Under the pieces are notes generated by a model. That model was not told the origin of the DNA. It worked only from the letters and a program-made list of their open reading frames with translations, and made no database searches. This document shows, in pieces, positions 1-64,000 of a stretch of DNA of 64,000 nt. A program made the position numbers and the translations under genes. The stretch is from a virus. The stretch covers positions 1-64,000 of the IMG/VR virus record IMGVR_UViG_3300031216_000012, one strand, 5' to 3'. Numbering within the stretch: position 1 is the stretch's first letter; every line of letters begins with the position of its first letter.

Positions 1-721
1 CGTTTACGCCACGGCTGATGATTACACGATTGCGATAACGGGAAGCTGTGATGTCTTCGCGTTTGACAACGCTGGTGACAAGCTGAAGCTTATTGAGCTC
101 CTGGCATGGGGTACGGACTTTACCTTTTCGGACCTTGACTTCTTTGGCTGCTCAAATCTGGTTACAGCCAGCGATCTTGGAGCAAGTGGAGCAACGCCGA
201 CCTATCTTTCAAACGCGTTCCGAAGCTGCACAGGCCTGACCAGTCTTGATCTCACTGGTTTTGACACATCTTCCTGTACAGATATGAATAGCATGTTCGC
301 TGGCTGCTCAAGCCTGACCAGTCTTGATCTCACAAGCTTTGACACATCTTCCTGTGCAAGTATGAATAGCATGTTCCTTGTCTGCTCAAGCCTGACCAGT
401 CTTGATCTCACAAGCTTTGACACATCTTCTTGTACAGATATGAATAGCATGTTCGTTTTCTGCTCAAGCCTGACCAGTGACCCAGGCATAGTCGGGTTTA
501 ATGTTGAGTCTTTGACGACAGCGGCAAGCATGTGCTTCATCGCAAACTCTATGCTCTCAACCGCAGAGTACAACGCCATCCTCGTTGCATGGGAAGCGCA
601 AGCGGTCCAGAACAATGTTAACGTTCACTTCGGCGACGCGACTTATTCAGGCGCAGGCGCAACAGCACGGGCTGCCTTGATCGCTGATGGCTGGACGGTG
701 AGTGACGGTGGGGAAGCCTGA
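1..721 (+). CDS. Tail-fibre-like protein with BspA (DUF285) repeats, 5' truncated
   Basis: The reading frame enters from the window edge (first full codon at 2). It is the C-terminal three quarters of the complete copy at 60652-61593. It carries 26-residue BspA/DUF285-type leucine-rich units of the form LTSLDLTxFDTSSC..MNSMF, with the 78-bp period visible between 311 and 389. Repeats of this kind occur in surface-binding proteins, so a receptor-binding role on the virion is inferred. The stop TGA at 719-721 overlaps the start of the next small ORF. The missing N-terminus is a window-edge effect; there is no frameshift. Confidence 0.8.
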   Translation, partial: VYATADDYTIAITGSCDVFAFDNAGDKLKLIELLAWGTDFTFSDLDFFGCSNLVTASDLGASGATPTYLSNAFRSCTGLTSLDLTGFDTSSCTDMNSMFAGCSSLTSLDLTSFDTSSCASMNSMFLVCSSLTSLDLTSFDTSSCTDMNSMFVFCSSLTSDPGIVGFNVESLTTAASMCFIANSMLSTAEYNAILVAWEAQAVQNNVNVHFGDATYSGAGATARAALIADGWTVSDGGEA

Positions 722-804
722 TGCGGCTAAGGCATGGAAGAACCGCAATGCATGAGCGGATGCAAACCAAGGGGCTAACATTTGAGGAGGCGATTGCCGC
801 ATGA
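721..804 (+). CDS. 27-residue coupled small ORF after the fibre gene
   Basis: An ATG at 721 overlaps the upstream stop (ATGA) and the stop TGA at 802-804 overlaps the next start (ATGA), so it fills the gap between two fibre genes exactly. The product is 27 residues, begins MRLRHGRTAM and ends FEEAIAA. A GAGGAGG at 784-790 inside it can serve as ribosome-binding site for the next gene. Identical in the second copy (61593-61676). It may only couple translation of its neighbours. I recognise no family. Confidence 0.45.
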   Translation: MRLRHGRTAMHERMQTKGLTFEEAIAA

Positions 805-1334
805 GCCAAGAAATCAACAAACCAGCAGAACCCACATACTGGAGAGCATACGGCCCCGATGGCACTATCCATGAGGGCGTAACGGAACCCAATCAGGTCA
901 CCACCACCGGACAGCCCGACTTTGTGTTTTCAGCAGACCCAGCTGAGTACGCTGGCATGGTGGCAGCATCAGGATCAACCGTACAGCCCATGCCGCCACC
1001 GCCTGTAGGGACTGCTCTAGGTGAGGCCGTAATTCGAGGTCAGGTATACGATTTCAACGGAACCGTGTATATCTGCGTACAAGACCACAACCGGATGCAG
1101 TTCCCGCCCGACCAGACACCGGCGCTATGGACACCTGCCCGCTTGCAAGCGGAACCATGGGTGCAACCGACAGGGGCGCAGGACGCATACGCCGTAGGTG
1201 ATCGAGTCACACACGACCGACCAGCAGATGGCGGTGCTATCTGGCTGTTTGAAAGCAAGATTCCTGCCAACACCACGCAGCCCGGCAGAGATGGCACATT
1301 CGACCGATGGTGGGAGCCTGTGGAGGCGGTATGA
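801..1334 (+). CDS. Carbohydrate-binding (CBM5/12-like) fibre-associated protein
   Basis: A 177-residue protein with two segments resembling CBM5/12 chitin-binding folds: about residues 78-112 (GQVYDFNGTVYIC... to ...PALW) and 120-172 (a Y/W-rich segment ending RWWEP). In phages such small beta domains usually sit on tail fibres or endolysins and bind glycans. It follows the BspA-repeat fibre through a coupled 27-residue ORF. The start at 801 has GAGGAGG 11 bases upstream. Its protein sequence is identical to the copy at 61673-62206 despite five base differences. Glycan specificity cannot be read. Confidence 0.6.
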   Translation: MSQEINKPAEPTYWRAYGPDGTIHEGVTEPNQVTTTGQPDFVFSADPAEYAGMVAASGSTVQPMPPPPVGTALGEAVIRGQVYDFNGTVYICVQDHNRMQFPPDQTPALWTPARLQAEPWVQPTGAQDAYAVGDRVTHDRPADGGAIWLFESKIPANTTQPGRDGTFDRWWEPVEAV

Positions 1335-1531
1335 ATACTGACCCGCTTTATTACAGACGAGCGTCGGACGAGCTGAACGACTTGGCCGACAGGCTGGATG
1401 ACACCATCGGCTTAAAGCTGACGAACGAGCTGAGGGATCGTGCATATCAGCTCGCTCAGGCTTCAAAGGCGATCAAGTCGCTACGGGCTGAGCTTCGGCA
1501 ATTTGCCGTTGATTTGCGCGACCCGCAATAA
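1331..1531 (+). CDS. Small helical protein opening lysis module A
   Basis: 66 residues; its ATG overlaps the upstream stop (ATGA at 1331-1334). It is charged and predicted helical (NELRDRAYQLAQASKAIKSL), with no membrane segment or motif I recognise. It is the first gene present only in the left module; the right copy of the repeat continues into different genes at exactly this point. Function unknown. Confidence 0.6.
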   Translation: MNTDPLYYRRASDELNDLADRLDDTIGLKLTNELRDRAYQLAQASKAIKSLRAELRQFAVDLRDPQ

Positions 1532-1534
1532 CCC

Positions 1535-1639
1535 ATGCTGAAACTTCACCGAGCCCACCTTCCTGACGGCCCTGTGACGCGGCACTACCTGACGCCCGAA
1601 GATACCAATTATCCAGGGTACGTGATACCCTGCCCGTAG
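1535..1639 (+). CDS. Possible 34-residue ORF
   Basis: An ATG at 1535, three bases after the preceding stop, opens 34 codons ending TAG at 1637-1639. The peptide contains PDGPVTRHYLTPED. It fills an otherwise empty 130-base gap in a dense gene array, but no good ribosome-binding site is visible and no family is recognised. Confidence 0.3.
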   Translation: MLKLHRAHLPDGPVTRHYLTPEDTNYPGYVIPCP

Positions 1640-1664
1640 AAATACCCGGCTATGGAGCAAAAAC

Positions 1665-2111
1665 ATGATTCGCGCGCTGCTTAATCAAATCCTTCGTGTA
1701 GTGCTTCCTGAGCGGAAAACTGACCAGCACGGGTCCGGCCATTTTGGCGCCCCACGAGGCGCCCGCAGACATACAGGTGTGGATTACGCAGCGTTTCCAG
1801 GCACGGAAATACTTAGCCCACTACCCGGCCGTGTCATCCGCAGAGGGTTTTGCTACTCAGATGGCGTCGGCAGCGCAACAGACGAGAATCCTTTTAGGCT
1901 CGTTGAGATCCAGCACGACAACGGGCAGGTAGGGAGGTATCTCTACATTGAGCCGCTAGTGGGTGCCGGCGATCGCGTAGCTCGGTTTGAACCTATTGGC
2001 CGGGTACAAGACTTGAATCGACGACTAAAAAACATCACGCCTCATGTACATGTCGATGTAAAAATCAACGACAAAGTAGTCGCCCCTGATCAGTGGTTCA
2101 AGGAGAGTTGA
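1665..2111 (+). CDS. M23-family peptidase, putative endolysin of module A
   Basis: 148 residues. The LytM/M23 zinc motif is visible: H36xxxD40 (in RRHTGVDYA) and the distal HxH at 127-129 (PHVHVDV). M23 enzymes cut glycyl or peptide cross-links of peptidoglycan. There is no signal peptide, so release would need the holin encoded directly downstream (2113-2457). The short single-domain length fits an endolysin or a virion-associated lysin; its place among membrane and lipoprotein genes favours lysis. Module B uses an unrelated M15 enzyme at the equivalent place. Confidence 0.8.
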   Translation: MIRALLNQILRVVLPERKTDQHGSGHFGAPRGARRHTGVDYAAFPGTEILSPLPGRVIRRGFCYSDGVGSATDENPFRLVEIQHDNGQVGRYLYIEPLVGAGDRVARFEPIGRVQDLNRRLKNITPHVHVDVKINDKVVAPDQWFKES

Positions 2112-2112
2112 C

Positions 2113-2457
2113 ATGCTAGATACGGTTTCGAGTTGGTTTGACTGGCTAGGGCTGACTTCAGCGCACTTGGTTGCTGTTGTTGTCGCCCTGCTGATCTCTC
2201 AAGGTGTGACCCAGGCAGTCAAGTCCGCGACGCGCGGTACTCTTTACGCTCTGCACGGCAACTTGGCCCGGCTTTTGGCGTTTTTGCTGGCGTGTGCGGC
2301 CGCGTTCACTATTTGCCCCCAGCCTCGCGGATGGCTGGAGTTTTGGCTTTCGATCGCAACCGGACTTCTCGCGCCAGCGCTTTACAAGGTATTCGTCCAC
2401 TTCGCCGGCAGCCGCTGGGAGTGGGTGGCCAATCTGTCAGGTGATCGAGATGGTTAA
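2113..2457 (+). CDS. Putative holin, three membrane segments
   Basis: 114 residues with hydrophobic stretches at about 19-38 (LVAVVVALLISQG), 51-68 (ARLLAFLLACAAAF) and 75-97. It starts two bases after the peptidase stop, with AGGAGAG upstream. Size, topology and position between an endolysin and spanin-like genes suggest a class I holin that would permeabilise the inner membrane. No family-specific motif was recognised, so holin is inferred from context. Confidence 0.6.
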   Translation: MLDTVSSWFDWLGLTSAHLVAVVVALLISQGVTQAVKSATRGTLYALHGNLARLLAFLLACAAAFTICPQPRGWLEFWLSIATGLLAPALYKVFVHFAGSRWEWVANLSGDRDG

Positions 2458-2905
2458 GCTCATATTCACGGTTGTTTTTGTGGCGGTTGCAGCGGCGATT
2501 CTTTTCGCGGCCGTCTCCCCATGGCTGCCTACGCAGTGGCTCGACAAGATCAAGCCCGCAAAAGTGCTCGTGGCCAAGGTCTGGGGCTGGGTTCAACGGA
2601 ACCTGACCACCGTTGCCGTCGGCGCTGCGGCTTTGGTGGCTTTATTCTACGGGAGCAAAGCAGGTCTCTACCGTCGGCGCCAGGCGAAACACGTCGAGAA
2701 AGCCAGGGAGGCAAAGGTAGACAATTTGGAGAAAGCCGCTGTCGAGCGGGATAAAGCGGTAGCTGCAGCTGGTAAAGCCAGCGAAGCTGTTAAGAAAGGC
2801 CAGACGATTATTGAGGAACTAGCGAATGAACCAAAAATTGCCAATTCTGCTCGTGTTGATCGCATCAATCAGCGGCTGCGTAACGCTGCCAGAACCAGGA
2901 AGTGA
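2450..2905 (+). CDS. Membrane-anchored coiled-coil protein, putative inner-membrane spanin
   Basis: 151 residues from the ATG at 2450, overlapping the holin gene by 8 bases. Residues 1-22 are strongly hydrophobic, a second segment lies at about 51-66, and the remainder is a charged helical region (KHVEKAREAKVDNLEKAAVE). N-terminal anchor plus periplasmic coiled coil is the plan of an Rz-type i-spanin. The following lipoprotein gene starts inside its 3' end in another frame, as in Rz/Rz1 pairs. Two membrane segments instead of one is unusual. Confidence 0.5.
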   Translation: MVKLIFTVVFVAVAAAILFAAVSPWLPTQWLDKIKPAKVLVAKVWGWVQRNLTTVAVGAAALVALFYGSKAGLYRRRQAKHVEKAREAKVDNLEKAAVERDKAVAAAGKASEAVKKGQTIIEELANEPKIANSARVDRINQRLRNAARTRK

Positions 2906-3248
2906 GCTGCGTGGCTACCAACCACAAACCAGCACTCTTCCTGCCGCCATTCCTTTGCCTTTGTTTCAAACCGAGGCGGTCAACGAGATGGTGTGCGCCA
3001 CTGAATCTGTGGAGTTTGAGCAGTTCATTGTTGCTTGCGACGCAAACACGGCCGCATTGATGGACGCTGCCGACGCATTTGCAGCAAAAGCTCGTGAGGC
3101 TGACTTTTTGCTATTGGCCGGCCGCCAAGCCGAACTACAGGCCGAGATTTACCATGCAGTTGCGAACGGCCACTCTGCTACAATTCAAGCGCTGGCTTGG
3201 CCGGCTACAGGGCTAAGTGCCCTCATAATCTTACTCATTGCACTATAG
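2826..3248 (+). CDS. Lipoprotein with C-terminal membrane segment, spanin-like
   Basis: 140 residues. The N-terminus is a lipoprotein signal with lipobox ISGC (Cys18), directing the mature protein to the outer membrane. The C-terminus (about 122-140, WPATGLSALIILLIAL) is a membrane helix. A lipid anchor at one end and a membrane helix at the other is the topology of unimolecular spanins such as T1 gp11, which fuse inner and outer membranes in the last lysis step. The gene overlaps the 3' end of the coiled-coil gene at 2450-2905, so a two-component reading is also possible. Confidence 0.55.
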   Translation: MNQKLPILLVLIASISGCVTLPEPGSELRGYQPQTSTLPAAIPLPLFQTEAVNEMVCATESVEFEQFIVACDANTAALMDAADAFAAKAREADFLLLAGRQAELQAEIYHAVANGHSATIQALAWPATGLSALIILLIAL

Positions 3249-3256
3249 GATTGAAA

Positions 3257-3658
3257 ATGTCAGATGCCGACCAAGATGTTTTTGAGCGCCGCATACAGTT
3301 TGAGCGCCACATACAAACCTTCGGGCTGGCTGTAATCACAGTTATGCTCGGGTTTATGTGGGCAAACCTGGATGATGTACGGGTAAACCAAAACAACTCT
3401 GCGATCAATATTCGTGGCCTGGAGACTGCGCTAGGCAGTATCGAGAGAACACAATCTTCCCTTTCAGAGCGTCTGGATGAGCTCGCCCGAGACCGATTTA
3501 CTGGCGCTGAGGCGCGAGTTCTTCAGTCGACTCTTTCATCAGCGCTGGCAGAAATTCGCGCAGAAGCGCGCGCAGAGATCCAAGCAAATGATGCCCGGAT
3601 TCGACGGATTGAAGCACTTATTGCAAACTATCACGGCACCAACCCTAGACTAGATTGA
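3257..3658 (+). CDS. Membrane-anchored coiled-coil protein
   Basis: 133 residues from the ATG at 3257. One hydrophobic helix lies at about 25-42 (LAVITVMLGFMWANL) and is followed by a long charged helical region rich in Glu, Arg and Ala (EIRAEARAEIQANDARIRRIEAL). A protein of similar plan, but different sequence, begins at 63819 at the end of lysis module B. A role in lysis or in membrane attachment during late infection is possible. Family not recognised. Confidence 0.6.
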   Translation: MSDADQDVFERRIQFERHIQTFGLAVITVMLGFMWANLDDVRVNQNNSAINIRGLETALGSIERTQSSLSERLDELARDRFTGAEARVLQSTLSSALAEIRAEARAEIQANDARIRRIEALIANYHGTNPRLD

Positions 3659-3703
3659 TTTCAGGCCTTAGCGGCCCCCACCCCAGAGACCAGGAGCACA
3701 ACC

Positions 3704-4303
3704 ATGAACGAACGAGACTTTGTAATTCAACTGCTTCGCGACCTGTACCTGTCTGCGGATTTGAAGGGGGAGAACATCACAGTGTTTGGTGCCCCGGTCG
3801 CCGAAGGTGAGGCAGTAACGGCGATGACTCCTGAAGGGGGTCGAGAGATTCCTGCTCTGGACGCGATCCGAGAACAGCACGCCAAGCTGTGCGAAGCTCT
3901 GAGGCCTTGGGGCTTTAATCGCGATCCTATCGTCAAGTATCACATCTACAACAACGACCCAGGCAGCGCACCAGCAAACTATTTTGCTACAGGGTATCGG
4001 TACTTCTTGGAGATGATCACCAACGAGCACGCACTTAACGATGTGCTGAATAGTTTCGAGCGAGCTGCGCTCACGTTCAGCAACTTCCGCGTACGCCACT
4101 GGAACACATTCATCACTATCTACGATGATGCGGGCAAAATGGTTATGGTCCCTGATGACGCAGGTACTGGCGTACGGCCGGCCGTGATGACAGACCATCG
4201 TGTCTGGGGTCCGTTCAGCTCACCGGCGGATATTTTGGAGTATTATAATAATGAGATGGTGTTTTTGAAAGAACGCCTCGATTTCTTCACCGGCCGGAAA
4301 TGA
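3704..4303 (+). CDS. Hypothetical protein between lysis and packaging genes
   Basis: 199 residues, starting at 3704 after an AGGAGC site. It is a mixed alpha/beta soluble sequence with no signal peptide, membrane helix or recognisable catalytic motif. It contains an aromatic-rich stretch (YFATGYRYFLEM). Its position just upstream of the small terminase gene suggests late expression. I do not recognise it. Confidence 0.7.
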   Translation: MNERDFVIQLLRDLYLSADLKGENITVFGAPVAEGEAVTAMTPEGGREIPALDAIREQHAKLCEALRPWGFNRDPIVKYHIYNNDPGSAPANYFATGYRYFLEMITNEHALNDVLNSFERAALTFSNFRVRHWNTFITIYDDAGKMVMVPDDAGTGVRPAVMTDHRVWGPFSSPADILEYYNNEMVFLKERLDFFTGRK

Positions 4304-4364
4304 GAAAAATCTCAGCAGTATTCATTGTCCGGGAAACACATTGATGTATTCATGGAAATAATCG

Positions 4365-4853
4365 ATGCCGGATGTAGTAACACTTGCTGACAAAGAAAAT
4401 GCTAGGGCGCGACGGCTAAGAGCGATCGAAGCCGTCGCCGTCCACGGCATGAATTTCAAAGAAGCTGCAGCGTTCGCCGGGGTTTCTTCGGCGACCGTTT
4501 CGACCATGATGAAAGACCCGCGGGTTCAGAAATACATCAAGCAGGTACAGGAAGCGCACGCCCAGGCGCTGAACATCCGCCGCGAAGATGTGCTCCGAGG
4601 CATGTTGGATGCGATCGACCACGCAAAGATGATGAGCGACCCCAACGCAGAGCTGCGCGGCTGGGAAGCGATTGCAAAAATTCAAGGGTATAATGCCCCA
4701 GAACTTCGTATTATCGATTTGCCGGAGGACACAAAACGCTTGATGGAGACAATGCAACAGATGTCAGACACCGAACTTGCCAAACTGGCAAACGTGGACA
4801 ACATGTTGGAGTTGACCAAAGGCGTTGATTACGACGTGGCCTCCAATGAATAG
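4365..4853 (+). CDS. terS: Terminase small subunit
   Basis: 162 residues. The N-terminal half has a helix-turn-helix pattern (MNFKEAAAFAGVSSATVSTM, about 29-48). It is followed by a helical oligomerisation segment with REDVLRGMLDAIDHAK, a pattern typical of phage small terminases that recognise DNA and load the large subunit at packaging sites. Its 3' end overlaps the large terminase start by eight bases, which strongly supports the assignment. Confidence 0.8.
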   Translation: MPDVVTLADKENARARRLRAIEAVAVHGMNFKEAAAFAGVSSATVSTMMKDPRVQKYIKQVQEAHAQALNIRREDVLRGMLDAIDHAKMMSDPNAELRGWEAIAKIQGYNAPELRIIDLPEDTKRLMETMQQMSDTELAKLANVDNMLELTKGVDYDVASNE

Positions 4854-6459
4854 GATTCATTCCACCGCGGCGCAGCGAGAGTTAGCAGCGCGAGAGCTCG
4901 CCAAAAAGCGGCTTCTTCCGTTTGCCGCCCGCTTTCATGAGAGTTACAACGCTGGGTGGGCGCACAAGGTTATCGCTGCTCGGCTTGAAAAATTCCTCGA
5001 CGACGTAATTCACAAGCGGTCTCCCAGGCTGATGCTGTTTATGCCTCCGCAGACCGGAAAGTCGCTGCTCGTATCGGACATGTTTCCGTCCTGGGCACTC
5101 GCTCTGCACCCTGAGCTCCGATTTATTTTGACGTCGTACAGCGCATCTCTTCCGATGCGTTTTTCTCGATACATTCGAGAGCGGCTGAAAATGGACAGCT
5201 ATAGATCCTTGGCGCCGGGGACAGTTCTCCACCCAGAGATCCAGAGCGCTGAGCACTGGGAAACAACTGTAGGCGGGGGATTCCGTCCGGTTGGTGTTGG
5301 AGGTTCGGTGACTGGCCACGGTGCCGAGATCATCATCATCGATGATCCGTTCAAGGACTGGGAAGAGGCGAACTCTGAAACGATCCGGTCGACAGTTCAT
5401 AACTGGTATCCGACAACGCTTCGAACTCGTTTGCAGCCTGGTGGGGGCATAATCAACATTAACACCCGCTGGCACGACGATGATCTTTCCGGCTGGCTGC
5501 TGCGGAGAGATAAAGAAAATTTAGACGAAGGTATTCCAGAAGACGAACTCGAGAACTGGGATGTTGTCTCGCTCACCGCCCTGGCAGAGCGAGATGAATA
5601 CGTGGACCGCACGTTTACGATTCACAGCAAGCCTTCTCCTGGCGCGGTACAAGTTCGATCTGCGGGCGGGGCGCTGCACCCGGCCCGCCACACAGCCCAG
5701 GAATGGCGCCGGCGTCGGGCCAATGCTACGAGCCAGCAGTGGTCAGCGCTGTATCAGCAGAATCCGGTCCCAGATACCGGTGAGTTCTTTACCCGCGACG
5801 ACTTCATGTTTTATTCGTCGACTCCACAGCTTCACGACTACCCTGTGTTTCATGCGTGGGATCTGGCTGTGGGGGAGAAAAAGAACAACGACTACACTGT
5901 CGGACTCTGCGGGGCACTGATTCCTTATGGCGACCGCAACGCGCTATACCTTCTGGACATGTTCCGCGGCCGGGTGCGCGACAAAGAGCTGTACGAAGCC
6001 GTGGTGAATATGTGGATGAAGTACAAGCACAACTCGTCGCGGATCGGGATGGAGTACGGGCAGCTCTTTTTGTCTGTCGAGCGCCCGATTCTTGAAGCGT
6101 TTGAGAAAGAGAACATCACACCTGGTTGGGATCGAAAGTTAATCCCTCTGTCAGATAAACGAGTCCGAGCGACGCCGGCGCGCACTTGGATGCAGCACCA
6201 CCGAGTCTTTCTACCTAAGAATGCTCCTTGGATTGAGACGTTTCAGAGCGAACTGTTGCGCTTTGATGCTGGCGTCAATGATGATATTGTAGATGCGCTG
6301 GCTTGGCTCGTCCGCATGGTGCACAAAATGCCCACGGTGACTTCGAACACGTTGGGCAAGCCGCGAGACATTTATGGAGTAAAACCTCTGCAGGATCAGC
6401 TTCGTGACTACGCTTGCGGGCAGGATCGCGGAAACAACACAGGATACATGGGCGCATGA
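4846..6459 (+). CDS. terL: Terminase large subunit
   Basis: 537 residues from the ATG at 4846, overlapping terS. The ATPase domain shows a Walker A-like PPQTGKS (about 67-73) and Walker B IIIIDDP with the acidic pair at 166-167. The nuclease domain shows HAWDLAVGEKKNNDYTVG (Asp339) and the later DDIVDALAW near 480. This matches the family of DNA-packaging motors that translocate and cut concatemeric DNA at the portal. The portal gene overlaps its stop by four bases. Confidence 0.93.
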   Translation: MNRIHSTAAQRELAARELAKKRLLPFAARFHESYNAGWAHKVIAARLEKFLDDVIHKRSPRLMLFMPPQTGKSLLVSDMFPSWALALHPELRFILTSYSASLPMRFSRYIRERLKMDSYRSLAPGTVLHPEIQSAEHWETTVGGGFRPVGVGGSVTGHGAEIIIIDDPFKDWEEANSETIRSTVHNWYPTTLRTRLQPGGGIININTRWHDDDLSGWLLRRDKENLDEGIPEDELENWDVVSLTALAERDEYVDRTFTIHSKPSPGAVQVRSAGGALHPARHTAQEWRRRRANATSQQWSALYQQNPVPDTGEFFTRDDFMFYSSTPQLHDYPVFHAWDLAVGEKKNNDYTVGLCGALIPYGDRNALYLLDMFRGRVRDKELYEAVVNMWMKYKHNSSRIGMEYGQLFLSVERPILEAFEKENITPGWDRKLIPLSDKRVRATPARTWMQHHRVFLPKNAPWIETFQSELLRFDAGVNDDIVDALAWLVRMVHKMPTVTSNTLGKPRDIYGVKPLQDQLRDYACGQDRGNNTGYMGA

Positions 6460-8579
6460 ACTACGACGAGACCGAACTGGAAATTGCGCGGACAAACCGC
6501 GATCGCTTTCTGTATGCTCACACTCGCGGCCACGAAGACTTTGTTGCCAAAGCTATTCAATGCGACGATTTCTTTTTCAGCAAGCAGTGGAAAGAAGACG
6601 TAAAGGCAGGTTTGGAGAAGGTCGGTCGACCGGCGCTGACGATTAACAAGATCAAGCCGATCATCAAAGATATGACTGGCGAGTACCTAACTAACCGGGC
6701 AGAAGTAAAATTCGTTCCGTCGGGCGGGGGAGAAGCGGCTACGGCCGACGCTCTAAATGCGATTTACCTCCACATTGCCAATGAGCAGGACTTTGACGGA
6801 AAAGAACTGACATTGTGGCTTGACGGGATTATATCGTCCCGTGCGTACTACGACGTGCGCATCCAGTTCGACGATAACGACCAGGGCGAAGTCGAGCTGG
6901 AAGTGCTCAACCCGAAAAACGTTATTCCAGACCCCGACGCCGACGATAAAGATCCTGACACTTGGAACGACGTTACTCGAATCGGGCACTACACGATTCA
7001 GGACATCGAACGAGATTATGGACCTGAAAAGGCAAAAGAGCTCAAAGATTTTCCCAACGAGTTCGAAGATTATGACGTCACCCACTACAACGAGTCCGAC
7101 ACGTTTGCCGGCCCGGATTTTGCCGAGTCCAGCAAGGGCGACGGGAACGGAGACCCGAAAAACCAGCGCCTGTATTTTGTAGTCGACCGCCAGTATAAGT
7201 GTATGGAGGAAGTGTCTGTACTGGTCAACGAAGAAACCGGGGACGTACGGCGCATTCCGCAGTCGTGGAAAAGCGCTCAGATCAAAGAAGCGCTGCAGGA
7301 TGAGAACATCATCCGCGAAACCCGCCGTATTCAGGTAATTAAATGGACGGTGTCCTGCGGTACGATCTTGCTTCATGATTCGATCAGTCCTTATGACAAG
7401 TTTACTATTATCCCGTTCTTCCCGATCTTCCGCCGCGGCAAAACGGCTGGCGGGGTTGAGGACCTGATTGATCCGCAGAACAATTTCAACAAGCAACGCA
7501 GCCAAGAACTGCACATCGTCAACGGGACGTCGAACTCGGGATGGAAAGTCAAGCGTGGCTCACTGACCAACATGACGACCGAAGAGCTGGAGGTCAACGG
7601 TGCCAAGACCGGACTGGTCATTGAGTACGACGGCGATGAGCCGAAAGCGATCGAGCGGATTCAGCCGGTCAGCATCCCTCAAGGGCTCGACCGGGCAAGC
7701 GAAAAAGCAGACCGGGATCTCAAAGTGGTGTCCGGGATCGACGACGAGGCTCGCGGAGTAGCTCGGGCCCAGACTCCAGGAAAGGCGATCCAGGCGCGGC
7801 GGGAAGCCGCACTTGTCAGCATGACGATGTATTTTGAGAGCCTTGCTTGGACGCGCAAAAAGCTGGCCAACCGCGTGTTGGCCCTGGTCCAAAAATACTA
7901 CACCGAACACCGCCACTTTCGCATTACCCGATCGAACGTGCGCGACAACACTGTCGATGTCGAGGTAAACGTTCCGCAAGAAGACAACACGTTTTTGAAC
8001 GATTTGACCTTGGGTGAGTACGACGTAGTCGTTACCCCGACCCCGGTTCGTGACACTCAAGAGCAGGAGCAGTTCGAACAGTTGCGCCAACTTGCTGAGC
8101 TTGGGTGGAGCATTCCAGTTCACCTGATGGTTGAGTCGATGCACCTGTCCCGCAAGCCGGAAGTTGTACAAGAACTACTGGCTGCGAACGGGATGGGCGA
8201 ACCGTCCGAAGAAGAGAAGCGGCTGCAGCAGATGGAGCGCGATCTCAAAATGGCAGAGCAGGAGGCCAACATCGAGAACCGCCGTGCTCAGGCGGCGCTT
8301 TCCCAAGCCCGAGCCAAGAAAGTACTGGCCGAGATCGATCGGATGGACTTGGACGAACTTACCAAGGCCGAAGAGCAGCTGCTTAAAGCTCGCGGCATTG
8401 ACGTCACCGAACGGCACAATGCGGACAGCACAGCAATCCGCCACCGGGCAATCGACGTGGATGCGGCAAAGGCCGGTTTGAGCGACATTACCAAGAACCG
8501 AGAAATTGACGCGAAACTTTTGGAGCGCCGCATGCAGGAACAACCCACCGCAGGAGAAGATGAAGATGCCACCGATTAA
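6456..8579 (+). CDS. P22-type portal protein
   Basis: 707 residues from the ATG at 6456 (ATGA with the terL stop). N-terminal and central blocks such as KPIIKDMTGEYLTNR, LEVLNPKNVIPDPDA and GGVEDLIDPQNNFNKQRS are characteristic of P22-like portals. The C-terminal third is a long charged helical barrel-like region (MERDLKMAEQEANIENRRAQ). It forms the dodecameric DNA channel of the head and docks the terminase. The scaffold gene starts inside its 3' end. Confidence 0.9.
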   Translation: MNYDETELEIARTNRDRFLYAHTRGHEDFVAKAIQCDDFFFSKQWKEDVKAGLEKVGRPALTINKIKPIIKDMTGEYLTNRAEVKFVPSGGGEAATADALNAIYLHIANEQDFDGKELTLWLDGIISSRAYYDVRIQFDDNDQGEVELEVLNPKNVIPDPDADDKDPDTWNDVTRIGHYTIQDIERDYGPEKAKELKDFPNEFEDYDVTHYNESDTFAGPDFAESSKGDGNGDPKNQRLYFVVDRQYKCMEEVSVLVNEETGDVRRIPQSWKSAQIKEALQDENIIRETRRIQVIKWTVSCGTILLHDSISPYDKFTIIPFFPIFRRGKTAGGVEDLIDPQNNFNKQRSQELHIVNGTSNSGWKVKRGSLTNMTTEELEVNGAKTGLVIEYDGDEPKAIERIQPVSIPQGLDRASEKADRDLKVVSGIDDEARGVARAQTPGKAIQARREAALVSMTMYFESLAWTRKKLANRVLALVQKYYTEHRHFRITRSNVRDNTVDVEVNVPQEDNTFLNDLTLGEYDVVVTPTPVRDTQEQEQFEQLRQLAELGWSIPVHLMVESMHLSRKPEVVQELLAANGMGEPSEEEKRLQQMERDLKMAEQEANIENRRAQAALSQARAKKVLAEIDRMDLDELTKAEEQLLKARGIDVTERHNADSTAIRHRAIDVDAAKAGLSDITKNREIDAKLLERRMQEQPTAGEDEDATD

Positions 8580-9594
8580 AACAGCTGAAGAAGATCTGAC
8601 TATCCCGTTTGACGAGGATGGAGACGGCGAGGCGTCAAATGAAGTTGACACCGACGAAATCGAAGATGAAGTCGACACGGATGAAGTCGACACGGATGAA
8701 GTCGACACGGATGAAGTCGACACAGATGTAGACGACGCTGACGACGACGCTGACGACGACGCTGACGACGACGCTGACGACGCTGACGACGCTGATGACG
8801 ACGCTGACGACGACGCTGACGACGCTGACGACGCTGACGACGCTGACGACGACTCCGCTGACGATGCGGACGACTCGGACGACTCGGACGACTCGGACGC
8901 CGGCCGAACGGTCCCTTTGACCCGGTTAAAAGCAGAAACCAAGAAACGTCGGGAAGCAGAAGAGCGCGCCGCAAAGTACGAGATCGATCGACAGAAAAAG
9001 TCTTCCAGCAAGACGGAACAGATTAACGGAAGACTGACCGAGCTGGATGCGGAGATGGCAGAAGCGTCGCTTGAAGGCGATCAGGAAAAGTTTACGGCTC
9101 TTCGCAAAGAGGAACGGAAACTGAACTCGGAACTGCGAGAGCTTGAGATCAGCGAGTCTCAAACGCAGGCGCGTACCCAGGCTCGATTCGACGCGGCGCT
9201 TGAAGCGGCGGAAGAAAAATATCCAATGCTTAATCCCGACTCAGATCAGTTCAGCGAAGACGTCGAAGCAGAAATTACGGATCTGATGACTGCATACGTG
9301 GCGGCAGGACAGCCTTTGGACATCGCGCTCAACAAAGCAATCCGATATGTTGTTCCGCAGTACTTTGTACCAGAGGCTGAGGCGGAAGCGTCTCAAGAAA
9401 GTCTGCGAGCCAAGTCCACAACGAAAAAGCCCCCTCGCAAACCAAACGTAGGCGACCGCAATAAACAGCCTCCGAAAACGCGCAGTAAATCGACGTCAAC
9501 CCCGGCAAAGAAAGACGTTTGGGACATGTCGGACGCGGAGTTTGATAAGTGGGAAAAGACTGACGAGGCGAAAAAGATCCTCAAAGGCGCTTGA
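8566..9594 (+). CDS. Scaffold protein with a polyacidic repeat tract
   Basis: 342 residues. I chose ATG 8566 because AGGAG (8552-8556) sits nine bases upstream, against three for ATG 8560. Residues about 25-110 are almost only Asp, Ala, Glu, Val and Thr: VDTDE units and then (D)DAD units. A coiled-coil middle (KAETKKRREAEERAAKYE) and a basic C-terminal tail follow. Length, acidity, coiled coil and position between portal and capsid fit a head-assembly scaffold. The portal 3' end is overlapped by 14 bases. Confidence 0.75.
   Translation: MPPIKTAEEDLTIPFDEDGDGEASNEVDTDEIEDEVDTDEVDTDEVDTDEVDTDVDDADDDADDDADDDADDADDADDDADDDADDADDADDADDDSADDADDSDDSDDSDAGRTVPLTRLKAETKKRREAEERAAKYEIDRQKKSSSKTEQINGRLTELDAEMAEASLEGDQEKFTALRKEERKLNSELRELEISESQTQARTQARFDAALEAAEEKYPMLNPDSDQFSEDVEAEITDLMTAYVAAGQPLDIALNKAIRYVVPQYFVPEAEAEASQESLRAKSTTKKPPRKPNVGDRNKQPPKTRSKSTSTPAKKDVWDMSDAEFDKWEKTDEAKKILKGA
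8668..8890 (+). repeat. In-frame short tandem repeats encoding the polyacidic tract
   Basis: A 15-bp unit GAAGTCGACACGGAT repeats about four times up to 8725. From there to about 8890 the sequence consists of GCTGAC and GAC trinucleotide-type repeats. Such tracts are prone to slippage; because every unit is a multiple of three, length changes would keep the frame and alter only tract length. Confidence 0.9.
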
Positions 9595-9602
9595 CACCGT
9601 GC

Positions 9603-9625
9603 AGCGGAGTGTTCTACACTCCGCT
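9603..9625 (+). promoter_or_regulatory. Perfect 9-bp hairpin upstream of the capsid gene
   Basis: AGCGGAGTG (9603-9611) pairs with CACTCCGCT (9617-9625) around a 5-base loop, eight bases after the scaffold stop. No T-run follows, so it is not a classical terminator. It contains ACACTCC-N3-GTAA (9616-9629), which recurs in another hairpin at 60313-60326. It may stabilise or process the capsid transcript or mark a phage promoter. The 9595-9746 gap otherwise shows only the capsid ribosome-binding site AAGGAG at 9733-9738. Confidence 0.55.
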
Positions 9626-9746
9626 GTAATTCGTTAGAGACGACGACACAGTCTCAGTGCGCGATCACTTAAAACATTGGTTCCGTTGGCTGGCGCGATA
9701 GACAGCAAGGCAAGTTCATAAACTTAATTGCAAAGGAGACGCCCTC

Positions 9747-10856
9747 ATGGCGAATACCGACTTTGCGGCCTTGACTGACAATGAGCTGACTGTATGGATG
9801 CGCAAAGTCGTTCGAGCCGCCCGAGAAAAATCCTTCATTACCAAGTTTGAAGGTTCCGACGAAAACGCGATGATCCATCGCATCAATGCCTTGACCGAAA
9901 CGACTGGCGGCGCTAAAGCTGTCATGACGCTTGTGACCGACCTGGAAGATGACGGCGTTGCAGGAGACCGTAACCTCGAAGGTAACGAAGAGGCGATGGT
10001 ATCCAGCGACATCGTAATTCAGATCGATCAGCTGCGTCACGCTGTCCGCAACAAGGGCCGCATGGCGAATCAGCGTTCAGTCGTCAAGTTCCGCGAAGTA
10101 GCGATGAACAACCTGTCTTATTGGTTGGCCAACCGTTACGACCAGATGGCACTTTTGACGCTCAGCGGCATTTCGTACACCCTCTTCAACAACGGCGCGA
10201 CCCGTCCGAAGCAGGAGATGGCGAACCTGGCTTACGCTGCAGACGTCACCGCTCCGAGTGCGAACCGGCACTACCGCTGGAACGGCACCTCGGGCCTGTT
10301 TGAAGCCGGCAATACAGCGAACGTGGAGGCAACCGATACGATGTCTTACGACTTCGTTGTCAACGCTCGCACTCTGGCCGAAGACGCTTACCTGAAGCCC
10401 CTGCGCATGAACGGCGACGTCGAATGGTACAACTTGTTCCTGACGCCCCACCAGATTGCTCAGTTGAAGCTGGACGACGACTTCAAGGAAGCCTATCGGA
10501 ACGCGATGCCACGTACGCCGGATAACCCGCTGTTCAAAGGCAGTGACGTGATCTGGCTCGACGGCATGGCGATTCACAAGCACCGTTACGTATACAACAC
10601 TCGTGGCGCGGCTTCTGGCTCGAAGTGGGGTGCTGCCGGCGCGATTGACGGAGCACGCGCACTGCTCTGTGGTGCCCAGGCACTCGGTAAGGCCGAAGTT
10701 GGCCGGCCGATCTGGGTCGAGAAAGACTTCGACTACGATAACCAGCCGGGTATTGCTTCTGGCCGTATCTGCGGATTCCGCAAGCCGAAGTTCCAGTCCA
10801 TCTACAGCGATTCAGTCGAAGATTTCGGCGTCATCGCTATCGACACTGCCGGATAA
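9747..10856 (+). CDS. Major capsid protein, N4-gp56/DUF4043-like
   Basis: 369 residues, preceded by a strong AAGGAG site. Blocks typical of the N4 gp56-like HK97-fold capsid family are visible: ITKFEGSDENAMIH, the segment ending LEDDGVAGDRNLEGNEE (about 69-89), IVIQIDQLRHAVRNKGRM and WYNLFLTPHQIAQLK. It follows the scaffold and is followed by a small decoration-type protein, as expected for a head operon. It forms the icosahedral shell. A 150-base gap with a hairpin precedes it. Confidence 0.88.
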   Translation: MANTDFAALTDNELTVWMRKVVRAAREKSFITKFEGSDENAMIHRINALTETTGGAKAVMTLVTDLEDDGVAGDRNLEGNEEAMVSSDIVIQIDQLRHAVRNKGRMANQRSVVKFREVAMNNLSYWLANRYDQMALLTLSGISYTLFNNGATRPKQEMANLAYAADVTAPSANRHYRWNGTSGLFEAGNTANVEATDTMSYDFVVNARTLAEDAYLKPLRMNGDVEWYNLFLTPHQIAQLKLDDDFKEAYRNAMPRTPDNPLFKGSDVIWLDGMAIHKHRYVYNTRGAASGSKWGAAGAIDGARALLCGAQALGKAEVGRPIWVEKDFDYDNQPGIASGRICGFRKPKFQSIYSDSVEDFGVIAIDTAG

Positions 10857-10867
10857 GGAGACCCATC

Positions 10868-11266
10868 ATGGCTATCACTCGAACAGACGACTACCAGTGG
10901 CCCTTGACGAAGGTGAAACGCTTTACCTTTGCCGATCTGGTAGATGACGAAGCGGTCAACGCTCACTGGATTCCTCCGGGAGCCATTGTGGTCGGCGGCG
11001 CTTTAGTTGTTGAAACCGCCTGGGACAGCGCGACTACCGCGACATTGGACATCGGAGATTCCGTTGACCCCGACCGCTACACCGCGTCTCCTATTGACCT
11101 GAAGACGGCAGGGCGCACTGCGTTGACGTTGACGGGCCACAAGTACGCTTCTCCGACCAACCTGCAGTTTTTCTTGGCCGAGGCCGGAACTGCTGCTACG
11201 GAAGGCGAGGCGTACGTCGAACTGACGATCGTGTTGGAAGATCGTCAGAACGAGCAGGCGTCGTAA
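10868..11266 (+). CDS. Putative head decoration or head-associated protein
   Basis: 132 residues, beta-rich, with no membrane segment. It contains WIPPGAIVVGGALVVETAW and a hydroxyl-rich C-terminal half. Small proteins of this type directly after the capsid gene usually decorate or stabilise heads. It starts 11 bases after the capsid stop with AAGGAG upstream, and a strong terminator follows it, so it closes the head transcription unit. Family not named. Confidence 0.55.
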   Translation: MAITRTDDYQWPLTKVKRFTFADLVDDEAVNAHWIPPGAIVVGGALVVETAWDSATTATLDIGDSVDPDRYTASPIDLKTAGRTALTLTGHKYASPTNLQFFLAEAGTAATEGEAYVELTIVLEDRQNEQAS

Positions 11267-11278
11267 GATCCCTACCAC

Positions 11279-11309
11279 CTCTCCCGGCGCCCTGCCGGGA
11301 GAGTTTTTT
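11279..11309 (+). terminator. Rho-independent terminator after the head genes
   Basis: A 10-bp stem pairs 11279-11288 (CTCTCCCGGC) with 11294-11303 around a 5-base loop and is followed by six T (11304-11309). It lies 12 bases after the decoration gene stop and would reduce read-through from abundant capsid transcripts into the tail genes. Confidence 0.9.
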
Positions 11310-11324
11310 CACGAGGAACCCGTA

Positions 11325-11867
11325 ATGCCGCAATTTAATTCCGCAGTAATGACCTGCAGCACCCACCGCCGAGTGGCAACCACTGCTGGCCATATAATTA
11401 TGTTTGTCCCTAATGAACCGACGTTTGTGCCCGCTCTAGCCGTTCAAGCGTGCAGGCAGGCAGGAGCCACCGTTGTCAAACAAGCTTCAAACACTTCTCA
11501 GTCAATGCCTGCTCCTGGGTCGAAAGGCCGAATCGAAGCAGATGTAACTATCTACGAGGACGACCTCAACACCAAAATCGAAGATTTTGAATCTTTGGAA
11601 GACGTGGATTTTTCTACTGAGGACGAGCCCGTCCCACAGACCAAGGTGTTTACCGAAACCGAAGAGCGCGTCCGTCAAGGCATTCTCAGCCTGCTGAGCG
11701 ACTCTTCTCCTGAGCATTGGACCGGCGACAATCGACCGAAGATTGGTTCGCTCAGCAAGGCGTGTCACGGCGCGTCGGTGACAGGCAAGATCCGCGACCG
11801 GGTCTGGAACAAGATGGAAGAGCAAGGCGAGATCCCTGAAAATTATGCGTACCTTCTGGGACTGTAA
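11325..11867 (+). CDS. Hypothetical structural or neck protein
   Basis: 180 residues starting just after the terminator, with an ACGAGG ribosome-binding site. The N-terminus is neutral, the middle (about 66-105) is very acidic (IEDFESLEDVDFSTEDEP), and the C-terminal 70 residues are helical (TEERVRQGILSLL, IRDRVWNKMEEQGEIP). Position between head genes and the adaptor suggests a head-completion role. I do not recognise the family. Confidence 0.6.
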   Translation: MPQFNSAVMTCSTHRRVATTAGHIIMFVPNEPTFVPALAVQACRQAGATVVKQASNTSQSMPAPGSKGRIEADVTIYEDDLNTKIEDFESLEDVDFSTEDEPVPQTKVFTETEERVRQGILSLLSDSSPEHWTGDNRPKIGSLSKACHGASVTGKIRDRVWNKMEEQGEIPENYAYLLGL

Positions 11868-11870
11868 ACA

Positions 11871-12566
11871 ATGACCCCTGAAGAGCTCCGCAACAGGTTT
11901 CGCCGGGATGTTGATGATTTGGATGAAGACCCGTCCGACCAGTCAGATCTTCTGTTCACTGACGACGAAGTCAATGAATTTATGGAAGAAGCGTACCAAC
12001 AATTTGTTGCGGAGACTCTTTATTACCATCGTGTACTTGAACTCGAGGTTGTTCAGGGAGAGGCGGACATTACTCTCCCGGAAGAGTTCTTGCAGACGCG
12101 AGGGGAAAAAGGGTATCTTGTAGACGCCAACTGCAGCGTGTTTATGCAGTCGTTGCAACCGCTCTCAAGCATCGTCGATGATTATGGAGTGCGCTCTTTT
12201 GCTCCAGGGTTCAACTCGACGGTTTCTGGGACGCCTCGGATATTTACGCTTGATTTGGAGTTCAACACTCTTCGTTTGTACCCGACCCCTGAAGTCGACG
12301 ACACGCTGCAGATTCCGATCTATTCGAAGCCTCCTCGAATTGCTGATTTCGACGCCGGCCCATTTGTCATTACAGACTCAATGCACGTCCGCCATTTGCT
12401 GCCGGGCATGAAAGCCTTGGCCTACGCCAAGCAAGACGCCGACGTGTACGACCGCAATACTGCCGACCGCTATGCCGGCGCGTTCGATCGCAAGATTCTG
12501 GATGTGTATTCAGAACGCATGAGACGCCGCCGCAAGCCGCAAGAGATCCGGTACGGTGGCTTTTAA
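11871..12566 (+). CDS. Head-tail adaptor-like protein
   Basis: 231 residues. The N-terminal helix-rich segment (LRNRFRRDVDDLDEDP, LLFTDDEVNEFMEEAYQQF) followed by a beta region and a basic C-terminal helix (RKILDVYSERMRRRRKP) resembles podovirus adaptor proteins that sit below the portal. It starts three bases after the previous stop and overlaps the next gene by 11 bases. Confidence 0.6.
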   Translation: MTPEELRNRFRRDVDDLDEDPSDQSDLLFTDDEVNEFMEEAYQQFVAETLYYHRVLELEVVQGEADITLPEEFLQTRGEKGYLVDANCSVFMQSLQPLSSIVDDYGVRSFAPGFNSTVSGTPRIFTLDLEFNTLRLYPTPEVDDTLQIPIYSKPPRIADFDAGPFVITDSMHVRHLLPGMKALAYAKQDADVYDRNTADRYAGAFDRKILDVYSERMRRRRKPQEIRYGGF

Positions 12567-13845
12567 GAGCCGCACAAAAGCGTTTGACGGTTTCTCTGAC
12601 GGCGTCAATAACGTATATCGCGAGGAGTCTGTTCCAGACTCGGCGCTGCGCTCAGCCAAAAACATTGATTTACTGTCGGGCGGGAAAATACGCCGTCGGC
12701 AGGGTTTTCTGCGGCGCTCTTCGCTGACGGACGCCCGCTCGGCAGTCTTTTTTGCAGGCGACATTTATTTGGCAGACCAGGGAGATCTAAAGAGAGTATC
12801 TCTTGTAGACTTTTCTGAAGAACCAGTCGCGAACGTAGACGCCAATGCGTTTTTGTCGTTTGCAGAGATCAACGGTCAGCTCTATATCACTGACGGGGTC
12901 AACGCGGCGTATAAGATTGCTGCTGACGGCGCGGCTACAGCCTGGGCGGTTGAGCAGCCAGCATTCCCTCCTGCCCTGGCCGCAGCTTCTCTTGGAGGGT
13001 TGCCCGCAGCAACGTACCAGGTAAATGTGACGTATTTTCGCGGGCGCGAAGAGTCGGGCACCGGGCCTTCTTCTTCAGTGACGCTGACTCAAGAAGGCGG
13101 AATCGAACTGACCGACATCCCAGTCCCTCTGTCGGCCCAAGTCACGGCTGTTCGAATCTACGTCTCGACGCCGAGCGGCGAGCTCATGTACGCGCACCGG
13201 GACGTTGCTCCTGGCACGACGTCGGCGGTCATCGCAGCTTTGCCGTCAGGCAAAGCGCTGGAAACTCAGTTTTTAGAGCCTGTGCCTGCAGGGCACATTA
13301 TTCGCGGGTTCAATGGAAGGTCGTACTCGGCTGTTGACAACGTGATGTATTATTCTCAAGCGATGCGGCCGGCGCTGTTAGATGCGGCGCACGACTACAT
13401 CGATTTTGAATCCCGGATTCGAATGATCCGCCCAGTAGAAGGAGGCGTATTTGTTTCGACTGAAAAACGGGTGGTATTTCTTGCCGGGGAAGATCCAGAG
13501 AATTTCCAACTTTCAGTAGCTCATACCTCCCCCGCAGTGGAAGGTTCTGACATTATGGCCCCGGCAAAGATGTTTTCTTTTGAGAACATGTCGACAGGTG
13601 AAGTCGCGGTTTGGTGGGCGGCATCCGGTATCATGGTCATTGGTTTTCCGAACGGGCAAGTCGTGCCTGTTCGGGAAGGAGAGCTGGCACTTCCCGAATA
13701 CGCTCGCGGAGATGTTATGATCCGAGAGGAAAACGGAGTGCGCCAGCTTGTATCTGTGTTGCAGCGGCCCAAAACGCCTACGGCGGGCTTGGCCATGCAG
13801 GACGAAGCAACGGTGACAGTCCACCGACGAGGCATTGAACTTTAG
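12556..13845 (+). CDS. Putative beta-propeller-like neck or tail hub protein
   Basis: 430 codons from a GTG at 12556 inside the adaptor 3' end. The N-terminus (DGFSDGVNNVYREESVPDSA, then SAKNIDLLSGGKIRRRQGF) and repeated short beta blocks (VFFAGDIYLADQGDLKRV, FLSFAEINGQLYITDGVNAA) resemble propeller-like phage neck or hub proteins. Next to the adaptor, a role in closing the portal channel, like P22 gp10, is plausible but not proven. Confidence 0.55.
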   Translation: MAFKSRTKAFDGFSDGVNNVYREESVPDSALRSAKNIDLLSGGKIRRRQGFLRRSSLTDARSAVFFAGDIYLADQGDLKRVSLVDFSEEPVANVDANAFLSFAEINGQLYITDGVNAAYKIAADGAATAWAVEQPAFPPALAAASLGGLPAATYQVNVTYFRGREESGTGPSSSVTLTQEGGIELTDIPVPLSAQVTAVRIYVSTPSGELMYAHRDVAPGTTSAVIAALPSGKALETQFLEPVPAGHIIRGFNGRSYSAVDNVMYYSQAMRPALLDAAHDYIDFESRIRMIRPVEGGVFVSTEKRVVFLAGEDPENFQLSVAHTSPAVEGSDIMAPAKMFSFENMSTGEVAVWWAASGIMVIGFPNGQVVPVREGELALPEYARGDVMIREENGVRQLVSVLQRPKTPTAGLAMQDEATVTVHRRGIEL

Positions 13846-13854
13846 GAGATCATC

Positions 13855-14436
13855 ATGAAAAGTCAACTGAGACGGGAGCTGAACCGCGAGCTTCGGGATT
13901 TTAATTATGAGAACACGGATGAAGGACTTCTGTTTCCACGACAGGGTCTCCAGATTTGCGGCGTGTTCGAAGTGGAAAACTTGACCCAAGGCGGCAAGTC
14001 TGTCGCAGCCAACCTGGTTGTGAACCAAGGGCTTGATTTTGTCGTAGGCGTAGCCCTTGGCAGCACGTCTGCTATTGCTACCTGGTATCTGGCGCCGTTT
14101 GCCGGCAATGCCACCCCTGCAACTGGCTGGACAGCCTCGAACTTCGATTCGAACTCGACGGAGTTTACCAACTACACGGAAGGCACTCGTCAGGCGTTTA
14201 GCCCAGGCTCTGTAGCGTCAGGCGCGATCGGCAACCTGAGCTCGCGAGCAGAAATCACCATTGGCAGCAGCGCACAAGATACGATCTACGGCGTCGGAGT
14301 AATCAGCTCCAGCGGCAAAGAGGCGACTTCTGGCGTGCTGTTCTCTGCCGCCCGGTTGAGCTCGGCCCGAACCGGCCTGCTTGAAGACGACGTCATTGCT
14401 TTGGGCTACACGCTGCAGGCGTCGGATGCCAGCTGA
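13855..14436 (+). CDS. Hypothetical virion protein
   Basis: 193 residues, preceded by TAGGAG. The N-terminal 20 residues are basic and helical (QLRRELNRELRDF); the rest is beta-rich and Gly/Ser/Thr-rich (TGWTASNFDSNSTEF), typical of phage tail or fibre components. It overlaps the next gene by one base (TGATG). Family not recognised. Confidence 0.6.
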   Translation: MKSQLRRELNRELRDFNYENTDEGLLFPRQGLQICGVFEVENLTQGGKSVAANLVVNQGLDFVVGVALGSTSAIATWYLAPFAGNATPATGWTASNFDSNSTEFTNYTEGTRQAFSPGSVASGAIGNLSSRAEITIGSSAQDTIYGVGVISSSGKEATSGVLFSAARLSSARTGLLEDDVIALGYTLQASDAS

Positions 14437-16760
14437 TGAGATACACCGGCCCTGCCCGGTTTAGGTTTTCGGGAGATATAGGCCGAGCCCAACGGTACAC
14501 GGCACAGGCACGGACTCTAGTTGCGCAGCTGTTCGCTTCTAGTTCCGTGCCTTTGTCTACCGTCTCAAGAACGTTCGAAGATGGGACAGTGATCGCTGCC
14601 CGCTATTTTGGTCAGCCTGCAATCATCGACCGGAACTGGGCAGATGACCCTACGGCTATGGTCTATTCTGGCCAAATGGTCGTTTCGGTCGAGATTTACT
14701 CGCCTCCTGTTGCTGTTTCGATTCCCGAGTTCACCGGTTTTGTTTTGGAGCACCCGAATGCAGCAGCGTTCGACAGCGAGGTATACGGGGTGTTCTTTGA
14801 TTCTACTCGCACTCTCAATGTAACGTCTGCGTCTAGCGACCTGGACGCCGCCCTGTCTCTACTTGATTTTTTTCCAGGGTCTCCCACGTTTGCCGACGAA
14901 TATCCAGAAGGGCTTTATGATGACGTAGCCAGCTTGGAACACGTTGACTGGCACAATACCGACCACTCGATTTGTTTGACCGTAGCGGCCGTGACGGGGG
15001 ACCGACGCCTTCCTCGATACCACAGCGTGCCGGTCGACAGGAAGATCTACCGAGACGGCGAAGTGTTTGTCAACGTCCCGTTGGGGGGAGTGCTTCGTGG
15101 TTGGGGTATTCGTTCTGGCGAACCGGACGTGTTGGTAGTAATAATGCAGTCGGCAGACGTTCTCGCGGCATTCCAATGTCCAACGACTCTCGACATGACT
15201 GTAGTTGAAAATTGGATACTTATCAGCAGCTATGTCAAGAACTCAGTGCAGGTGCTTGATGGATGTTTTCTTTTTTCTACTGACGGTTCGCAGGCAGTAA
15301 CTTCTTTGTGGAGCAGCTTTGATGACTGGCAAGAGATTCTGTTCAAAGACAACGCTTTTGAAGTTGGACCAAGTCGCTACAATCCGTTCCAGTTATTCCA
15401 GGCACAGCGAGAAGTCTATGATAATTACGACCCTGTGTTCGATCCTGCCTTTGGAGACCAAGAGAATTTTCAGTTGTATTCGACCGGCGGGAACTTGATC
15501 GAACAAGAATTCCTCGATCGTCCCCCAGGATCAAATCCAGGCGTTGGAGCTCCTGACGACTACACCAACCCAATCGTTACTCCATTCGAAGTGTATCGCC
15601 GCGGAGAGTTCAATTATGTTCCTGAGTTGGAGATCGATGATTTTGACTACTACAGCAAAAAACTTCTGGCGGTGGACTTCATAACAGGGACAACGACACT
15701 CAGCCGCTTGGAAGTGGATTACAGCGACTACCTTCTTGAATGCGGATACCAGGCAGACCATTCGGGAACCGGAACTGTTACGGATACCTACTCTGGCGCC
15801 GGCCCGTTTGAAGGGTTGGTATCTACGCGAACCCAGCAAACAGTGAATGGCAGCGGCGAGGTTTTGGGGAGGCTTCAGGAAGGAAACATTCTGATTAACG
15901 ACGTGTCGGCCGGCTGGGTGCTGGACGTAGATTCTGTTTTTTCCCATACAATATTTACCGAATTTGACAGGACACAGTTCTACCCCGGAAACTTGACTGG
16001 GAATGGAACAGGTGCTGGGTTGGCAGAGAACCTGACGTTGCGGAAAGGGCGCACAGTAATTGCTTCCGACCTCAGACACAACTACGTCGCTGTTGTAGAG
16101 ATGGACCAGAGGTTCGAATACCGCATCAGCGAGGATCTGGTTTGGACGGCAGGCACTTCGACAGCGACCAGCACCTTGGACGCTGACCGGACATTGACTC
16201 CCAACGGGACGTACCAGCGCCTGCGGTTGATTGAGCTGAAGAATGAGACTGAGAACGTAGTCAGCGAACTATCTCTCCCGACCCGGTACAACAACATCGG
16301 ACTTGACGACTCTATTCAATCCAGCACGGAGGAGTTTACAGGAGCGTTTGGAGGAGAACCATCGTTTTTGGTCTCCGGGTTTGGCCCTCACTTCTTCTTC
16401 TCAGGACTGCGCCAGCTGGTGCCCTACCCTACGGGGCTGCTGGGGGACACCTTTCCAGGATGGAAAAGTGGCGCGTCGGAGACACTTCGAGCCCAAAACT
16501 TTACTCTTTACGAAAAGCCGTATAATCGATTTGGCTATTTTCGTGAAGGGGCTATGCGGATCATGTACCCGCTCCAATCGCAGAAAGTAGCGTCTATGGC
16601 TTCGCGCCGCGGCGCCCAAGCGGTGGCGTTCTACGGAAACTTGTATAATGGCGAAGGCGAGGTCAAAGAACTGGTGTTGGACGGCCGCACGCTGTCAACG
16701 TTTTTCCGTGACGGTGCCGAGGACTTGTATGATGATCTCCCCCCAATAGGAGTAGTGTGA
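14436..16760 (+). CDS. Large tail structural protein
   Basis: 774 residues, start coupled to the previous stop. Aromatic- and Asp/Ser-rich sequence predicts mostly beta structure, with many fibre-like segments (YDNYDPVFDPAFGDQENFQL). There is no membrane helix or enzyme motif. Position and size suggest a tail hub or tail-tip component of the short tail. Family not recognised. Confidence 0.6.
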   Translation: MRYTGPARFRFSGDIGRAQRYTAQARTLVAQLFASSSVPLSTVSRTFEDGTVIAARYFGQPAIIDRNWADDPTAMVYSGQMVVSVEIYSPPVAVSIPEFTGFVLEHPNAAAFDSEVYGVFFDSTRTLNVTSASSDLDAALSLLDFFPGSPTFADEYPEGLYDDVASLEHVDWHNTDHSICLTVAAVTGDRRLPRYHSVPVDRKIYRDGEVFVNVPLGGVLRGWGIRSGEPDVLVVIMQSADVLAAFQCPTTLDMTVVENWILISSYVKNSVQVLDGCFLFSTDGSQAVTSLWSSFDDWQEILFKDNAFEVGPSRYNPFQLFQAQREVYDNYDPVFDPAFGDQENFQLYSTGGNLIEQEFLDRPPGSNPGVGAPDDYTNPIVTPFEVYRRGEFNYVPELEIDDFDYYSKKLLAVDFITGTTTLSRLEVDYSDYLLECGYQADHSGTGTVTDTYSGAGPFEGLVSTRTQQTVNGSGEVLGRLQEGNILINDVSAGWVLDVDSVFSHTIFTEFDRTQFYPGNLTGNGTGAGLAENLTLRKGRTVIASDLRHNYVAVVEMDQRFEYRISEDLVWTAGTSTATSTLDADRTLTPNGTYQRLRLIELKNETENVVSELSLPTRYNNIGLDDSIQSSTEEFTGAFGGEPSFLVSGFGPHFFFSGLRQLVPYPTGLLGDTFPGWKSGASETLRAQNFTLYEKPYNRFGYFREGAMRIMYPLQSQKVASMASRRGAQAVAFYGNLYNGEGEVKELVLDGRTLSTFFRDGAEDLYDDLPPIGVV

Positions 16761-17194
16761 TGGCGATTCGAGTAAGCAGCGGCTTAAAAAACCAACTGCT
16801 CATTTCATCTTCTGTGCGAGAGGCGTTGGAGTACGGCGTCATCGATGTGTACTCAGGCGCTCAGCCTGTTACGGCAGAGACTTCGCCCACAGGGACTTTT
16901 TTGGGTCGAATTACGGCCAACGGAGATCCCTGGGTAGAAGGCGCAGAGGATGCGGGCCTGTTGCTCGCTGGGGTTCCGTCCGCTAACATGCTCATAGCCT
17001 ACCCTACCCAGACGTGGACATTGAGAGTAGTGGCGTCTGGAATCGCAGGGTGGTTCAGGTTTCGATCGAATGCGTCGAGCGCGACGTCGTTTGACGGAGA
17101 AATATCAGCTCCTTTTGAAGAGCTGTTTATAGGAGATCCGAGCTTGGTTGTTGGACAAACCCGCGCTATCGAATCTTTTTCCATTACGTTCTAA
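16760..17194 (+). CDS. Small beta-rich virion protein, paralogue of the next gene
   Basis: 144 residues. I prefer ATG 16760 (overlapping the previous stop, TAGGAG upstream) to GTG 16757. Its N-terminus (VSSGLKNQLLISSSVREALE, then GVIDVYSGAQPVTAE..PTG..LG.I...G) parallels that of 17208-17687 (STGLRQALLTTGDFKAQMDG, then GFIHIYGWG...TTGDYILLATISASG). The two genes are probably tandem paralogues. Structural role inferred from position. Confidence 0.6.
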   Translation: MAIRVSSGLKNQLLISSSVREALEYGVIDVYSGAQPVTAETSPTGTFLGRITANGDPWVEGAEDAGLLLAGVPSANMLIAYPTQTWTLRVVASGIAGWFRFRSNASSATSFDGEISAPFEELFIGDPSLVVGQTRAIESFSITF

Positions 17195-17207
17195 AGAGGA
17201 TACGACA

Positions 17208-17687
17208 ATGCTTCAATTTTCGACCGGACTACGACAAGCACTGCTGACCACTGGGGATTTCAAAGCCCAGATGGACGGCGGATTTATTCACATCTACGGT
17301 TGGGGCACAGCCTCTGCAATTCCCGGCCGAGACGACGCGATCGACACGACTCCGACCACTGGAGATTATATCCTGTTGGCAACGATCTCTGCGTCGGGCG
17401 GAACGAACGTGACAGGGCTGAACTTTGCTGAGCCCGTCGATGGCGTTGTCTCGAAAGACGCAGGGCAGACGTGGAATAACTCGACCACTGAAAACCTGGC
17501 AACGGGCACCGCACAATTCTTCGTCCATCACGCGACTGAGCACGACGGCGACGACATCGGTAGCGCGGCGGCAGAAAACCGGATTATTGGCACGATTGGG
17601 CTGGTCGGCGCAGACATGAATCTGGTGAGTACGACGCTGACGGAGAATCAGGTGCAGGCAATCACCTACTACAACCTGACGTTCTGA
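17208..17687 (+). CDS. Small beta-rich virion protein, paralogue of the preceding gene
   Basis: 159 residues from ATG 17208 with AGAGGA upstream. The sequence is Ala/Gly/Thr-rich and beta-predicted, with the shared N-terminal plan described for 16760-17194. The C-terminus (LTENQVQAITYYNLTF) ends in the same aromatic style as its paralogue (IESFSITF). Likely a tail component. Its stop overlaps the next ATG. Confidence 0.6.
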   Translation: MLQFSTGLRQALLTTGDFKAQMDGGFIHIYGWGTASAIPGRDDAIDTTPTTGDYILLATISASGGTNVTGLNFAEPVDGVVSKDAGQTWNNSTTENLATGTAQFFVHHATEHDGDDIGSAAAENRIIGTIGLVGADMNLVSTTLTENQVQAITYYNLTF

Positions 17688-17992
17688 TGACTCTGCTCAG
17701 CGCCAATACGGTCATTGTAAAAGTCCCAAACACGGTGTTTGTGCCCGCCCAGTATGAAGTAGCAGAAACTCAGGTGTGTTCGATGGTTGGCGGGCCTGGG
17801 CCGGGAGACGATGAGGGCGACTGTTTTCGCTGGGTAACGATCATAATCAGCTGGCTGAACCCTGAAACGCTTCAGCCGTCCGGTCGGCCCAGCACCGAGA
17901 TAGAGCGGTTCTTACCATGCGTCGTCGCTCCCGCAGGAGTTTTGCTTTCGTACCAGTTTGACCCGCCTGGGCTTGTAGGGGAAATTACGTGA
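17687..17992 (+). CDS. Hypothetical tail-region protein
   Basis: 101 residues, coupled to the previous stop (TGATG). Contains several Cys and a Gly/Pro/Asp-rich loop (MVGGPGPGDDEGDC), with no membrane helix. It overlaps the next gene by four bases. Not recognised. Confidence 0.55.
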   Translation: MTLLSANTVIVKVPNTVFVPAQYEVAETQVCSMVGGPGPGDDEGDCFRWVTIIISWLNPETLQPSGRPSTEIERFLPCVVAPAGVLLSYQFDPPGLVGEIT

Positions 17993-18381
17993 CAGAGCAA
18001 GTATGCTTCGACTACACGATCCGTCGCCTGATACCGGGGACTGGTGTATTTACGACGGTCCCGGACGATAATTGGGAAGCCTACGGAATCTCGGCGCTAC
18101 CTGTAGACCCGGCTGAGCACTGGGAGTATTCATTTATCCCTCGCCGGAACTCTATATTTAAAACCGGTTTGTTCGACGAAGCGTTAGACCCGGCCCCCCG
18201 AGTTAGCACGTACGTTTTTGGAATAGAGTTTTCATTGTTTCGCTTGTACCCTCTTTTGAACGGAGTGCGAGCGGGCAGCGCTATTTCTTGGACGGACGGC
18301 CAAGTGGTGGAGATGCGAGCAACCCCATTTGAGTATTTTATTTCGGTGAATGGGATCGAACGATGGTCAGCGCAGAGGTAG
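17989..18381 (+). CDS. Hypothetical tail-region protein
   Basis: 130 residues from a GTG at 17989 that overlaps the previous stop (GTGA). Beta-rich and aromatic (EHWEYSFIPRRNSIFKTG), without recognisable motifs. Part of a run of small overlapping tail genes. Not recognised. Confidence 0.55.
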   Translation: MTEQVCFDYTIRRLIPGTGVFTTVPDDNWEAYGISALPVDPAEHWEYSFIPRRNSIFKTGLFDEALDPAPRVSTYVFGIEFSLFRLYPLLNGVRAGSAISWTDGQVVEMRATPFEYFISVNGIERWSAQR

Positions 18382-18388
18382 ATAGAGC

Positions 18389-18922
18389 ATGACTGATATT
18401 ATCGACTTAATTGCTACGGAAGAAATAGCCTTAGTCACGGGAGTAGGTGGGGGTTCCGCAACAATAACGTTCGGCGGGGGAACGGTTAGCTTTTCTAGTC
18501 CTGTGAGTGATGGGTTTACCGGGGCGGTCGGATTCCTGATAGGGAGTAGCGCTTACGAAGATCGGACCATCGAAAAAGTGGTTTGGAGGCTTTCCTCGGT
18601 TTCTACGTCCGCCGGATACGACTGGGATGCCACGTCAACGTCTGATGGTTCAGTGGGCATAATTCCAGGTAGTAATTGGCCGACTCCTCTTGATACTCCG
18701 GTAGCTATAGCAGGGTCAGTCATTTCCACAGGAGACCGTGAGATTGTTATGGCAGGCACTTTTTTAGCCGTGCCCGGCCTTTGGCTTCTTGGGTTAGGGC
18801 CAGATACAGGCGTAGATACAGACTCAGGCTTCGTCATCAGTAAGTTCGAACTCCACCTTGTGTCTGAAGATTCTGATTTGTTCTGGGCAGTCCGCAGAGG
18901 AGCGTTGGAGATCGATTTATGA
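18389..18922 (+). CDS. Hypothetical beta-rich tail protein
   Basis: 177 residues. Gly/Ser/Thr-rich with predicted beta strands (ATITFGGGTVSFSSPVSD) and no membrane segment. It ends inside the next gene start (ATGA). Possibly a short fibre or spike subunit. Not recognised. Confidence 0.55.
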   Translation: MTDIIDLIATEEIALVTGVGGGSATITFGGGTVSFSSPVSDGFTGAVGFLIGSSAYEDRTIEKVVWRLSSVSTSAGYDWDATSTSDGSVGIIPGSNWPTPLDTPVAIAGSVISTGDREIVMAGTFLAVPGLWLLGLGPDTGVDTDSGFVISKFELHLVSEDSDLFWAVRRGALEIDL

Positions 18923-20511
18923 GCAACATCGGAATCAACATCTGGACGACCGGCCCCGCGCTTGAGCAGCCAGAGCTGCTGGCGGGCGCGATCACCAACG
19001 ATGTCCGCAACACGACAGTTCAAATCCCAGTCCAGCTTTTTTCCGGTGATTCGGCGGGAGGTCACGTTGACGTTGTCGTTGCCCCTACTCTGGACGCCGG
19101 TGAATACAACTCAGGGGGCGTAGATGCTTCCCGTCCAATGCTGCTCAGCGGCGGAGACGCAGAGAACGGGGTGTTCGGTACGTTTCCCCCGTTCAGGCTT
19201 TTTGCCGGTTCTGAAGCACCCCCGATCGAAGCTGGCGTTCAGGCAATTGCATCTCCTACGGCGACCATCTACGGATACACCTGGAACATTGGAGGGGTCG
19301 ACACAGAAACAGGCACCCTCTCGCGCATAGGGGATCTCCCTGGCGCGGTGATGGAGGGAGAGTTTCCGCCTTTCACGTTGTCAGCGCTTTTATTCGACGG
19401 CGCTTTTGGGATAGGAACCATTGAGCTTCCGTTGTTCGGAGTCGAAAATGGATTTGTTCTGGCGCAAGACACATTGAACTTGTCGTCTTCGGTGGATTCA
19501 GAGCTTGTCGTTCTGATCCGCGAAGCCCTGGCGCTGAATGCGACGGAAGACACCACAGGCTCATACCAACTCGTAACGGGGTCGGACACGCTGCTTGTGC
19601 GGGCGATTCTGAACGTCCCGTACATGGTACAGCTGGTTGATCAGTTAGGACTGGCTGGAACCCAAGAGGTTACAGCTGAAAAGCTGATTACTTTGATCGA
19701 CACTCTGGGGCTCACTGCGTTGGAAGACACGGAAGCCAGCACGCTGACAGTCACACTTGCGGCCGCGCTGGCTTTGAATAGCGCGTCAACGACCGCGTTG
19801 AATCTGACGTTGAGCGACGCTTTGGGCCTTATAGGCGAAAACTCCAACCTGCTCAGACAGAACGCTGATCTGATCGACGCTTTGGCATTGACGGCGGTGG
19901 ACAACACCGCCTTGTTTGCAACGGATGACGTTCTCGACACCCTGGGGCTCGATGATACTGCCTCCACCGGGGCAGTGCTTCAGGTACTTGTCGAAGAGGG
20001 CATGGGCTTTTTTGTGTCTGTGCGTGTCGGAGAAGACGTTATCCATGGGTGGGTCGTCAACACGGAGCTGCAGGCGTTTTCAGAATATGAAAACTTCCCC
20101 TTCAACAGCCTGGTTTCAGCCAACGGCCGCTACTTTGGTGTGGCTGCGGACGGCCTATATGAGCTGACTGGCGACACGGACGAAGGCAGCGACATCGCCG
20201 CTTCGTTCCGAACAGGACTGACCGACCTGGGGACTCATAGCCTAAAGAATATCAAGGCTGCGTATATTGGGTATACTGCGGATGATAAGCTGGTATTGAA
20301 GGTCTCCACCACAGCGAAAGGGCAGAAGGAAGAGTGGTGGTACGAACTCAAGCAGTCAGACGCGGCATCCCTGCGCGACGGCCGGTTCCGAGTAGGGCAG
20401 GGATTGCGAGCCAAGTATTGGCAGTTTGAAGTGGCAAACACAAACGGTGCGGACTTTGAAGTCGACGATCTTCAGTTCATGTACCAAATTCTTTCTAGGA
20501 GAATTCGATGA
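18919..20511 (+). CDS. Fibre-like protein with degenerate 30-40 residue repeats
   Basis: 530 residues. The N-terminal 150 are beta-rich. Residues about 190-360 hold degenerate repeats built on (L/I)xDxLGL or xALALNxxxxT (LIDTLGLTALEDTEASTLTV, LSDALGLIGENSNL, LIDALALTAVDNTALF), a fibre-like pattern. The C-terminal 170 residues form a distinct mixed domain (GWVVNTELQAFSEYENFPFN). Likely a tail appendage. Confidence 0.6.
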   Translation: MSNIGINIWTTGPALEQPELLAGAITNDVRNTTVQIPVQLFSGDSAGGHVDVVVAPTLDAGEYNSGGVDASRPMLLSGGDAENGVFGTFPPFRLFAGSEAPPIEAGVQAIASPTATIYGYTWNIGGVDTETGTLSRIGDLPGAVMEGEFPPFTLSALLFDGAFGIGTIELPLFGVENGFVLAQDTLNLSSSVDSELVVLIREALALNATEDTTGSYQLVTGSDTLLVRAILNVPYMVQLVDQLGLAGTQEVTAEKLITLIDTLGLTALEDTEASTLTVTLAAALALNSASTTALNLTLSDALGLIGENSNLLRQNADLIDALALTAVDNTALFATDDVLDTLGLDDTASTGAVLQVLVEEGMGFFVSVRVGEDVIHGWVVNTELQAFSEYENFPFNSLVSANGRYFGVAADGLYELTGDTDEGSDIAASFRTGLTDLGTHSLKNIKAAYIGYTADDKLVLKVSTTAKGQKEEWWYELKQSDAASLRDGRFRVGQGLRAKYWQFEVANTNGADFEVDDLQFMYQILSRRIR

Positions 20512-22340
20512 GTACGCCTCCAATTCTTGATCCTGCAGGGCTAGTAAACGAAGGGTGGAACACGTTTTCGTCCAAGGCTCTCCTGGCGTTTGACCAAGGG
20601 TTGCAATTTGCCAATTCTCTTGGCACGTTCAATATCAACCCGGTCAATTACGACGCAACGTTCATTCCTCCGTCGGGCAACGGGCTGGTGTTCAATCGCC
20701 CGCTACGTCCTGACGAGCCCCAGTTTGACTATTCGATCTCGCTCCCTGATCCTCTGCAGTTGGAAATTCCGCGGGTTCCAGGGTTTCCAAGCGCGCCTGA
20801 GTTTGAATCAGAACCCCCGGTTCTCGATTTCAGCGGCATGCCTAAGGTTCCTGATTTTGGATCGCCTCCTGCGGCGCCAGAGCTGGACCAGGTAGACATC
20901 CCGGACGCGCCTACCCTGGTAATGCCGGATGTACCGCCGCTGACAGCGTTGAACCTCCCCCAGCCCCCAGAACTTCTTGATATTGAGTTCGAAGGCATCC
21001 GACCCCGCTTTGATGGGGTAGTGCCCGACGCGGCGATCGACTTCGTTGAAGAGGACTACCAGAGCGAGTGCTTGGACCGGATCAAGGTTGAAATCAAACG
21101 CATGCTCGATACCGGCACCGGCATGCCGGCTGCGCTCGAGCAGATGCTGGTTGACCGGCTTTCGCAGCGCGAAGATCGTGAGTCCACCCGCGCCGTGCAG
21201 GAAGCGATGGAGGAGGCGTCAAGCCGCGGCTTCAGTTCACCTCCGGGGCGTACGATGCGTCGTGTGCAGCAGGCTCGCCAACGGAATCAAGAGCTGAAGT
21301 CTTCCCGTCACCGCGAAGTTTTTGTTCAGCGCCGGCAGGAAGAGATCCAGAATTTCCAGTTTGCTATTGCTCAGGGCATCGGCCTCGAAAACATCCTGAT
21401 TAACCTGCACCTGAACGTGATGCAGAGGGCATTTGATCTGTCACGCGCTGTAGCGGATTTGAAATTCCGGCAGCTCGAAGCCGAAGTCACGATCTATAAC
21501 GCCGCTCTCCAAGGCTACCAGGTCGACGCTCAAGTTTACGAGGCCCGCCTCCGAGCTGAGCTGCAGAAGCTTGAGCGGTTCCGCCTGCAGATCCAGGCGG
21601 AGGCACTCAAGCAGGAGATCGATCGTAACAAGGTGGCCATTTACACGGCACAGCTCGAAGCGGTGCGGAACGTGGTGGACATTTATCGGGCTCAGGTAGA
21701 AGCCGCACGCGCTGTTGCCGAGAAGAACAACGCCGAGATCCGGGCCTACATTGGCCAGATCGAAGGGTATCGCGCTGAGATTGACGCCTCTCGCACCGAG
21801 TTCGAGCTGTGGAACGCGAAGATCCGAGGTGAGCTGGGCAAGGTTCAGGCATACGAAGCAGAGACCCGAGGTTTCCTTGCTCGCGTGCAGGCGTACGACA
21901 CTGAAGTGCGGGCGGCGACCGTCCAACCTCGTTTGGAGATCGACATTGAATCGCTTCGATTGCAGGAGTTCACTTCTCGGCTCGACACGGTGCGGACTCA
22001 GATCCAGAACGAAGGACAGCGGGCGACCGCGCTGGCGTCGGTCTACGGCTCCCAAGCGCAGATGTATGCGGCCGACGGGCAGCTGGCGGAGAATGAAACA
22101 GCAGCACGCGACCGAAACTTCCGCTCGGCGCTCGAATCACGACGTACCGAGTCTGAACGGGCACTGGCCCAGGCACAGCTTGATATTGAACAGGTGCTTC
22201 GGGGAGCGAACATTCTCTCCAGCGCACTGGATTCGGCCGGTCGCATATCTTCCCAGCTTAGCGCCGGAGCAATGAGTGCGGTATCATTGAGCGCAGGTAT
22301 CAATGGTTCGGTTGGCACCAGCTACAACTACCGCTTCTAA
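20508..22340 (+). CDS. Long coiled-coil tail or ejection protein
   Basis: 610 residues, start coupled to the previous stop. The N-terminal third is Pro-rich with repeated PxxP-like blocks (about residues 70-165). The centre (about 200-560) is an almost continuous charged coiled coil (YRAQVEAARAVAEKNNAEIR). It sits directly before two ejection-type proteins, so a role in the extensible tail or the genome delivery channel is plausible. No enzyme motif seen. Confidence 0.6.
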   Translation: MSTPPILDPAGLVNEGWNTFSSKALLAFDQGLQFANSLGTFNINPVNYDATFIPPSGNGLVFNRPLRPDEPQFDYSISLPDPLQLEIPRVPGFPSAPEFESEPPVLDFSGMPKVPDFGSPPAAPELDQVDIPDAPTLVMPDVPPLTALNLPQPPELLDIEFEGIRPRFDGVVPDAAIDFVEEDYQSECLDRIKVEIKRMLDTGTGMPAALEQMLVDRLSQREDRESTRAVQEAMEEASSRGFSSPPGRTMRRVQQARQRNQELKSSRHREVFVQRRQEEIQNFQFAIAQGIGLENILINLHLNVMQRAFDLSRAVADLKFRQLEAEVTIYNAALQGYQVDAQVYEARLRAELQKLERFRLQIQAEALKQEIDRNKVAIYTAQLEAVRNVVDIYRAQVEAARAVAEKNNAEIRAYIGQIEGYRAEIDASRTEFELWNAKIRGELGKVQAYEAETRGFLARVQAYDTEVRAATVQPRLEIDIESLRLQEFTSRLDTVRTQIQNEGQRATALASVYGSQAQMYAADGQLAENETAARDRNFRSALESRRTESERALAQAQLDIEQVLRGANILSSALDSAGRISSQLSAGAMSAVSLSAGINGSVGTSYNYRF

Positions 22341-22351
22341 AGGATACGATT

Positions 22352-23908
22352 ATGGCAACAGACAACCGATCAAAAGGGCAAGTTTCTCAGGCAGTAGAGC
22401 GCGGCGAAGAGGAAGGAATAAGTTCTTTCCGGCGCCGGTTTGGCGGAGGAGCAGCTGTAGATACTGGCCAAGCGGCGCAGGTGTTTAACGACGACAACAC
22501 CGAGCAGCCTCGTTTGGCAGATCGCATGGCGTCAAACTACTACCCTCCAAACTTCGAAATGGACGGCCGGCAAGACAGACAAGCCCCTCGCGGGCTGCGG
22601 GCCGCGCAGCCTGTTATCGGCGCTACTGAGATGAGAGAGCAGGAACGACGTGCTGGCATCGATGCCAGCATTGCCGGGTCGCGAGCACGGCGCGATGCCG
22701 GACCCCGCATGAGCCGAGGGTACACCGGTAGTCAGCAGCAGACCCTGGCGGGTGCTCCGAACGCTCAAGACTTTCTTTCTAAGCGCTTACAGAACCGGAT
22801 GGCTGCTCGGACGCCTGACCCGCGAATGACCGACGCCCGCGATGCGCAGATGCGCCAAGACGAGTCCTTGCGAATGCAGAAGACGGCCCGCGAAGGCCTC
22901 GCTGCCGAGGAGCGGATGGGGCTGCGCCAGATGGGATCGAACGAGCGGATCGCTGATGTGGATGCGGAGTCGCGACGTGAAGTGGCTGAGATTCGTAATG
23001 CAGGCCAAGGCGGTCCGAGAGGAGGGCGTGGCGGGGGAGACGGCCAAGGAAACAGCCAAGGAAACAGCGGCTGGTATACGTCGGGTGAAGAAGGTTCCCA
23101 AGTCAACTGGGAAGGTCTTAGAAACAGTCCTGAACTGGCGCAGGAATCAGGCACGTTTATTGCCGGCCGTACGGCCGCAGCGCTCACTGCCTCGAACATG
23201 TTCGACCCAGAGACTATCAATGAAGGGCAGATTGGACAGCTTGCAGGCAGCTGGATTCAGAACTCGGCCCGAGAAGAGTTTCCTGGTAGGCCCAGCACTC
23301 CCGAAGGGCTGGAACGCTTGTTTGTCGGAGCGCAGGTACTCGCTCGGATGGGCGGAGAAGACTTTACTCCTGCGAGTTCTGCGAAAGGATCAGTAGAACA
23401 GTTTCTCGACATGGCGCCGTCCGAAAATAATAGGTGGTTTAGATCAGGCACTACTGCTCGTGCGGGAGGGGCAGAATTTGATCTTAGTGACCTGCAAGGT
23501 CCAGCTCGTACCGCATTCAATGAGCTGCGCGATGTCAGCAAAGAAGCGGCAATAGCTATGCACGCTACTGATCCGAAGAGGGCTTTGAAGGCACTGAGTG
23601 CTATAACCGAACTGGAAGTAGCAGAAGCAGAAGCAGCTTTCGAAGAGACTTCAGGGATGGGCACGCAGACCGCTCGGCTTCTTTTTTCGGCGATTGCAGC
23701 TGGGGAAATTGACGGCCGCCTGGCACCCGGCGTGCGAGAGTCAGCACAAAGAGTGCTGGATCTTCAAAACCAAGTTTCAGCTCTTGAAGATGGAGATTGG
23801 CGGGCTTTTGATCAGGCAAGAACCCAAGGCGCGGATGAAGACCTCCAGGCTCAGGCCAGCGCTGCCGGCGAACTCGGAAATTCTAGGGAGCGCCGCGGCG
23901 CACCGTAA
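22352..23908 (+). CDS. Putative internal virion (ejection) protein
   Basis: 518 residues, preceded by AAAGGA. Strongly charged and low in hydrophobics; long Arg/Gln/Met-rich segments (ARDAQMRQDESLRMQKTARE) and a Gly/Asn/Gln-rich linker near residues 225-250. Position between the coiled-coil protein and the giant virion protein matches the ejection-protein cluster of podoviruses, delivered into the cell with the DNA. No enzyme motif recognised. Confidence 0.6.
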   Translation: MATDNRSKGQVSQAVERGEEEGISSFRRRFGGGAAVDTGQAAQVFNDDNTEQPRLADRMASNYYPPNFEMDGRQDRQAPRGLRAAQPVIGATEMREQERRAGIDASIAGSRARRDAGPRMSRGYTGSQQQTLAGAPNAQDFLSKRLQNRMAARTPDPRMTDARDAQMRQDESLRMQKTAREGLAAEERMGLRQMGSNERIADVDAESRREVAEIRNAGQGGPRGGRGGGDGQGNSQGNSGWYTSGEEGSQVNWEGLRNSPELAQESGTFIAGRTAAALTASNMFDPETINEGQIGQLAGSWIQNSAREEFPGRPSTPEGLERLFVGAQVLARMGGEDFTPASSAKGSVEQFLDMAPSENNRWFRSGTTARAGGAEFDLSDLQGPARTAFNELRDVSKEAAIAMHATDPKRALKALSAITELEVAEAEAAFEETSGMGTQTARLLFSAIAAGEIDGRLAPGVRESAQRVLDLQNQVSALEDGDWRAFDQARTQGADEDLQAQASAAGELGNSRERRGAP

Positions 23909-23940
23909 TCAACCGGGCGGGAAGACTGGTAAGGAACACT

Positions 23941-26900
23941 ATGGCAACTGATGACCGCAAGGCGGACAGCGAAAGCATAAACCGATCGCTTCGATCGTTC
24001 AATATCGACGCGCCTGCAATTCCAGACGGCGGATATACCGATGCACAGTTCGATGCTCTTGACAAGGTCCATGTCGAAGCAAACCGTCGCAGAAACGAAG
24101 GCGGCTCTTATGTGCAGCAACGCCAAGCAGAACGAGACGAAGTAGCTCGGGCGCAACAAGAAGCGGAGCAGTCCTTGTTGCGTAACCTGCTGGACACGGC
24201 GAGACAACCCCAAGAAACGGCCCAAACAAACCCCGCAGAGTTCGCCAATTTCGACGCTCAGGTCGACAGCGATCGCCTCGATGATATGGCCTACCGCGAC
24301 CGCACCAGCCAGTTCGGCAAAGGGCTGCGCTCAGCTGGTCAGCAGCTTCTGGCGACGGGTCCAGGCGTTGAGGCTATCGCTCGAGGGTGGGCAGGCGACG
24401 AAGAGGGTGCTACGGCCGCAGCACGACGTGCTGGAGATCGCCTGAACCGCGCCGCAGAGCTCGGCCCGCAGCAGAGCTTGTCAGGTGTTATGGACGGCGA
24501 CGATGAGTTCGGCGACTGGGTAGCAGGCGCCCTGGGGCAGCAGGCGCCGATTCTGGCGACATTCATCGGCACCGGTGTCGTCGGTGGACTTGCCGGCCGC
24601 GTTACTCAGAAAAGCATCGAGCGGGGCGTACTCCGAACAGTGACTGAGCAGCGTGGAGCTGCGGTTGCTGCACGCAACGTGCAGCAGGAAGCGCTGCGTC
24701 GAGCAAGCCAAGCCTATGTGTCTACTCAGAGCCGGCGGTCCGGGGGGCAAGCAGCGCGAGCTGTATCACGCCGTGATACAGCAGACAACGCCGTTCGACA
24801 GATCCAGCAAGAAGGTCAAGAGTGGATTCGTCGCACGGCGGCACAAGGCCCGAGGCGCGAGACGGTCTACAGCACGGTGGCGGCAGGGGCAACAGGAGTG
24901 CCGCTGTACAGCGCTGACACCAGCCAGTTCCTCATTGATCCTGATGCTGAAGGGTCGATCCGGTACAAAGCCGCGGTGGCGCTCACGGGCGCGACGATCG
25001 CCTCCCTCGCCTCGATCGCTCCGACCGTCGCCGTGCTACGGAGATTAGGGCTGGGCACGCAGGCCGCTCACATGCAGCAGCTGGCTGCGCAGAGCGCGTT
25101 CCGTCGTCTGCCGGCCGAGGGCGGCAAGCAGGCGCTCCTCGAAGGCTCAGCTGAAGTTGCGGCGGAAGTCGGTAAGACGTGGACGCACAGCTGGATCAAT
25201 GACAACATCGACGTGTTTGGCGCTGAGCAGATGGCGGGCTACATCGAATCGGCCGCAGTCGGCGCGATGCTCGGCGGCGGGCTGGGTACGGCAACGTCGG
25301 TACGCCCAGGCGACTTCAAGGAGCTGGGCAGCTTCATGATGCGCTTCCGCGAGCCTGGGCCGACTGAGATGGCGACGATGGAGCGCCGGGGCGATGCGGA
25401 GACCGCTCACAGCCGGAAGAAGAATGCACCGGAGAATGCTCGGGCGCAGGAGCAGTACGACTCGCTCGACGACGACATCCGTGCGCAGATGAGCTTCCCT
25501 GAGTTTTTGAACAGCCTGAGAACGGACCAGGGCCGCACGATTGCCCTCGGCCGACTGGTCGAAGGGATGGACAGCACCGAGGCCGGCACGTACCTTCGGC
25601 TGCTGATCGACCCCGACGCAGAGAACATTGCAGCAACCGGCGTGGATATGCCGGGGGGCGCACAGTCGATGGGCGATACCGCGTATCAGCGTCTCGCCCA
25701 GTCAGTAGGCGAAGAGAACATGGCGGTGCTGCTCGAAGCTGGCCGGCAGCAAATGACAGCTTCAACCGTCACGATGCTCCGCGAAGATTTGAAAATGCTC
25801 AACACGATGGAGCTGACACCTGAGCAGGCACGAGCAACGAATACTAGAATACAGAATGCCCGCGATCTGCTGGCACGCCTCGAGCAGCAGGCAGCAGACG
25901 CTGGCATGCCCGAGTCTCCGATGGCGTCGCAGATCGACGAGCTGATCCCCGGCCTGTACCGCGACGCTTCCGATACGTCTGAGACGACAACTCCACGAGG
26001 TGTGGAGGATGAGTCGACGCAGGATACCCAGGCGGTGCAGGAAGGCATCGAGCGGGCTGACGCTGGCCGGGAACAGAACGACTTCCTTGCCGGTACGCAG
26101 GAAGCTGAGACGAACCTGACACTGCCGTTCGCTGAGAACGATCGAGCCGCAGGGGTGGATGCACGGACTGCGACAAAGGCGGGCCGCCAGCGCTTGGGTA
26201 CGGTCGGCGCAGTGTGGGCCAAAGGCGGCGACGCTGCCAAGAACGCTCAGAGTATCAACAAGGATGCAGGCGGCGATCCGGCGAACCCCCCAGCGCGGGT
26301 TGAGACGCTCGACCGTGCGATGGATCTGGCCGAGCTGTCGGCTGAGGATAAAATTGCTGCCGCCCGCGAACTGTGGGACGGCAAGAACAAGTTTCAAAGA
26401 GGGCAGCTGCAGGAGCAGACCGGCAGAGAGGCTGAAACTTCGAAAGAGGCGATCCAGTCGGTCGAAGAAGCTAACATCATGCTCGGGCAGTTTGAAACCG
26501 TTGTTTCAGAGCGCCTGCCTGACGGGCTCTCAGGCCGCGAGCAGCGCTCGTTCTCTGCGCGGGAAGTGGACAGCTTTGTCATCCCCGAAGGCAAACGTCT
26601 CGACAACGTGGGGGTGGCTGAGGCGACTACTCCGAAAGAAACAGAAGAGAGCGTTGTTGCGCGGGAGGCAGCATCACAAGAAGGTCGGCCTGAACCCAAA
26701 CCAGTGATGAAAGACGCCCCAGTCCGTGTCAACCTGATCAGTGCTGTCCAGCGCATGATTGGCCGACTCGATGACATGGAGCGGACGGGGCCGAAAGGAG
26801 ACAAGAGCAAAACCAAGGGTGCAGCGGAGACCAGCGAGACGACCGACAACACTGGCAACATCTCCATGAGCAACATTGCCCGTGCGCTGAACCAGGCAGT

Positions 26901-29900
26901 GGCCGACCTGCGCGAGAAGGGCATCAACATCGACGTTGACTCACTGCCTGCCGACACAGTCGTCTTCAAGCGGGCAGGCAGGGAAGCCGTCACTGCCGGT
27001 GAAGTGCTGACTCGGGATAAAGGCCGCAGAGAGACAGCTCAAAAGACAGCGGCAGCATCGATTCGTGATCTGGAGACACAGAAAGCTGGCATCGAAGCGG
27101 CGCTGAAGGAGGGCGGGAATAAAGAACGTGTTGCCAAGCTGCGTGCGGATCTGAAGCGGAATGAACGAGCGTTTGCTGCGAAGCGGAAAGAGCGGCAAAA
27201 GGTGGTCAATGAGCTGAACGCCCGAGCACGTCAGTTGGAGTCTGAACTTGACAGGGTTGAGCGGGCGCTTGAAACAGACAGTAAGGGAGAGTTGATAGGA
27301 GAAATCAGCAAGGGCATTAAAGCTTTCCGAGGTACTTCGGACAGAGACCTCTCTACTCAAGAGCTTTCGGTAAAGAACGCGCTACGCATTGCAATGGACA
27401 TCCTCACTGCACCAACTGTAGAGAGATCGAAGTCCGCTCTCATGCGTGCCCGAAAACGGATTAGTGACGCGGAAGCCAAGATTGCTGCGCATGACCTGTT
27501 GGGTGCGCTTGATCGACTGACGTTGAAAGCCAGATTTTACAACGGCGGTATGCGTCGCAAAGCTGTCATGCGTGAGTTCGTAGCCAATGAACTGAAGGGA
27601 TTGAATGAAATTTCTTTCAACGATCCGTTTGCCGTAGAGACCGCAGCGTTTGGCGACCAGGTTGCCAGCAGCTCGGAGGTATTGTCTTCGGCAGAAGCAA
27701 ATACGCTGCAGGTAGAAAACAGGATTGACCAGTTGAGAGAATTGACTGATGCGCTTGACGGACGTATAGAAGCGGCTGAAACTCCAGAAGTGCGCGCAGA
27801 GCAAGAGCGGCTCAAAGAAGAACTTATGGAAGAGCTTGACTTGCTGGTCAGCCTGACTGACGATAAAGCCAAGTACGAGCTTGAGTCCCGAGAAGCGTCG
27901 CAGTTTGAAGGTCCAACTAAACGATCAGGTAAAGGCAGTAAAGGTAACGCAGCAGAAAAACCTTCAGCCAAAAACACCGACCTGGACGCCTTGGTTAAAA
28001 GCGGGAAAGCCATACTAAAAGATGACACGTACTACGTTACAGACGCTGAGGCCACACCTTACGTTGCTGGATCTACAAGCGACGGAAAGATTTATGTAAA
28101 CATAGCGCTTTCAAAAAGCCAGCCACTGGAAATCTATATTCAGAACAGCGACCAGAAAGTAGAGATGCTGCGTCGGCTAGGCGTGTCGGCCGCGCAGTTT
28201 GCTTCTCTGTTTAAAAGCCAAAGAGAAGTAAACGCTTTTCTGAGAGATCACGAAAGGAGTCACCTCCAGAACCGTGATAGAGAAGTGTACCCTCGAAAAG
28301 AAGATGGGTCGTTTGACTTAATGCACCCCGATGCTGTTGCAATTGAGGCGCGCGCTACGATTGACGGTCTTACGGCAGCACAAAAACAACAGCTCGAAAA
28401 AATGCAGGCTCCGTCTGCTAAAAAACAACGCGCCCAAGTCAAAGCTCTCGAAGCTGTAGCCTCCCGGATGAGCAACGAGACATCGACAGAACAACGCCAA
28501 GCCGAGGCGAAGTTCGCTGACGGAGTCATCAAAGGGCTTAAGCTGGCGCAGGTGACGATGGGTAGCGTGCTATCTAACGCCGAAGCCGCTGAGCGGGTCC
28601 AAGGCAAGAATATCGATCTGAACGCACACGATGGCCTATCGTTCACCACGATGAACCGCGACACTGGCGAGATCACGGTAGACATCTGGGTCAACGAGTC
28701 GATTACCGACCCGGCAGAGCGCATGGGCGTGCTGAACCACGAGATTGGTCATGCGGTCGTGACAAGCTCAGCGTTCAAACTGAGCACGGAGGACGCTCGC
28801 AGTCTGGTCGGCGCCTACAACAAGTGGCGCAAGGAGAACAAAGAGGGCAGCGTCGGCGCGACGATCAAGAGTAAGCGCAGCCTGCTCAACATGCTCGATG
28901 CGCGAGTCAACGATCCACGGCAGCTCAAGGATCTGAGCCAGGTCGAACGCGACAACCTGCTCGATTTCCAAGAGTGGTTCGCGGACAACGTGGGCCGCTG
29001 GATCGAGACGAACAAACGCCCGCGTGGCGTGATCGAGAAGTTCTTCTCATCGATCGCCCAGGCGCTGCGTATCTTGATGCGTACCAACCGTGATGCGGGT
29101 CTGCCTGACAGCACGGTGGCGAGTGTCCTGAACAACATGTGGGACAGCAAGCAGCCCAACGGTCATGTGCGGAAGTTCAGCTTGTGGAAGCGGCTGGAGC
29201 AGCACACTGAGCTTAGCAAGATAAAAGTTGAAGGGGCCACAGCCAAGCCGCTGCGAGTAGAACTACCTAAAAAAACGCGGTTTGCGGCGAAGGATCAGAG
29301 AAAAGCAGACCTTGCTCTTACTTGGGCGCGTGACGGTGGGGGAAGAAACCTTTTCATTGGTAGAGGGTCAGCAAGTTCTTCAACCAATGCGTACGCCAAA
29401 GCCTACGGAAAAAACGCCAATGTAGGCCGTTACAAAGACGGGGATGCTGTTTTTGTTTCGGCAGAAGGCAATCGAGGGGGGCGCATCGGGCCTGACTTCA
29501 AGGAGCTCAAAGCAGCCGCTGACGCTGGCGTTGTTTTTATTACAGATAACAAAGCGAACCGAAACCGCCCTTACAATAAAGGGGAGCGAGAAGTCGCAGA
29601 TTTCTTATTGGAAAATGGGTACAAAGAGGGAGTACAAGAAGGCGTATGGCACAAAGAAGGAAAGCCAAGAAATAAAAAGCCTTCTTTCAGCGAGGTCTAC
29701 GAAGAGATCCGTGCGCAGTACAAGGGCGAGATCGATCCGAAGCGCGCGCTGACCGGAGCGGTAGAGGCCGCAGTCTCACCGAGCAGCATCGAGGCGTTTT
29801 GGGGGGTGCGTGACTACATCATCGGAAAGATGTCGAGCAAAGAGCGGATGACGATCGGCCGTGCGCTAACCTCATCGAAGGTCCAGCGTCAGATGAACCA

Positions 29901-32900
29901 GGCACGGGCGCATGCTGCGAAGAAAGGGCAGTTCTATCCGAGCGACCCGCACAGTGAAATGGCACTGGCTTACATCCTGCACAGCCAGGGTAAGCTGGAT
30001 CTGACACCAGCGCAGGCGGCACCACTGCGTGCAGCGACGCGCTGGTTCCACGAGATCACCGGTAAGGTCCACCAGAGCGACCAGGCGGTCGAAGTGCTCA
30101 ACGCAATCCAACAAGACTTGTTTGGCGCACGGACCAACGAGGTGCAGGCCCAGGCGAAGAAGGGCAGCAAGTTGGCGAACGCCGAATACGTGCTGGAGTC
30201 GGCCCAGCTGCAGAAGCTCGCCCAGCTCGAGGCGCTAGGTCGGCTGGACGACACCAACTCGCCTGAGCGGATCGACCAGATGGTCGACGCTCTGCCGAAC
30301 CACCTGTTCCCGCAGCGGATGAAAGATGCGCTGAAGGACGACATCAAGGCTGGGGTCTTTACCAAGAAGTTCCTGGACCAGTTCAAGAACGAGAGTGATT
30401 TCGTGCTCAACCCGGACAAGCAGTTCGCCGTCACGGAGTTCGTAGGTACGGCGCCGCTGCAGAACTCCGCCAGAGCGGTGTACAACAATCTGGCCGGCGC
30501 GAAGCAGTACCTGCGTAACAGTCTGCTTGGCCGAGGCGTGCTGGGGCAGGCGATGCGCAGCCGCGGTTCACGGAGCGCGGCGGTGCAGTCGTTCCAGCAG
30601 GCGCTCTACACGGACGTGCTGCAGGAGGGCGGAGCAGAAGGCTTCGTCAATGCCAAAGACCGCGCCTCGGGCGCACGGCAGTCGGAGTGGGAGTCGATTT
30701 ACGACACCCTGACTGTTGAGCAGCAGAAAGCGTTCCGCGAAGCGTTCCTCGGCCGCGAGACGCCAACAGACCCTGCCGTCAAAGCAGCGATCGCCCGGAC
30801 CAACCGCTTCATGCGCAGCATGCACAAGTACGGACAGGAAGTGGGCCTGCTCAAGCGGACCCGCTTCGATGAGAACTACCGGCCGTGGAGCTTCGACGCC
30901 GGCAAGGTCGATCGGCATGCCAACAAGCTGCTCGAAGCCTGGACGCACAAGCGCTACCGAAAAGAGTGGTGGAACGTGTACGCCGACCACTACCCGGAGC
31001 GTGTGGGCGACGCCAAGGACTTCGCCTCGGACACGGAGTTCGAGACCTACGTGCAGGCGTACATCGCCAGCATCGCGCTGGAGAACGGCTTTGTGGACGC
31101 TGCGCGGCCCGATCAGGATGAGATCGGTACGCGCCCCTACGTCGCCAACCTGAACCGCAGAGAGCTGGCGTTCCTAGACAACGAGAAGCTCGCACCGCCT
31201 GCTGACCGCAAGCTGCTTGCCTCCCTGTTCGATGACTCGATCAACACGACGATGGCGAAGTACATCGGCAGCATGGTGAAGCGGGTCGAGTACGTGCGGA
31301 AGTTCGGTGCCAACGACGAGAAGTATCTACAGCTGCGTGCCCAGGCCAAGGAGCAGGGCGCGACGCGGGAAGACCTCGCACTGATGGACGATATGATCCG
31401 CTCGGCAACAGGCCGGATCGGTCTCGAGGTGGCACCATTTTGGAAGAAGGTCGCCAGTCCGTTCAACTCGATGCTCCAGCCGATCCGCAACGACGACGGT
31501 ACACCGTTTGCGACGAAAGAGGACGCGATGCGGGTGCAGAAAGCCGAAGGTGTTCAGGGCACGGTCGAGAAAGTCGAAGGTGGCTTCGAGATCAAGCGTG
31601 ATATTACCGCGGACCCACGCCGATTTAGACAGAATATGAGTTGGCTGGTGGTGTATCAGAATTGGAGGATTTTGGCCTTGGCTGCGCTGACGAACGTGGC
31701 AGACTTGGCAGGCATCGCGTTTCGAACGGGCGACCTGCCCGTGGCATTTGGAGCGTACAAGGAAGGCGTGGGGAGGGTGTTCAAAGATGTGCGCGACAGG
31801 AAGCAGAGCCCGGAGACGCGCAAGGCGAACATGGACAGCGCAGAGCGCTTGGCAGTGGAGCTGGGGGCCGTAGCGCACGCGACGGTGTCGGAGCACCTGG
31901 GGCTGCAGTACGGCTCGGTGCACATGACCGGCAAGGCGAAGCGCTGGAACGACATCCTGTTCAAGTACAACGGAATGGAGTACCTGACGCGCGCGACGCG
32001 GATCATGGCAGTCTCAGCCGGCCGAGAGTTCTTGGCCAAGCAGGCCGCAGGCGCGGCGCGGGGCGACGCTGCGAGCATCGAAGCGCTGACCGAGCTGGGC
32101 CTGGACCCCGCCGACCTGCGCCTGACCGAAGAGGGCGGGCTCGACCTGCTGACGGGAGATGAGGTAAGAACGGCGCTGGAGGGGACGGAGTTCGGTTCGG
32201 CGCAGGGTGCATCCGCTGCCCAGGCAGAGGGGCAAGACGTAGGTGTCGCGGCGGCTGAGGTGGCTCGAGACGAGCGGGTGAGACGGGCATTGGCCCGTAT
32301 GGTGGATGAGAGCGTGCTGCGGCCGGCGAGCTGGCAGCGAGCGACGTGGATGAACGATCCGAACTGGCAGCTGTTCAGTCACCTAAAAGGGTTCATGTAC
32401 ACCTACCACGAGCGGGTGCTGCGTCGGATCATTGGGAAGGGGGTCTCAGGGAATCTGGGGCCGCTGGTGATGGCTGCAGGGTACGTGGGCACGATGATGG
32501 CCGCAGACCTGCTGCGAGAGATGATCCAGCACGGGCCAGAGGGGGACGACCGGAAGGAGCGCTGGGGCGTCAAGGAGCGGGTCGCAGACGGTATCCACCG
32601 CTCAGGGCTGTTGGGGATGTACACCGTGGTCCCTGACATGATGAAGACGCACGAGTTTGGTCGGTCTCAAATCGCTCAGGTAGGCGGGCCATTTACGAGC
32701 CAGCTTGAACAGCTGTACCGGGGGATGTTTGGCGCGGGCGATCCGTCTACGGCGCTCAAACGAGCGCTGCCCGGAAATCAGATTTACACAGATCCGTTTG
32801 TCAGTTGGGGTTCGTGGATCGTCGATCCTCGCGCTGCTGACCCGGCAAGTGGAGCTTTAGATGTGCCGCTAATACGCCCCGAAGTCTCTGAGGCTTTGGG

Positions 32901-32910
32901 CTCCAACTGA
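23941..32910 (+). CDS. Giant 2,989-residue polyvalent virion or ejection protein with metalloprotease motifs
   Basis: The largest gene of the window. Hydrophobic, Gly-rich segments near 200-220, 343-370, 436-455 and 2839-2858 could enter membranes. Two zincin-type motifs are visible: HERSH at 1437-1441 and HEIGH at 1600-1604, the second followed by EWFAD about 90 residues on, as in polyvalent phage proteins with a gluzincin domain. Residues about 1778-1905 (FIGRGSASSSTNAYAK, VFVSAEGNRGGRIG) resemble a Rossmann/SLOG-like nucleotide-binding domain and lie in DNA of visibly lower GC than the flanks. It is probably packaged and ejected to protect or prepare the incoming genome. Domain names are inference. 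Confidence 0.75.
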   Translation: MATDDRKADSESINRSLRSFNIDAPAIPDGGYTDAQFDALDKVHVEANRRRNEGGSYVQQRQAERDEVARAQQEAEQSLLRNLLDTARQPQETAQTNPAEFANFDAQVDSDRLDDMAYRDRTSQFGKGLRSAGQQLLATGPGVEAIARGWAGDEEGATAAARRAGDRLNRAAELGPQQSLSGVMDGDDEFGDWVAGALGQQAPILATFIGTGVVGGLAGRVTQKSIERGVLRTVTEQRGAAVAARNVQQEALRRASQAYVSTQSRRSGGQAARAVSRRDTADNAVRQIQQEGQEWIRRTAAQGPRRETVYSTVAAGATGVPLYSADTSQFLIDPDAEGSIRYKAAVALTGATIASLASIAPTVAVLRRLGLGTQAAHMQQLAAQSAFRRLPAEGGKQALLEGSAEVAAEVGKTWTHSWINDNIDVFGAEQMAGYIESAAVGAMLGGGLGTATSVRPGDFKELGSFMMRFREPGPTEMATMERRGDAETAHSRKKNAPENARAQEQYDSLDDDIRAQMSFPEFLNSLRTDQGRTIALGRLVEGMDSTEAGTYLRLLIDPDAENIAATGVDMPGGAQSMGDTAYQRLAQSVGEENMAVLLEAGRQQMTASTVTMLREDLKMLNTMELTPEQARATNTRIQNARDLLARLEQQAADAGMPESPMASQIDELIPGLYRDASDTSETTTPRGVEDESTQDTQAVQEGIERADAGREQNDFLAGTQEAETNLTLPFAENDRAAGVDARTATKAGRQRLGTVGAVWAKGGDAAKNAQSINKDAGGDPANPPARVETLDRAMDLAELSAEDKIAAARELWDGKNKFQRGQLQEQTGREAETSKEAIQSVEEANIMLGQFETVVSERLPDGLSGREQRSFSAREVDSFVIPEGKRLDNVGVAEATTPKETEESVVAREAASQEGRPEPKPVMKDAPVRVNLISAVQRMIGRLDDMERTGPKGDKSKTKGAAETSETTDNTGNISMSNIARALNQAVADLREKGINIDVDSLPADTVVFKRAGREAVTAGEVLTRDKGRRETAQKTAAASIRDLETQKAGIEAALKEGGNKERVAKLRADLKRNERAFAAKRKERQKVVNELNARARQLESELDRVERALETDSKGELIGEISKGIKAFRGTSDRDLSTQELSVKNALRIAMDILTAPTVERSKSALMRARKRISDAEAKIAAHDLLGALDRLTLKARFYNGGMRRKAVMREFVANELKGLNEISFNDPFAVETAAFGDQVASSSEVLSSAEANTLQVENRIDQLRELTDALDGRIEAAETPEVRAEQERLKEELMEELDLLVSLTDDKAKYELESREASQFEGPTKRSGKGSKGNAAEKPSAKNTDLDALVKSGKAILKDDTYYVTDAEATPYVAGSTSDGKIYVNIALSKSQPLEIYIQNSDQKVEMLRRLGVSAAQFASLFKSQREVNAFLRDHERSHLQNRDREVYPRKEDGSFDLMHPDAVAIEARATIDGLTAAQKQQLEKMQAPSAKKQRAQVKALEAVASRMSNETSTEQRQAEAKFADGVIKGLKLAQVTMGSVLSNAEAAERVQGKNIDLNAHDGLSFTTMNRDTGEITVDIWVNESITDPAERMGVLNHEIGHAVVTSSAFKLSTEDARSLVGAYNKWRKENKEGSVGATIKSKRSLLNMLDARVNDPRQLKDLSQVERDNLLDFQEWFADNVGRWIETNKRPRGVIEKFFSSIAQALRILMRTNRDAGLPDSTVASVLNNMWDSKQPNGHVRKFSLWKRLEQHTELSKIKVEGATAKPLRVELPKKTRFAAKDQRKADLALTWARDGGGRNLFIGRGSASSSTNAYAKAYGKNANVGRYKDGDAVFVSAEGNRGGRIGPDFKELKAAADAGVVFITDNKANRNRPYNKGEREVADFLLENGYKEGVQEGVWHKEGKPRNKKPSFSEVYEEIRAQYKGEIDPKRALTGAVEAAVSPSSIEAFWGVRDYIIGKMSSKERMTIGRALTSSKVQRQMNQARAHAAKKGQFYPSDPHSEMALAYILHSQGKLDLTPAQAAPLRAATRWFHEITGKVHQSDQAVEVLNAIQQDLFGARTNEVQAQAKKGSKLANAEYVLESAQLQKLAQLEALGRLDDTNSPERIDQMVDALPNHLFPQRMKDALKDDIKAGVFTKKFLDQFKNESDFVLNPDKQFAVTEFVGTAPLQNSARAVYNNLAGAKQYLRNSLLGRGVLGQAMRSRGSRSAAVQSFQQALYTDVLQEGGAEGFVNAKDRASGARQSEWESIYDTLTVEQQKAFREAFLGRETPTDPAVKAAIARTNRFMRSMHKYGQEVGLLKRTRFDENYRPWSFDAGKVDRHANKLLEAWTHKRYRKEWWNVYADHYPERVGDAKDFASDTEFETYVQAYIASIALENGFVDAARPDQDEIGTRPYVANLNRRELAFLDNEKLAPPADRKLLASLFDDSINTTMAKYIGSMVKRVEYVRKFGANDEKYLQLRAQAKEQGATREDLALMDDMIRSATGRIGLEVAPFWKKVASPFNSMLQPIRNDDGTPFATKEDAMRVQKAEGVQGTVEKVEGGFEIKRDITADPRRFRQNMSWLVVYQNWRILALAALTNVADLAGIAFRTGDLPVAFGAYKEGVGRVFKDVRDRKQSPETRKANMDSAERLAVELGAVAHATVSEHLGLQYGSVHMTGKAKRWNDILFKYNGMEYLTRATRIMAVSAGREFLAKQAAGAARGDAASIEALTELGLDPADLRLTEEGGLDLLTGDEVRTALEGTEFGSAQGASAAQAEGQDVGVAAAEVARDERVRRALARMVDESVLRPASWQRATWMNDPNWQLFSHLKGFMYTYHERVLRRIIGKGVSGNLGPLVMAAGYVGTMMAADLLREMIQHGPEGDDRKERWGVKERVADGIHRSGLLGMYTVVPDMMKTHEFGRSQIAQVGGPFTSQLEQLYRGMFGAGDPSTALKRALPGNQIYTDPFVSWGSWIVDPRAADPASGALDVPLIRPEVSEALGSN

Positions 32911-32922
32911 CGGAGAACCATC

Positions 32923-34170
32923 ATGAAGATCGATTTTGACATCCCGCAGTCTGTGCGGGACGAGTTGACTGGTGCCCAAATCGAAGCACTGGAAGCGGTG
33001 TATCGGTACGGTAATCCCAACGCGGCGGGCGGAGCGATAGGTAAAAACCCCAGTTCCTTTACTCGGCTGTACAAGCGGGCTCAAAAAGTGTGCACGCGGC
33101 TTGGGTGGTCGCCTGAGCACAGCCTGGTAAATCCTATTGCGCCTGGTAACAAGCTGGCGCGCCATTCGCAGTATTACGACGCAGACGGAGTACCTACGAA
33201 CCGCTGGGTGATCCAGACACCGGATGACCGGCAGAAAGAAGCAGTGCTGCTCGCTGCTGCCGAGGCGATGGCAGAGGATCTGCCCGACATCCCAGTGTCG
33301 AAAGGGCCGACGAAAAAAGGGCTGGACGCTGACATCATTCCGTGGATCAACATTGGTGACGCGCACATCGGCATGGTGGCGCACGAGGCAGAGACCGGCG
33401 CCAACTTCGACCTAAAGATTGCTGAGCGGGAGCTGTGCAAGGCGGTAGCAATCCTACTCGAAGAGACAGGCAACCACGAGCGCTGTGTGATCAACGATCT
33501 GGGGGACGCGACACACTATGAGAACTTTGCCGGCATTACGGAAGCGGGCGGGCACGCGCTGGATTACGACGGTCGATTCCCGAAGATGATTAAGACGTAT
33601 ATTCGAATCATGCGGTTCATCATCGAAAAAGCACTTCAGAAATTCAAGCAAGTCGATGTCATTGTGAACCAGGGCAACCACTCTCGGACCAACGACATTT
33701 GGATGGCCGAGTATATACGAGGGGTATATGGGCACTCCGATCGAGTTAACGTGCTCAACAACGATACGGTGTTCATCGGCTATCGAATGGGGAACACGTT
33801 TGTGTTGTCGCACCACTCAGACAAGTGCAAGCCAGACAGGCTGGCTGAAGTGATGAGCACAGACTTTAGGCAAGACTGGGGCGAAACAGAGTACCACTAT
33901 ATTGACATCGGACACATCCACCACAAGATGACAAGCAAAGAACACCCAGGAGTGATGATTGAATCATTTAACATTCTTGCGAACAAGGATCTCTACGCGC
34001 ATGACAATGGGTACAGGTCGCGGCAGTCGATCACAGTGATTGATCGGAGCCGAAGTTGGGGAGAGTTAGGCCGAAGACTTCTGCCCGTCGAAAAAGTACG
34101 TCGAGCGCTACAGCACGAGACAGGGTCTGGAGTTTACATGCCTCCTGAAAAACGGGCATACACCGTATAA
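32923..34170 (+). CDS. Calcineurin-like metallophosphoesterase with N-terminal helical domain
   Basis: 415 residues. The two-metal phosphoesterase signature is complete: GDAHIG (Asp146, His148), NDLGDATH (Asp195), GNHSR (Asn252, His253), HHSD (His297-298) and GHIHH (His331, His333). Residues 1-65 form a helical, winged-helix-like segment (SVRDELTGAQIEALEAVYRY) that may bind DNA. Such enzymes hydrolyse phosphodiesters in nucleic acids or nucleotides. It is the last gene of the rightward arm; substrate and role in infection are unknown. Confidence 0.85.
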   Translation: MKIDFDIPQSVRDELTGAQIEALEAVYRYGNPNAAGGAIGKNPSSFTRLYKRAQKVCTRLGWSPEHSLVNPIAPGNKLARHSQYYDADGVPTNRWVIQTPDDRQKEAVLLAAAEAMAEDLPDIPVSKGPTKKGLDADIIPWINIGDAHIGMVAHEAETGANFDLKIAERELCKAVAILLEETGNHERCVINDLGDATHYENFAGITEAGGHALDYDGRFPKMIKTYIRIMRFIIEKALQKFKQVDVIVNQGNHSRTNDIWMAEYIRGVYGHSDRVNVLNNDTVFIGYRMGNTFVLSHHSDKCKPDRLAEVMSTDFRQDWGETEYHYIDIGHIHHKMTSKEHPGVMIESFNILANKDLYAHDNGYRSRQSITVIDRSRSWGELGRRLLPVEKVRRALQHETGSGVYMPPEKRAYTV

Positions 34171-34172
34171 GA

Positions 34173-34236
34173 TTTGCCCCCTCCCAGGCCGGGTAGCGTG
34201 TGAACCCCGGCTGAGGGTAGGGTGGGAGGGGGCAAA
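34173..34236. terminator. Long nested hairpin between convergent arms
   Basis: A perfect 14-bp stem pairs 34173-34186 (TTTGCCCCCTCCCA) with 34223-34236 and encloses a second stem, GCCGGG 34188-34193 with 34206-34211. It lies three bases after the last rightward gene and about 110 bases from the end of the leftward arm, so a bidirectional transcription barrier is likely, although no strong T-run follows on either strand. No gene is seen in the rest of 34237-34347. Confidence 0.65.
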
Positions 34237-34347
34237 AGCAAATCGTAATAGTTGTCGAATTAGCAGCTGAACGCCGCGTAAAACGTCAGATGTGGCGTCT
34301 TCGGCCGGGAACTCCCAACTCTATCGACTTCCGCCATTGCCGCGCCG

Positions 34348-34704
34348 TCAGGCGATGCCGTATTCTAAATCAACTCCAGTGACGTCGCCGTTCTCATCGG
34401 TCACCTCGAAAAACGTTGCATGAGAGTCTGGATCTTGCATAATCTTTTTCGCTTGCTCAGCAGCTTCTTTCGGGGTGTAAGCGTCGATGTCGATTTTCCA
34501 CTCCACGATATAGTTAAAAGGGCCGCAAGCAAACACAACACCGATGTCTCTTTCGAACTCCCACTTGCCTATTAAGTCAGTGTTTTTTGCTACGGCTACA
34601 ATTTTGCGAAAGTCGTGTTCAAAGCGAGCGGCGCCTGAATCAATGCAGGCACGGCTCCATTTTCCGATAGTGCCATACAAAATATCATGATCTTCCATCA
34701 TCAC
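34348..34704 (-). CDS. Hypothetical protein, last gene of the leftward arm
   Basis: 118 residues beginning with three Met codons. The C-terminal half (VEWKIDIDAYTPKEAAEQAK followed by FFEVTDENGDVTGVDL) resembles a small domain seen in phage and plasmid accessory proteins. No catalytic motif. Its start overlaps the upstream stop, showing co-translation with 34701-35003. Confidence 0.6.
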   Translation of the reverse strand: MMMEDHDILYGTIGKWSRACIDSGAARFEHDFRKIVAVAKNTDLIGKWEFERDIGVVFACGPFNYIVEWKIDIDAYTPKEAAEQAKKIMQDPDSHATFFEVTDENGDVTGVDLEYGIA

Positions 34705-35003
34705 TCTCCAATCAGTAATTTGTCGGGGTCAACGCCCAAGGAACGCGCCAAGGCACGATCTTCATTTTTGCGTACAGCAAAGCGGTTTTCTTGTTCTTTG
34801 TTTTGCTGAATGGAACTACCGGCACGGGTAGCCGCTGCTGCAACAGCCCGCCGTTTGTGGTCAGCAGCGTCGCCTTTCCAGCCCATCGGGGTAAAGGCCG
34901 ACGCTGTCTTAGGCGCTTTGTCCAGCTTTTCTTGCCGGTCTTGATCGTACAGGCGATCGGCGGCGTCGCCAAAGTCTTCGCCGGGGTAGGGTTGGTTACT
35001 CAT
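34701..35003 (-). CDS. Hypothetical charged protein
   Basis: 100 residues. I chose ATG 35003 because a GAGGA site lies about nine bases upstream; an in-frame ATG exists at 35018. Highly charged and soluble, rich in Asp, Lys and Ala (RRAVAAAATRAG), with no motif. The stop overlaps the next start. Confidence 0.6.
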   Translation of the reverse strand: MSNQPYPGEDFGDAADRLYDQDRQEKLDKAPKTASAFTPMGWKGDAADHKRRAVAAAATRAGSSIQQNKEQENRFAVRKNEDRALARSLGVDPDKLLIGE

Positions 35004-35172
35004 CTTCGATGTCCTCAATAGAAGTTGATTCGCAGTTTATGCAGTATTGCTCATCGAGCTCGATACACTCAGGCATGTCAAAACAGTTCTTAGTAGGGTT
35101 CCACCATAAAGTGACGTCGAGCCCGATAATGGCTTCGTTGTCGTCGCACTCGGTGCAGCGTTTGATAGTCAT
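34996..35172 (-). CDS. 58-residue zinc-ribbon-like protein
   Basis: ATG at 35172 and stop TAA at 34996-34998, overlapping genes at both ends. The peptide has CTEC at residues 6-9 and CINC at 44-47, a two-knuckle arrangement expected for a zinc ribbon, joined by an acidic linker. Such small zinc proteins often bind nucleic acid or a host enzyme. Identity beyond the fold is unknown. Confidence 0.6.
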   Translation of the reverse strand: MTIKRCTECDDNEAIIGLDVTLWWNPTKNCFDMPECIELDEQYCINCESTSIEDIEDE

Positions 35173-35492
35173 GGTATGAAGATGTCCTCTTTCGTTGCAA
35201 AGTCTTGGTCGTCAGGCCACGTCGAGCCTTCAGGAATCAGCCAGACATCACCGTCTTGATAAAGCTGAAACCTCTCGCCGGTATGACGGTCGGTAATTAC
35301 AGCGGCGTTTTCGATGCGGTCCCAGGTTTCCCAGTACCACTCGTGGCCTGGGCCTGCTTCGAGGATGGCCCACTCTTCGTCGCTAACGCCGTCGACAGAA
35401 GCGCGGTCGATGACGTGAGCAAACGCTTGGGGGATGTACTGCCCTCTTGATCCATCAAGGAACAGGACGGAGTTTTTCGGTCTGTTGGTCAT
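35169..35492 (-). CDS. Hypothetical acidic protein
   Basis: 107 residues, overlapping both neighbours by about four bases. Aromatic and acidic (WAILEAGPGHEWYWETWDRI), with no membrane helix or recognisable motif. Part of an operon of small accessory genes. Confidence 0.6.
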   Translation of the reverse strand: MTNRPKNSVLFLDGSRGQYIPQAFAHVIDRASVDGVSDEEWAILEAGPGHEWYWETWDRIENAAVITDRHTGERFQLYQDGDVWLIPEGSTWPDDQDFATKEDIFIP

Positions 35493-35764
35493 ACGTGTTC
35501 TCCTTCAGTGGTTGGCAGTCCGTCGATAATCTCGATACCGTCGCTGCGCATCTGGTTGATCAGCGTTTCGCCGAGCCAATAGATGGTAGCTGCAGATAGT
35601 TCGACGGTCGCCGCAGTGTCGCTATGAAGCCGGCCGGAATGGATGGCGTAGGGGAGCGGAGCCTCCCACGTGTGTTCTCCTATGAAGCGCCAGACCAGCC
35701 ATTCATCGCCGTCCCACGTCACAATCAGGTTCAGGTCGGAGTCGATGTACTCGGTCGGTGTCAT
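35489..35764 (-). CDS. Hypothetical protein
   Basis: 91 residues with an AGGAGAAC site upstream (35774-35767 on the minus strand). Trp-rich and acidic (WDGDEWLVWRFIGEHTWEAP). No family recognised. The 60 bases to the next upstream gene hold only the ribosome-binding site. Confidence 0.55.
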   Translation of the reverse strand: MTPTEYIDSDLNLIVTWDGDEWLVWRFIGEHTWEAPLPYAIHSGRLHSDTAATVELSAATIYWLGETLINQMRSDGIEIIDGLPTTEGEHV

Positions 35765-35824
35765 ACGTGTTCTCCTTCACCCGTAGGCGTGGTATAACGC
35801 TGTCGAGCAGTATTTGTTTTCTGT

Positions 35825-36121
35825 TCATATTGAGTTCTCCCTTGGTGTAGACAATGACCAGTCACCGTAGAACTTTCCGTCTGCTTCTATCATGTCGTCT
35901 CTAAACGACATGCGCAGTTGGTTTTCGTCCCAGCTATCCCAACCTGTGATTTTTTTTGCTTTCAAATACGCTTCGCGATTTTCAAAAGCAATTGTATAGT
36001 CGGTCATGTAGGTGACGATAAAAGATGTAACCCCTTCGATGGGTTCAGCCTCAAAGCCCCAATCGTCCATTACTTGGCCTGAATCATCTCGGCCGTGATA
36101 AAGCTGCAGCGTCATATTCAT
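35825..36121 (-). CDS. Hypothetical acidic protein
   Basis: 98 residues from ATG 36121, which overlaps the upstream stop (ATGA); the in-frame ATG at 36154 would overlap the neighbour by 37 bases and is less likely. Asp/Glu- and Trp-rich (ITGWDSWDENQLRMSFRDDM). Not recognised. Confidence 0.55.
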   Translation of the reverse strand: MNMTLQLYHGRDDSGQVMDDWGFEAEPIEGVTSFIVTYMTDYTIAFENREAYLKAKKITGWDSWDENQLRMSFRDDMIEADGKFYGDWSLSTPRENSI

Positions 36122-36405
36122 GACCGTTCTCCCCAGTTGAGTTGGTGGTGCCACTGGGTCAGCGTTCCGATAACATCGGCGCCGCTAACGTCTTCGTCAT
36201 CTGCCTCCAACCAAGGAAACCGATCGACCAGCACTGCGGCCAACTGGTCGGGCGGGAACGGGCCGATGTAAGTCGGCAAGTAGCCTGTTTCTCGGCAGTG
36301 GTCGAAGTATTCTTCTGTATTGTCGAACTCAGAGACTTCTCTCCACTCTCCCTGCCCTCGAAACTGGCCAGGGCCGGCGCGTTTAATCCATTGCTTGTTA
36401 TCCAT
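36118..36405 (-). CDS. Hypothetical protein
   Basis: 95 residues. Starts KQWIKRAGPGQFRGQGEWRE and has an acidic C-terminal half (LEADDEDVSGADVIG). Overlaps genes at both ends. Not recognised. Confidence 0.55.
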   Translation of the reverse strand: MDNKQWIKRAGPGQFRGQGEWREVSEFDNTEEYFDHCRETGYLPTYIGPFPPDQLAAVLVDRFPWLEADDEDVSGADVIGTLTQWHHQLNWGERS

Positions 36406-36700
36406 TCTGCGTCTCCACGATGTCGATGATGTTATGAGGTACGGTGATGATCACCAGCACCTCGTCGTCTGCGTTCTTGATCTTGATGTAGCCGGAAGGC
36501 CCAACAACAGGCATGTCGCCTACGCCTGCTTCGAGAACAAACTTCTCATCTACGCAGGCTTTGGCAAACTCACCGAAGGCTTTGGCAGCACGCTTGGCTT
36601 GCGCAGCGGTCGTTTTGCTCGCTTTGCTTTTGTTGAGGATGATGCTGAAGTTGGACTGACTACCCGCTTCTTTCACGAGGTCGTACAGATTGTCGCTCAT
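36398..36700 (-). CDS. Hypothetical protein
   Basis: 100 residues from ATG 36700, with AAAGGA upstream. The N-terminal half is Lys/Ala-rich and helical (SKASKTTAAQAKRAAKAFGE); the C-terminal half predicts beta strands ending in VLVIITVPHNI. Not recognised. Confidence 0.55.
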   Translation of the reverse strand: MSDNLYDLVKEAGSQSNFSIILNKSKASKTTAAQAKRAAKAFGEFAKACVDEKFVLEAGVGDMPVVGPSGYIKIKNADDEVLVIITVPHNIIDIVETQNG

Positions 36701-36914
36701 AAAAATCGATTCCTTTGTAGGTTTTGAGGAACTTCCACTTGCCGAGAGCAACGTCTCGCGTGTGCAGGTCGATGATAGCCCAGGGCACATCACTTGTTCG
36801 AACGAGTTTTAAAGTTCCGATTGTTTTGGTGTGTAGACTTTTCTCGCCAACGAGCATTCTGCTCACCACCTCTCGAAGTTTTTCCTTGTCCGAACTTGCC
36901 AGGGAAGCGCTCAT
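36660..36914 (-). CDS. Hypothetical protein
   Basis: 84 residues; its 3' end overlaps the next gene by 41 bases. Charged and soluble (SDKEKLREVVSRMLVGEKSL). The overlap is longer than usual here, so the true stop context deserves care, but no better frame covers this stretch. Confidence 0.45.
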   Translation of the reverse strand: MSASLASSDKEKLREVVSRMLVGEKSLHTKTIGTLKLVRTSDVPWAIIDLHTRDVALGKWKFLKTYKGIDFYERQSVRPRERSG

Positions 36915-36920
36915 GGTGAT

Positions 36921-37001
36921 TTACCCGACTAATTTGACGAAGAAAGAGATCAAGGAAATGCAGTCCAGTATAAATGTAATCCAGGGTACGATGGAGGCCA
37001 T
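36921..37001 (-). CDS. 26-residue membrane microprotein
   Basis: ATG 37001 to TAA 36921-36923, with AGGAG eight bases upstream on the minus strand. The peptide is almost entirely hydrophobic (PWITFILDCISLISFFVKLV) and would span the membrane once. It sits exactly in the gap between 36914 and 37028. Function unknown; small phage membrane peptides often modulate host membrane processes. Confidence 0.5.
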   Translation of the reverse strand: MASIVPWITFILDCISLISFFVKLVG

Positions 37002-37027
37002 ATAGTTTTCTCCTGTTCATGGGAACC

Positions 37028-37468
37028 TTAGTTGTTGATGTTTTGGGTTGTTTCTCTCACTTGTTCATAACTCATCACACCTGCTTTTGAAAAAGCAGGC
37101 CCGTCAGCTTTTATTCGAAAGAACAGGTAGGTGTCTCGCGTTTTAAACCCGCACAGCACGTAGCAGGCGAAGCCCATTGCCGCTTTCCCTTTGAGCCATT
37201 TTCGTTGGAGTGCGGAGCACAGTGAATCCCACACGTACATTACGTCTTCATCCTTGCCGACTACGGATTGTTTTGGCCAGTGCTTGCCTTCCACAAACGC
37301 AGTTTGCGCAGGCCAGTGAATGCTGCCACCCTCTTTCAAGGGGAAAAACATGTCCCAGTCTGGTCGACCGCCACGAAATGCGTTATTGGTCTTTTCGATT
37401 TCAATGCCAAGATCAGCTTCGAGCTTCTTCTTGACGCGGTTAAGCATCGTGTTCTCTGGTGTTGCCAT
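37028..37468 (-). CDS. Possible PD-(D/E)xK nuclease (VRR-NUC-like)
   Basis: 146 residues. GRPDW (Asp37) followed by FVEGK (Glu60, Lys62) is the G-x-PD...ExK pattern of VRR-NUC and related restriction-fold nucleases, here with a basic helical N-terminus (MLNRVKKKLEADLG). It would process branched DNA during replication or recombination. The assignment rests on the motif only; 37472-38110 precedes it in the operon. Confidence 0.4.
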   Translation of the reverse strand: MATPENTMLNRVKKKLEADLGIEIEKTNNAFRGGRPDWDMFFPLKEGGSIHWPAQTAFVEGKHWPKQSVVGKDEDVMYVWDSLCSALQRKWLKGKAAMGFACYVLCGFKTRDTYLFFRIKADGPAFSKAGVMSYEQVRETTQNINN

Positions 37469-37471
37469 ACA

Positions 37472-38110
37472 TCACCTCTCCAGCGCCGCGGAAAATACAT
37501 GCTCAACGCTGCCCCGCTCTTCAAAGTTATCCCAGATAGCTCGAACGGTTTCATCGGAAGTCACGAGAAGCTTGGCGCCGTCGAGCCAGTCGAAGTACCA
37601 GAACTCAGCACGGTGCAGGCGCCAGCCGCTGTGACCCTTGCTGGCGTAGAAACGGATCTCTTCAGACGGTCCGCCCCAGCTGATCTGATAGCGCCAGTAG
37701 CCTTCATCTTGATCTCCGAACGTACCGGGCTCAACGTAGTCAAACGACAGTCCGTAGTCGTACCAAGCCTCGCGGCTCGCTTCGCGGATGTCGTCTTCGT
37801 ACTCGTCGAATAAGCGTTCAAGTAGCGCGTCGATAATGTCAGAATTACCGTCGTCGCCAAGAGATACACCGGCTAAAAGATCAAGCGGTGCCCAGCGCTC
37901 AGGCTCGTAACTTTCAACAAGCGCTTTGAGTAGGTGTTCGTTGGTAAGCGTTGTAACAGTAGCTTCGTTGCACGTCACTTCATACCACTGCCCGACGTAG
38001 GCTATGTCAAGATCTCCCGCTTCAGGATCGAGCATCGCTCTGATGTCGTTGAGCCGGCCGGCGCACGCATCAGCTACTTTGTCTACGCATCTTAGTTGTT
38101 CAGCTTTCAT
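37472..38110 (-). CDS. Hypothetical protein, strongly acidic
   Basis: 212 residues. Very acidic centre (LLERLFDEYEDDIREASREA) and a Trp/Tyr-rich C-terminal half (GYWRYQISWGG). No metal or nucleotide motif. Its start shares a base with the stop of the upstream ATPase gene. Not recognised. Confidence 0.6.
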   Translation of the reverse strand: MKAEQLRCVDKVADACAGRLNDIRAMLDPEAGDLDIAYVGQWYEVTCNEATVTTLTNEHLLKALVESYEPERWAPLDLLAGVSLGDDGNSDIIDALLERLFDEYEDDIREASREAWYDYGLSFDYVEPGTFGDQDEGYWRYQISWGGPSEEIRFYASKGHSGWRLHRAEFWYFDWLDGAKLLVTSDETVRAIWDNFEERGSVEHVFSAALER

Positions 38111-38634
38111 CAGTCTGTTCCTTGAAATTGGGGGTTTGAAGTATACAAATGATCTAGTTCTTTAGTTTGAAGAAGCGGAGGTCTGGGCGCACCCATCTCA
38201 AACGTTGATACTTTTACGCCGTATGGAGCAAAAGCACCGACAACCATTCTGGTTTGAAGTTCTCCGCTGGCGATGGAATACACAACTGCGTTTGGGTATA
38301 ACCTGCATATAACAGATTGCTTTATCCAATTGTATGTCCGTTCTGACTGCAAACAAGACTGGCCTTCCGGGGGGATAAGATCATCTAAAATTACTAGATC
38401 TAGTCCTATACTACACATTGCAGAACCTGTTCCATACGAACGAACTTGCGGGTCTTCCGACTCGGTATTAAACTGTTTCACTATGTACTGTGAAAGCTGC
38501 ATGGAATAGGAAACATACCCTACTTTTTTTGAAGGGTTCGCACTTAAAAAAGAGCTTACCCTTTCAATGCAGCTGGTTGTTTTACCGCTGCGCGGAGGGG
38601 CAATAATATGAGAAACATCGAAATTCATCTTCAT
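38110..38634 (-). CDS. Terminase-like ATPase domain without a nuclease
   Basis: 174 residues. A Walker A-like APPRSGKT (12-19), VSYSMQLSQYI in place of the SYSAxL motif of the large terminase, and Walker B LDLVILDD (78-85) followed by YNWIKQSVICRLYPNAV mirror, in order and spacing, the ATPase half of the terminase at 4846-6459. The protein ends where the nuclease domain would begin. It lies in the early arm and is more AT-rich than its neighbours. It could be a DNA-dependent ATPase of replication or a captured terminase domain. Confidence 0.55.
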   Translation of the reverse strand: MKMNFDVSHIIAPPRSGKTTSCIERVSSFLSANPSKKVGYVSYSMQLSQYIVKQFNTESEDPQVRSYGTGSAMCSIGLDLVILDDLIPPEGQSCLQSERTYNWIKQSVICRLYPNAVVYSIASGELQTRMVVGAFAPYGVKVSTFEMGAPRPPLLQTKELDHLYTSNPQFQGTD

Positions 38635-38644
38635 TCTCCAGAGA

Positions 38645-38677
38645 TAAAAAAGCCCTCAGCACACGAGGTACTGAGGG
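38645..38677 (-). terminator. Rho-independent terminator (minus strand)
   Basis: On the minus strand an 8-bp stem (38670-38677 with 38651-38658, GCCCTCAG/CTGAGGGC) is followed by six T (complement of 38645-38650). It ends the transcript of the Lys-rich protein gene 38704-39249. Confidence 0.88.
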
Positions 38678-38703
38678 CGTGGGTTTACCAAGATCTAGCC
38701 AGG

Positions 38704-39249
38704 TTATGCGTCGAGTTCTGATTCGATCGCTTTGACGCGTTCCTGGTTGGTCTTGGCTGCGGCGACGACCTTCTTGGCAAAGCGGGTCAGCTGGGTGTCT
38801 AGCTTCTTCGCCGTGCGCAGCTCAGCCTTCAGAGCGTCGACATGTGCCGTTGAGTTGATCGCCTCACCGATGGAGCCCAGCTCCTGCTCCAGTTCGCCCA
38901 AGACGCCGTTGGTCGGCGCCGCTTTGGGTGCAGGGGGCTTGCGCTTCGCTCCAGGCTTGGGACCGCGCTTCTTCGTTGCGGGCTTGTCTTCCGGCTCTGG
39001 AGCCTCCTCAACCACTTCGACCTCTTCGGCCTCTTCCTGGACAGGCTCAGCAGGTTTCGCTGCGGCTTTCTTCTTGCTCGCTTTCTTCTTGCGAGTGACC
39101 GGCTTGGCTTCTTCCTGGACAGGCTCAGCAGGTTTCGCTGCGGCTTTCTTCTTGCTCGCTTTCTTCTTGCGAGTGACCGGCTTGGCTTCTTCTTCGTCGC
39201 CCTCTTCGCCTTCGAGTTCGTTGAGAAAATCGTCAAATGGATCGGACAT
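38704..39249 (-). CDS. Histone H1-like Lys/Ala-rich protein with internal duplication
   Basis: 181 residues. The acidic N-terminus is followed by two perfect copies of a 26-residue block containing KPVTRKKKASKKKAAAKPAE, then an acidic stretch, a second basic Pro-rich patch (KKRGPKPGAKRKPPAPKAAP) and a helical C-terminal coil. This looks like bacterial or phage H1-like DNA-binding proteins. It may coat or compact DNA or partner the ssDNA-binding candidate two genes upstream. A terminator follows. Confidence 0.6.
   Translation of the reverse strand: MSDPFDDFLNELEGEEGDEEEAKPVTRKKKASKKKAAAKPAEPVQEEAKPVTRKKKASKKKAAAKPAEPVQEEAEEVEVVEEAPEPEDKPATKKRGPKPGAKRKPPAPKAAPTNGVLGELEQELGSIGEAINSTAHVDALKAELRTAKKLDTQLTRFAKKVVAAAKTNQERVKAIESELDA
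39033..39188 (-). repeat. Perfect 78-bp tandem duplication in the H1-like gene
   Basis: Units 39033-39110 and 39111-39188 appear identical, encoding the doubled 26-residue basic block. Perfect identity at synonymous sites implies a recent duplication or ongoing homogenisation. Confidence 0.9.
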
Positions 39250-39267
39250 GTTTTGTACCTCTGCGGA

Positions 39268-39501
39268 TTACAGTGAATGTAGATGGTTATCGATGTGCTC
39301 CAGGCTTACTATCCTGATGCGCTTGATGAGCCGATCAACCAGTGCTTGTCTGTTTTGACCGGCTCGTTCTACACGGAGAGCTCCGTATAATTCCTTTAGC
39401 GACAGCGAACTGACCGCGTTGTTGAGTTGATGGTAAGACGACAAGGCCGCTCGAACTTTGGCCTTGTCGAAACTACCAACGTGGAAGAACTCAGGCTTCA
39501 T
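39268..39501 (-). CDS. Small SAP-like DNA-binding protein candidate
   Basis: 77 residues from ATG 39501, inside the 3' end of the upstream gene. The C-terminal half, LSLKELYGALRVERAGQNRQ followed by ALVDRLIKRI, has the helix-hinge-helix spacing of SAP domains (leucines, then a polar hinge and LxxRL). SAP modules bind AT-rich DNA. The match is by eye and short. Confidence 0.4.
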   Translation of the reverse strand: MKPEFFHVGSFDKAKVRAALSSYHQLNNAVSSLSLKELYGALRVERAGQNRQALVDRLIKRIRIVSLEHIDNHLHSL

Positions 39502-40213
39502 CGCCAACACCGAAGCTGGGCTCGCGAGTTACGAGCTCCGTAGCCTCCGGCAGCTTGGACAGGAAACCTGCAGCATAGCTGTTGCCGTCCTCGTCTTCCT
39601 CAGCGTACTCCTTCGTGCTCTTGGCGTCGGCCGAGAACTCAAACTTGACGTAGTCTACGCTGCTGTCAAACGTGATGACAGTGACAACTTCAGCAATGTC
39701 CTTGCCGGCTTCGGCCAACTTGCTGTTGTACTTCTTGAACGCCTTGAGCGACATCGGAGGGACAGACAGGAAGTAAATCTGATCGTCTTCCTCTTCTTCG
39801 TCCCAGCGCAGCACAGCCAAGTTGACGGAGTTCTTGCACGCCTTGCGGTTGCCACCACCGGAACCGAACTGGTTCTGAGGGCAGGTAGCACAAGTGTCGT
39901 GCTGACGGTCAGGCGCGGAGGCAGGTGGCCCCATCGTGGCGGCATTCTGACCCACAGCGGCACACACAGGCGCTTCAGTGGCGTTAGGGTTGTAAGCTCC
40001 AGACCAGAAGCCGTTGTGGAAGGCCCAGTCAAGGACAACGACCGTCATCTCGTTGGGGATGATGATGTCTTCGCCGATGCGGAACTTGTTGGCTTTGACC
40101 TTGATGAACGACATGCCGCCGCCATCGCCACCGAGACCGGCGAGACGTTCGGCCATGTTCTGTTTACGCGCTGCCAACTGCGTGTTGACGGTTTTGGAGA
40201 GTGACTTGCTCAT
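39491..40213 (-). CDS. Putative ssDNA-binding protein with four-Cys motif
   Basis: 240 residues. The core predicts beta strands (FIKVKANKFRIGEDIIIPNE) with four cysteines in C84...C108xxC111P...C126, probably a zinc site, and an acidic tail (EYAEEDEDGNSYAAG) like those that recruit partners in ssDNA-binding proteins. It lies among replication genes, upstream of the SAP-like and H1-like genes. Phage proteins with this layout are often annotated as ssDNA-binding, which I follow with caution. Confidence 0.5.
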   Translation of the reverse strand: MSKSLSKTVNTQLAARKQNMAERLAGLGGDGGGMSFIKVKANKFRIGEDIIIPNEMTVVVLDWAFHNGFWSGAYNPNATEAPVCAAVGQNAATMGPPASAPDRQHDTCATCPQNQFGSGGGNRKACKNSVNLAVLRWDEEEEDDQIYFLSVPPMSLKAFKKYNSKLAEAGKDIAEVVTVITFDSSVDYVKFEFSADAKSTKEYAEEDEDGNSYAAGFLSKLPEATELVTREPSFGVGDEA

Positions 40214-40236
40214 ATTCTTTGTACCTCTTTGTGTGC

Positions 40237-40464
40237 TTAGAAAAAGTCCGGTTGTGCAACCGAACGGGTCAGGGCCATGAGACCTGTCTGCAGGTTAGTG
40301 GCACCGATGCTTACCCATCGCTGATCAAGATCGCTCTGGGCTCTTAGTTTATCAACCAGTTCTCCGAGTTCTACTCCTTTTTGTTTGATTTCGTTCATGG
40401 CGTCAATCTCTGCTTGTGACAGCTCACGATAACCTTTAATCTTTCTATGTTGGTTGTCTACCAT
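40237..40464 (-). CDS. acb2: Acb2-like anti-CBASS cyclic-nucleotide sponge
   Basis: 75 residues, the usual size of Acb2. The N-terminal NQHRKIKGYRELSQAEIDAM and C-terminal RWVSIGATNL / LQTGLMALTRSVAQP blocks match, as I remember them, the conserved termini of the Acb2 (Vs.4) family. Acb2 hexamers bind cyclic di- and trinucleotides made by CBASS and related systems and so block defence signalling. It lies in the early arm between the ssDNA-binding candidate and a coiled-coil gene, where an early counter-defence gene is expected. Confidence 0.8.
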   Translation of the reverse strand: MVDNQHRKIKGYRELSQAEIDAMNEIKQKGVELGELVDKLRAQSDLDQRWVSIGATNLQTGLMALTRSVAQPDFF

Positions 40465-40465
40465 T

Positions 40466-40849
40466 TTACAATTTCCTCAAGTTGACGCGGACCTGCTCAT
40501 GAGACTCGAGACCAGGGATACCGCGGGGGTTGTCTTCCAACAGCTCGCGGTAGCGAACAGGTGAAAGGCGTTTTTGAAACAGGTTGAGTTCCTTGTGGCG
40601 AAGTACCCACGGGTTGACTTTACCCCAGTCAACAGCGACGGGCACGATGGACTTGGAGATTGACATGGTGGCGAGCGAGCCGGTGGCTTTGGACAGCCCC
40701 TGCTTGCCGGCGGATTCGAGGATCATAGATTTGATCTCTTCTTCCTTGGCGCTGCATAGACTGACCTTTTCGTTCAGCTCGCGTTTCTTGTCACGGACTC
40801 GATCCAGCATATCAATCAGCTGGCCGAGAGTAGGGGTGTCTGCGGACAT
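40466..40849 (-). CDS. Hypothetical coiled-coil early protein
   Basis: 127 residues, one base from the Acb2-like gene. The N-terminal coiled coil (IDMLDRVRDKKRELNEKVSL) is followed by a beta/basic half with VDWGKVNPWVLRHKELNLFQ. This two-part plan recalls small phage early proteins of the Gam/Gp157 kind, but no specific match is claimed. Confidence 0.6.
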   Translation of the reverse strand: MSADTPTLGQLIDMLDRVRDKKRELNEKVSLCSAKEEEIKSMILESAGKQGLSKATGSLATMSISKSIVPVAVDWGKVNPWVLRHKELNLFQKRLSPVRYRELLEDNPRGIPGLESHEQVRVNLRKL

Positions 40850-40899
40850 GGTTGTGCTCCTTTTGCGTGTGCTAAGTTACCAGATGAAACTGGTGGGTG

Positions 40900-41109
40900 T
40901 CAAGACTTGGAGAGGCGCTCGAGGTCGACGAGGACGTCTTCCATGCGTGCGATTTCTTCTTTCAATTCTTCAACTGCCTCATTGTGTTCTGCTTCCCGAT
41001 CCGTCCACCGTCGGGCCAGTTCTTGACCTAGATCAATTTTGTCGAATTGAGTTAGCTGAGACAGGCTCTCATTCATCAGTTCGTTGTCAGTCAGATGTTG
41101 CGGTTTCAT
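40900..41109 (-). CDS. Small coiled-coil protein
   Basis: 69 residues with AGGAGAAC upstream. Almost wholly helical and acidic (EHNEAVEELKEEIARMEDVL), probably a dimeric coiled coil. Not recognised. Confidence 0.55.
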   Translation of the reverse strand: MKPQHLTDNELMNESLSQLTQFDKIDLGQELARRWTDREAEHNEAVEELKEEIARMEDVLVDLERLSKS

Positions 41110-41118
41110 TTTGTTCTC

Positions 41119-41214
41119 CTAATCAATGCACAAATCGCATATGAGAATCTTTGACGGGTCTCCGGGCTCCAAAGGATGATGTTCTTCGCACCAAGCGTTG
41201 ATAATCTCATACAA
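41119..41214 (-). CDS. Possible 31-residue Cys/His peptide
   Basis: A TTG at 41214 opens a frame ending TAG at 41119-41121. The peptide contains WCEEHHPLEPGDPSKILICD and ends LCID, that is C-x3-H and a C-x2-C knuckle. A competing ATG frame of 34 codons in the same gap gives a less protein-like sequence. The alternative start and short length keep confidence low. Confidence 0.3.
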   Translation of the reverse strand: MYEIINAWCEEHHPLEPGDPSKILICDLCID

Positions 41215-41785
41215 CCTTCGGTTCTTCGATAAATTCTTCTCTAATGTAAACGCAACTGCCGATCGATTCTCGGAGCTCGTCTATGTCGCCGAGGTAGGTC
41301 CAGCTGGGAAGCAACACGCTGAGCTCGTTAGCATCCCAAACGTCCAGCGGTTTCTCTTTGTAGCCTTCTACAAAGTCATCGTAGAAACTGGCAAATCCCG
41401 GACGGGACTCGAACATCTCCTTGACGTCTTGACCTAAAGATTCCAAGCCAAGAGTCGCCCATCGAGCCATACGCAGATCTTCTACCGGGCCGGTGTATTC
41501 TGCCAACAGCTGGTCAGTCGTGAAGTTGTACTCCCGCGGAGAAATCAACTGCTTGAAAAGAAACTCGCCAGAAAAATCGTACTCTTCACGGAGCGCATTT
41601 TGATACCACTCAAGGTATTCCTTAGTTGCCTGTTCGAAATTATATCCGATAGAATCATACTCTAACGACTCGTCTTCTTCGAGAATGCACTCTGCTCCCC
41701 AGTCAAGCATGTCGGACAGTTCGCTTTCATAGAAACCTGGAAATGGGATGAATACTTCTACGTGTTCTTCGTTGTTCTCTGTCAC
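41207..41785 (-). CDS. Strongly acidic hypothetical protein
   Basis: 192 residues with very many Asp and Glu and few basic residues (CILEEDESLEYDSIGYNFEQ). Begins with FIPFPGFYESELSDML, a stretch I associate with small phage accessory proteins. Its overall charge would allow DNA mimicry, as in some anti-restriction proteins; that is inference. It overlaps the DNA polymerase stop, so it is co-translated with replication genes. Confidence 0.6.
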   Translation of the reverse strand: MTENNEEHVEVFIPFPGFYESELSDMLDWGAECILEEDESLEYDSIGYNFEQATKEYLEWYQNALREEYDFSGEFLFKQLISPREYNFTTDQLLAEYTGPVEDLRMARWATLGLESLGQDVKEMFESRPGFASFYDDFVEGYKEKPLDVWDANELSVLLPSWTYLGDIDELRESIGSCVYIREEFIEEPKVV

Positions 41786-43641
41786 TTGATGTACCTCTCA
41801 GTGATTTTACCTTCGGATGCCAGTGGAATTTTCGGGTTCCAATCTGGCGGGATTGACATGATTTCTGTCGCGTCGCGCAGGCACTGTTCAGCCTGGTGGT
41901 TAGGCACGCACATGATGACCTCATCGTGTACGAGCAGCACAACTTTGTAGAACCGACTCATCTCGAGCGCGTGGCCGGTAGTGATTGTCCTGCAGCGGCT
42001 CTGGATGATGTTCTCAAGCCATGCGCCGCCGTAGAGCTTCTTGGTGACGGCTTTCCTGTACCGCGGGTGGTAGGCGCGGTAGGTGAACTCTGCCGTGCCG
42101 TACTCTCCAATCTCGAGCTGCAGGTCCGGGTACTGCATCGTGAGCCCGTTGGGCATCAGCACCTTTCCTCCAGGCTGGATGACCAGACCACGAAACTCGA
42201 TCTCGTGTCGAGCGTCAGGCATCATGTACTGGATCAGGCTCTGCAGCTGGGACCACGTATCCTTGATCTTGTAATACTTGGCTCGGTACATCTGAACGAT
42301 GCGCTCAGCTTCATCCATATTCAAGTGAACAGCTGGCCCCATCGCGCCAGTCTCAAGCATCGATTGGAACTTGAAAGCTCCGCACTGATAGCCCAGACCG
42401 AGAATACCGGTCTTGCCGACAAAGCGCTCTTGCCAATTGTCATCCGCGTTGACTTCGAAACCGTAGAGCTCCGAGGCGAACGATGAGTAGACATCGACGC
42501 CTGCCGCGAACTCATCGACCAGATCCCACTGTTCACTGAACACTGCGTTGTCTCGAGCCTCAATCTGCGAGGCATCGATCACTACGAACGTGTGGCCTTT
42601 GGGTGCGGTCAGGCAGGAGCGCAGTCGGCCGTCGCGAGGCAGGTTCTGAGGATTGAACTGATCGCCGCCAGTAAAGCGGAACGTATGCGCTCCGCAGTAG
42701 CCCAGATAGATCGGCAGCGGGTGGCCTGACTTGACAATCATCTTCTTGGCACGGGTCTCGTTGATGCTGGTCTTGTTCGTGATGCGAGCGTCCATCAGCG
42801 AACGGACCCGAGGGTCTTCGTGCTTCATCAGCCGTTGGAACGGCAGGTCGTTCTTGGCGAACGCGAAGGTATCCTTGCCAGTCGTCGGGCTGACCTTCAT
42901 CGGCACTTCGACATCGAGCAACTCGAGCAGCTTGGCAAACTGCGGGTTCGAGCGGACCATCGTGCGGACCTGATCGATCTTCTTGTCAGAGAAGATCTCA
43001 GCCAGGGCAGCATCCTTGATCTCTTTCTCCTCGTCGATGATGCGCCGGGCGCCTTCCTTGTCAATGATAATCGCCGGGTCGGTAAACATGCGGATGGTCA
43101 GGTCGATCACGTCGAACTCGAAGCGCGGGAAGCCTCGCGCCATCAACAGGAACAGCTGCTCGGTCAGCGCGGTGTCCTGGTTGTTGTACCGGCGCATGTC
43201 GGCTTGCTGCTCAGGCGTGGCGTCGTCCCAGCGCAGCCCTTCCCAGCCCTCCAGCACGCCGGAGACCTTACCGTCCAATCCGTAGTAGCCTGCGACGGAT
43301 TGGAGGCTCGTGGAGCCGTGCTGACCCCACAGCGGCTTGGCCATTGCCATTGTGCAGGTGTAGCGGCCGGGGAGGAAGCCGAAGCAGTGGGAGATTGCAT
43401 AGCCGTCGAACTGCATGTGGTGGCCGTTGAGGATGACCTCACTGGCGTAAGGCTGAAGATCATCGAAAAACCGGCGGATGTCGTCGCCTACGATGAACTC
43501 AGGCTCCGCCATATCGAGCGTCTTCCACGACATTGTCATAACTTCGAAGTCGGGATGCTGCACGTAGAGGCTGGTGCCGAGCTTCTTGATACTGCACTTC
43601 TTGTCGTAGTAGGTTTCGAGGTCAAGCGTGATGAATTTCAT
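41782..43641 (-). CDS. Family A DNA polymerase with 3'-5' exonuclease
   Basis: 619 residues from ATG 43641 (GGAG upstream; the longer frame would need a TTG). Exonuclease motifs: LDLET (Asp7, Glu9), QFDG (Asp79) and YNNQD (Tyr152, Asp156). Polymerase motifs: A VIDASQIEAR (Asp356), B RFVGKTGILGLGY (Lys410, Tyr418) and C VHDE (572-574). There is no 5'-3' exonuclease domain. This is the replicative polymerase of the phage, expressed with a helicase and a primase-helicase encoded upstream in the same arm. Confidence 0.95.
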   Translation of the reverse strand: MKFITLDLETYYDKKCSIKKLGTSLYVQHPDFEVMTMSWKTLDMAEPEFIVGDDIRRFFDDLQPYASEVILNGHHMQFDGYAISHCFGFLPGRYTCTMAMAKPLWGQHGSTSLQSVAGYYGLDGKVSGVLEGWEGLRWDDATPEQQADMRRYNNQDTALTEQLFLLMARGFPRFEFDVIDLTIRMFTDPAIIIDKEGARRIIDEEKEIKDAALAEIFSDKKIDQVRTMVRSNPQFAKLLELLDVEVPMKVSPTTGKDTFAFAKNDLPFQRLMKHEDPRVRSLMDARITNKTSINETRAKKMIVKSGHPLPIYLGYCGAHTFRFTGGDQFNPQNLPRDGRLRSCLTAPKGHTFVVIDASQIEARDNAVFSEQWDLVDEFAAGVDVYSSFASELYGFEVNADDNWQERFVGKTGILGLGYQCGAFKFQSMLETGAMGPAVHLNMDEAERIVQMYRAKYYKIKDTWSQLQSLIQYMMPDARHEIEFRGLVIQPGGKVLMPNGLTMQYPDLQLEIGEYGTAEFTYRAYHPRYRKAVTKKLYGGAWLENIIQSRCRTITTGHALEMSRFYKVVLLVHDEVIMCVPNHQAEQCLRDATEIMSIPPDWNPKIPLASEGKITERYIK

Positions 43642-43751
43642 TCGTTGTAAAGTCTCCAAGCGTAGTGAGCAAAAGCCGCTTCGAGTTTATCGTGATACTC
43701 AGATCGTGACTCACCCATGTGTTTACAAACGTAGAAAACTTTACTGCTCAT
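43638..43751 (-). CDS. 37-residue ORF coupled to the polymerase
   Basis: ATG 43751 with GGGGAG upstream; its TGA overlaps the polymerase ATG (ATGA at 43641-43638). The peptide is soluble and aromatic (YHDKLEAAFAHYAWRLYNE). Perfect overlap and a good ribosome-binding site suggest a real gene, possibly serving translational coupling. Confidence 0.55.
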   Translation of the reverse strand: MSSKVFYVCKHMGESRSEYHDKLEAAFAHYAWRLYNE

Positions 43752-43771
43752 GTTTTACTCCCCACTCGTAC

Positions 43772-43873
43772 TTAGTAGCTGTATCCATGTCGTGCTCTCC
43801 AAATGAATTTACTCAGTGATTCGAGCTTCATGACGATGCTCAGTGCGAGCCATACAATTTTTACAAAGATCAT
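43772..43873 (-). CDS. 33-residue membrane microprotein
   Basis: ATG 43873 with AGGAG eight bases upstream. The first 15 residues (MIFVKIVWLALSIVM) form a membrane helix followed by a basic tail (KFIWRARHGYSY). It sits in the gap between the nuclease and polymerase genes. Function unknown. Confidence 0.5.
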   Translation of the reverse strand: MIFVKIVWLALSIVMKLESLSKFIWRARHGYSY

Positions 43874-43883
43874 TTGGTTTCTC

Positions 43884-44648
43884 CTAGCAGATGTTTCTTC
43901 TACAGTGGCCAGTACCAGCGTAGGCGCGTTTACCGCGGCCGACTGTACCGGCTTTGAATGGGCAGAATCGGCAGGCAAACTGCGAGGGCTTGGCAGGGAA
44001 GATGGTGGCGTTGAGCACTTTCTCGTGACGCTCTCGAACTTTTGGCGTAGCTTGCTCGACTTGGGTGCGGGTAAACGTGCGCTTCATCAGGTTCTCGCCT
44101 GGGTGCAGGTCGAGATACCCGATCGCCACATCGAAAATCTGAATAGCAGGATCGACGTTGGCAACGCCGACTGCATATTCCATCAACTGATCGTGGTGCT
44201 TTACCTCGTTGCCCTTCTTCTTACCTGTTTTCCAGTCAAGGATGTACACACGAGAATCTGACACCGTGACGGCCACGTCGATGATCATGCGGTACACCGT
44301 GTTGGCAAAGTCATCGCCGGCTGAGATCTCCCAGTTAGCATCGAAAGCGATCGGTATCTCAAGGTCAACCTTCCCTTTCTCATATCCTGCACGGAATGCG
44401 TCGAGTAACGGCAGCTGGTGCCGGAGCTCGTGCTGCGGTTTGATCAGTGGATTCTGGACGTAGTTCTCACAGAGTGAGTGGATGCGCGACCCGCGATCCA
44501 TTGGATGCTCATCCCCTTCGGGGAGCTCAGGCGCCGGGTCAAGGATCTTGTCCAAGTGCTTATACTTGAACATGAGCGGGCAACGGTTAAAGTCACTAGC
44601 CCGTGAGAACGATGTGGACTTGACAATACGATCAGGTTCGATAGCCAT
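43884..44648 (-). CDS. Cas4/RecB-like PD-(D/E)xK exonuclease with Fe-S cysteines
   Basis: 254 residues from ATG 44648. Catalytic motifs IIDVAV (Asp124) and LDWKTG (Asp138, Lys140) are followed by a conserved-looking Tyr helix (QLMEYAVGV). Cys23 plus a C-terminal cluster C226xxC229...C249 matches the Cas4/AddB-type iron-sulfur pattern. Such enzymes resect DNA ends and act in phage recombination or replication. It lies between small ORFs and the polymerase. Confidence 0.8.
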   Translation of the reverse strand: MAIEPDRIVKSTSFSRASDFNRCPLMFKYKHLDKILDPAPELPEGDEHPMDRGSRIHSLCENYVQNPLIKPQHELRHQLPLLDAFRAGYEKGKVDLEIPIAFDANWEISAGDDFANTVYRMIIDVAVTVSDSRVYILDWKTGKKKGNEVKHHDQLMEYAVGVANVDPAIQIFDVAIGYLDLHPGENLMKRTFTRTQVEQATPKVRERHEKVLNATIFPAKPSQFACRFCPFKAGTVGRGKRAYAGTGHCRRNIC

Positions 44649-44880
44649 GATGTTCCTTACCTCGTGCGTAGTTGCGTGCATACTCTCTCAAGCGCTCCCA
44701 GGCCGGGTCGTCTTTGCGCAGACGATGAGGCAAGACGCGGATGCAGCGCCCCGTCTCTTTGTTGAAGGCGAACGATGCGGCGGTGAATGGCAGGCGTGTG
44801 TTCTGGTCTGCGTTGAACCGGCTGAAGTCGTCAGCGTTGACTTCAACAAGGAAGTAGTTTTTGCGTCGGACGAGTTTCAC
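44632..44880 (-). CDS. Hypothetical basic protein
   Basis: 82 residues. I chose GTG 44880, which overlaps the upstream stop and has GGAGGAG eight bases before it; an upstream ATG at 44934 would overlap the neighbour by 58 bases. Rich in Arg and Asn (RLPFTAASFAFNKETGRC, REYARNYARGKEHHG). Not recognised. Confidence 0.55.
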   Translation of the reverse strand: MKLVRRKNYFLVEVNADDFSRFNADQNTRLPFTAASFAFNKETGRCIRVLPHRLRKDDPAWERLREYARNYARGKEHHGYRT

Positions 44881-45059
44881 GCTACATTCTCCTCCATTGC
44901 CTGGGTAAACAGGATGCCTGAGTGAACGTCGCATCCTGTACAGTAGATTTCATCTTCTGAATAACCGCGCTTATTCAGCTCGTTGAGCTGGCGTTCGTTC
45001 AGTGGGGTGAACACGAAGCCTTGTTGTGCAAAAAGTTTTTGGCATTCTGGGTAGGTCAT
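44877..45059 (-). CDS. Small hypothetical protein with CxxC
   Basis: 60 residues from ATG 45059, with AGAGGAA upstream. Contains YPECQKLFAQQGF and YCTGCD, so one CxxC knuckle plus a single Cys near the N-terminus. Start overlaps the upstream 31-residue ORF (TAATG). Not recognised. Confidence 0.5.
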   Translation of the reverse strand: MTYPECQKLFAQQGFVFTPLNERQLNELNKRGYSEDEIYCTGCDVHSGILFTQAMEENVA

Positions 45060-45154
45060 TAGTTGTTTTCCTCTTGTTCTACCATACGGTTTTCCCACAA
45101 AAGTCCGCACAATCCTAGCTCTAAAAAACCTACTTCGTCTGGGTACTCGTTCAT
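45059..45154 (-). CDS. 31-residue coupled ORF between helicase and next gene
   Basis: ATG 45154 overlaps the helicase stop (ATGA) and its TAA at 45059-45061 overlaps the next ATG (TAATG). The peptide is acidic (MNEYPDEVGFLELGLCGLLW). Exact fit between two coupled genes supports expression. Confidence 0.5.
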   Translation of the reverse strand: MNEYPDEVGFLELGLCGLLWENRMVEQEENN

Positions 45155-46524
45155 TTCAACATCCTCATCAGTTCGGTCATAGCGTCCAACTTCTCGTTGG
45201 TTCGTTCATACATTTGTTCTTCAAGCGTGCCAACGGCGCACACTCTGATGCTCTCAGTCGCGAGCTTCTGGCCACCGCGGCGAATGCGAGCGTCGCCCTG
45301 GACGAGCAGGTCGGCCCGGTCGGTGGGTGAGCACCAGATCGCTGAAGTGCCCTTGGTAAGCGTCAGGCCGTGTGCGCCCGACTGCGGGTGCATCAGGACG
45401 GTCTGGTACTTGCCGGCCTGGTACTCCTGCACGATCGAGCGTCGGTCAGCATCCTTGGTGTCGGAGCCGATCTCAACGAAGTCGACCTTCTTAGCCGTCA
45501 GCGACTCGACGAGCGCTTCGCGCTGGTGGCGCCAGTTCCAGAACACCACGCTGTGCGCACGCCCCAGGATCAGCTCGACAATGAGCTCGTTGCGGCCGCT
45601 GTCAAGCGTATAAGCACCGCTGGCGCCGTAGACGCGGCCCGAGGCCACCTGCAGTAGCTTCTGGCGCAGAGCAGCAGCGTTGACAGCCGTGACGTCGCCC
45701 TCTTTGAGCTCGAGCAGGCACTCCTTCTTCATCTCTTCGTAGAGCTTCATGAGCTTGGCTGACGGACGGTAGTTGAGCACGCGCTTGTCTTGATCTGGAA
45801 TGTCTTTCATCACGTCGTCGAACTCGTGGCGAACCGTGATGTCGGCCAAGATCTGAGAGACGCTTTCTTGTGCCTCGGGCTTGTCCTGCCACTTGATCCA
45901 GGACGGCTGCATCGGGTTGGTGATGACTGGCTGGCATACGGCGTCGCGGAATGCGGCAAAGCCTGTACCGAGCCGCTCACCGCCGTCGATGATCAACGTC
46001 TGGTGCCAGATGTCAGTGATGCTGGTGCTGGTCGGTGTGGCTGTCATACCAACTTTGTACTTGAAGTACGGTTCGTTTTTCCGGTGCAGCGGCGTGAGTA
46101 AGGCAATCTTTTTAAGCGCCTTAGAGCGCTGCGACGTGCGGTGCTTGAAGTAGCTGATCTCATCAATGATCAACGTGTCGAACTTTTCGAAGAACGTGCG
46201 CTTCTGCTTGGCGATCCACTTGACAGCGTCGGTGTTGGTGATGTAGATGTCAACGTCGGCATCGAACGCTTTGGCCCGATTGCTGGCGTAGGCCACAGAG
46301 AACGTAAGCTGCGGGTGGAACTTGGCGATGTCTTCTCCCCACGCTGGATCGAGCAGCGCTTTGGGGGCGACGACCAGGGCGCATTTACCGCTGTTCTTGC
46401 GACGGAACGCGAAGGCATCAAGTGCGGCCAAGGTCTTGCCGGTGCCGGCGTCAGACAGGTCAAGAAGAGTCGGTACTTTAAGTTGCTTTTTACTGGTCTG
46501 GATTTGATGCGGCCAACGTTTCAC
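45151..46524 (-). CDS. SNF2-like superfamily 2 helicase
   Basis: 457 residues. Motif I SDAGTGKT (24-31), motif II IIDEIS (119-124), motif III GMTATP (159-164) and motif VI QGDARIRRGGQ near 420 define a complete SF2 helicase of the SNF2/phage UvsW-like group. It would unwind or translocate on DNA during replication and recombination. The start overlaps the primase-helicase stop by four bases. Confidence 0.88.
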   Translation of the reverse strand: MKRWPHQIQTSKKQLKVPTLLDLSDAGTGKTLAALDAFAFRRKNSGKCALVVAPKALLDPAWGEDIAKFHPQLTFSVAYASNRAKAFDADVDIYITNTDAVKWIAKQKRTFFEKFDTLIIDEISYFKHRTSQRSKALKKIALLTPLHRKNEPYFKYKVGMTATPTSTSITDIWHQTLIIDGGERLGTGFAAFRDAVCQPVITNPMQPSWIKWQDKPEAQESVSQILADITVRHEFDDVMKDIPDQDKRVLNYRPSAKLMKLYEEMKKECLLELKEGDVTAVNAAALRQKLLQVASGRVYGASGAYTLDSGRNELIVELILGRAHSVVFWNWRHQREALVESLTAKKVDFVEIGSDTKDADRRSIVQEYQAGKYQTVLMHPQSGAHGLTLTKGTSAIWCSPTDRADLLVQGDARIRRGGQKLATESIRVCAVGTLEEQMYERTNEKLDAMTELMRMLK

Positions 46525-48839
46525 TTAACTGCCTCCAGTTGTGCTTTGTCTTCGATGCCGAACTCTGGCACCTGCCATTTAACCTCCAGCCCGAGCTTGC
46601 CGCCGTAGCGTTCGAAGAAGACGCCGTGGTGCTTGAGCATCTGAACGAACTTGGGCGTAGTGATTGGGACGGAGTCTCCGCTGACGGTGCGCAATAGAAC
46701 GTGCAGCGCGTCGCGGCTGATGAAGTGCTTTTCCCCACGCTTGGCCGCTCTCTGGGCCTCGACGATTGTGCGCGTCGCGTTGTCTACGGCGATGCGGTCG
46801 ACGTCGTGGCCTTGAGGCGATTGCTGCGTAGGGGCTACGTCGAGGATGCTCTGCAGGTCGCCCTGCTGCACAGCGCGAAGTACCAGGTGGACTGCAGAGC
46901 TGCTGAGCTCGTGCATCAGGTGCTTCTGCTGGCTGACGATCGGGGTGCGGAGCACTGAATGGTCAATGTTCCATTTGTACAAAATTGAGGTAAAGTCGAA
47001 CAGTTCGCTTTCGATCGAAGCGATCTCAGCGTCGCTCATAATGAGCCTTGTCTCTTGATAAGGTGCCACGTTGAAGCGTCTGTCCGTGTCGCTGATTGCG
47101 ACGGCTGATCGAGCGTTAGACGCTAGTATCAGATTCATGTAGTTTTTGGCTTCATAGTAATCAGTCCTCATTTTGCGAATTGGAACGACAGGGTCAGTAA
47201 TGGCTTGCTTGAGCTTGGCCATCGGCTTGCTGTTCGCGTCAAGTTGTTTCTGCTCTGTTTCGTCGAGCATGAGAATGACGCAATCCTCCATGAATGAGTT
47301 GAAGTTTTCGTTGAGCGCTGACATCAACGTGACGTTGACGTAGTTGTTCCCGATAATAGGTTTTAGGATGTTGTGAATCAAAAGTCCTTTGCCTGTTCCT
47401 TCGCAGCCGCTCAGCACCCAAGCCGTTTCAGTTCTTCGCCGTTTCTGAACAATGAACGCTAACCAGTTCAAGAACCGCTTGACGACGTCCATGTCGTCTC
47501 CGAGCGCTGACTTGAGGATCTTGGCTATGGTAGGAGGGAACTGTCCTGGCGAGGGGTTGAGCCTCGCATCGCGAAGGTACGGGGACTCATAGAAGCGATT
47601 AAGAAATCGCTCTTCTGGTACACACACGCGGTTATCATCGAAGCGGAACACGTAGTCCCACTCTTCCACAAACTCCCCGACCCACTGGTTGTGTTGTCGG
47701 AGGAAGTCTTCGAGCTTTTTGACAGCGCTGGTGGCATAAATGTCCAAGTTGGTTGTTTCGGGTTCGAAGGTGCCGCGGTAGTATACGTCCGAGCGGCGGT
47801 CGAGGAACGCAAGGTAAACGGTGTCTTGATCTTTAACGCCTTCTTGCTGAAGCTTTTTGTAATTCTTGTAATACTCAGGGACAATCTCTTTGGTGAGGTA
47901 GTTGGGCTCACCTTTGAAATTGAACAGGATCTCCGGGTTCTCAAGCGGGTGGTAGTAGCCCCAGCTGTCTCCGCCATTGAGGTTCAGGTACATGAAGCCC
48001 CGGCCTTGTTTGTAGCCAGTGACTGATACCACCCCTGGCTTGCTGACGACTTCGATACCACTGATCAGCTTGGTGTTAAACGTGCGGTGCTTGAGCCCTT
48101 TCTTTTTGCGAAGCTCAGAGAGCTTGGTATTCTTCTTTTCCTCAATAACTGCCGAGTCAATTTGAGCAAGCTGCTCTTTGAGATTGACCTTATCGTTTTC
48201 TTTTCTTACAAGACGGAGGCGATCTTCAGTAGGAACTGGGTCGTCCATCCCCACGCACTCGGGAGGTGCGATGTAGATCAACATGCCGTTGTGGGCAACA
48301 GCAACGTCGAGAGGCCATTGAAGCGCCGCGTTACTGCGTGTCAAACTGATCGATTTTTCAAACTCAGACAATGTCAGGTTCTGGTTCATCAACCAGTATT
48401 TCAACGTCTCTGGCAACACTTCGTGTTCGAGCATGAAATAGAGGTGCGCAGAAAACGGCTTATCTATCTTGTGGCCGGCGCCGTACTGCACGATGTAAGA
48501 GACGTCGCTCAGGCCCATTTGGGAAAGTAGCGAGTTGACCTGGTCTTCTGATTTGAGGTAGTCAAAGTCTAAACAAATCCAAGATGTAGGTGCCATTGGG
48601 TCTGTTTCAGAAGCCCTCGATTCTAATACCAAGTCTCGTTTAAGTTCGCCTTTAAGAAGGCAATGCCCGTTTCTGCTGTGATAACGCAAAGCGCTCAGCA
48701 TCTGATCGAGTGTGTGGACTTGTTCGCGATGAGACGTGACGTGCTTGACCATCGGGTAGGCATCTTTCTTGACGCCTTCGTCAGTCTGAGTGTACGTTTT
48801 GACCAGCGGAACGCGGGCTTCAAGAAAATGAAGCTCCAT
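46521..48839 (-). CDS. Primase-helicase (AEP primase and SF3 helicase)
   Basis: 772 residues. The N-terminal part has WICLDFDY (Asp91, Asp93) and GAGHK...FSAHLYF, the catalytic signatures of archaeo-eukaryotic primases. The C-terminal part has Walker A GCEGTGKG (478-485), Walker B VILMLDE (Asp526, Glu527) and motif C LILASN (Asn575) of SF3 helicases, and ends with a winged-helix-like region. It primes and unwinds at the fork, working with the family A polymerase. Confidence 0.88.
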   Translation of the reverse strand: MELHFLEARVPLVKTYTQTDEGVKKDAYPMVKHVTSHREQVHTLDQMLSALRYHSRNGHCLLKGELKRDLVLESRASETDPMAPTSWICLDFDYLKSEDQVNSLLSQMGLSDVSYIVQYGAGHKIDKPFSAHLYFMLEHEVLPETLKYWLMNQNLTLSEFEKSISLTRSNAALQWPLDVAVAHNGMLIYIAPPECVGMDDPVPTEDRLRLVRKENDKVNLKEQLAQIDSAVIEEKKNTKLSELRKKKGLKHRTFNTKLISGIEVVSKPGVVSVTGYKQGRGFMYLNLNGGDSWGYYHPLENPEILFNFKGEPNYLTKEIVPEYYKNYKKLQQEGVKDQDTVYLAFLDRRSDVYYRGTFEPETTNLDIYATSAVKKLEDFLRQHNQWVGEFVEEWDYVFRFDDNRVCVPEERFLNRFYESPYLRDARLNPSPGQFPPTIAKILKSALGDDMDVVKRFLNWLAFIVQKRRRTETAWVLSGCEGTGKGLLIHNILKPIIGNNYVNVTLMSALNENFNSFMEDCVILMLDETEQKQLDANSKPMAKLKQAITDPVVPIRKMRTDYYEAKNYMNLILASNARSAVAISDTDRRFNVAPYQETRLIMSDAEIASIESELFDFTSILYKWNIDHSVLRTPIVSQQKHLMHELSSSAVHLVLRAVQQGDLQSILDVAPTQQSPQGHDVDRIAVDNATRTIVEAQRAAKRGEKHFISRDALHVLLRTVSGDSVPITTPKFVQMLKHHGVFFERYGGKLGLEVKWQVPEFGIEDKAQLEAVK

Positions 48840-48910
48840 ATTTACACTCGGTCTTTTTGTGTGGTAACATTCAAAAGGGTCATGATGTGCTCTTTCACAT
48901 TATGGTTTAG

Positions 48911-48942
48911 AAGCCCTGACAGCTCGGCGGCTGTCAGGGCTT
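48911..48942. terminator. 13-bp perfect hairpin between operon segments
   Basis: AAGCCCTGACAGC (48911-48923) pairs with 48930-48942 around a six-base loop, in the 113-base gap before the primase-helicase gene. T-runs on either side are short, so it may attenuate rather than end leftward transcription. Confidence 0.55.
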
Positions 48943-48952
48943 CAATCTTACC

Positions 48953-49240
48953 TCACTCTTCAGCCCCTTGCAAACCCTTCCAACTATCAACAACTTGGGG
49001 GCTCCCCCATGCCCTGGCGGGCACGTAGTTGAGGAAGTAGACCATCAGATCGGGGAGCGCTGCAAGGATGTCCGTGTTGCGAAAAGACGCCGAAAACGTG
49101 CCTTGCAGATCGTTAGTTGCGATCAGCTTAAGAACGCCGCTCAACGGCACACCGTGATTGAGGTAGCCGTCAAGCGAGGTGGTGAAATGCTTCGGAATTC
49201 TGCCACGCAGCACCGTGCGCTGTTCTTCGATGGTAGTCAT
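48953..49240 (-). CDS. Hypothetical protein
   Basis: 95 residues. Begins EEQRTVLRGRIPKHFTTSLD and contains a segment LKLIATNDLQGTFSASFRNT. No membrane helix or motif. Overlaps the upstream gene by four bases; a hairpin lies just after its stop. Not recognised. Confidence 0.55.
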   Translation of the reverse strand: MTTIEEQRTVLRGRIPKHFTTSLDGYLNHGVPLSGVLKLIATNDLQGTFSASFRNTDILAALPDLMVYFLNYVPARAWGSPQVVDSWKGLQGAEE

Positions 49241-49482
49241 GAAATGTCCTTTGTGTAGTGCAGTCTTTCATACCAGTGATCAAACAACCTCTGCGCGTGC
49301 GTAGCGGCCTGTTTGGGCGATGTGTGCGTTTCAATGTGCCTCCCGACGCAGAGAGGTACGGTCTCTGGCAGGCTGGAAACGAGCTCGATGTTGTCTCCTA
49401 CTTTGATGAGGTGGAAACACTCGACGTCTCCGACAGTTCCGACAACCATGCGGTCATAGCTCTTGGTCCATTGGATCTTCAC
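49237..49482 (-). CDS. Hypothetical protein
   Basis: 81 residues from a GTG at 49482 overlapping the upstream stop, with AGGAGG about 11 bases upstream. The longer frame from 49578 would overlap its neighbour by 100 bases. Contains the beta segment MVVGTVGDVECFHLIKVGDN and a helical C-terminus (PKQAATHAQRLFDHWYERLH). Not recognised. Confidence 0.5.
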   Translation of the reverse strand: MKIQWTKSYDRMVVGTVGDVECFHLIKVGDNIELVSSLPETVPLCVGRHIETHTSPKQAATHAQRLFDHWYERLHYTKDIS

Positions 49483-49832
49483 CGAACTACGACCTCCTCT
49501 CCGTTCTCGCTGAGGGCGCGTAGGGGGAATTTTGGGACAGTTGGTTTCCAAAGCACCCCGTCGATACTGATCCAGCATTCATCGCAGCAAATGAACTCGA
49601 GGCCATTATCCATGCTTTTAAAAGCCCGATACCCCGAATCCCAAGCCTCTAGGTGGCTGTGATAAAGCGTCGGCTCCAGCTTGGTATCACGCTGCCGGAC
49701 GAACATTCCTTTTCCTGGTCCTGTCATCGTTTCTTTCTCCTGCTGTGGTGTATTCAGCGCGATGGTCTCGGCTGCGTTTAGCTCGTCAAGTTTCGCCTCG
49801 GTGCCTACCGGGTGGACCTCGAAGTCAGTCAT
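49479..49832 (-). CDS. Hypothetical protein with a CCxxC patch
   Basis: 117 residues. Soluble and charged; the C-terminal half has FICCDECW, a possible metal site. Chained by ATGA overlaps to the repeat-protein genes upstream. Not recognised. Confidence 0.55.
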   Translation of the reverse strand: MTDFEVHPVGTEAKLDELNAAETIALNTPQQEKETMTGPGKGMFVRQRDTKLEPTLYHSHLEAWDSGYRAFKSMDNGLEFICCDECWISIDGVLWKPTVPKFPLRALSENGEEVVVR

Positions 49833-50275
49833 GATTCACCCCACTCTATGATGGTTTTTCCGTCTTCGTGGCTGATCCGCACACCAGACGCGAATATTTC
49901 TAGGCGGCAAGGCGATTTCCATTTGGTATGCGGCAATTTTCGCCCTTGTCTTTCTACGTATTCAGCAATCAACTTATCAGGCGGACAGAGAGGCCGGTTT
50001 GCCATCACCCGTTCTTTGTCGGCTGGACTAAGTCCAGTCAAGTCGATCGGACAGTCAGGCCGTTTAGCCATCACCCGTGCTCGGTCGTATGAATCAAGTC
50101 CAGTCAAGTCGATCGGACAATCCGACCGGTTTGCCATCACCCGTGCTCGGTTGTATGGACTAAGTCCAGTCAAGTCGATCGGACAGTCAGGCCTGTTGAT
50201 CATCACCCATGCTCGGTCGTATGAATCAAGTTCAGTCAGGTCGATCGCTCGCCCGTCTTCATTTGACGTTGTCAT
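49829..50275 (-). CDS. 22-residue-repeat protein, four units plus unique C-terminus
   Basis: 148 residues. Four units of the form IDLTGLxxxxRARVMxNRPDCP follow a short N-terminus; the last unit (LCP) runs into a unique tail ending SGVRISHEDGKTIIEWGE. The unit resembles leucine-rich-repeat-variant (LRV) or short alpha-solenoid repeats, one helix per unit with a Cys-Pro turn. First downstream of two longer family members in one operon, with four-base overlaps. Function unknown. Confidence 0.65.
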   Translation of the reverse strand: MTTSNEDGRAIDLTELDSYDRAWVMINRPDCPIDLTGLSPYNRARVMANRSDCPIDLTGLDSYDRARVMAKRPDCPIDLTGLSPADKERVMANRPLCPPDKLIAEYVERQGRKLPHTKWKSPCRLEIFASGVRISHEDGKTIIEWGES

Positions 50276-51420
50276 TTTATCTCCTCGAGTTCATTGTCAA
50301 TTGGACAATCCGACCGGTTTGCCATCACCAGTTCTTTGTCGGTTGGACCAAGTCCAGTAAGGTCGATCGGACAGTCTGACCGGTTTGCCATAACCCGTGC
50401 TCGGTGATGTGACTCAAGTTCAGTCAGGTCGATCGGACAGTCAGGCCTGTTGATCATCACCCGTTCTTTGTCGGCTGGATCAAGTCCAGTCAAGTCGATC
50501 GGACAGTCAGGCCTGTATGCCATTACCCATGATCGGTCACCTGAATCAAATCCAGTCAAGTCGATCGGACAGTCGGGCCTGTTGATCATCACCCGCGCTC
50601 TGTCGGTTGGACCAAGTCCAGTAAGGTCGATCGGACAGTCTGACCGGTTTGCCATAACCCGTGCTCGGTGATGTGACTCAAGTCCAGTCAGGTCGATCGG
50701 ACAGTCAGGCCTGTTGATCATCACCCGTACTCGGTCGTATGAATCAAGTCCAGTCAAGTCGATCGGACAGTCAGGCCTGTATGCCATTACCCATGATCGG
50801 TCAGATGGATCAAGTTCAGTCAGGTCGATCGGACAGTCGGGCCTGTTGATCATCACCCGCGCTCTGTCACGTGAATCAAGTCCAGTCAAGTCGATCGGAC
50901 AGTCAGGCCTGTCGATCATCAACCATGATCGGTCGTATGAATCAAGTCCAGTCAAGTCGATCTCTTCGTGGTTTAAAGTTGTCATTTTATCTCCTCGAGT
51001 TCATTGTCAATTGGACAGTCGGGCCTGTTGATCCTCACCAGTTCTTTGCCTGCTGGACCAAGTCCAGTAAGGTCGATCGGACAGTCGGGCCTGTTGATCA
51101 TCACCCGTGCTCGGCGCCATGAATTGAGTCCAGTCAAGTCGATCGGACAGTCAGGCCTGTTGATCATCACCCGTGCTCGGTCGTATGAATCAAGTCCAGT
51201 CAAGTCGATCGGGCAGTCAGGCCTGTTGATCATCACCCGTGCTCGGTCAGATGGATCAAGTTCAGTCAGGTCGATCGGACAGTCTGACCGGTTTGCCATA
51301 ACCCGTGCTCGGTGATGTGACTCAAGTCCAGTCAAGTCGATCGGACAGTCTGACCGGTTTGCCATAACCCGTGCTCGGTGATGTGACTCAAGTTCAGTCA
51401 GGTCGATCGGACAATCTGGG
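49850..51420 (-). repeat. Array of 66-bp repeats across three consecutive genes
   Basis: About 20 copies of a 66-bp unit, recognisable by CAGTCAAGTCGATCGGACAG and CATCACCCGTGCTCGG on the plus strand, interrupted only by gene boundaries near 50275 and 50985. The boundaries themselves are duplicated (TTTTATCTCCTCGAGTTCAT before both). Near-identity of non-adjacent units implies recombination among them. Confidence 0.9.
50272..50985 (-). CDS. 22-residue-repeat protein, ten tandem units
   Basis: 237 residues: eight leader residues, ten consecutive 22-residue units and a tail NELEEIK. Every unit keeps IDLT-(G/E)-(L/F) and (R/K)-V-M followed by RPDCP or RSDCP, with the LDSYDRARV-type central positions varying. 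Variants such as ESHHRARVM and GPTD recur at five- or six-unit spacing, a sign of block duplication. A regular solenoid suited to protein binding is inferred. The longest member of the family here. Confidence 0.7.
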   Translation of the reverse strand: MTTLNHEEIDLTGLDSYDRSWLMIDRPDCPIDLTGLDSRDRARVMINRPDCPIDLTELDPSDRSWVMAYRPDCPIDLTGLDSYDRVRVMINRPDCPIDLTGLESHHRARVMANRSDCPIDLTGLGPTDRARVMINRPDCPIDLTGFDSGDRSWVMAYRPDCPIDLTGLDPADKERVMINRPDCPIDLTELESHHRARVMANRSDCPIDLTGLGPTDKELVMANRSDCPIDNELEEIK

Positions 51421-51566
51421 AAATGAGTCATAGCCCAGACAGCCCAATCAGGTCTGTGTCCTACTAACTCTGTCCAAGTTCTGGGCTGCTCACGAAGCCA
51501 CTCAATAGCTTTTAAGGAAGCTTGTTCTTTAACAGCTTGTTTAATCATCTTATTTGTGATTCTCAT
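50982..51566 (-). CDS. 22-residue-repeat protein with N-terminal cap, six units
   Basis: 194 residues. A 53-residue cap (KAIEWLREQPRTWTELVGHR) precedes six 22-residue units and the same NELEEIK tail as 50272-50985. The cap is shared, with few changes, by 58762-59193. The cap contains its own RPDWAVWAM segment, a divergent repeat. Start of the repeat-gene chain, all linked by ATGA overlaps. Confidence 0.7.
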   Translation of the reverse strand: MRITNKMIKQAVKEQASLKAIEWLREQPRTWTELVGHRPDWAVWAMTHFPDCPIDLTELESHHRARVMANRSDCPIDLTGLESHHRARVMANRSDCPIDLTELDPSDRARVMINRPDCPIDLTGLDSYDRARVMINRPDCPIDLTGLNSWRRARVMINRPDCPIDLTGLGPAGKELVRINRPDCPIDNELEEIK

Positions 51567-51571
51567 GGTGG

Positions 51572-51859
51572 TTATTCTTCTGCAAGTCGGTGGACTTCTT
51601 CTTGGACAAGGTCTTTATACCGTTCAATAATTATCGGGCGGCTAAGCGTCGTTCCACCTCTGTCTAGTGGATACCCCGGCTGGACCTTGAAGCGCCCATT
51701 GCCAATATTTTCCACCAGCTCCGCGCCATAATCGCCGCCGTATACCGCGTTTACTACGGCGCTCAATTCCATTCTTCTGGGCGGGTTTGGTAGATTGTTA
51801 CTTGAGATAGTAGCGAATGGTGAATTTTCGTTCATGTGAAACAGTTTATAAGTTCCCAT
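51572..51859 (-). CDS. Hypothetical protein
   Basis: 95 residues, shares its first base with the stop of the upstream gene. Has VVNAVYGGDYGAELVENIGN, then a beta stretch and a charged helix at the end (ERYKDLVQEEVHRLAEE). Not recognised. Confidence 0.55.
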   Translation of the reverse strand: MGTYKLFHMNENSPFATISSNNLPNPPRRMELSAVVNAVYGGDYGAELVENIGNGRFKVQPGYPLDRGGTTLSRPIIIERYKDLVQEEVHRLAEE

Positions 51860-52581
51860 TATGTCAACTCCTCGATGTCTGCGGGCTGGTAGCTGACGCT
51901 GCTGACCGGCTCCATGAAATGTACAGCTTTGACGGTGTCCAAGTCAACGTGGTCTGCAATGCCGTTGGTCTTGTAGTCGCGGCCGTAAAAGCCCCAGCAG
52001 GAGAGGTCGCTATCGACTTCCTCGCCGTGCTCGTCGACCAGAACGAAGCCGTACACATCGCCGGTGAGGTACTGGTCGTACATCTCAACTTCGCGGCGCA
52101 GAATAGCTTCGATGTGCTTTTCAAGCGTGTCATGACCGTGTGCGGGGTACTCCGACGTAAACTCGCGCTCTACCTCATCCCGACGCACGTAGATGAATCC
52201 GACCTGTCCCGAGTCCCACGAACAAGTGAATGCTCCGGTGCTCATGGTGATGCCACTATGGTCGTAAAGATATAGCGGCAGCGAGATGTAGAAATGGTCG
52301 AACATGCGGCCAGTAAACTCGTTGCACTGTTCTTCGATGTGATCCCCGTCTTGGGTCAGCGTATACAGGTAGTCAGCGTACTGCTTGAGCCAATCCTCAA
52401 AGTCAGGCTCCATCTCGCACACCAGGTTGATGCGGTGTTCTTGTGGATCGCCAAGAGGCTGCTTGTCACCGAGGATGTAGCGGCCATGCCAGCAGGCCAT
52501 CGTGCCGAGGTTGTCCCATTCACGAGGTGACTCGGGTGAGCTGTCTCGGAATATTTGAAGGGTGTGGATGCGTTGGGTCAT
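51859..52581 (-). CDS. Hypothetical early protein
   Basis: 240 residues from ATG 52581 (ATGA overlap with the upstream stop). Acidic and aromatic, with segments CWHGRYILGDKQPLGDPQEH and CSWDSGQVGFIYVRRDEV. Proteins of this look are common in phage early regions as accessory genes, but I assign no function. Confidence 0.6.
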   Translation of the reverse strand: MTQRIHTLQIFRDSSPESPREWDNLGTMACWHGRYILGDKQPLGDPQEHRINLVCEMEPDFEDWLKQYADYLYTLTQDGDHIEEQCNEFTGRMFDHFYISLPLYLYDHSGITMSTGAFTCSWDSGQVGFIYVRRDEVEREFTSEYPAHGHDTLEKHIEAILRREVEMYDQYLTGDVYGFVLVDEHGEEVDSDLSCWGFYGRDYKTNGIADHVDLDTVKAVHFMEPVSSVSYQPADIEELT

Positions 52582-52814
52582 TGTTCTGGTCTCCAAAAGC
52601 GAAAGCCCTTCAGCAGTTGTCTGCCACGCTGAAGGAATGTGGTGTGGCTACCGTCGATCTTGGCCCAGTAAGCCATCACGTTCTTACACTGCACACAGGC
52701 CGCTTTGGGGTCTTGGCCTTGGCTAACGTGCATGTCGTAGAGCTTATGGGCTTGCTCGATAATCTTGGCCGGGTACTTTTTACGTCGGCCGTAGCGGGTG
52801 AGTTGGGATTTCAT
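52578..52814 (-). CDS. Small basic protein with Cys pair
   Basis: 78 residues. Basic N-terminus (RYGRRKKYPAKIIEQAHKLY) and a CVQC pair; probably nucleic-acid binding. Start 52814 has AGGAG upstream. Overlaps the next gene by four bases. Confidence 0.55.
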   Translation of the reverse strand: MKSQLTRYGRRKKYPAKIIEQAHKLYDMHVSQGQDPKAACVQCKNVMAYWAKIDGSHTTFLQRGRQLLKGFRFWRPEQ

Positions 52815-52836
52815 GTCGTAGTCTCCTGATGGACAT

Positions 52837-52867
52837 AAAAAAACCCCAGACCGCGAACGGCCTGGGG
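52837..52867 (-). terminator. Rho-independent terminator (minus strand)
   Basis: On the minus strand CCCCAG (52867-52862) pairs with CTGGGG (52849-52844), extended inward by three pairs after one mismatch to a four-base loop, and is followed by seven T (complement of 52837-52843). It ends the transcript of 52917-53696. Confidence 0.88.
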
Positions 52868-52916
52868 CAAAAAGCTGGCTAGGAGTGTCTGAAGTACAGC
52901 CAGCTTGAGGGAGTCG

Positions 52917-53696
52917 TTAGATGGTAGCAGATTCCTCCTCCTCGCGCTCAGCGACTTCGTCGGGCTGAGGTGTACGTCCGCCCCAGAGCATCTCGCGGGT
53001 CGTGTTCTGAGCGGCGCGGCGGTGCGGACCGGAACTCTGGTTGTTCTGCAGGCTCCACGCTGCGAGGTTGAGGCACTGATCGACGCCGCGGGTGATGTTG
53101 ACAGTGGCCCCGGAGTCTTCGCACCAGTCGAGGACACTGGCAATCTTCAGCGCCTGGTTACGGCTCGCTTCGAGGTTATAGAGCGAGGACTCAGCGGCAT
53201 CCTCGTTGCCGTTGTTCTGATAACGCTCCACGTTGCGGGCGTGGATGTCGACCCAGCGAATAGCGCCAGCCAGCTGCTGAGCGTACTGCGGAGCCAGGTT
53301 GTAGGCGAGCGACGAGCCGCCCAGGAACTGGTTGGACCGGCCCAGGTTCGCTACGAGGGAGTCAAGAATCTTGTTGAGCTTGGTGTCTGTCTCGACCTCT
53401 TCCTCGCGGAACTCGCGAGCGCCGAAGAACTCAGCGGTAAGCTCAGTCAGGTCTCGGACGCTCTCCATCGTCGGCTTGATGCGCAGTTCGCGCTTGCCGT
53501 TGACCGTGACGTGCATCCAGCGGAAGCCTGGGGGCAGCTGGATCTTGGTCTGGCGCTGCTCTTCGAGCAGGTTCTCAGCGGCCTCTGTCGCTTCGCGGTC
53601 GTCGCGCTGGCCCGCATCGCGCTGGTGCTGTGCACTGATTTCGTTGAAAGGGGCGGTGCCGGCTGATGTTGGTGGATTGAGTGCTGCGTTGTTCAT
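52917..53696 (-). CDS. Hypothetical protein in its own terminated unit
   Basis: 259 residues with AGAAT-type spacing and ATG 53696. Helix-rich, Gln/Asn- and charge-rich (AENLLEEQRQTKIQLPPGFR, ENLEASRN-like region), with neither membrane helix nor catalytic motif. Having its own terminator suggests abundant expression. Not recognised. Confidence 0.6.
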   Translation of the reverse strand: MNNAALNPPTSAGTAPFNEISAQHQRDAGQRDDREATEAAENLLEEQRQTKIQLPPGFRWMHVTVNGKRELRIKPTMESVRDLTELTAEFFGAREFREEEVETDTKLNKILDSLVANLGRSNQFLGGSSLAYNLAPQYAQQLAGAIRWVDIHARNVERYQNNGNEDAAESSLYNLEASRNQALKIASVLDWCEDSGATVNITRGVDQCLNLAAWSLQNNQSSGPHRRAAQNTTREMLWGGRTPQPDEVAEREEEESATI

Positions 53697-53760
53697 AGAT
53701 ATTCTCCGTAAATTCTAAATGACGGTTCAAAAGCGAACCACTAACTCGCATGAGACCAGA

Positions 53761-54222
53761 TCAGACAGATTCACCGTCTGATCTGCGTATGCCCTTCTCC
53801 GCTGCTGACAAAAACAGAGGAGTGGCCACGTCTACGAGCGTTTGGATTGCATTTATAGCGGCCGATAATTTTTCAGGGTTCTGTTTCAAGTCTTGTTCGA
53901 TAGACCGCACAAACAAGGCCGTGTCAAAATGGAGTGCTTTGACTTTTTGCAGTGCTGAAATTAAGTCAGGACCAAAAGTAGACGTGTCTTCCTGTATTTT
54001 TACAACGCTTCCTGTTTCGAGGTCGGCGCGGGTAGCAAAACACCATCCTTTGACGTTATCTTCGCGTGGAAGTTCGCCGCGCCATAAAACGTCACGGCTC
54101 CAAGCGTTGCCGTTTTCGTCAACGTGATGACACGTTGCGCCTTCTGGTGGAACTGATAAATCCGCAGATTCCATTATCTCTAACTTAGCAGCCTTGTACT
54201 TTTCGTTTACTTCAAAGTTCAT
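53761..54222 (-). CDS. Hypothetical protein sharing a domain with 54757-55653
   Basis: 153 residues. Residues 60-80 (WCFATRADLETGSVVKIQED) parallel residues 216-234 of the larger protein at 54757-55653 (WFVASPSELQSGAVILVED). The rest is helical (KALHFDTALFVRSIEQDLKQ). The shared beta segment suggests a small reusable domain. Function unknown. Confidence 0.55.
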   Translation of the reverse strand: MNFEVNEKYKAAKLEIMESADLSVPPEGATCHHVDENGNAWSRDVLWRGELPREDNVKGWCFATRADLETGSVVKIQEDTSTFGPDLISALQKVKALHFDTALFVRSIEQDLKQNPEKLSAAINAIQTLVDVATPLFLSAAEKGIRRSDGESV

Positions 54223-54237
54223 CCGTGATCTCCTTGG

Positions 54238-54570
54238 TCATTTCCTTCTCCAGATTGGTGGAATAGCGACCCAGACGAACCGGGTCTTGAGGACCGTGGC
54301 TGTGCCTTGGGCAACACGGCCGCGGTGGATCATGGGCTTGTCATACCCGAAGAGAACTTTCGAGATCCACAGCATGCCACTGAAGATCAGCCCTCCGAAT
54401 ACTGCAGCGATCATGCCGCCGAGTGTCCCGGCGAACATGAGCATGAGGGCCACTGTTACGGCGATGTCTAGGTAGAGGTCAAGCCCTAATAGTTTGGAAC
54501 GTAGGCTCTTGGGTGTCTTGAGCAGCAGGACATACAGGGCAGTTGCACTCATTAGTCCGATAAAAACCAT
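54238..54570 (-). CDS. Membrane protein, three to four helices
   Basis: 110 residues from ATG 54570 with AAGGAG six bases upstream. Hydrophobic segments at about 1-18, 34-52 (LDIAVTVALMLMFAGTLG) and 53-75, and a basic C-terminal tail. Overlaps the next gene by 92 bases. Early membrane protein of unknown role. Confidence 0.55.
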   Translation of the reverse strand: MVFIGLMSATALYVLLLKTPKSLRSKLLGLDLYLDIAVTVALMLMFAGTLGGMIAAVFGGLIFSGMLWISKVLFGYDKPMIHRGRVAQGTATVLKTRFVWVAIPPIWRRK

Positions 54571-54751
54571 TTGAATCTCCTTCAAGTAGTGCAAATAAAG
54601 TAAAGTAAGCGAGTAAAATTAAAACGGCTACGCTTGCTGTATAGACGTACATAGGAAAGTTATAAAACTTCTCGCATACTCGATCGAGTAGGTACATACT
54701 GAAAGCAAATCCTATAACGACTCCAATTAAATAAAGTGCGAGTTTTAACAT
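54479..54751 (-). CDS. Small membrane protein
   Basis: 90 residues, ATG 54751 with AAAGGAG upstream. Two membrane helices (about 3-20 and 34-55, YVYTASVAVLILLAYFTLFA) and a Cys-containing tail (NECNCPVCP). Its last 92 bases are also the start of 54238-54570 in another frame; both starts have good ribosome-binding sites. Confidence 0.5.
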   Translation of the reverse strand: MLKLALYLIGVVIGFAFSMYLLDRVCEKFYNFPMYVYTASVAVLILLAYFTLFALLEGDSNGFYRTNECNCPVCPAAQDTQEPTFQTIRA

Positions 54752-54756
54752 TTTAT

Positions 54757-55653
54757 TTACTCCTTTGTGAATTTGGAAAACGATGCTTTGCCAGTAAGTT
54801 CGGTCAGAGGAATTTTGTCGTTATTTCCAGGCGTTAAAGTTACGCCTTCATTGTCAATCGGACAGTCAGGCCGTTTAGCCATCACCCGCGCTCGGTTGTA
54901 TGGACTAAGTCCAGTCAAGTCGATCGTGTACCACGAACTGTCCATGTCGGTGTCTTCGACGAGAATGACGGCGCCAGACTGGAGTTCAGAAGGTGATGCA
55001 ACAAACCAGCCATTGTCGCCACTGTTTACACCAGCGTATCCAAACCTAGACACTTTTTTTACTGTAAATGTGTCGTTGAGTTTTGGGCTAATTTCTTGGC
55101 CAGGGGGGCAGTAATTATTGTAGTCTGTGGGGATCTCGAAGTTGTACCAATCTACGACGCGGTAAGTTTTTCCTATTTCGTATCCCATGACATTGTCTTT
55201 TTGTGGCTCGCTGAAGTCGAACCTCGAAGCTGTCCAGTCGATGTTATTGAGGAAGGGGATGAACCGGGGGTTTGGGTGGCTGCGTTCGTAGGAGGAATCT
55301 ACTCGAGCGCAACACCAAGAATTACTGCTGCGCTTAGGCAGACTATCGAACTTAAACCATGTATCGTCTCCATCTTTCGCAACGAAGCGATGAGAGCCAG
55401 TCAGCGCAACTTCGAATGCCTTCTCAACGAGCCTCTTGATGACTGGCGAGTCTTTATGCACGGCGTAGTTGTGTCTGAGGTCGGAGAATCCGTATCCGTA
55501 AGAGCGTACTAGACAGCGCCATTCGGTTAATGTCGGGCTCCAGTACATAATGTTGCCTGCATAGGTCGATATGGTGTTGTCCGGTAGCGAGTTGAGCAGC
55601 TCGCCCGATCCGACGTAGATGTAGTCGGCAGGTAATTTAGTAGTGCCCATCAT
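54757..55653 (-). CDS. Hypothetical protein carrying one grafted 22-residue repeat
   Basis: 298 residues. Residues 1-240 are unrelated to the repeat family and include the segment shared with 53761-54222. Residues 244-265 are a perfect family unit (IDLTGLSPYNRARVMAKRPD, then CP) followed by IDNE as in the ends of the long repeat genes, then a unique tail. The nucleotide sequence 54850-54927 matches the repeat arrays closely, so the unit was probably inserted by recombination. Start ATG 55653 overlaps the upstream stop. Confidence 0.6.
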   Translation of the reverse strand: MMGTTKLPADYIYVGSGELLNSLPDNTISTYAGNIMYWSPTLTEWRCLVRSYGYGFSDLRHNYAVHKDSPVIKRLVEKAFEVALTGSHRFVAKDGDDTWFKFDSLPKRSSNSWCCARVDSSYERSHPNPRFIPFLNNIDWTASRFDFSEPQKDNVMGYEIGKTYRVVDWYNFEIPTDYNNYCPPGQEISPKLNDTFTVKKVSRFGYAGVNSGDNGWFVASPSELQSGAVILVEDTDMDSSWYTIDLTGLSPYNRARVMAKRPDCPIDNEGVTLTPGNNDKIPLTELTGKASFSKFTKE

Positions 55654-55835
55654 TTATCTCCGTGCATTTTGTTAAGGTGACGTTCTACGTTATCTAACGT
55701 GCCGTTCCGGCCGGTAGGATAGGCAGGGCGCTTTTTTGTCGCGCTGCCTTGTTTCAACGTCATCTGAGCGTACGCTGCAGCAATACGTTGGTCTCTTTTG
55801 GTGTGGCCAGGATGTATTGTTCTGCGCTTGGGCAT
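55650..55835 (-). CDS. Small basic protein
   Basis: 61 residues, AAGGAG upstream of ATG 55835. Rich in Lys, Arg and His (MPKRRTIHPGHTKRDQRIAA), suggesting nucleic-acid binding. A nine-codon ORF (MNNVNNQFI) immediately precedes it. Confidence 0.5.
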   Translation of the reverse strand: MPKRRTIHPGHTKRDQRIAAAYAQMTLKQGSATKKRPAYPTGRNGTLDNVERHLNKMHGDK

Positions 55836-55872
55836 GTCGTTTCTCCTTAGATGAATTGGTTGTTTACGTTGT

Positions 55873-56280
55873 TCATTTGGACTCCTCGAATACTACTCCA
55901 GGGTTAGCGCGGATGAACGCCGCGATCTCGGGCCATGTTGCCCCCCCGTCGTTGGCGTCTGAAAGGGTTTGTACTCCTTTGGCTGGGCCGACTTTAAGTT
56001 CTTTGTCGTCTTGAAAGTTTCCAAGAGGCCCCCGAAGCCCTAATGCTTCGAAAGCGTCGTCTGCTAATTCGCTACGGTCGCCATTGACCAGATAGGTGTG
56101 GGCGTGTTTTGGCTGCTCGTTGCCCCACTGGCCTATACCGGCGATAATGGCCGCTTCGCCCAAGCAGCAGGCTTGGTAGCTGCCGTCTCCATTCTTTTTA
56201 GCGAGCTGTCTGATGCACTGACGCTCTGCGTTCTGCTCTAGCGACTGGAGCCAGCGTTCTTGTAATGGCCCGATTTTCAT
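55873..56280 (-). CDS. Hypothetical phage protein with CCLGEA motif
   Basis: 135 residues. Pattern LQERWLQSLEQN, then YQACCLGEAA, then LSDANDGGATWPEIAAFIRA matches, in order, a widespread family of phage accessory proteins whose members carry YCCLG and LNDxGxSFxEIA blocks. Role unknown. A broken copy of this gene lies just upstream at 56336-56380. Confidence 0.55.
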   Translation of the reverse strand: MKIGPLQERWLQSLEQNAERQCIRQLAKKNGDGSYQACCLGEAAIIAGIGQWGNEQPKHAHTYLVNGDRSELADDAFEALGLRGPLGNFQDDKELKVGPAKGVQTLSDANDGGATWPEIAAFIRANPGVVFEESK

Positions 56281-56335
56281 GTTGTTTCTCCTTAGATGAA
56301 TTGGTTGTAGGCGCGGATCATGTTGTTCACGTTGT

Positions 56336-56380
56336 TCATTTGGATTCCTCGAATACTACTTCAACGGTCCGATTTTTATG
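56336..56380 (-). pseudogene. Deletion remnant of the 55873-56280 gene
   Basis: On the minus strand AAAATCGGACCG (KIGP, the second to fifth codons of 55873-56280) is joined to GTAGTATTCGAGGAATCC and AAATGA (VVFEESK and stop), its exact 3' end. The start codon reads ATA, and about 125 codons between are missing. Upstream and downstream flanks (ribosome-binding site, MNNVN spacer) are duplicated too. It is a tandem duplicate reduced by internal deletion. Confidence 0.65.
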
Positions 56381-56401
56381 ATGTGTTCTCCTTGTTAAAG
56401 A

Positions 56402-56448
56402 CACAAACCCACATTGATCCTGAATAAACAGATCCACCGTTTATTCAG
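56402..56448 (-). promoter_or_regulatory. Hairpin leader element, copy 1
   Basis: CTGAATAAAC (56420-56429) pairs with GTTTATTCAG (56439-56448) around a nine-base loop. On the minus strand it is followed by ATGTGGGTTTGTG (complement of 56402-56414). The same arrangement with a different stem lies at 59690-59732. It sits upstream of the 55873-56280 gene group and could be a leader RNA or promoter-associated element. Confidence 0.5.
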
Positions 56449-56500
56449 AGGAAGCGAGCACTTCGTTTCCATACCGAAACAAATCAACAGACGTTTCTCC

Positions 56501-57304
56501 TTAGTCAGTGAGCCAAGTGGCGAAATCTTCTTGCGCATCGTACTCGGCAGGGGATGCGACGATCTGCGATCGATGCTGGTTGAATGCTTCGAACCAGTAC
56601 GGATCGCGAGAATGTTCGGGCCAGGGCACCCGTCGCTGCGCGAGGGCCATCTGGATACGGTTGGTTTCATTGGCCAGTTTAGGGATAAGGTGGGTGAGCT
56701 CGAGGTCGAGCCCCATCCGGCGGGCCAGGATGTGATAGTTCCACATGCCGGCCGTGCGGCCACCGCCGCGCCATCGACAGTGCTCCGGCTCCCAGGTGAT
56801 CTTGGAGGTCTGGGGGTGGAACCAGCACAGGTCTGACCAGTGGAATCGTTGGATTTGGTGCATGAAATAGTTATAGCCTTGCGTACCGTTTTCTTGGAGC
56901 TGCTTGCTCGGCTGAGTGTCGGCATTGTAATTGGAATAGAACTTGAGAATCTCTACTGCAGCGTTGCCGTGGGACGGATAAAAGAATACTGGGCCTGGTG
57001 GTGGTTTGCGGTATTTCAGAGTGTAGATGATGTCGAAAATGCACGTTGGATGTTCGTGCTGATTACGCGACAAGAGCTTATTGATGTCGACAAACCACGG
57101 TTGAGGACCGAGTTCTTTGTAAAGAGGATGCACTCGAGAGTGGAGTTTGTGCATACCGCTACGTTGCGATGTGTAGATTGAGTTCATGAATGGAAGGCGT
57201 TCAGTACGAGAATAAAGTACGCCTTTGTGCGGTGCATAGATGAAATACTTGTTCAACGTGGTGTATGAAGGGAGGCAAGTTGTTGATTGTGAACGTGTTT
57301 TCAT
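56501..57304 (-). CDS. Hypothetical protein next to the putative origin
   Basis: 267 residues. Aromatic, basic and His-rich (NKYFIYAPHKGVLYSRTERL, FHWSDLCWFHPQTSKITWEP), without a recognisable catalytic motif; the first 40 residues faintly recall the opening of HNH homing nucleases. Its promoter region is the iteron-bearing AT-rich segment 57305-57660, so it may be autoregulated or be the factor that binds there. Not recognised. Confidence 0.55.
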   Translation of the reverse strand: MKTRSQSTTCLPSYTTLNKYFIYAPHKGVLYSRTERLPFMNSIYTSQRSGMHKLHSRVHPLYKELGPQPWFVDINKLLSRNQHEHPTCIFDIIYTLKYRKPPPGPVFFYPSHGNAAVEILKFYSNYNADTQPSKQLQENGTQGYNYFMHQIQRFHWSDLCWFHPQTSKITWEPEHCRWRGGGRTAGMWNYHILARRMGLDLELTHLIPKLANETNRIQMALAQRRVPWPEHSRDPYWFEAFNQHRSQIVASPAEYDAQEDFATWLTD

Positions 57305-57660
57305 GGTTATACCTGGCTGGTTTTACATGAGTAATGCTAAGTGCTTGAAAGTATACAGGAAATACGGGGCATATCAGTGCATCTGAGCAGTTTTTTGAAA
57401 GTTGGTTTTACATGAGTAATTTCAAAACGCTGTAAGTTGTTGTTTTTATTATTATTATATATATATACTATACTAATATATACTATTAAACTTTAAAAAG
57501 TGGCTTTTTCAACTACGAGTTTTTCATTATCTCTCAACCACCATTGTTCCCTGAATTGAAAAAGCGCGTTTTTACAACATAGCACCCCCTGCGCACCTTA
57601 TCCCATTGATTTATAAGTACTAAACATTACTCATGTAAAACCAGCAACCACGAAAGCTAA
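57305..57660. other. AT-rich iteron region, candidate origin or operator
   Basis: Non-coding. It holds GCTGGTTTTACATGAGTAAT at 57316-57335, a near copy at 57402-57420 and its exact inverse at 57626-57645, so two direct and one inverted iteron. Between them lies a very AT-rich stretch with a TATATATATATA run (57461-57500) and an inverted repeat GCTTTTTCAA/TTGAAAAAGC (57503-57512, 57556-57565). Iterons beside an unwinding-prone AT tract are typical of replication origins; a multi-operator promoter is the alternative. Confidence 0.6.
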
Positions 57661-57715
57661 GGAAATCAATAACTTAGCTTGCCACCCGCAAGTGGCGTAC
57701 CAAACCTGACACCGG

Positions 57716-57832
57716 CTGGTTGCAACTGACTGGTTGCGCTTTGTTGCCACTGACTGGTTGCAACTGACTGGTTGCAACTGACTGGTTGCGCTTTGTTGTC
57801 ATTGACTGGTTGCAACTGACTGGTTGCAAAAA
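57716..57832. repeat. Array of seven CTGGTTGC repeats with palindromic cores
   Basis: CTGGTTGC begins at 57716, 57730, 57754, 57768, 57782, 57806 and 57820, a 14-24-14-14-24-14 spacing. Within the 14-bp unit the core GTTGCAAC is its own reverse complement. The longer intervals contain GCTTTGTTG. The arrangement looks like an ordered set of protein-binding sites. Translations across it are low-complexity and probably not expressed. Confidence 0.85.
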
Positions 57833-57880
57833 CGGTGTTCCCCTCGAACCCCACGCTGCGCGCCGCGCTCTCGGCCTCCG

Positions 57881-58023
57881 GCATAGTAGTAAGTTGGCCG
57901 TAGCACCCTTTGCAGGGCCGGCGGGTGGGCGAGGTGCGCAGCACGAGTCTACCCTGAAGGCCCAGGGGGCATAGTAGTAAGTTGGGCGTAGCACGAGTCT
58001 ACCCTGAAGGCCCAGGGGGCATA
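57881..58023. repeat. Interleaved direct repeats downstream of the small-gene operon
   Basis: A 33-bp sequence starting GCACGAGTCTACCCTGAAGG occurs at 57941-57973 and 57991-58023. A 26-bp sequence starting GCATAGTAGTAAGTTGG occurs at 57881-57906 and 57969-57994 with one mismatch. The GCATAGTAGT word also appears at the ends of the 73-bp repeats near 58.75 and 59.24 kb. No gene is seen in 57660-58022. Confidence 0.8.
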
Positions 58024-58055
58024 AAAAAAGCCCCTGAGCCCGAAGGCCCAGAGGC
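58023..58055 (-). terminator. Terminator of the leftward small-gene operon
   Basis: On the minus strand GCCTCTG (58055-58049) pairs with CAGGGGC (58036-58030; one G-T pair) and is followed by seven T (complement of 58023-58029). It lies six bases after the stop of 58062-58262. Confidence 0.82.
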
Positions 58056-58061
58056 GGTGAG

Positions 58062-58262
58062 TTACTTGCGTTGTCTCTCCTGCTTATTCCACTCGGCAAT
58101 GTCGTCGAGTAGCTTGGGATCGCACATCTTGGTAGAGCGCGGGATGCGAGTAGCCCACCAGGCACCACCAGCAGCTGCGCCGGCCAAGAGACCGACGAGT
58201 GGGAAGATTGCTCCCACTACGAAGGCGGCGATGATGTAGACGCTTGCCTTATTGCCGTTCAT
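58062..58262 (-). CDS. 66-residue membrane protein
   Basis: ATG 58262 overlaps the upstream stop (ATGA). A long hydrophobic stretch, about 8-40 (YIIAAFVVGAIFPLVGLLAG), forms one or two helices and is followed by a charged tail (KLLDDIAEWNKQERQRK). Last gene of a run of four overlapping microproteins. Function unknown. Confidence 0.6.
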   Translation of the reverse strand: MNGNKASVYIIAAFVVGAIFPLVGLLAGAAAGGAWWATRIPRSTKMCDPKLLDDIAEWNKQERQRK

Positions 58263-58411
58263 GAGCGAGCGACCATATACCCGCCGCCGAGCACTGATAA
58301 TGCCCAGGGGGTGAGCCATACTGGGCTGATGAACGTCCCGGCAAGAACCGAGGCGACTGGGATGGCTGCCCATGCAAGCCATGTGAGTTTGTACTTGGCG
58401 ATCTCGCTCAT
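58259..58411 (-). CDS. 50-residue membrane protein
   Basis: ATG 58411 with AAGGAG upstream; the stop overlaps the next ATG. Two hydrophobic segments (LTWLAWAAIPVASVLAGTF and TPWALSVLGGGYMV) make a small double-spanning protein. It is paired with the adjacent membrane microprotein, so the two may act together. Confidence 0.55.
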   Translation of the reverse strand: MSEIAKYKLTWLAWAAIPVASVLAGTFISPVWLTPWALSVLGGGYMVARS

Positions 58412-58563
58412 GATTTCTCCTTTGCAGCCTTGGCGACTGCGCTTGCAATGAGGGCGTCGAGTGCCGCGCGGCGGGCGCGACGTTGTTCGATCTTGGCCTG
58501 GGCGCCGTTCAAAGCCGCTTTGATGTCGGCGAGAGTAGGAACGGTAAGGATGATCTTACGCAT
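58408..58563 (-). CDS. 51-residue helical protein
   Basis: ATG 58563 lies inside the end of the previous ORF (ATGCGTAA overlap). The peptide starts MRKIILTVPTLADIKAALNG and ends in a basic-Ala-rich helix (RRARRAALDALIASAVAKAA). Soluble; possibly nucleic-acid binding. Confidence 0.55.
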   Translation of the reverse strand: MRKIILTVPTLADIKAALNGAQAKIEQRRARRAALDALIASAVAKAAKEKS

Positions 58564-58705
58564 AGTAGTTCTCCAGTGCAGTGTGAAGTGAACCTCCGAA
58601 GAGGTGGAATGTGGTGCGCTCGGCAGCGGCTGCGTGCCAGGCTTTGATGAAGCGGGAGACCGGGTTGCCTTGGTCGTCGATGTAGTTGACTGTGAAAGTG
58701 CACAT
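58556..58705 (-). CDS. 49-residue protein
   Basis: ATG 58705 with TAGGAG upstream, inside the left 73-bp direct repeat. The peptide begins MCTFTVNYIDDQGNPVSRFI and ends LENYYA. Beta-like N-terminus, helical C-terminus. Not recognised. Confidence 0.55.
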   Translation of the reverse strand: MCTFTVNYIDDQGNPVSRFIKAWHAAAAERTTFHLFGGSLHTALENYYA

Positions 58706-58775
58706 GATGTACTCCTAAGTTGGTAGAGCCGCTTACCGGGATTGGCAGGCGGCATAGTAGTTCATGCTCCGTAGA
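58703..58775. repeat. Left 73-bp direct repeat flanking a repeat-protein gene
   Basis: Matches 59191-59263 with a single difference (T58733 against C59221). On the minus strand it contains the last codons of the upstream gene (YGA stop), the overlapping ten-codon ORF, a TAGGAG site and the ATG of the next gene. With its twin it brackets the gene 58762-59193. Confidence 0.92.
58733..58765 (-). CDS. Ten-codon ORF MNYYAACQSR, copy 1
   Basis: ATG 58765 overlaps the stop of 58762-59193 (ATGA). The stop is TAA here and TAG in copy 2, the only difference between the repeats, and it leaves the peptide unchanged. Probably a translational-coupling device; stable peptide unlikely. Confidence 0.3.
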   Translation of the reverse strand: MNYYAACQSR

Positions 58776-59193
58776 CGTCGGGCCGGTTTGCCCTAACCTC
58801 CGCTCGGTCACCTGAATAAAGTCCGGTCAAGTCGACCGGACATCCAGGCCTTTCTATCATCACTCGTGCTCGGTCACCTGAATCAAGCCCAGTCAAGTCA
58901 ACTGGGCAGTCAGGCCTTTCTATCATCACTCGTGCTCGGTCGTATGGACAAAGTCCATCTAAGTCAATCTGACAGTCAGGCCTGTCGATCATTACCCATG
59001 ATCGGCCCCCTGAATCAAGTCCGGTCAAGTCGATCGGGCAATCTGGGATATGAGTCATAGCCCAGACAGCCCAACCAGGTCTGTGTCCTACTAACTCTGT
59101 CCAAGTTCTGGGCTGCTCACGAAGCCACTCAATAGCTTCTAAGCAAGCTTGTTTTTTAACAGCTTGTTTAATCATATTATTTGTGATTCTCAT
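58762..59193 (-). CDS. 22-residue-repeat protein with N-terminal cap, four units
   Basis: 143 residues. The cap (KQACLEAIEWLREQPRTWTE) matches that of 50982-51566 almost residue for residue. Four units follow, more diverged than elsewhere (IDLDGLCPYDRARVMIERPD, VDLTGLYSGDRAEV), and the last ends in DVYGA inside the direct repeat. ATG 59193 has TAGGAG upstream. It lies 7 kb from its relatives between direct repeats, which suggests a translocated copy. Confidence 0.7.
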   Translation of the reverse strand: MRITNNMIKQAVKKQACLEAIEWLREQPRTWTELVGHRPGWAVWAMTHIPDCPIDLTGLDSGGRSWVMIDRPDCQIDLDGLCPYDRARVMIERPDCPVDLTGLDSGDRARVMIERPGCPVDLTGLYSGDRAEVRANRPDVYGA

Positions 59194-59263
59194 GATGTAC
59201 TCCTAAGTTGGTAGAGCCGCCTACCGGGATTGGCAGGCGGCATAGTAGTTCATGCTCCGTAGA
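59191..59263. repeat. Right 73-bp direct repeat flanking a repeat-protein gene
   Basis: Twin of 58703-58775 with one mismatch. It carries the end of 59250-59633, a ten-codon ORF, the ribosome-binding site and the ATG of 58762-59193. Recombination between the two copies would remove or add exactly one gene without breaking its neighbours. Confidence 0.92.
59221..59253 (-). CDS. Ten-codon ORF MNYYAACQSR, copy 2
   Basis: ATG 59253 overlaps the stop of 59250-59633; same peptide as copy 1, ending in TAG. Lies within the right direct repeat. Confidence 0.3.
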   Translation of the reverse strand: MNYYAACQSR

Positions 59264-59633
59264 GCGTTATCCAGTGTGCCCCGTTGCGATCGAGGCGAGG
59301 GAGGCGATGCCGTCCGTTGAGGGTGGCGTTTAGCTCTTTTGCCAGCGCCTGGACCTGCCGGTCCTCCAGATTTTCGATTTCGAAGATGCTCGGGTCGATG
59401 TCCTTGGCCAGCTGGCAGTTGTAGACGACGCCGTACTCGTTAATAGATTTGAACACCTTGGTGAAGATGGACTCTTCGCGGCCTTTGCTCTTGGCCTCTG
59501 CTTCGTTAAGGCTGAGCTCTGCCTGCTGGCAGTGCTGCTCTAAGGTCTTGGCCTGGGCGGATCTGAGTTCTGCTTCGAGCTGAGCGACGTGGGCCTGCAC
59601 CCACTTGGCTTGCTTGCTGAGGTTGTGGTGCAT
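59250..59633 (-). CDS. Coiled-coil protein, first gene of the leftward arm
   Basis: 127 residues, ATG 59633 with AGGAGAAG upstream. N-terminal coiled coil (VQAHVAQLEAELRSAQAKTL) and C-terminal globular part (IENLEDRQVQALAKELNATL) ending LYGA. It follows the leader element at 59690-59732 and opens early transcription. Not recognised. Confidence 0.6.
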   Translation of the reverse strand: MHHNLSKQAKWVQAHVAQLEAELRSAQAKTLEQHCQQAELSLNEAEAKSKGREESIFTKVFKSINEYGVVYNCQLAKDIDPSIFEIENLEDRQVQALAKELNATLNGRHRLPRLDRNGAHWITLYGA

Positions 59634-59993
59634 GGTTGCTTCTCCTATGTCTATCTATGGCAGTGTCCAGCTAGCCTATCTAACTGAATCACAAACCCAC
59701 ATCGGACCTGAGCGAACAGGTTTATCGTTCGCGAAGTATGGAGAGCAGCACTGCAGCCTGAGATGTCTGCGCTGTAAGTTCGGGCAAAGGTTCCATAGAG
59801 CGGGTGGGACTCAAGCACCTGGAATGAGCGAAGCGAAATTTTAAAGGGGGGGAGGGTTCAGCGGAAGTAGGGGAGAGACCTCTCCGCACCTCACCCATTA
59901 AATTTTCCCAACTTTTTAAGCGCTCAAAATTATCATTTTTTTTCTGGGGTATACTCCCCAAAAATTTTCTAAATTTTACTGGGGATTTTTAGC
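59634..59993. promoter_or_regulatory. Divergent intergenic region between the two transcription arms
   Basis: A 360-base non-coding gap from which both arms point outward. It contains the hairpin leader of the leftward arm (59690-59732), a G-rich run (59846-59855), AT-rich DNA from about 59898, and a TATACT hexamer at 59950-59955 inside GGGGTATACTCCCC that could be a -10 element for rightward genes, though no convincing -35 lies 17 bases upstream. Early promoters of both directions must lie here or close by. Confidence 0.5.
59690..59732 (-). promoter_or_regulatory. Hairpin leader element, copy 2
   Basis: GCGAAC (59712-59717) pairs with GTTCGC (59727-59732) around a nine-base loop, followed on the minus strand by ATGTGGGTTTGTG (complement of 59690-59702). 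Compared with copy 1 at 56402-56448 the stem changes ATAAAC/GTTTAT to GCGAAC/GTTCGC, so pairing is kept by double substitutions. It lies 57 bases upstream of gene 59250-59633. Confidence 0.5.
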
Positions 59994-60281
59994 ATGCCTT
60001 CATCACCGAACTACAAACGCAACTACAAGCAAGAAGCCGGCACCGCCAAGAAACGAAAAGAGCAAGGAACAGGCAGGGACTCTGGATCGGCCACCCGGCA
60101 CCGGGCTCGACGCAAAATGCTCAAAAAAGGAAAAGTCAAACCCGGCCAAGATGTCGCGCACAAAAAGCCCATATCGAAAGGCGGGACCAACGCTGTCTCT
60201 AACCTGAGAGCGGAAAGTCCGTCAAAAAACCGATCGTTCCCGCGCAATAGGAAAGGCGGACTTCGTAGCTACCGCAGCTAA
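59994..60281 (+). CDS. Small basic HNH-like protein
   Basis: 95 residues. Very basic N-terminal half (KRKEQGTGRDSGSATRHRAR), then DVAHKKPISKGGTNAVSNLR with Asp53, His56, Asn66 and Asn70 followed by KNRSF, which resembles the betabeta-alpha-metal core of HNH proteins (DxxHxxP..GG..N..NL). Small HNH proteins near packaging genes can aid terminase in other phages. Without flanking Cys knuckles it may be a nicking-type or degenerate member. First gene of the rightward arm. Confidence 0.5.
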   Translation: MPSSPNYKRNYKQEAGTAKKRKEQGTGRDSGSATRHRARRKMLKKGKVKPGQDVAHKKPISKGGTNAVSNLRAESPSKNRSFPRNRKGGLRSYRS

Positions 60282-60306
60282 AAAACGCTTGCGCTGCGTG
60301 TTTAGA

Positions 60307-60330
60307 TGACTTACACTCCTGTGTAAGTCA
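60307..60330 (+). promoter_or_regulatory. Perfect 10-bp hairpin upstream of the appendage gene
   Basis: TGACTTACAC (60307-60316) pairs with GTGTAAGTCA (60321-60330) around a four-base loop, 16 bases before ATG 60347. Contains ACACTCC-N3-GTAA (60313-60326), shared with the hairpin before the capsid gene. No T-run follows. Confidence 0.55.
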
Positions 60331-60346
60331 CTCTAAGAGCACGAAA

Positions 60347-60652
60347 ATGACCACTTTTTTCAGTAACACTACGGCTGCAGGAACGTCGACCGCGTACCCC
60401 GTCAACATCAACGGGGGAGAGCTGATGGCGTTTAACGTTGAAGGTCTTGGCGACGCTACGATCCAGCTCCAGCGACTCGCCCCCAGCGGCAATTACATCC
60501 CCGTGCTCTATAACGGCGCCGCAGACATTGACACCGACGGCCACTACATTGTCGACGGTCTATCCGGCACGTACCGCGTCGTGCAGGCAGGAACATCCGA
60601 CGGTCTGTACGCCAGCCTGGAGACTGAAAACGCAGCCCGAGTAGCCCTGTAA
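60347..60652 (+). CDS. Small appendage or fibre-associated protein
   Basis: 101 residues, beta-rich (AYPVNINGGELMAFNVEGLG, HYIVDGLSGTYRVVQAGTSD) and lacking membrane segments. Sits directly before the fibre gene (stop overlaps its ATG, TAATG), typical of small virion-attachment or fibre-hinge proteins. Not recognised. Confidence 0.55.
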   Translation: MTTFFSNTTAAGTSTAYPVNINGGELMAFNVEGLGDATIQLQRLAPSGNYIPVLYNGAADIDTDGHYIVDGLSGTYRVVQAGTSDGLYASLETENAARVAL

Positions 60653-61593
60653 TGCGCAGCGCTTCTCGTAACGCTCTGGGCCTGGCGCTTGGTTCGGCGC
60701 TTCGGGTTGGGCTTGGCGGTGGGGCCACCAGTGCGCCAGCCTTTACCTTTGTCATGCGAACTACGGGCGCGTCTGAGACTGTAACGCTGCCGATGACTGG
60801 CAGTGTCAATACCGTGATTGATTGGGGCGATGGATCACCGCCTGAAACCGTCACCACAGATAGCATAACGCACGTTTACGCCACGGCTGATGATTACACG
60901 ATTGCGATAACGGGAAGCTGTGATGTCTTCGCGTTTGACAACGCTGGTGACAAGCTGAAGCTTATTGAGCTCCTGGCATGGGGTACGGACTTTACCTTTT
61001 CGGACCTTGACTTCTTTGGCTGCTCAAATCTGGTTACAGCCAGCGATCTTGGAGCAAGTGGAGCAACGCCGACCTATCTTTCAAACGCGTTCCGAAGCTG
61101 CACAGGCCTGACCAGTCTTGATCTCACTGGTTTTGACACATCTTCCTGTACAGATATGAATAGCATGTTCGCTGGCTGCTCAAGCCTGACCAGTCTTGAT
61201 CTCACAAGCTTTGACACATCTTCCTGTGCAAGTATGAATAGCATGTTCCTTGTCTGCTCAAGCCTGACCAGTCTTGATCTCACAAGCTTTGACACATCTT
61301 CTTGTACAGATATGAATAGCATGTTCGTTTTCTGCTCAAGCCTGACCAGTGACCCAGGCATAGTCGGGTTTAATGTTGAGTCTTTGACGACAGCGGCAAG
61401 CATGTGCTTCATCGCAAACTCTATGCTCTCAACCGCAGAGTACAACGCCATCCTCGTTGCATGGGAAGCGCAAGCGGTCCAGAACAATGTTAACGTTCAC
61501 TTCGGCGACGCGACTTATTCAGGCGCAGGCGCAACAGCACGGGCTGCCTTGATCGCTGATGGCTGGACGGTGAGTGACGGTGGGGAAGCCTGA
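60652..61593 (+). CDS. Fibre protein with PKD-like domain and BspA repeats (complete copy)
   Basis: 313 residues. After a hydrophobic Gly-rich N-terminus, residues about 55-88 (VIDWGDGSPPETVTTDSITH, VYATADDYTIAI) match the PKD fold signature. Residues about 115-260 hold BspA/DUF285 leucine-rich units of 26 residues (LTSLDLTSFDTSSC, MNSMF). Both modules are typical of adhesive surface proteins, so receptor binding is inferred. Three nearly identical units imply recent expansion. The left-edge frame 1-721 is the same gene. Confidence 0.75.
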   Translation: MRSASRNALGLALGSALRVGLGGGATSAPAFTFVMRTTGASETVTLPMTGSVNTVIDWGDGSPPETVTTDSITHVYATADDYTIAITGSCDVFAFDNAGDKLKLIELLAWGTDFTFSDLDFFGCSNLVTASDLGASGATPTYLSNAFRSCTGLTSLDLTGFDTSSCTDMNSMFAGCSSLTSLDLTSFDTSSCASMNSMFLVCSSLTSLDLTSFDTSSCTDMNSMFVFCSSLTSDPGIVGFNVESLTTAASMCFIANSMLSTAEYNAILVAWEAQAVQNNVNVHFGDATYSGAGATARAALIADGWTVSDGGEA

Positions 61594-61676
61594 TGCGGCT
61601 AAGGCATGGAAGAACCGCAATGCATGAGCGGATGCAAACCAAGGGGCTAACATTTGAGGAGGCGATTGCCGCATGA
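61593..61676 (+). CDS. 27-residue coupled small ORF (right copy)
   Basis: Identical to 721-804: ATGA overlaps at both ends join the fibre gene to the carbohydrate-binding gene. Confidence 0.45.
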   Translation: MRLRHGRTAMHERMQTKGLTFEEAIAA

Positions 61677-62206
61677 GCCAAGAAATCAACAAACCAGCAG
61701 AACCCACATACTGGAGAGCATACGGCCCCGATGGCACTATCCATGAGGGCGTAACGGAACCCAATCAGGTCACCACCACCGGACAGCCCGACTTTGTGTT
61801 TTCAGCAGACCCAGCTGAGTACGCTGGCATGGTGGCAGCATCAGGATCAACCGTACAGCCCATGCCGCCACCGCCTGTAGGGACTGCTCTAGGTGAGGCC
61901 GTAATTCGAGGTCAGGTATACGATTTCAACGGAACCGTGTATATCTGCGTACAAGACCACAACCGGATGCAGTTCCCGCCCGACCAGACACCGGCGCTAT
62001 GGACACCTGCCCGCTTGCAAGCGGAACCATGGGTGCAGCCGACAGGGGCGCAGGACGCATACGCCGTAGGTGATCGAGTAACACACGACCGACCAGCAGA
62101 TGGCGGTGCTATCTGGCTGTTTGAAAGTAAGATTCCTGCCAACACCACGCAGCCCGGCAGAGATGGCACATTCGACCGATGGTGGGAGCCCGTGGAGGCC
62201 GTATGA
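61673..62206 (+). CDS. Carbohydrate-binding (CBM5/12-like) fibre-associated protein (right copy)
   Basis: 177 residues, the same protein as 801-1334 despite five synonymous base differences clustered in the last 170 bases. The two CBM5/12-like segments are unchanged. Its stop overlaps a nine-codon ORF (62203-62232) that starts lysis module B. Confidence 0.6.
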   Translation: MSQEINKPAEPTYWRAYGPDGTIHEGVTEPNQVTTTGQPDFVFSADPAEYAGMVAASGSTVQPMPPPPVGTALGEAVIRGQVYDFNGTVYICVQDHNRMQFPPDQTPALWTPARLQAEPWVQPTGAQDAYAVGDRVTHDRPADGGAIWLFESKIPANTTQPGRDGTFDRWWEPVEAV

Positions 62207-62234
62207 GAGCACAGATGGATGCAGCATATTAGGC

Positions 62235-62432
62235 ATGATTGACCCCGACCTAGTTATAGAGATGCTTTCGGATCATCTTGACGATGTTTCTAGCCGGGAT
62301 CGGTTGACCCGCCCGCAGTTCAGGATTGACGACCTTCGGCTTGCGTTTGAGCTGGGTGAGCGCTGCGGGCGCGAGAATGCGTTTGTTGATTATGCCGGCC
62401 ATCTGAAGCGCCGGTTTATTTCGCTGCTGTGA
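62235..62432 (+). CDS. Small helical protein opening lysis module B
   Basis: 65 residues from ATG 62235. Charged and helical (MIDPDLVIEMLSDHLDDVSS, RLAFELGERCGRENAF). It holds the same position as the 66-residue gene of module A (1331-1531) but shows no clear sequence similarity. Weak ribosome-binding site; its stop overlaps the next GTG. Confidence 0.5.
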   Translation: MIDPDLVIEMLSDHLDDVSSRDRLTRPQFRIDDLRLAFELGERCGRENAFVDYAGHLKRRFISLL

Positions 62433-62791
62433 GCATCGACTGGTCTCGCGTGAAGCACTTCGAGCGCTCGGAGTTTGGCCACTCTAAAGGGGTTGATCCA
62501 GATTCAAAACTGGTCGAAATGCTTGACGAGGCGCGCACGATTGCCGGTGTGCTCTTTAACATCAATTCGGGAATTCGCACTAAAGCGCGGAATGCCGAGA
62601 TCGGCGGGAAGCCCAACAGCTCCCACCTCGCAGGGTACGCGGTCGACATTGAGTGCAGAACGTCGAGGCACCGCTTCTTGATGACCCGCGCACTTCTAGA
62701 GGTGGGATTTACTCGGATCGGCTGGGGGGAGTCGTTTATTCATGTCGACACTGACCCCACGAAGCCTCAGAGCGTTGGCTGGCTGTATTGA
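62429..62791 (+). CDS. M15-family peptidase, putative endolysin of module B
   Basis: 120 residues from GTG 62429 overlapping the previous stop. The M15 (VanY/L-alanyl-D-glutamate type) zinc motif is complete: SSHLAGYAVD (His66, Asp73) and FIHVD (His105, Asp107). SGIRTKARN is the family's conserved SGYR-type segment. It cleaves peptide stems of peptidoglycan. No signal peptide, so it depends on the holin downstream. It replaces the M23 enzyme of module A. Confidence 0.85.
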   Translation: MSIDWSRVKHFERSEFGHSKGVDPDSKLVEMLDEARTIAGVLFNINSGIRTKARNAEIGGKPNSSHLAGYAVDIECRTSRHRFLMTRALLEVGFTRIGWGESFIHVDTDPTKPQSVGWLY

Positions 62792-62794
62792 ATC

Positions 62795-63031
62795 ATGACC
62801 GCAGCCGAATCAATCGAGCGCTGGAATCCCAGCTGGAAGAACAGACGCCGCACGATATTTGCCACCCTGTCATTTTGCGCTGCGGTGATTGCCTATATCG
62901 TCTGGAAGGATTCGGGCAGCTCGCTACACGCTGAAGTCGCATCGTCGCTGACCATGCTGGCCGGATTCATCATTGGCTCGTATGTGTTCGGGGCGGTCTA
63001 TCAAGACACGAAACTAAGGGAACCACGATGA
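62795..63031 (+). CDS. Putative holin, two membrane segments
   Basis: 78 residues. Hydrophobic helices at about 20-37 (TIFATLSFCAAVIAYIVW) and 47-67 (VASSLTMLAGFIIGSYVFGA), with charged ends. It starts three bases after the endolysin stop. Small size, two helices and position fit a class II holin. Confidence 0.65.
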   Translation: MTAAESIERWNPSWKNRRRTIFATLSFCAAVIAYIVWKDSGSSLHAEVASSLTMLAGFIIGSYVFGAVYQDTKLREPR

Positions 63032-63105
63032 ACGAACTATTGATTTTGCTATTCGGCGCACTATGCGGCGCATTCGGATACCGCTACTGCATCAATCGCA
63101 GGTAA
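63028..63105 (+). CDS. 25-residue membrane peptide
   Basis: ATG 63028 overlaps the holin stop. The peptide is hydrophobic with a basic end (MNELLILLFGALCGAFGYRY, then CINRR). A single-span peptide coupled to a holin may be an antiholin-like or pinholin-type regulator; evidence is positional. Confidence 0.45.
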   Translation: MNELLILLFGALCGAFGYRYCINRR

Positions 63106-63114
63106 TGACTGGCC

Positions 63115-63561
63115 GTGACACTAATCGCGTGGATACCAGCATGGATAATGATCAAGTCATTTGGAGCGGGCGCATGGGCTTTCCTTCTGGGCAATCGGTG
63201 GGCGCGTATCGCTCTGGCGGTCGTCCTTGCGTTGATGCTCGGCCGTTGCGGCTTGAGCTACGTAGAGGGACTGCAGACAGAACGCGACCAGTCGAAGGCG
63301 CGCCTTGTGATTTGCCAGCAGGCCAGCCAGACCCAGGTAGCGACGATTGAAAGCCTACTGCGGGCAGAGCTTGAAAACTCGACAGCCTACGCGCAAGAAC
63401 TGAAACGATCCAAGGGTCTGATTGATCATCTACGCAAGAACGAGCAAGAACGGGAAACACGCACAGATGAGACGATTGAGCAAGTACGGGAAGCAGCCAG
63501 CGGGAATGATTGCGCTGATCAGCCTTTGCCTGATGGCCTCCGGGTGCGCCTCCGTCCCTGA
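63115..63561 (+). CDS. Rz: Rz-like inner-membrane spanin
   Basis: 148 residues from GTG 63115 (weak ribosome-binding site). One membrane segment near residues 22-48 (WARIALAVVLALMLG) is followed by a periplasmic coiled coil (SLLRAELENSTAYAQELKRS). An Rz1-type lipoprotein gene lies within and beyond its 3' end in another frame, the classical Rz/Rz1 layout. Together they would fuse inner and outer membranes at the end of lysis. Confidence 0.75.
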   Translation: MTLIAWIPAWIMIKSFGAGAWAFLLGNRWARIALAVVLALMLGRCGLSYVEGLQTERDQSKARLVICQQASQTQVATIESLLRAELENSTAYAQELKRSKGLIDHLRKNEQERETRTDETIEQVREAASGNDCADQPLPDGLRVRLRP

Positions 63562-63772
63562 TTGCGAGCCTGTGTTTAGCACGGTAGTCGAGTACCGCGA
63601 TAGGCTTGTGCCCGTAGCATCTGAACTCACGGAACCACAAGCACCGCCAGATGTTGAGGTGGCGACTTGGCTGGACGCTGTGATTATCGGAATTCATTAC
63701 CGCCAAAAGTGGGAAAGCGCAGAGTACAAGCTCAGCGTTATCCGTGAGACTCATGGCGACACGACGCAGTAA
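63467..63772 (+). CDS. Rz1: Rz1-like outer-membrane lipoprotein spanin
   Basis: 101 residues from ATG 63467, starting inside the Rz-like gene in a different frame. Signal MRRLSKYGKQPAG plus a hydrophobic core ends in the lipobox MASGC (Cys27). The mature part is short and Pro-containing (EPQAPPDVEVATW). Partner of the i-spanin. A shorter start at 63506 would lack the basic N-region. Confidence 0.75.
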   Translation: MRRLSKYGKQPAGMIALISLCLMASGCASVPDCEPVFSTVVEYRDRLVPVASELTEPQAPPDVEVATWLDAVIIGIHYRQKWESAEYKLSVIRETHGDTTQ

Positions 63773-63818
63773 CCCAAAGGGTTACAATCAACACGAACAA
63801 ACATTAGGGGGTTGGATA

Positions 63819-64000
63819 GTGACGCATTTAGAAACAATCATTATGGGCGTAGTCGTTGCGCTCATCGGTTTCTATTCAAAGATGGTTGGCGGTCGGGTGA
63901 CAGACCTTCCCCGCGATTACGTCCCAAGGGTTCAGGTTGATGCAAGATTTAAAGACCTAGAGCAAAGACTAGAGCGCGAGATGGCCGCGATTGAAGGGCG
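63819..64000 (+). CDS. Membrane-anchored coiled-coil protein, 3' end outside the window
   Basis: GTG 63819 with AGGGGG about seven bases upstream. One membrane helix (IIMGVVVALIGFYSKMVGG) is followed by a charged helical stretch (FKDLEQRLEREMAAIEG) that runs off the window end. It matches the plan and module position of 3257-3658. Incomplete. Confidence 0.6.
   Translation, partial: MTHLETIIMGVVVALIGFYSKMVGGRVTDLPRDYVPRVQVDARFKDLEQRLEREMAAIEG

What the first reader, a model, noticed from the sequence alone, without database searches (positions are those of the whole stretch)
49829..51566. Family of 22-residue solenoid-like repeats in three chained genes
Three consecutive genes are built of 4, 10 and 6 copies of a 22-residue unit (IDLTGL....R.RVM.NRPDCP), encoded by 66-bp repeats. 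The spacing of Leu, Val/Met, Pro, Cys and Pro recalls leucine-rich-repeat-variant or other one-helix solenoids. Surface-facing positions (DSYD, ESHH, GPTD, SPYN, DPAD, NSWR) vary while the framework is fixed, the signature of a binding scaffold. With members at 58762 and 54757 there are about 25 units. I know no described phage system of this form; a modular binder of host or defence proteins is an attractive hypothesis.
Basis: partly seen in the sequence, partly recalled or inferred. Interest (0 to 1): 0.85.

Follow-up and report, generated by a model that had tools for sequence, protein, structure and literature searches.

The report
Phage one-helix solenoid repeat protein family
This phage carries five genes holding copies of a 22-residue unit predicted to stack into a helical rod, with a fixed framework and a variable surface on one side; four other phages, three of them unrelated, carry the same family, which looks like a set of quickly reshuffled binding proteins whose targets are unknown.

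Summary
In detail: three overlapping minus-strand genes hold 4, 10 and 6 units of 22 residues, and genes at 58762 and 54757 add 4 and 1 (25 in all). AlphaFold2 predicts one 10-residue helix per unit, stacked in a solenoid (pLDDT 90 and 94 for two relatives), behind a four-helix N-terminal cap. The family occurs in four further phage or phage-like contigs. One is a relative of this phage; the other three are unrelated to it and to each other. Across the phages the framework is under purifying selection (pN/pS about 0.2) although synonymous codons have turned over. Positions 9, 10, 13, 16 and 17 vary and lie on one face of the helix. Units are homogenised within each phage, blocks are copied between paralogues, and one cassette was exchanged between two unrelated phages. 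The genes mostly lie beside replication or recombination genes. Best reading: a fast-evolving set of intracellular protein binders used in host takeover or counter-defence; no target or function is shown. No curated family is met. Similarity to leucine-rich repeat variant (LRV) proteins is suggestive but inconclusive.

The parts
50982..51566 (-). 194-aa repeat gene: N-terminal cap plus 6 units
   Evidence: AF2 pLDDT 89.6
   Evidence: conserved in P1, P2, P4 and P5
51012..51407 (-). Array of six 22-residue units
50272..50985 (-). 237-aa repeat gene: 10 units, no cap
50302..50961 (-). Array of ten 22-residue units
49829..50275 (-). 148-aa repeat gene: 4 units plus a unique C-terminal tail
49982..50245 (-). 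Array of four 22-residue units
50978..51014 (-). Duplicated gene junction (IDNELEEIK end, Shine-Dalgarno sequence, ATGA overlap, next start)
50268..50304 (-). Second copy of the same gene junction
58762..59193 (-). 143-aa repeat gene: the same cap as the 194-aa gene plus 4 units
54859..54924 (-). Single unit inside the otherwise unrelated 298-aa ORF (54757-55653); 61/66 bases identical to unit 3 and 60/66 to unit 2 of the 148-aa gene
51859..52596 (-). Associated neighbour of unknown function (phrog_6186, E=1.5e-30); homologues lie next to the repeat genes in P2 and P4
41782..48839 (-). Replication block downstream in the same direction: primase-like (46521-48839), helicase (45151-46524), RecB-like exonuclease (43884-44681), DNA polymerase (41782-43659); core conserved in KPP25

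Best explanation
The genes encode a family of soluble, acidic solenoid proteins built of a 22-residue unit. Each unit is one alpha-helix (positions 8-17) plus a turn segment (R-P-D-C-P-I-D-L-T-G-L), and units stack side by side, in most members behind a four-helix cap. The framework residues hold the stack; positions 9, 10, 13, 16 and 17 project from one face and form a variable binding surface. Units and blocks are copied, lost and exchanged between paralogues by recombination, so new surfaces arise quickly, and the cassette moves between unrelated phages. The proteins are probably made early, with the replication genes, and most likely bind host or host-defence proteins inside the infected cell (takeover or counter-defence). 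Shown by computation: the units, the predicted solenoid, the selection pattern, homogenisation, exchange and gene position. Inferred: early expression, protein binding, and the class of target.
For: 25 units in 5 genes. Two AF2 models, pLDDT 89.6 and 94.0, pTM about 0.8, one helix per unit at the same positions. Family in four further contigs: P2 IMGVR_3300023199_000106, P3 SCSZ01000034.1, P4 IMGVR_3300048592_000454, P5 IMGVR_3300023214_000082. Only P1 and P2 are related overall (33 of 73 ORFs); the other pairs share little beyond the repeats, a few universal phage proteins and, for P1/P2 with P4, the phrog_6186 neighbour. Framework pN/pS 0.17-0.29 against 0.6-1.4 at positions chosen from P1 alone and tested in P2-P4. 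Entropy profiles agree between phages (Spearman 0.38-0.78; nine of ten pairs P<0.03) and cluster on one helix face (pooled, positions 9-18: R=0.58, permutation P=0.0035). Third-position identity is 0.72-0.83 within phages and 0.36-0.55 between (P2-P5 0.74, recent exchange). Exact shared blocks of 63-137 bp between paralogues. P2 and P5 share a two-gene cassette at about 84-91% DNA identity with almost no other DNA similarity. Position beside Erf/exonuclease/SSB genes in P5, an Erf-like gene in P3, and primase/helicase/polymerase in P1 and P2. Acidic pI 4.5-6.1 in all correctly framed proteins.
Against: No binding partner, expression or phenotype is known. AF2 readily folds regular repeats into solenoids, so pLDDT on repeats overstates certainty. 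Foldseek found no significant match in PDB or BFVD. Variable positions could be merely unconstrained rather than diversifying (pN/pS about 1, not clearly above). The family was found in only five contigs, so it is not a general phage strategy. In P4 the repeat genes lie more than 10 kb from the polymerase and helicase genes.
Confidence: 0.5

Rival explanations
1. They are a shortened branch of the bacterial LRV (leucine-rich repeat variant) family that entered phages; the function is whatever LRV proteins do (unknown). This concerns ancestry and is compatible with the binder reading.
For: tblastn of the 237-aa protein finds a true LRV protein on Synechocystis plasmid pSYSA (E=2e-5, 27% over 86%; LRV E=4.5e-65). 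Shared NPxCP / NRPDCP-[IV]-[DE] motif. Pfam LRV sub-threshold in relatives (15.1 bits against 21.6). An independently picked Moorella phage LRV protein scores above period-keeping shuffles (z 1.6-6.7).
Against: Below the Pfam cut-off; 0 matches in own-genome search. Unit length 22. hhalign aligns only 7 columns, probability 5%. No similarity to 1LRV. In a control, antisense readings of unrelated repeat genes, picked by the same kind of database search, also scored z up to 12, so repeat-to-repeat E-values are inflated.
Confidence: 0.4
2. The solenoids are scaffolds or regulators of the phage's own replication or recombination machinery, not of host proteins.
For: Position next to replication or recombination genes in P1, P2, P3 and P5.
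Against: The neighbouring replication genes are of different types (Erf/SSB against primase/helicase/PolA), while the same repeat family is used with each. KPP25 keeps the replication core but no similarity was found in its early region and no relative in 50,697 phage records. Fast surface change does not fit a fixed phage partner.
Confidence: 0.2
3. A nucleic-acid-binding solenoid (PUF-, TALE- or PPR-like in action), each unit reading one element through residues 9, 13 and 17.
For: One variable face repeated unit by unit; PUF domains appear among the weak structural alignments.
Against: All correctly framed proteins are acidic (pI 4.5-6.1); the unit has one helix, not two or three; structural Z is about 4-6, not discriminating.
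Confidence: 0.1
4. Neutral or selfish expansion of a 66-bp repeat with no function.
For: Strong DNA-level homogenisation; one unit sits inside an otherwise unrelated ORF.
Against: Framework pN/pS 0.17-0.29, third-position turnover between phages, a conserved cap, translational coupling and retention in unrelated phages.
Confidence: 0.05

Closest known systems
Leucine-rich repeat variant proteins (Pfam PF01816; Azotobacter LRV protein, PDB 1lrv; Synechocystis pSYSA WP_011153692)
   Same: Short helical repeat with an [NR]PxCP-[IV]-[DE]-type turn and predicted one alpha-helix per unit
   Different: 22 residues instead of 24-26; below the Pfam cut-off; N-terminal helical cap of its own; hypervariable helix face; early-type phage cassette
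Designed repeat binders (alphaRep, designed armadillo proteins)
   Same: Fixed framework with variable positions on one surface; they appear among the weak structural alignments (Z about 5-6)
   Different: Two or three helices per 31-42-residue repeat and engineered; no sequence relation. A working analogy only
Phage ankyrin-repeat proteins (ankyphages, phage WO)
   Same: Solenoid binding proteins encoded by phages as accessory genes
   Different: Ankyrin fold of about 33 residues with two helices; proposed targets are in animal hosts; no sequence relation (from general knowledge; literature leads only)
BspA/DUF285 LRR protein in the same phage (60652-61593)
   Same: Another repeat protein of this phage
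   Different: Pfam PF03382 (E=5.4e-21), with different repeats, on the other strand

Membership tests
LRV (PF01816) | Profile match above the curated cut-off (21.6 bits) | tested here: not met
   No match in own genome at E<=10; best relative 15.1 bits
LRV (PF01816) | Repeat length of 24-26 residues | tested here: not met
   22 residues in all clean units
LRV (PF01816) | One alpha-helix and one 3-10 helix per repeat in a superhelix | tested here: inconclusive
   One alpha-helix per unit predicted; 3-10 segment and handedness not resolved in the tool's output; 1lrv not among the aligned candidates
LRV (PF01816) | Sequence similarity to known LRV proteins beyond chance | tested here: inconclusive
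   pSYSA E=2e-5 and Moorella z 1.6-6.7, but 1LRV negative and controls show inflation
Azotobacter-type LRV protein | N-terminal cysteine cluster for 4Fe-4S | tested here: not met
   Cap has at most two Cys and no Pfam match
HEAT/ARM/alphaRep | Two or three helices per 30-45-residue repeat | tested here: not met
   One helix per 22 residues in two predicted models
PUF/TALE/PPR nucleic-acid readers | 33-36-residue multi-helix repeats | tested here: not met
   One helix per 22 residues in two predicted models; proteins are also acidic
Diversity-generating retroelement target | Reverse transcriptase in the same genome | tested here: inconclusive
   No RVT_1 match in P1, P2, P4 or P5 records; records may be incomplete and no template repeat was sought
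Phage counter-defence protein | Restores infection in a cell carrying a defence system | not testable with these tools
   Needs a plaque assay

The most novel reading that the evidence does not exclude
A phage-borne modular recognition system: each 22-residue unit is an exchangeable reading module whose four or five surface residues set specificity, and phages re-shuffle units and swap cassettes to retarget a set of inhibitors against changing host defences.
Probability: 0.15. Interest if true: 0.88.

Novelty: new variant of a known kind. Interest (0 to 1): 0.58.

Why it matters
If right, unrelated phages share a natural repertoire of modular binders that evolves by unit shuffling, a viral analogue of designed repeat proteins. 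It would offer a compact (22 residues per unit) scaffold for engineering and a route to unknown host or defence targets. Even if the targets are ordinary, the family is unannotated and structurally distinct enough to deserve a name.

Tried and rejected
Pfam, PHROGs, NCBIfam and PADLOC hits to the repeat proteins are short scraps summed over repeats (Pellino_RING, Zn_ribbon_RlmA, phrog_7582, Erm32, CARF4 and others), almost none with a single significant stretch; treated as artefacts. Pellino_RING at 28.3 bits exceeds its cut-off in one P3 protein but only as a sum, with no stretch passing. tblastn hits to EBPR siphovirus 3 and Vibrio phage YC are unrelated proteins; hits on a Photobacterium and a Streptomyces plasmid are antisense to the annotated genes. 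The ETS1 match of the cap is E=0.4, chance. Foldseek and VIA-align give no fold assignment (best Z 6.3, in the range of unrelated solenoids); 1lrv did not appear among the aligned chains. No relative in 50,697 phage records or, besides G002 itself, in 192 sampled genomes of its phylum. No relatives of the 298-aa ORF were found, so whether its unit is an insertion could not be tested. The pI of p4_c is from a wrong frame and is ignored. Stop-to-stop ORF selection dropped the P3 sense frames in favour of antisense ones, so P3 protein counts there are lower bounds. Literature searches found no description of the family.

Full report
The observation. Searches confirm the three chained minus-strand genes and the unit counts 4, 10 and 6, plus 4 units at 58762-59193 and 1 at 54757-55653. 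The consensus is I-D-L-T-G-L-x-S-x-D-R-A-x-V-M-x-x-R-P-D-C-P. The 194- and 143-aa proteins share an N-terminal cap; the 237- and 148-aa proteins begin almost directly with units. The two gene junctions carry the same DNA (end of IDNELEEIK, Shine-Dalgarno sequence, ATGA overlap, MTT start), so whole genes were probably duplicated.

The host phage. The window is 64 kb of a 65.8-kb viral record. Terminase (40%) and the primase-like protein (37%) point to a distant relative of Pseudomonas phage KPP25. KPP25 keeps the polymerase, exonuclease, helicase and primase-like genes, but none of the other window genes tested has a match in its early region, where about twenty small hypothetical genes precede the primase-like gene. 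The repeat genes thus sit in an accessory zone upstream of the replication block. Early expression is inferred from this position, not shown.

Relatives. Pattern and profile scans of 2.9 million viral contigs and 84,980 genomes found four more carriers: P2, a relative of this phage with the genes in the same place; P3, a contig binned with a Patescibacteria MAG, with an Erf-like gene just downstream; P4, a 59-kb phage with three capped genes; and P5, a 30-kb fragment with one gene directly after Erf, exonuclease and SSB genes. All-against-all comparison shows that apart from P1/P2 these phages share little else: distant polymerase, helicase or terminase matches, an intein-like match, and the phrog_6186 neighbour in P1, P2 and P4. 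P2 and P5 share about 0.9 kb (repeat gene plus a 75-aa gene) at about 84-91% identity, with only one other short DNA match, which points to a recent transfer. The carriers are few; scans by short peptide patterns miss distant members.

Structure. AF2 models of the P1 194-aa protein and a P4 234-aa protein reach mean pLDDT 89.6 and 94.0. Both show a four-helix cap and then one 10-residue helix per unit at unit positions 8-17. The alignments were shallow (7 and 11 rows) and regular repeats favour solenoid models, so this is strong but not proof. Foldseek finds nothing significant in PDB or BFVD, and VIA-align gives only generic solenoids at Z about 5-6.

Selection and surface. Per-position entropy agrees between phages (Spearman 0.38-0.78). 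The variable positions 9, 10, 13, 16 and 17 fall within about 120 degrees of an ideal helix; conserved 11, 14, 15 and 18 lie on the other side (permutation P=0.0035 for positions 9-18 and 0.013 for 8-17 on the pooled profile). To avoid circularity, variable positions were chosen in P1 and tested in P2, P3 and P4: pN/pS 0.6-1.4 there against 0.17-0.29 in the framework. Synonymous codons are shared within a phage but much less between phages, and exact blocks of up to 137 bp recur between paralogues: concerted evolution by recombination. No reverse transcriptase was found, which argues against a diversity-generating retroelement.

Is it an LRV? The sequence link is worth naming and too weak to file under. 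It fails the Pfam cut-off and the repeat length. A tblastn hit to a genuine LRV protein has E=2e-5, but a control showed that chance antisense readings of other repeat genes, picked by the same kind of search, can score as well. A Moorella phage LRV protein picked without reference to our query scores modestly above period-keeping shuffles, and 1LRV does not. hhalign finds only a 7-column motif.

Function. The best-supported reading is a set of intracellular protein-binding solenoids. For: several paralogues per phage, variable face, fixed framework, fast unit turnover, mobility between unrelated phages, early-type position, acidic charge. A counter-defence or takeover target is a common reason for such a pattern in phages (general knowledge), but it is inference. 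Rivals are a replication scaffold, a nucleic-acid reader and neutral expansion; the last is disfavoured by the selection data.

Noticed in passing
window 1-1330 and 60873-62200: Direct repeat: 1165 bp identical, about 98-99% to 1.3 kb, then unrelated sequence. It holds the end of a DUF285 LRR gene and a 177-aa gene, followed by different downstream genes at the two copies (probably two different lysis-type genes). Real duplication or assembly join not resolved.
   Followed up: partly
window 60652-61593: BspA-like DUF285 leucine-rich repeat protein (PF03382, E=5.4e-21), a second kind of repeat protein in this phage; relatives in P2 and P4.
   Followed up: partly
window 23941-32910: 2989-aa open frame; a homologous frame in P2 is 62% identical over 1078 residues. 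Function not examined.
   Followed up: no
window 8639-8899: Dense GACGACGCT-type tandem repeats between the portal-like and major head protein genes.
   Followed up: no
window 57716-57829: 14/52-bp tandem repeats of CTGGTTGCAACTGA in a stretch without clear genes.
   Followed up: no
L037 10492-12213 and L045 11866-14307: The P2 exonuclease-like gene is much longer than its P1 homologue and matches part of a large P5 frame (29%) that also resembles the window's terminase: both look intein-containing.
   Followed up: no
window 51859-52596; L034 4240-4932; L036 754-1533: phrog_6186 protein of unknown function lies beside the repeat genes in P1, P2 and P4, although P4 is otherwise unrelated.
   Followed up: partly
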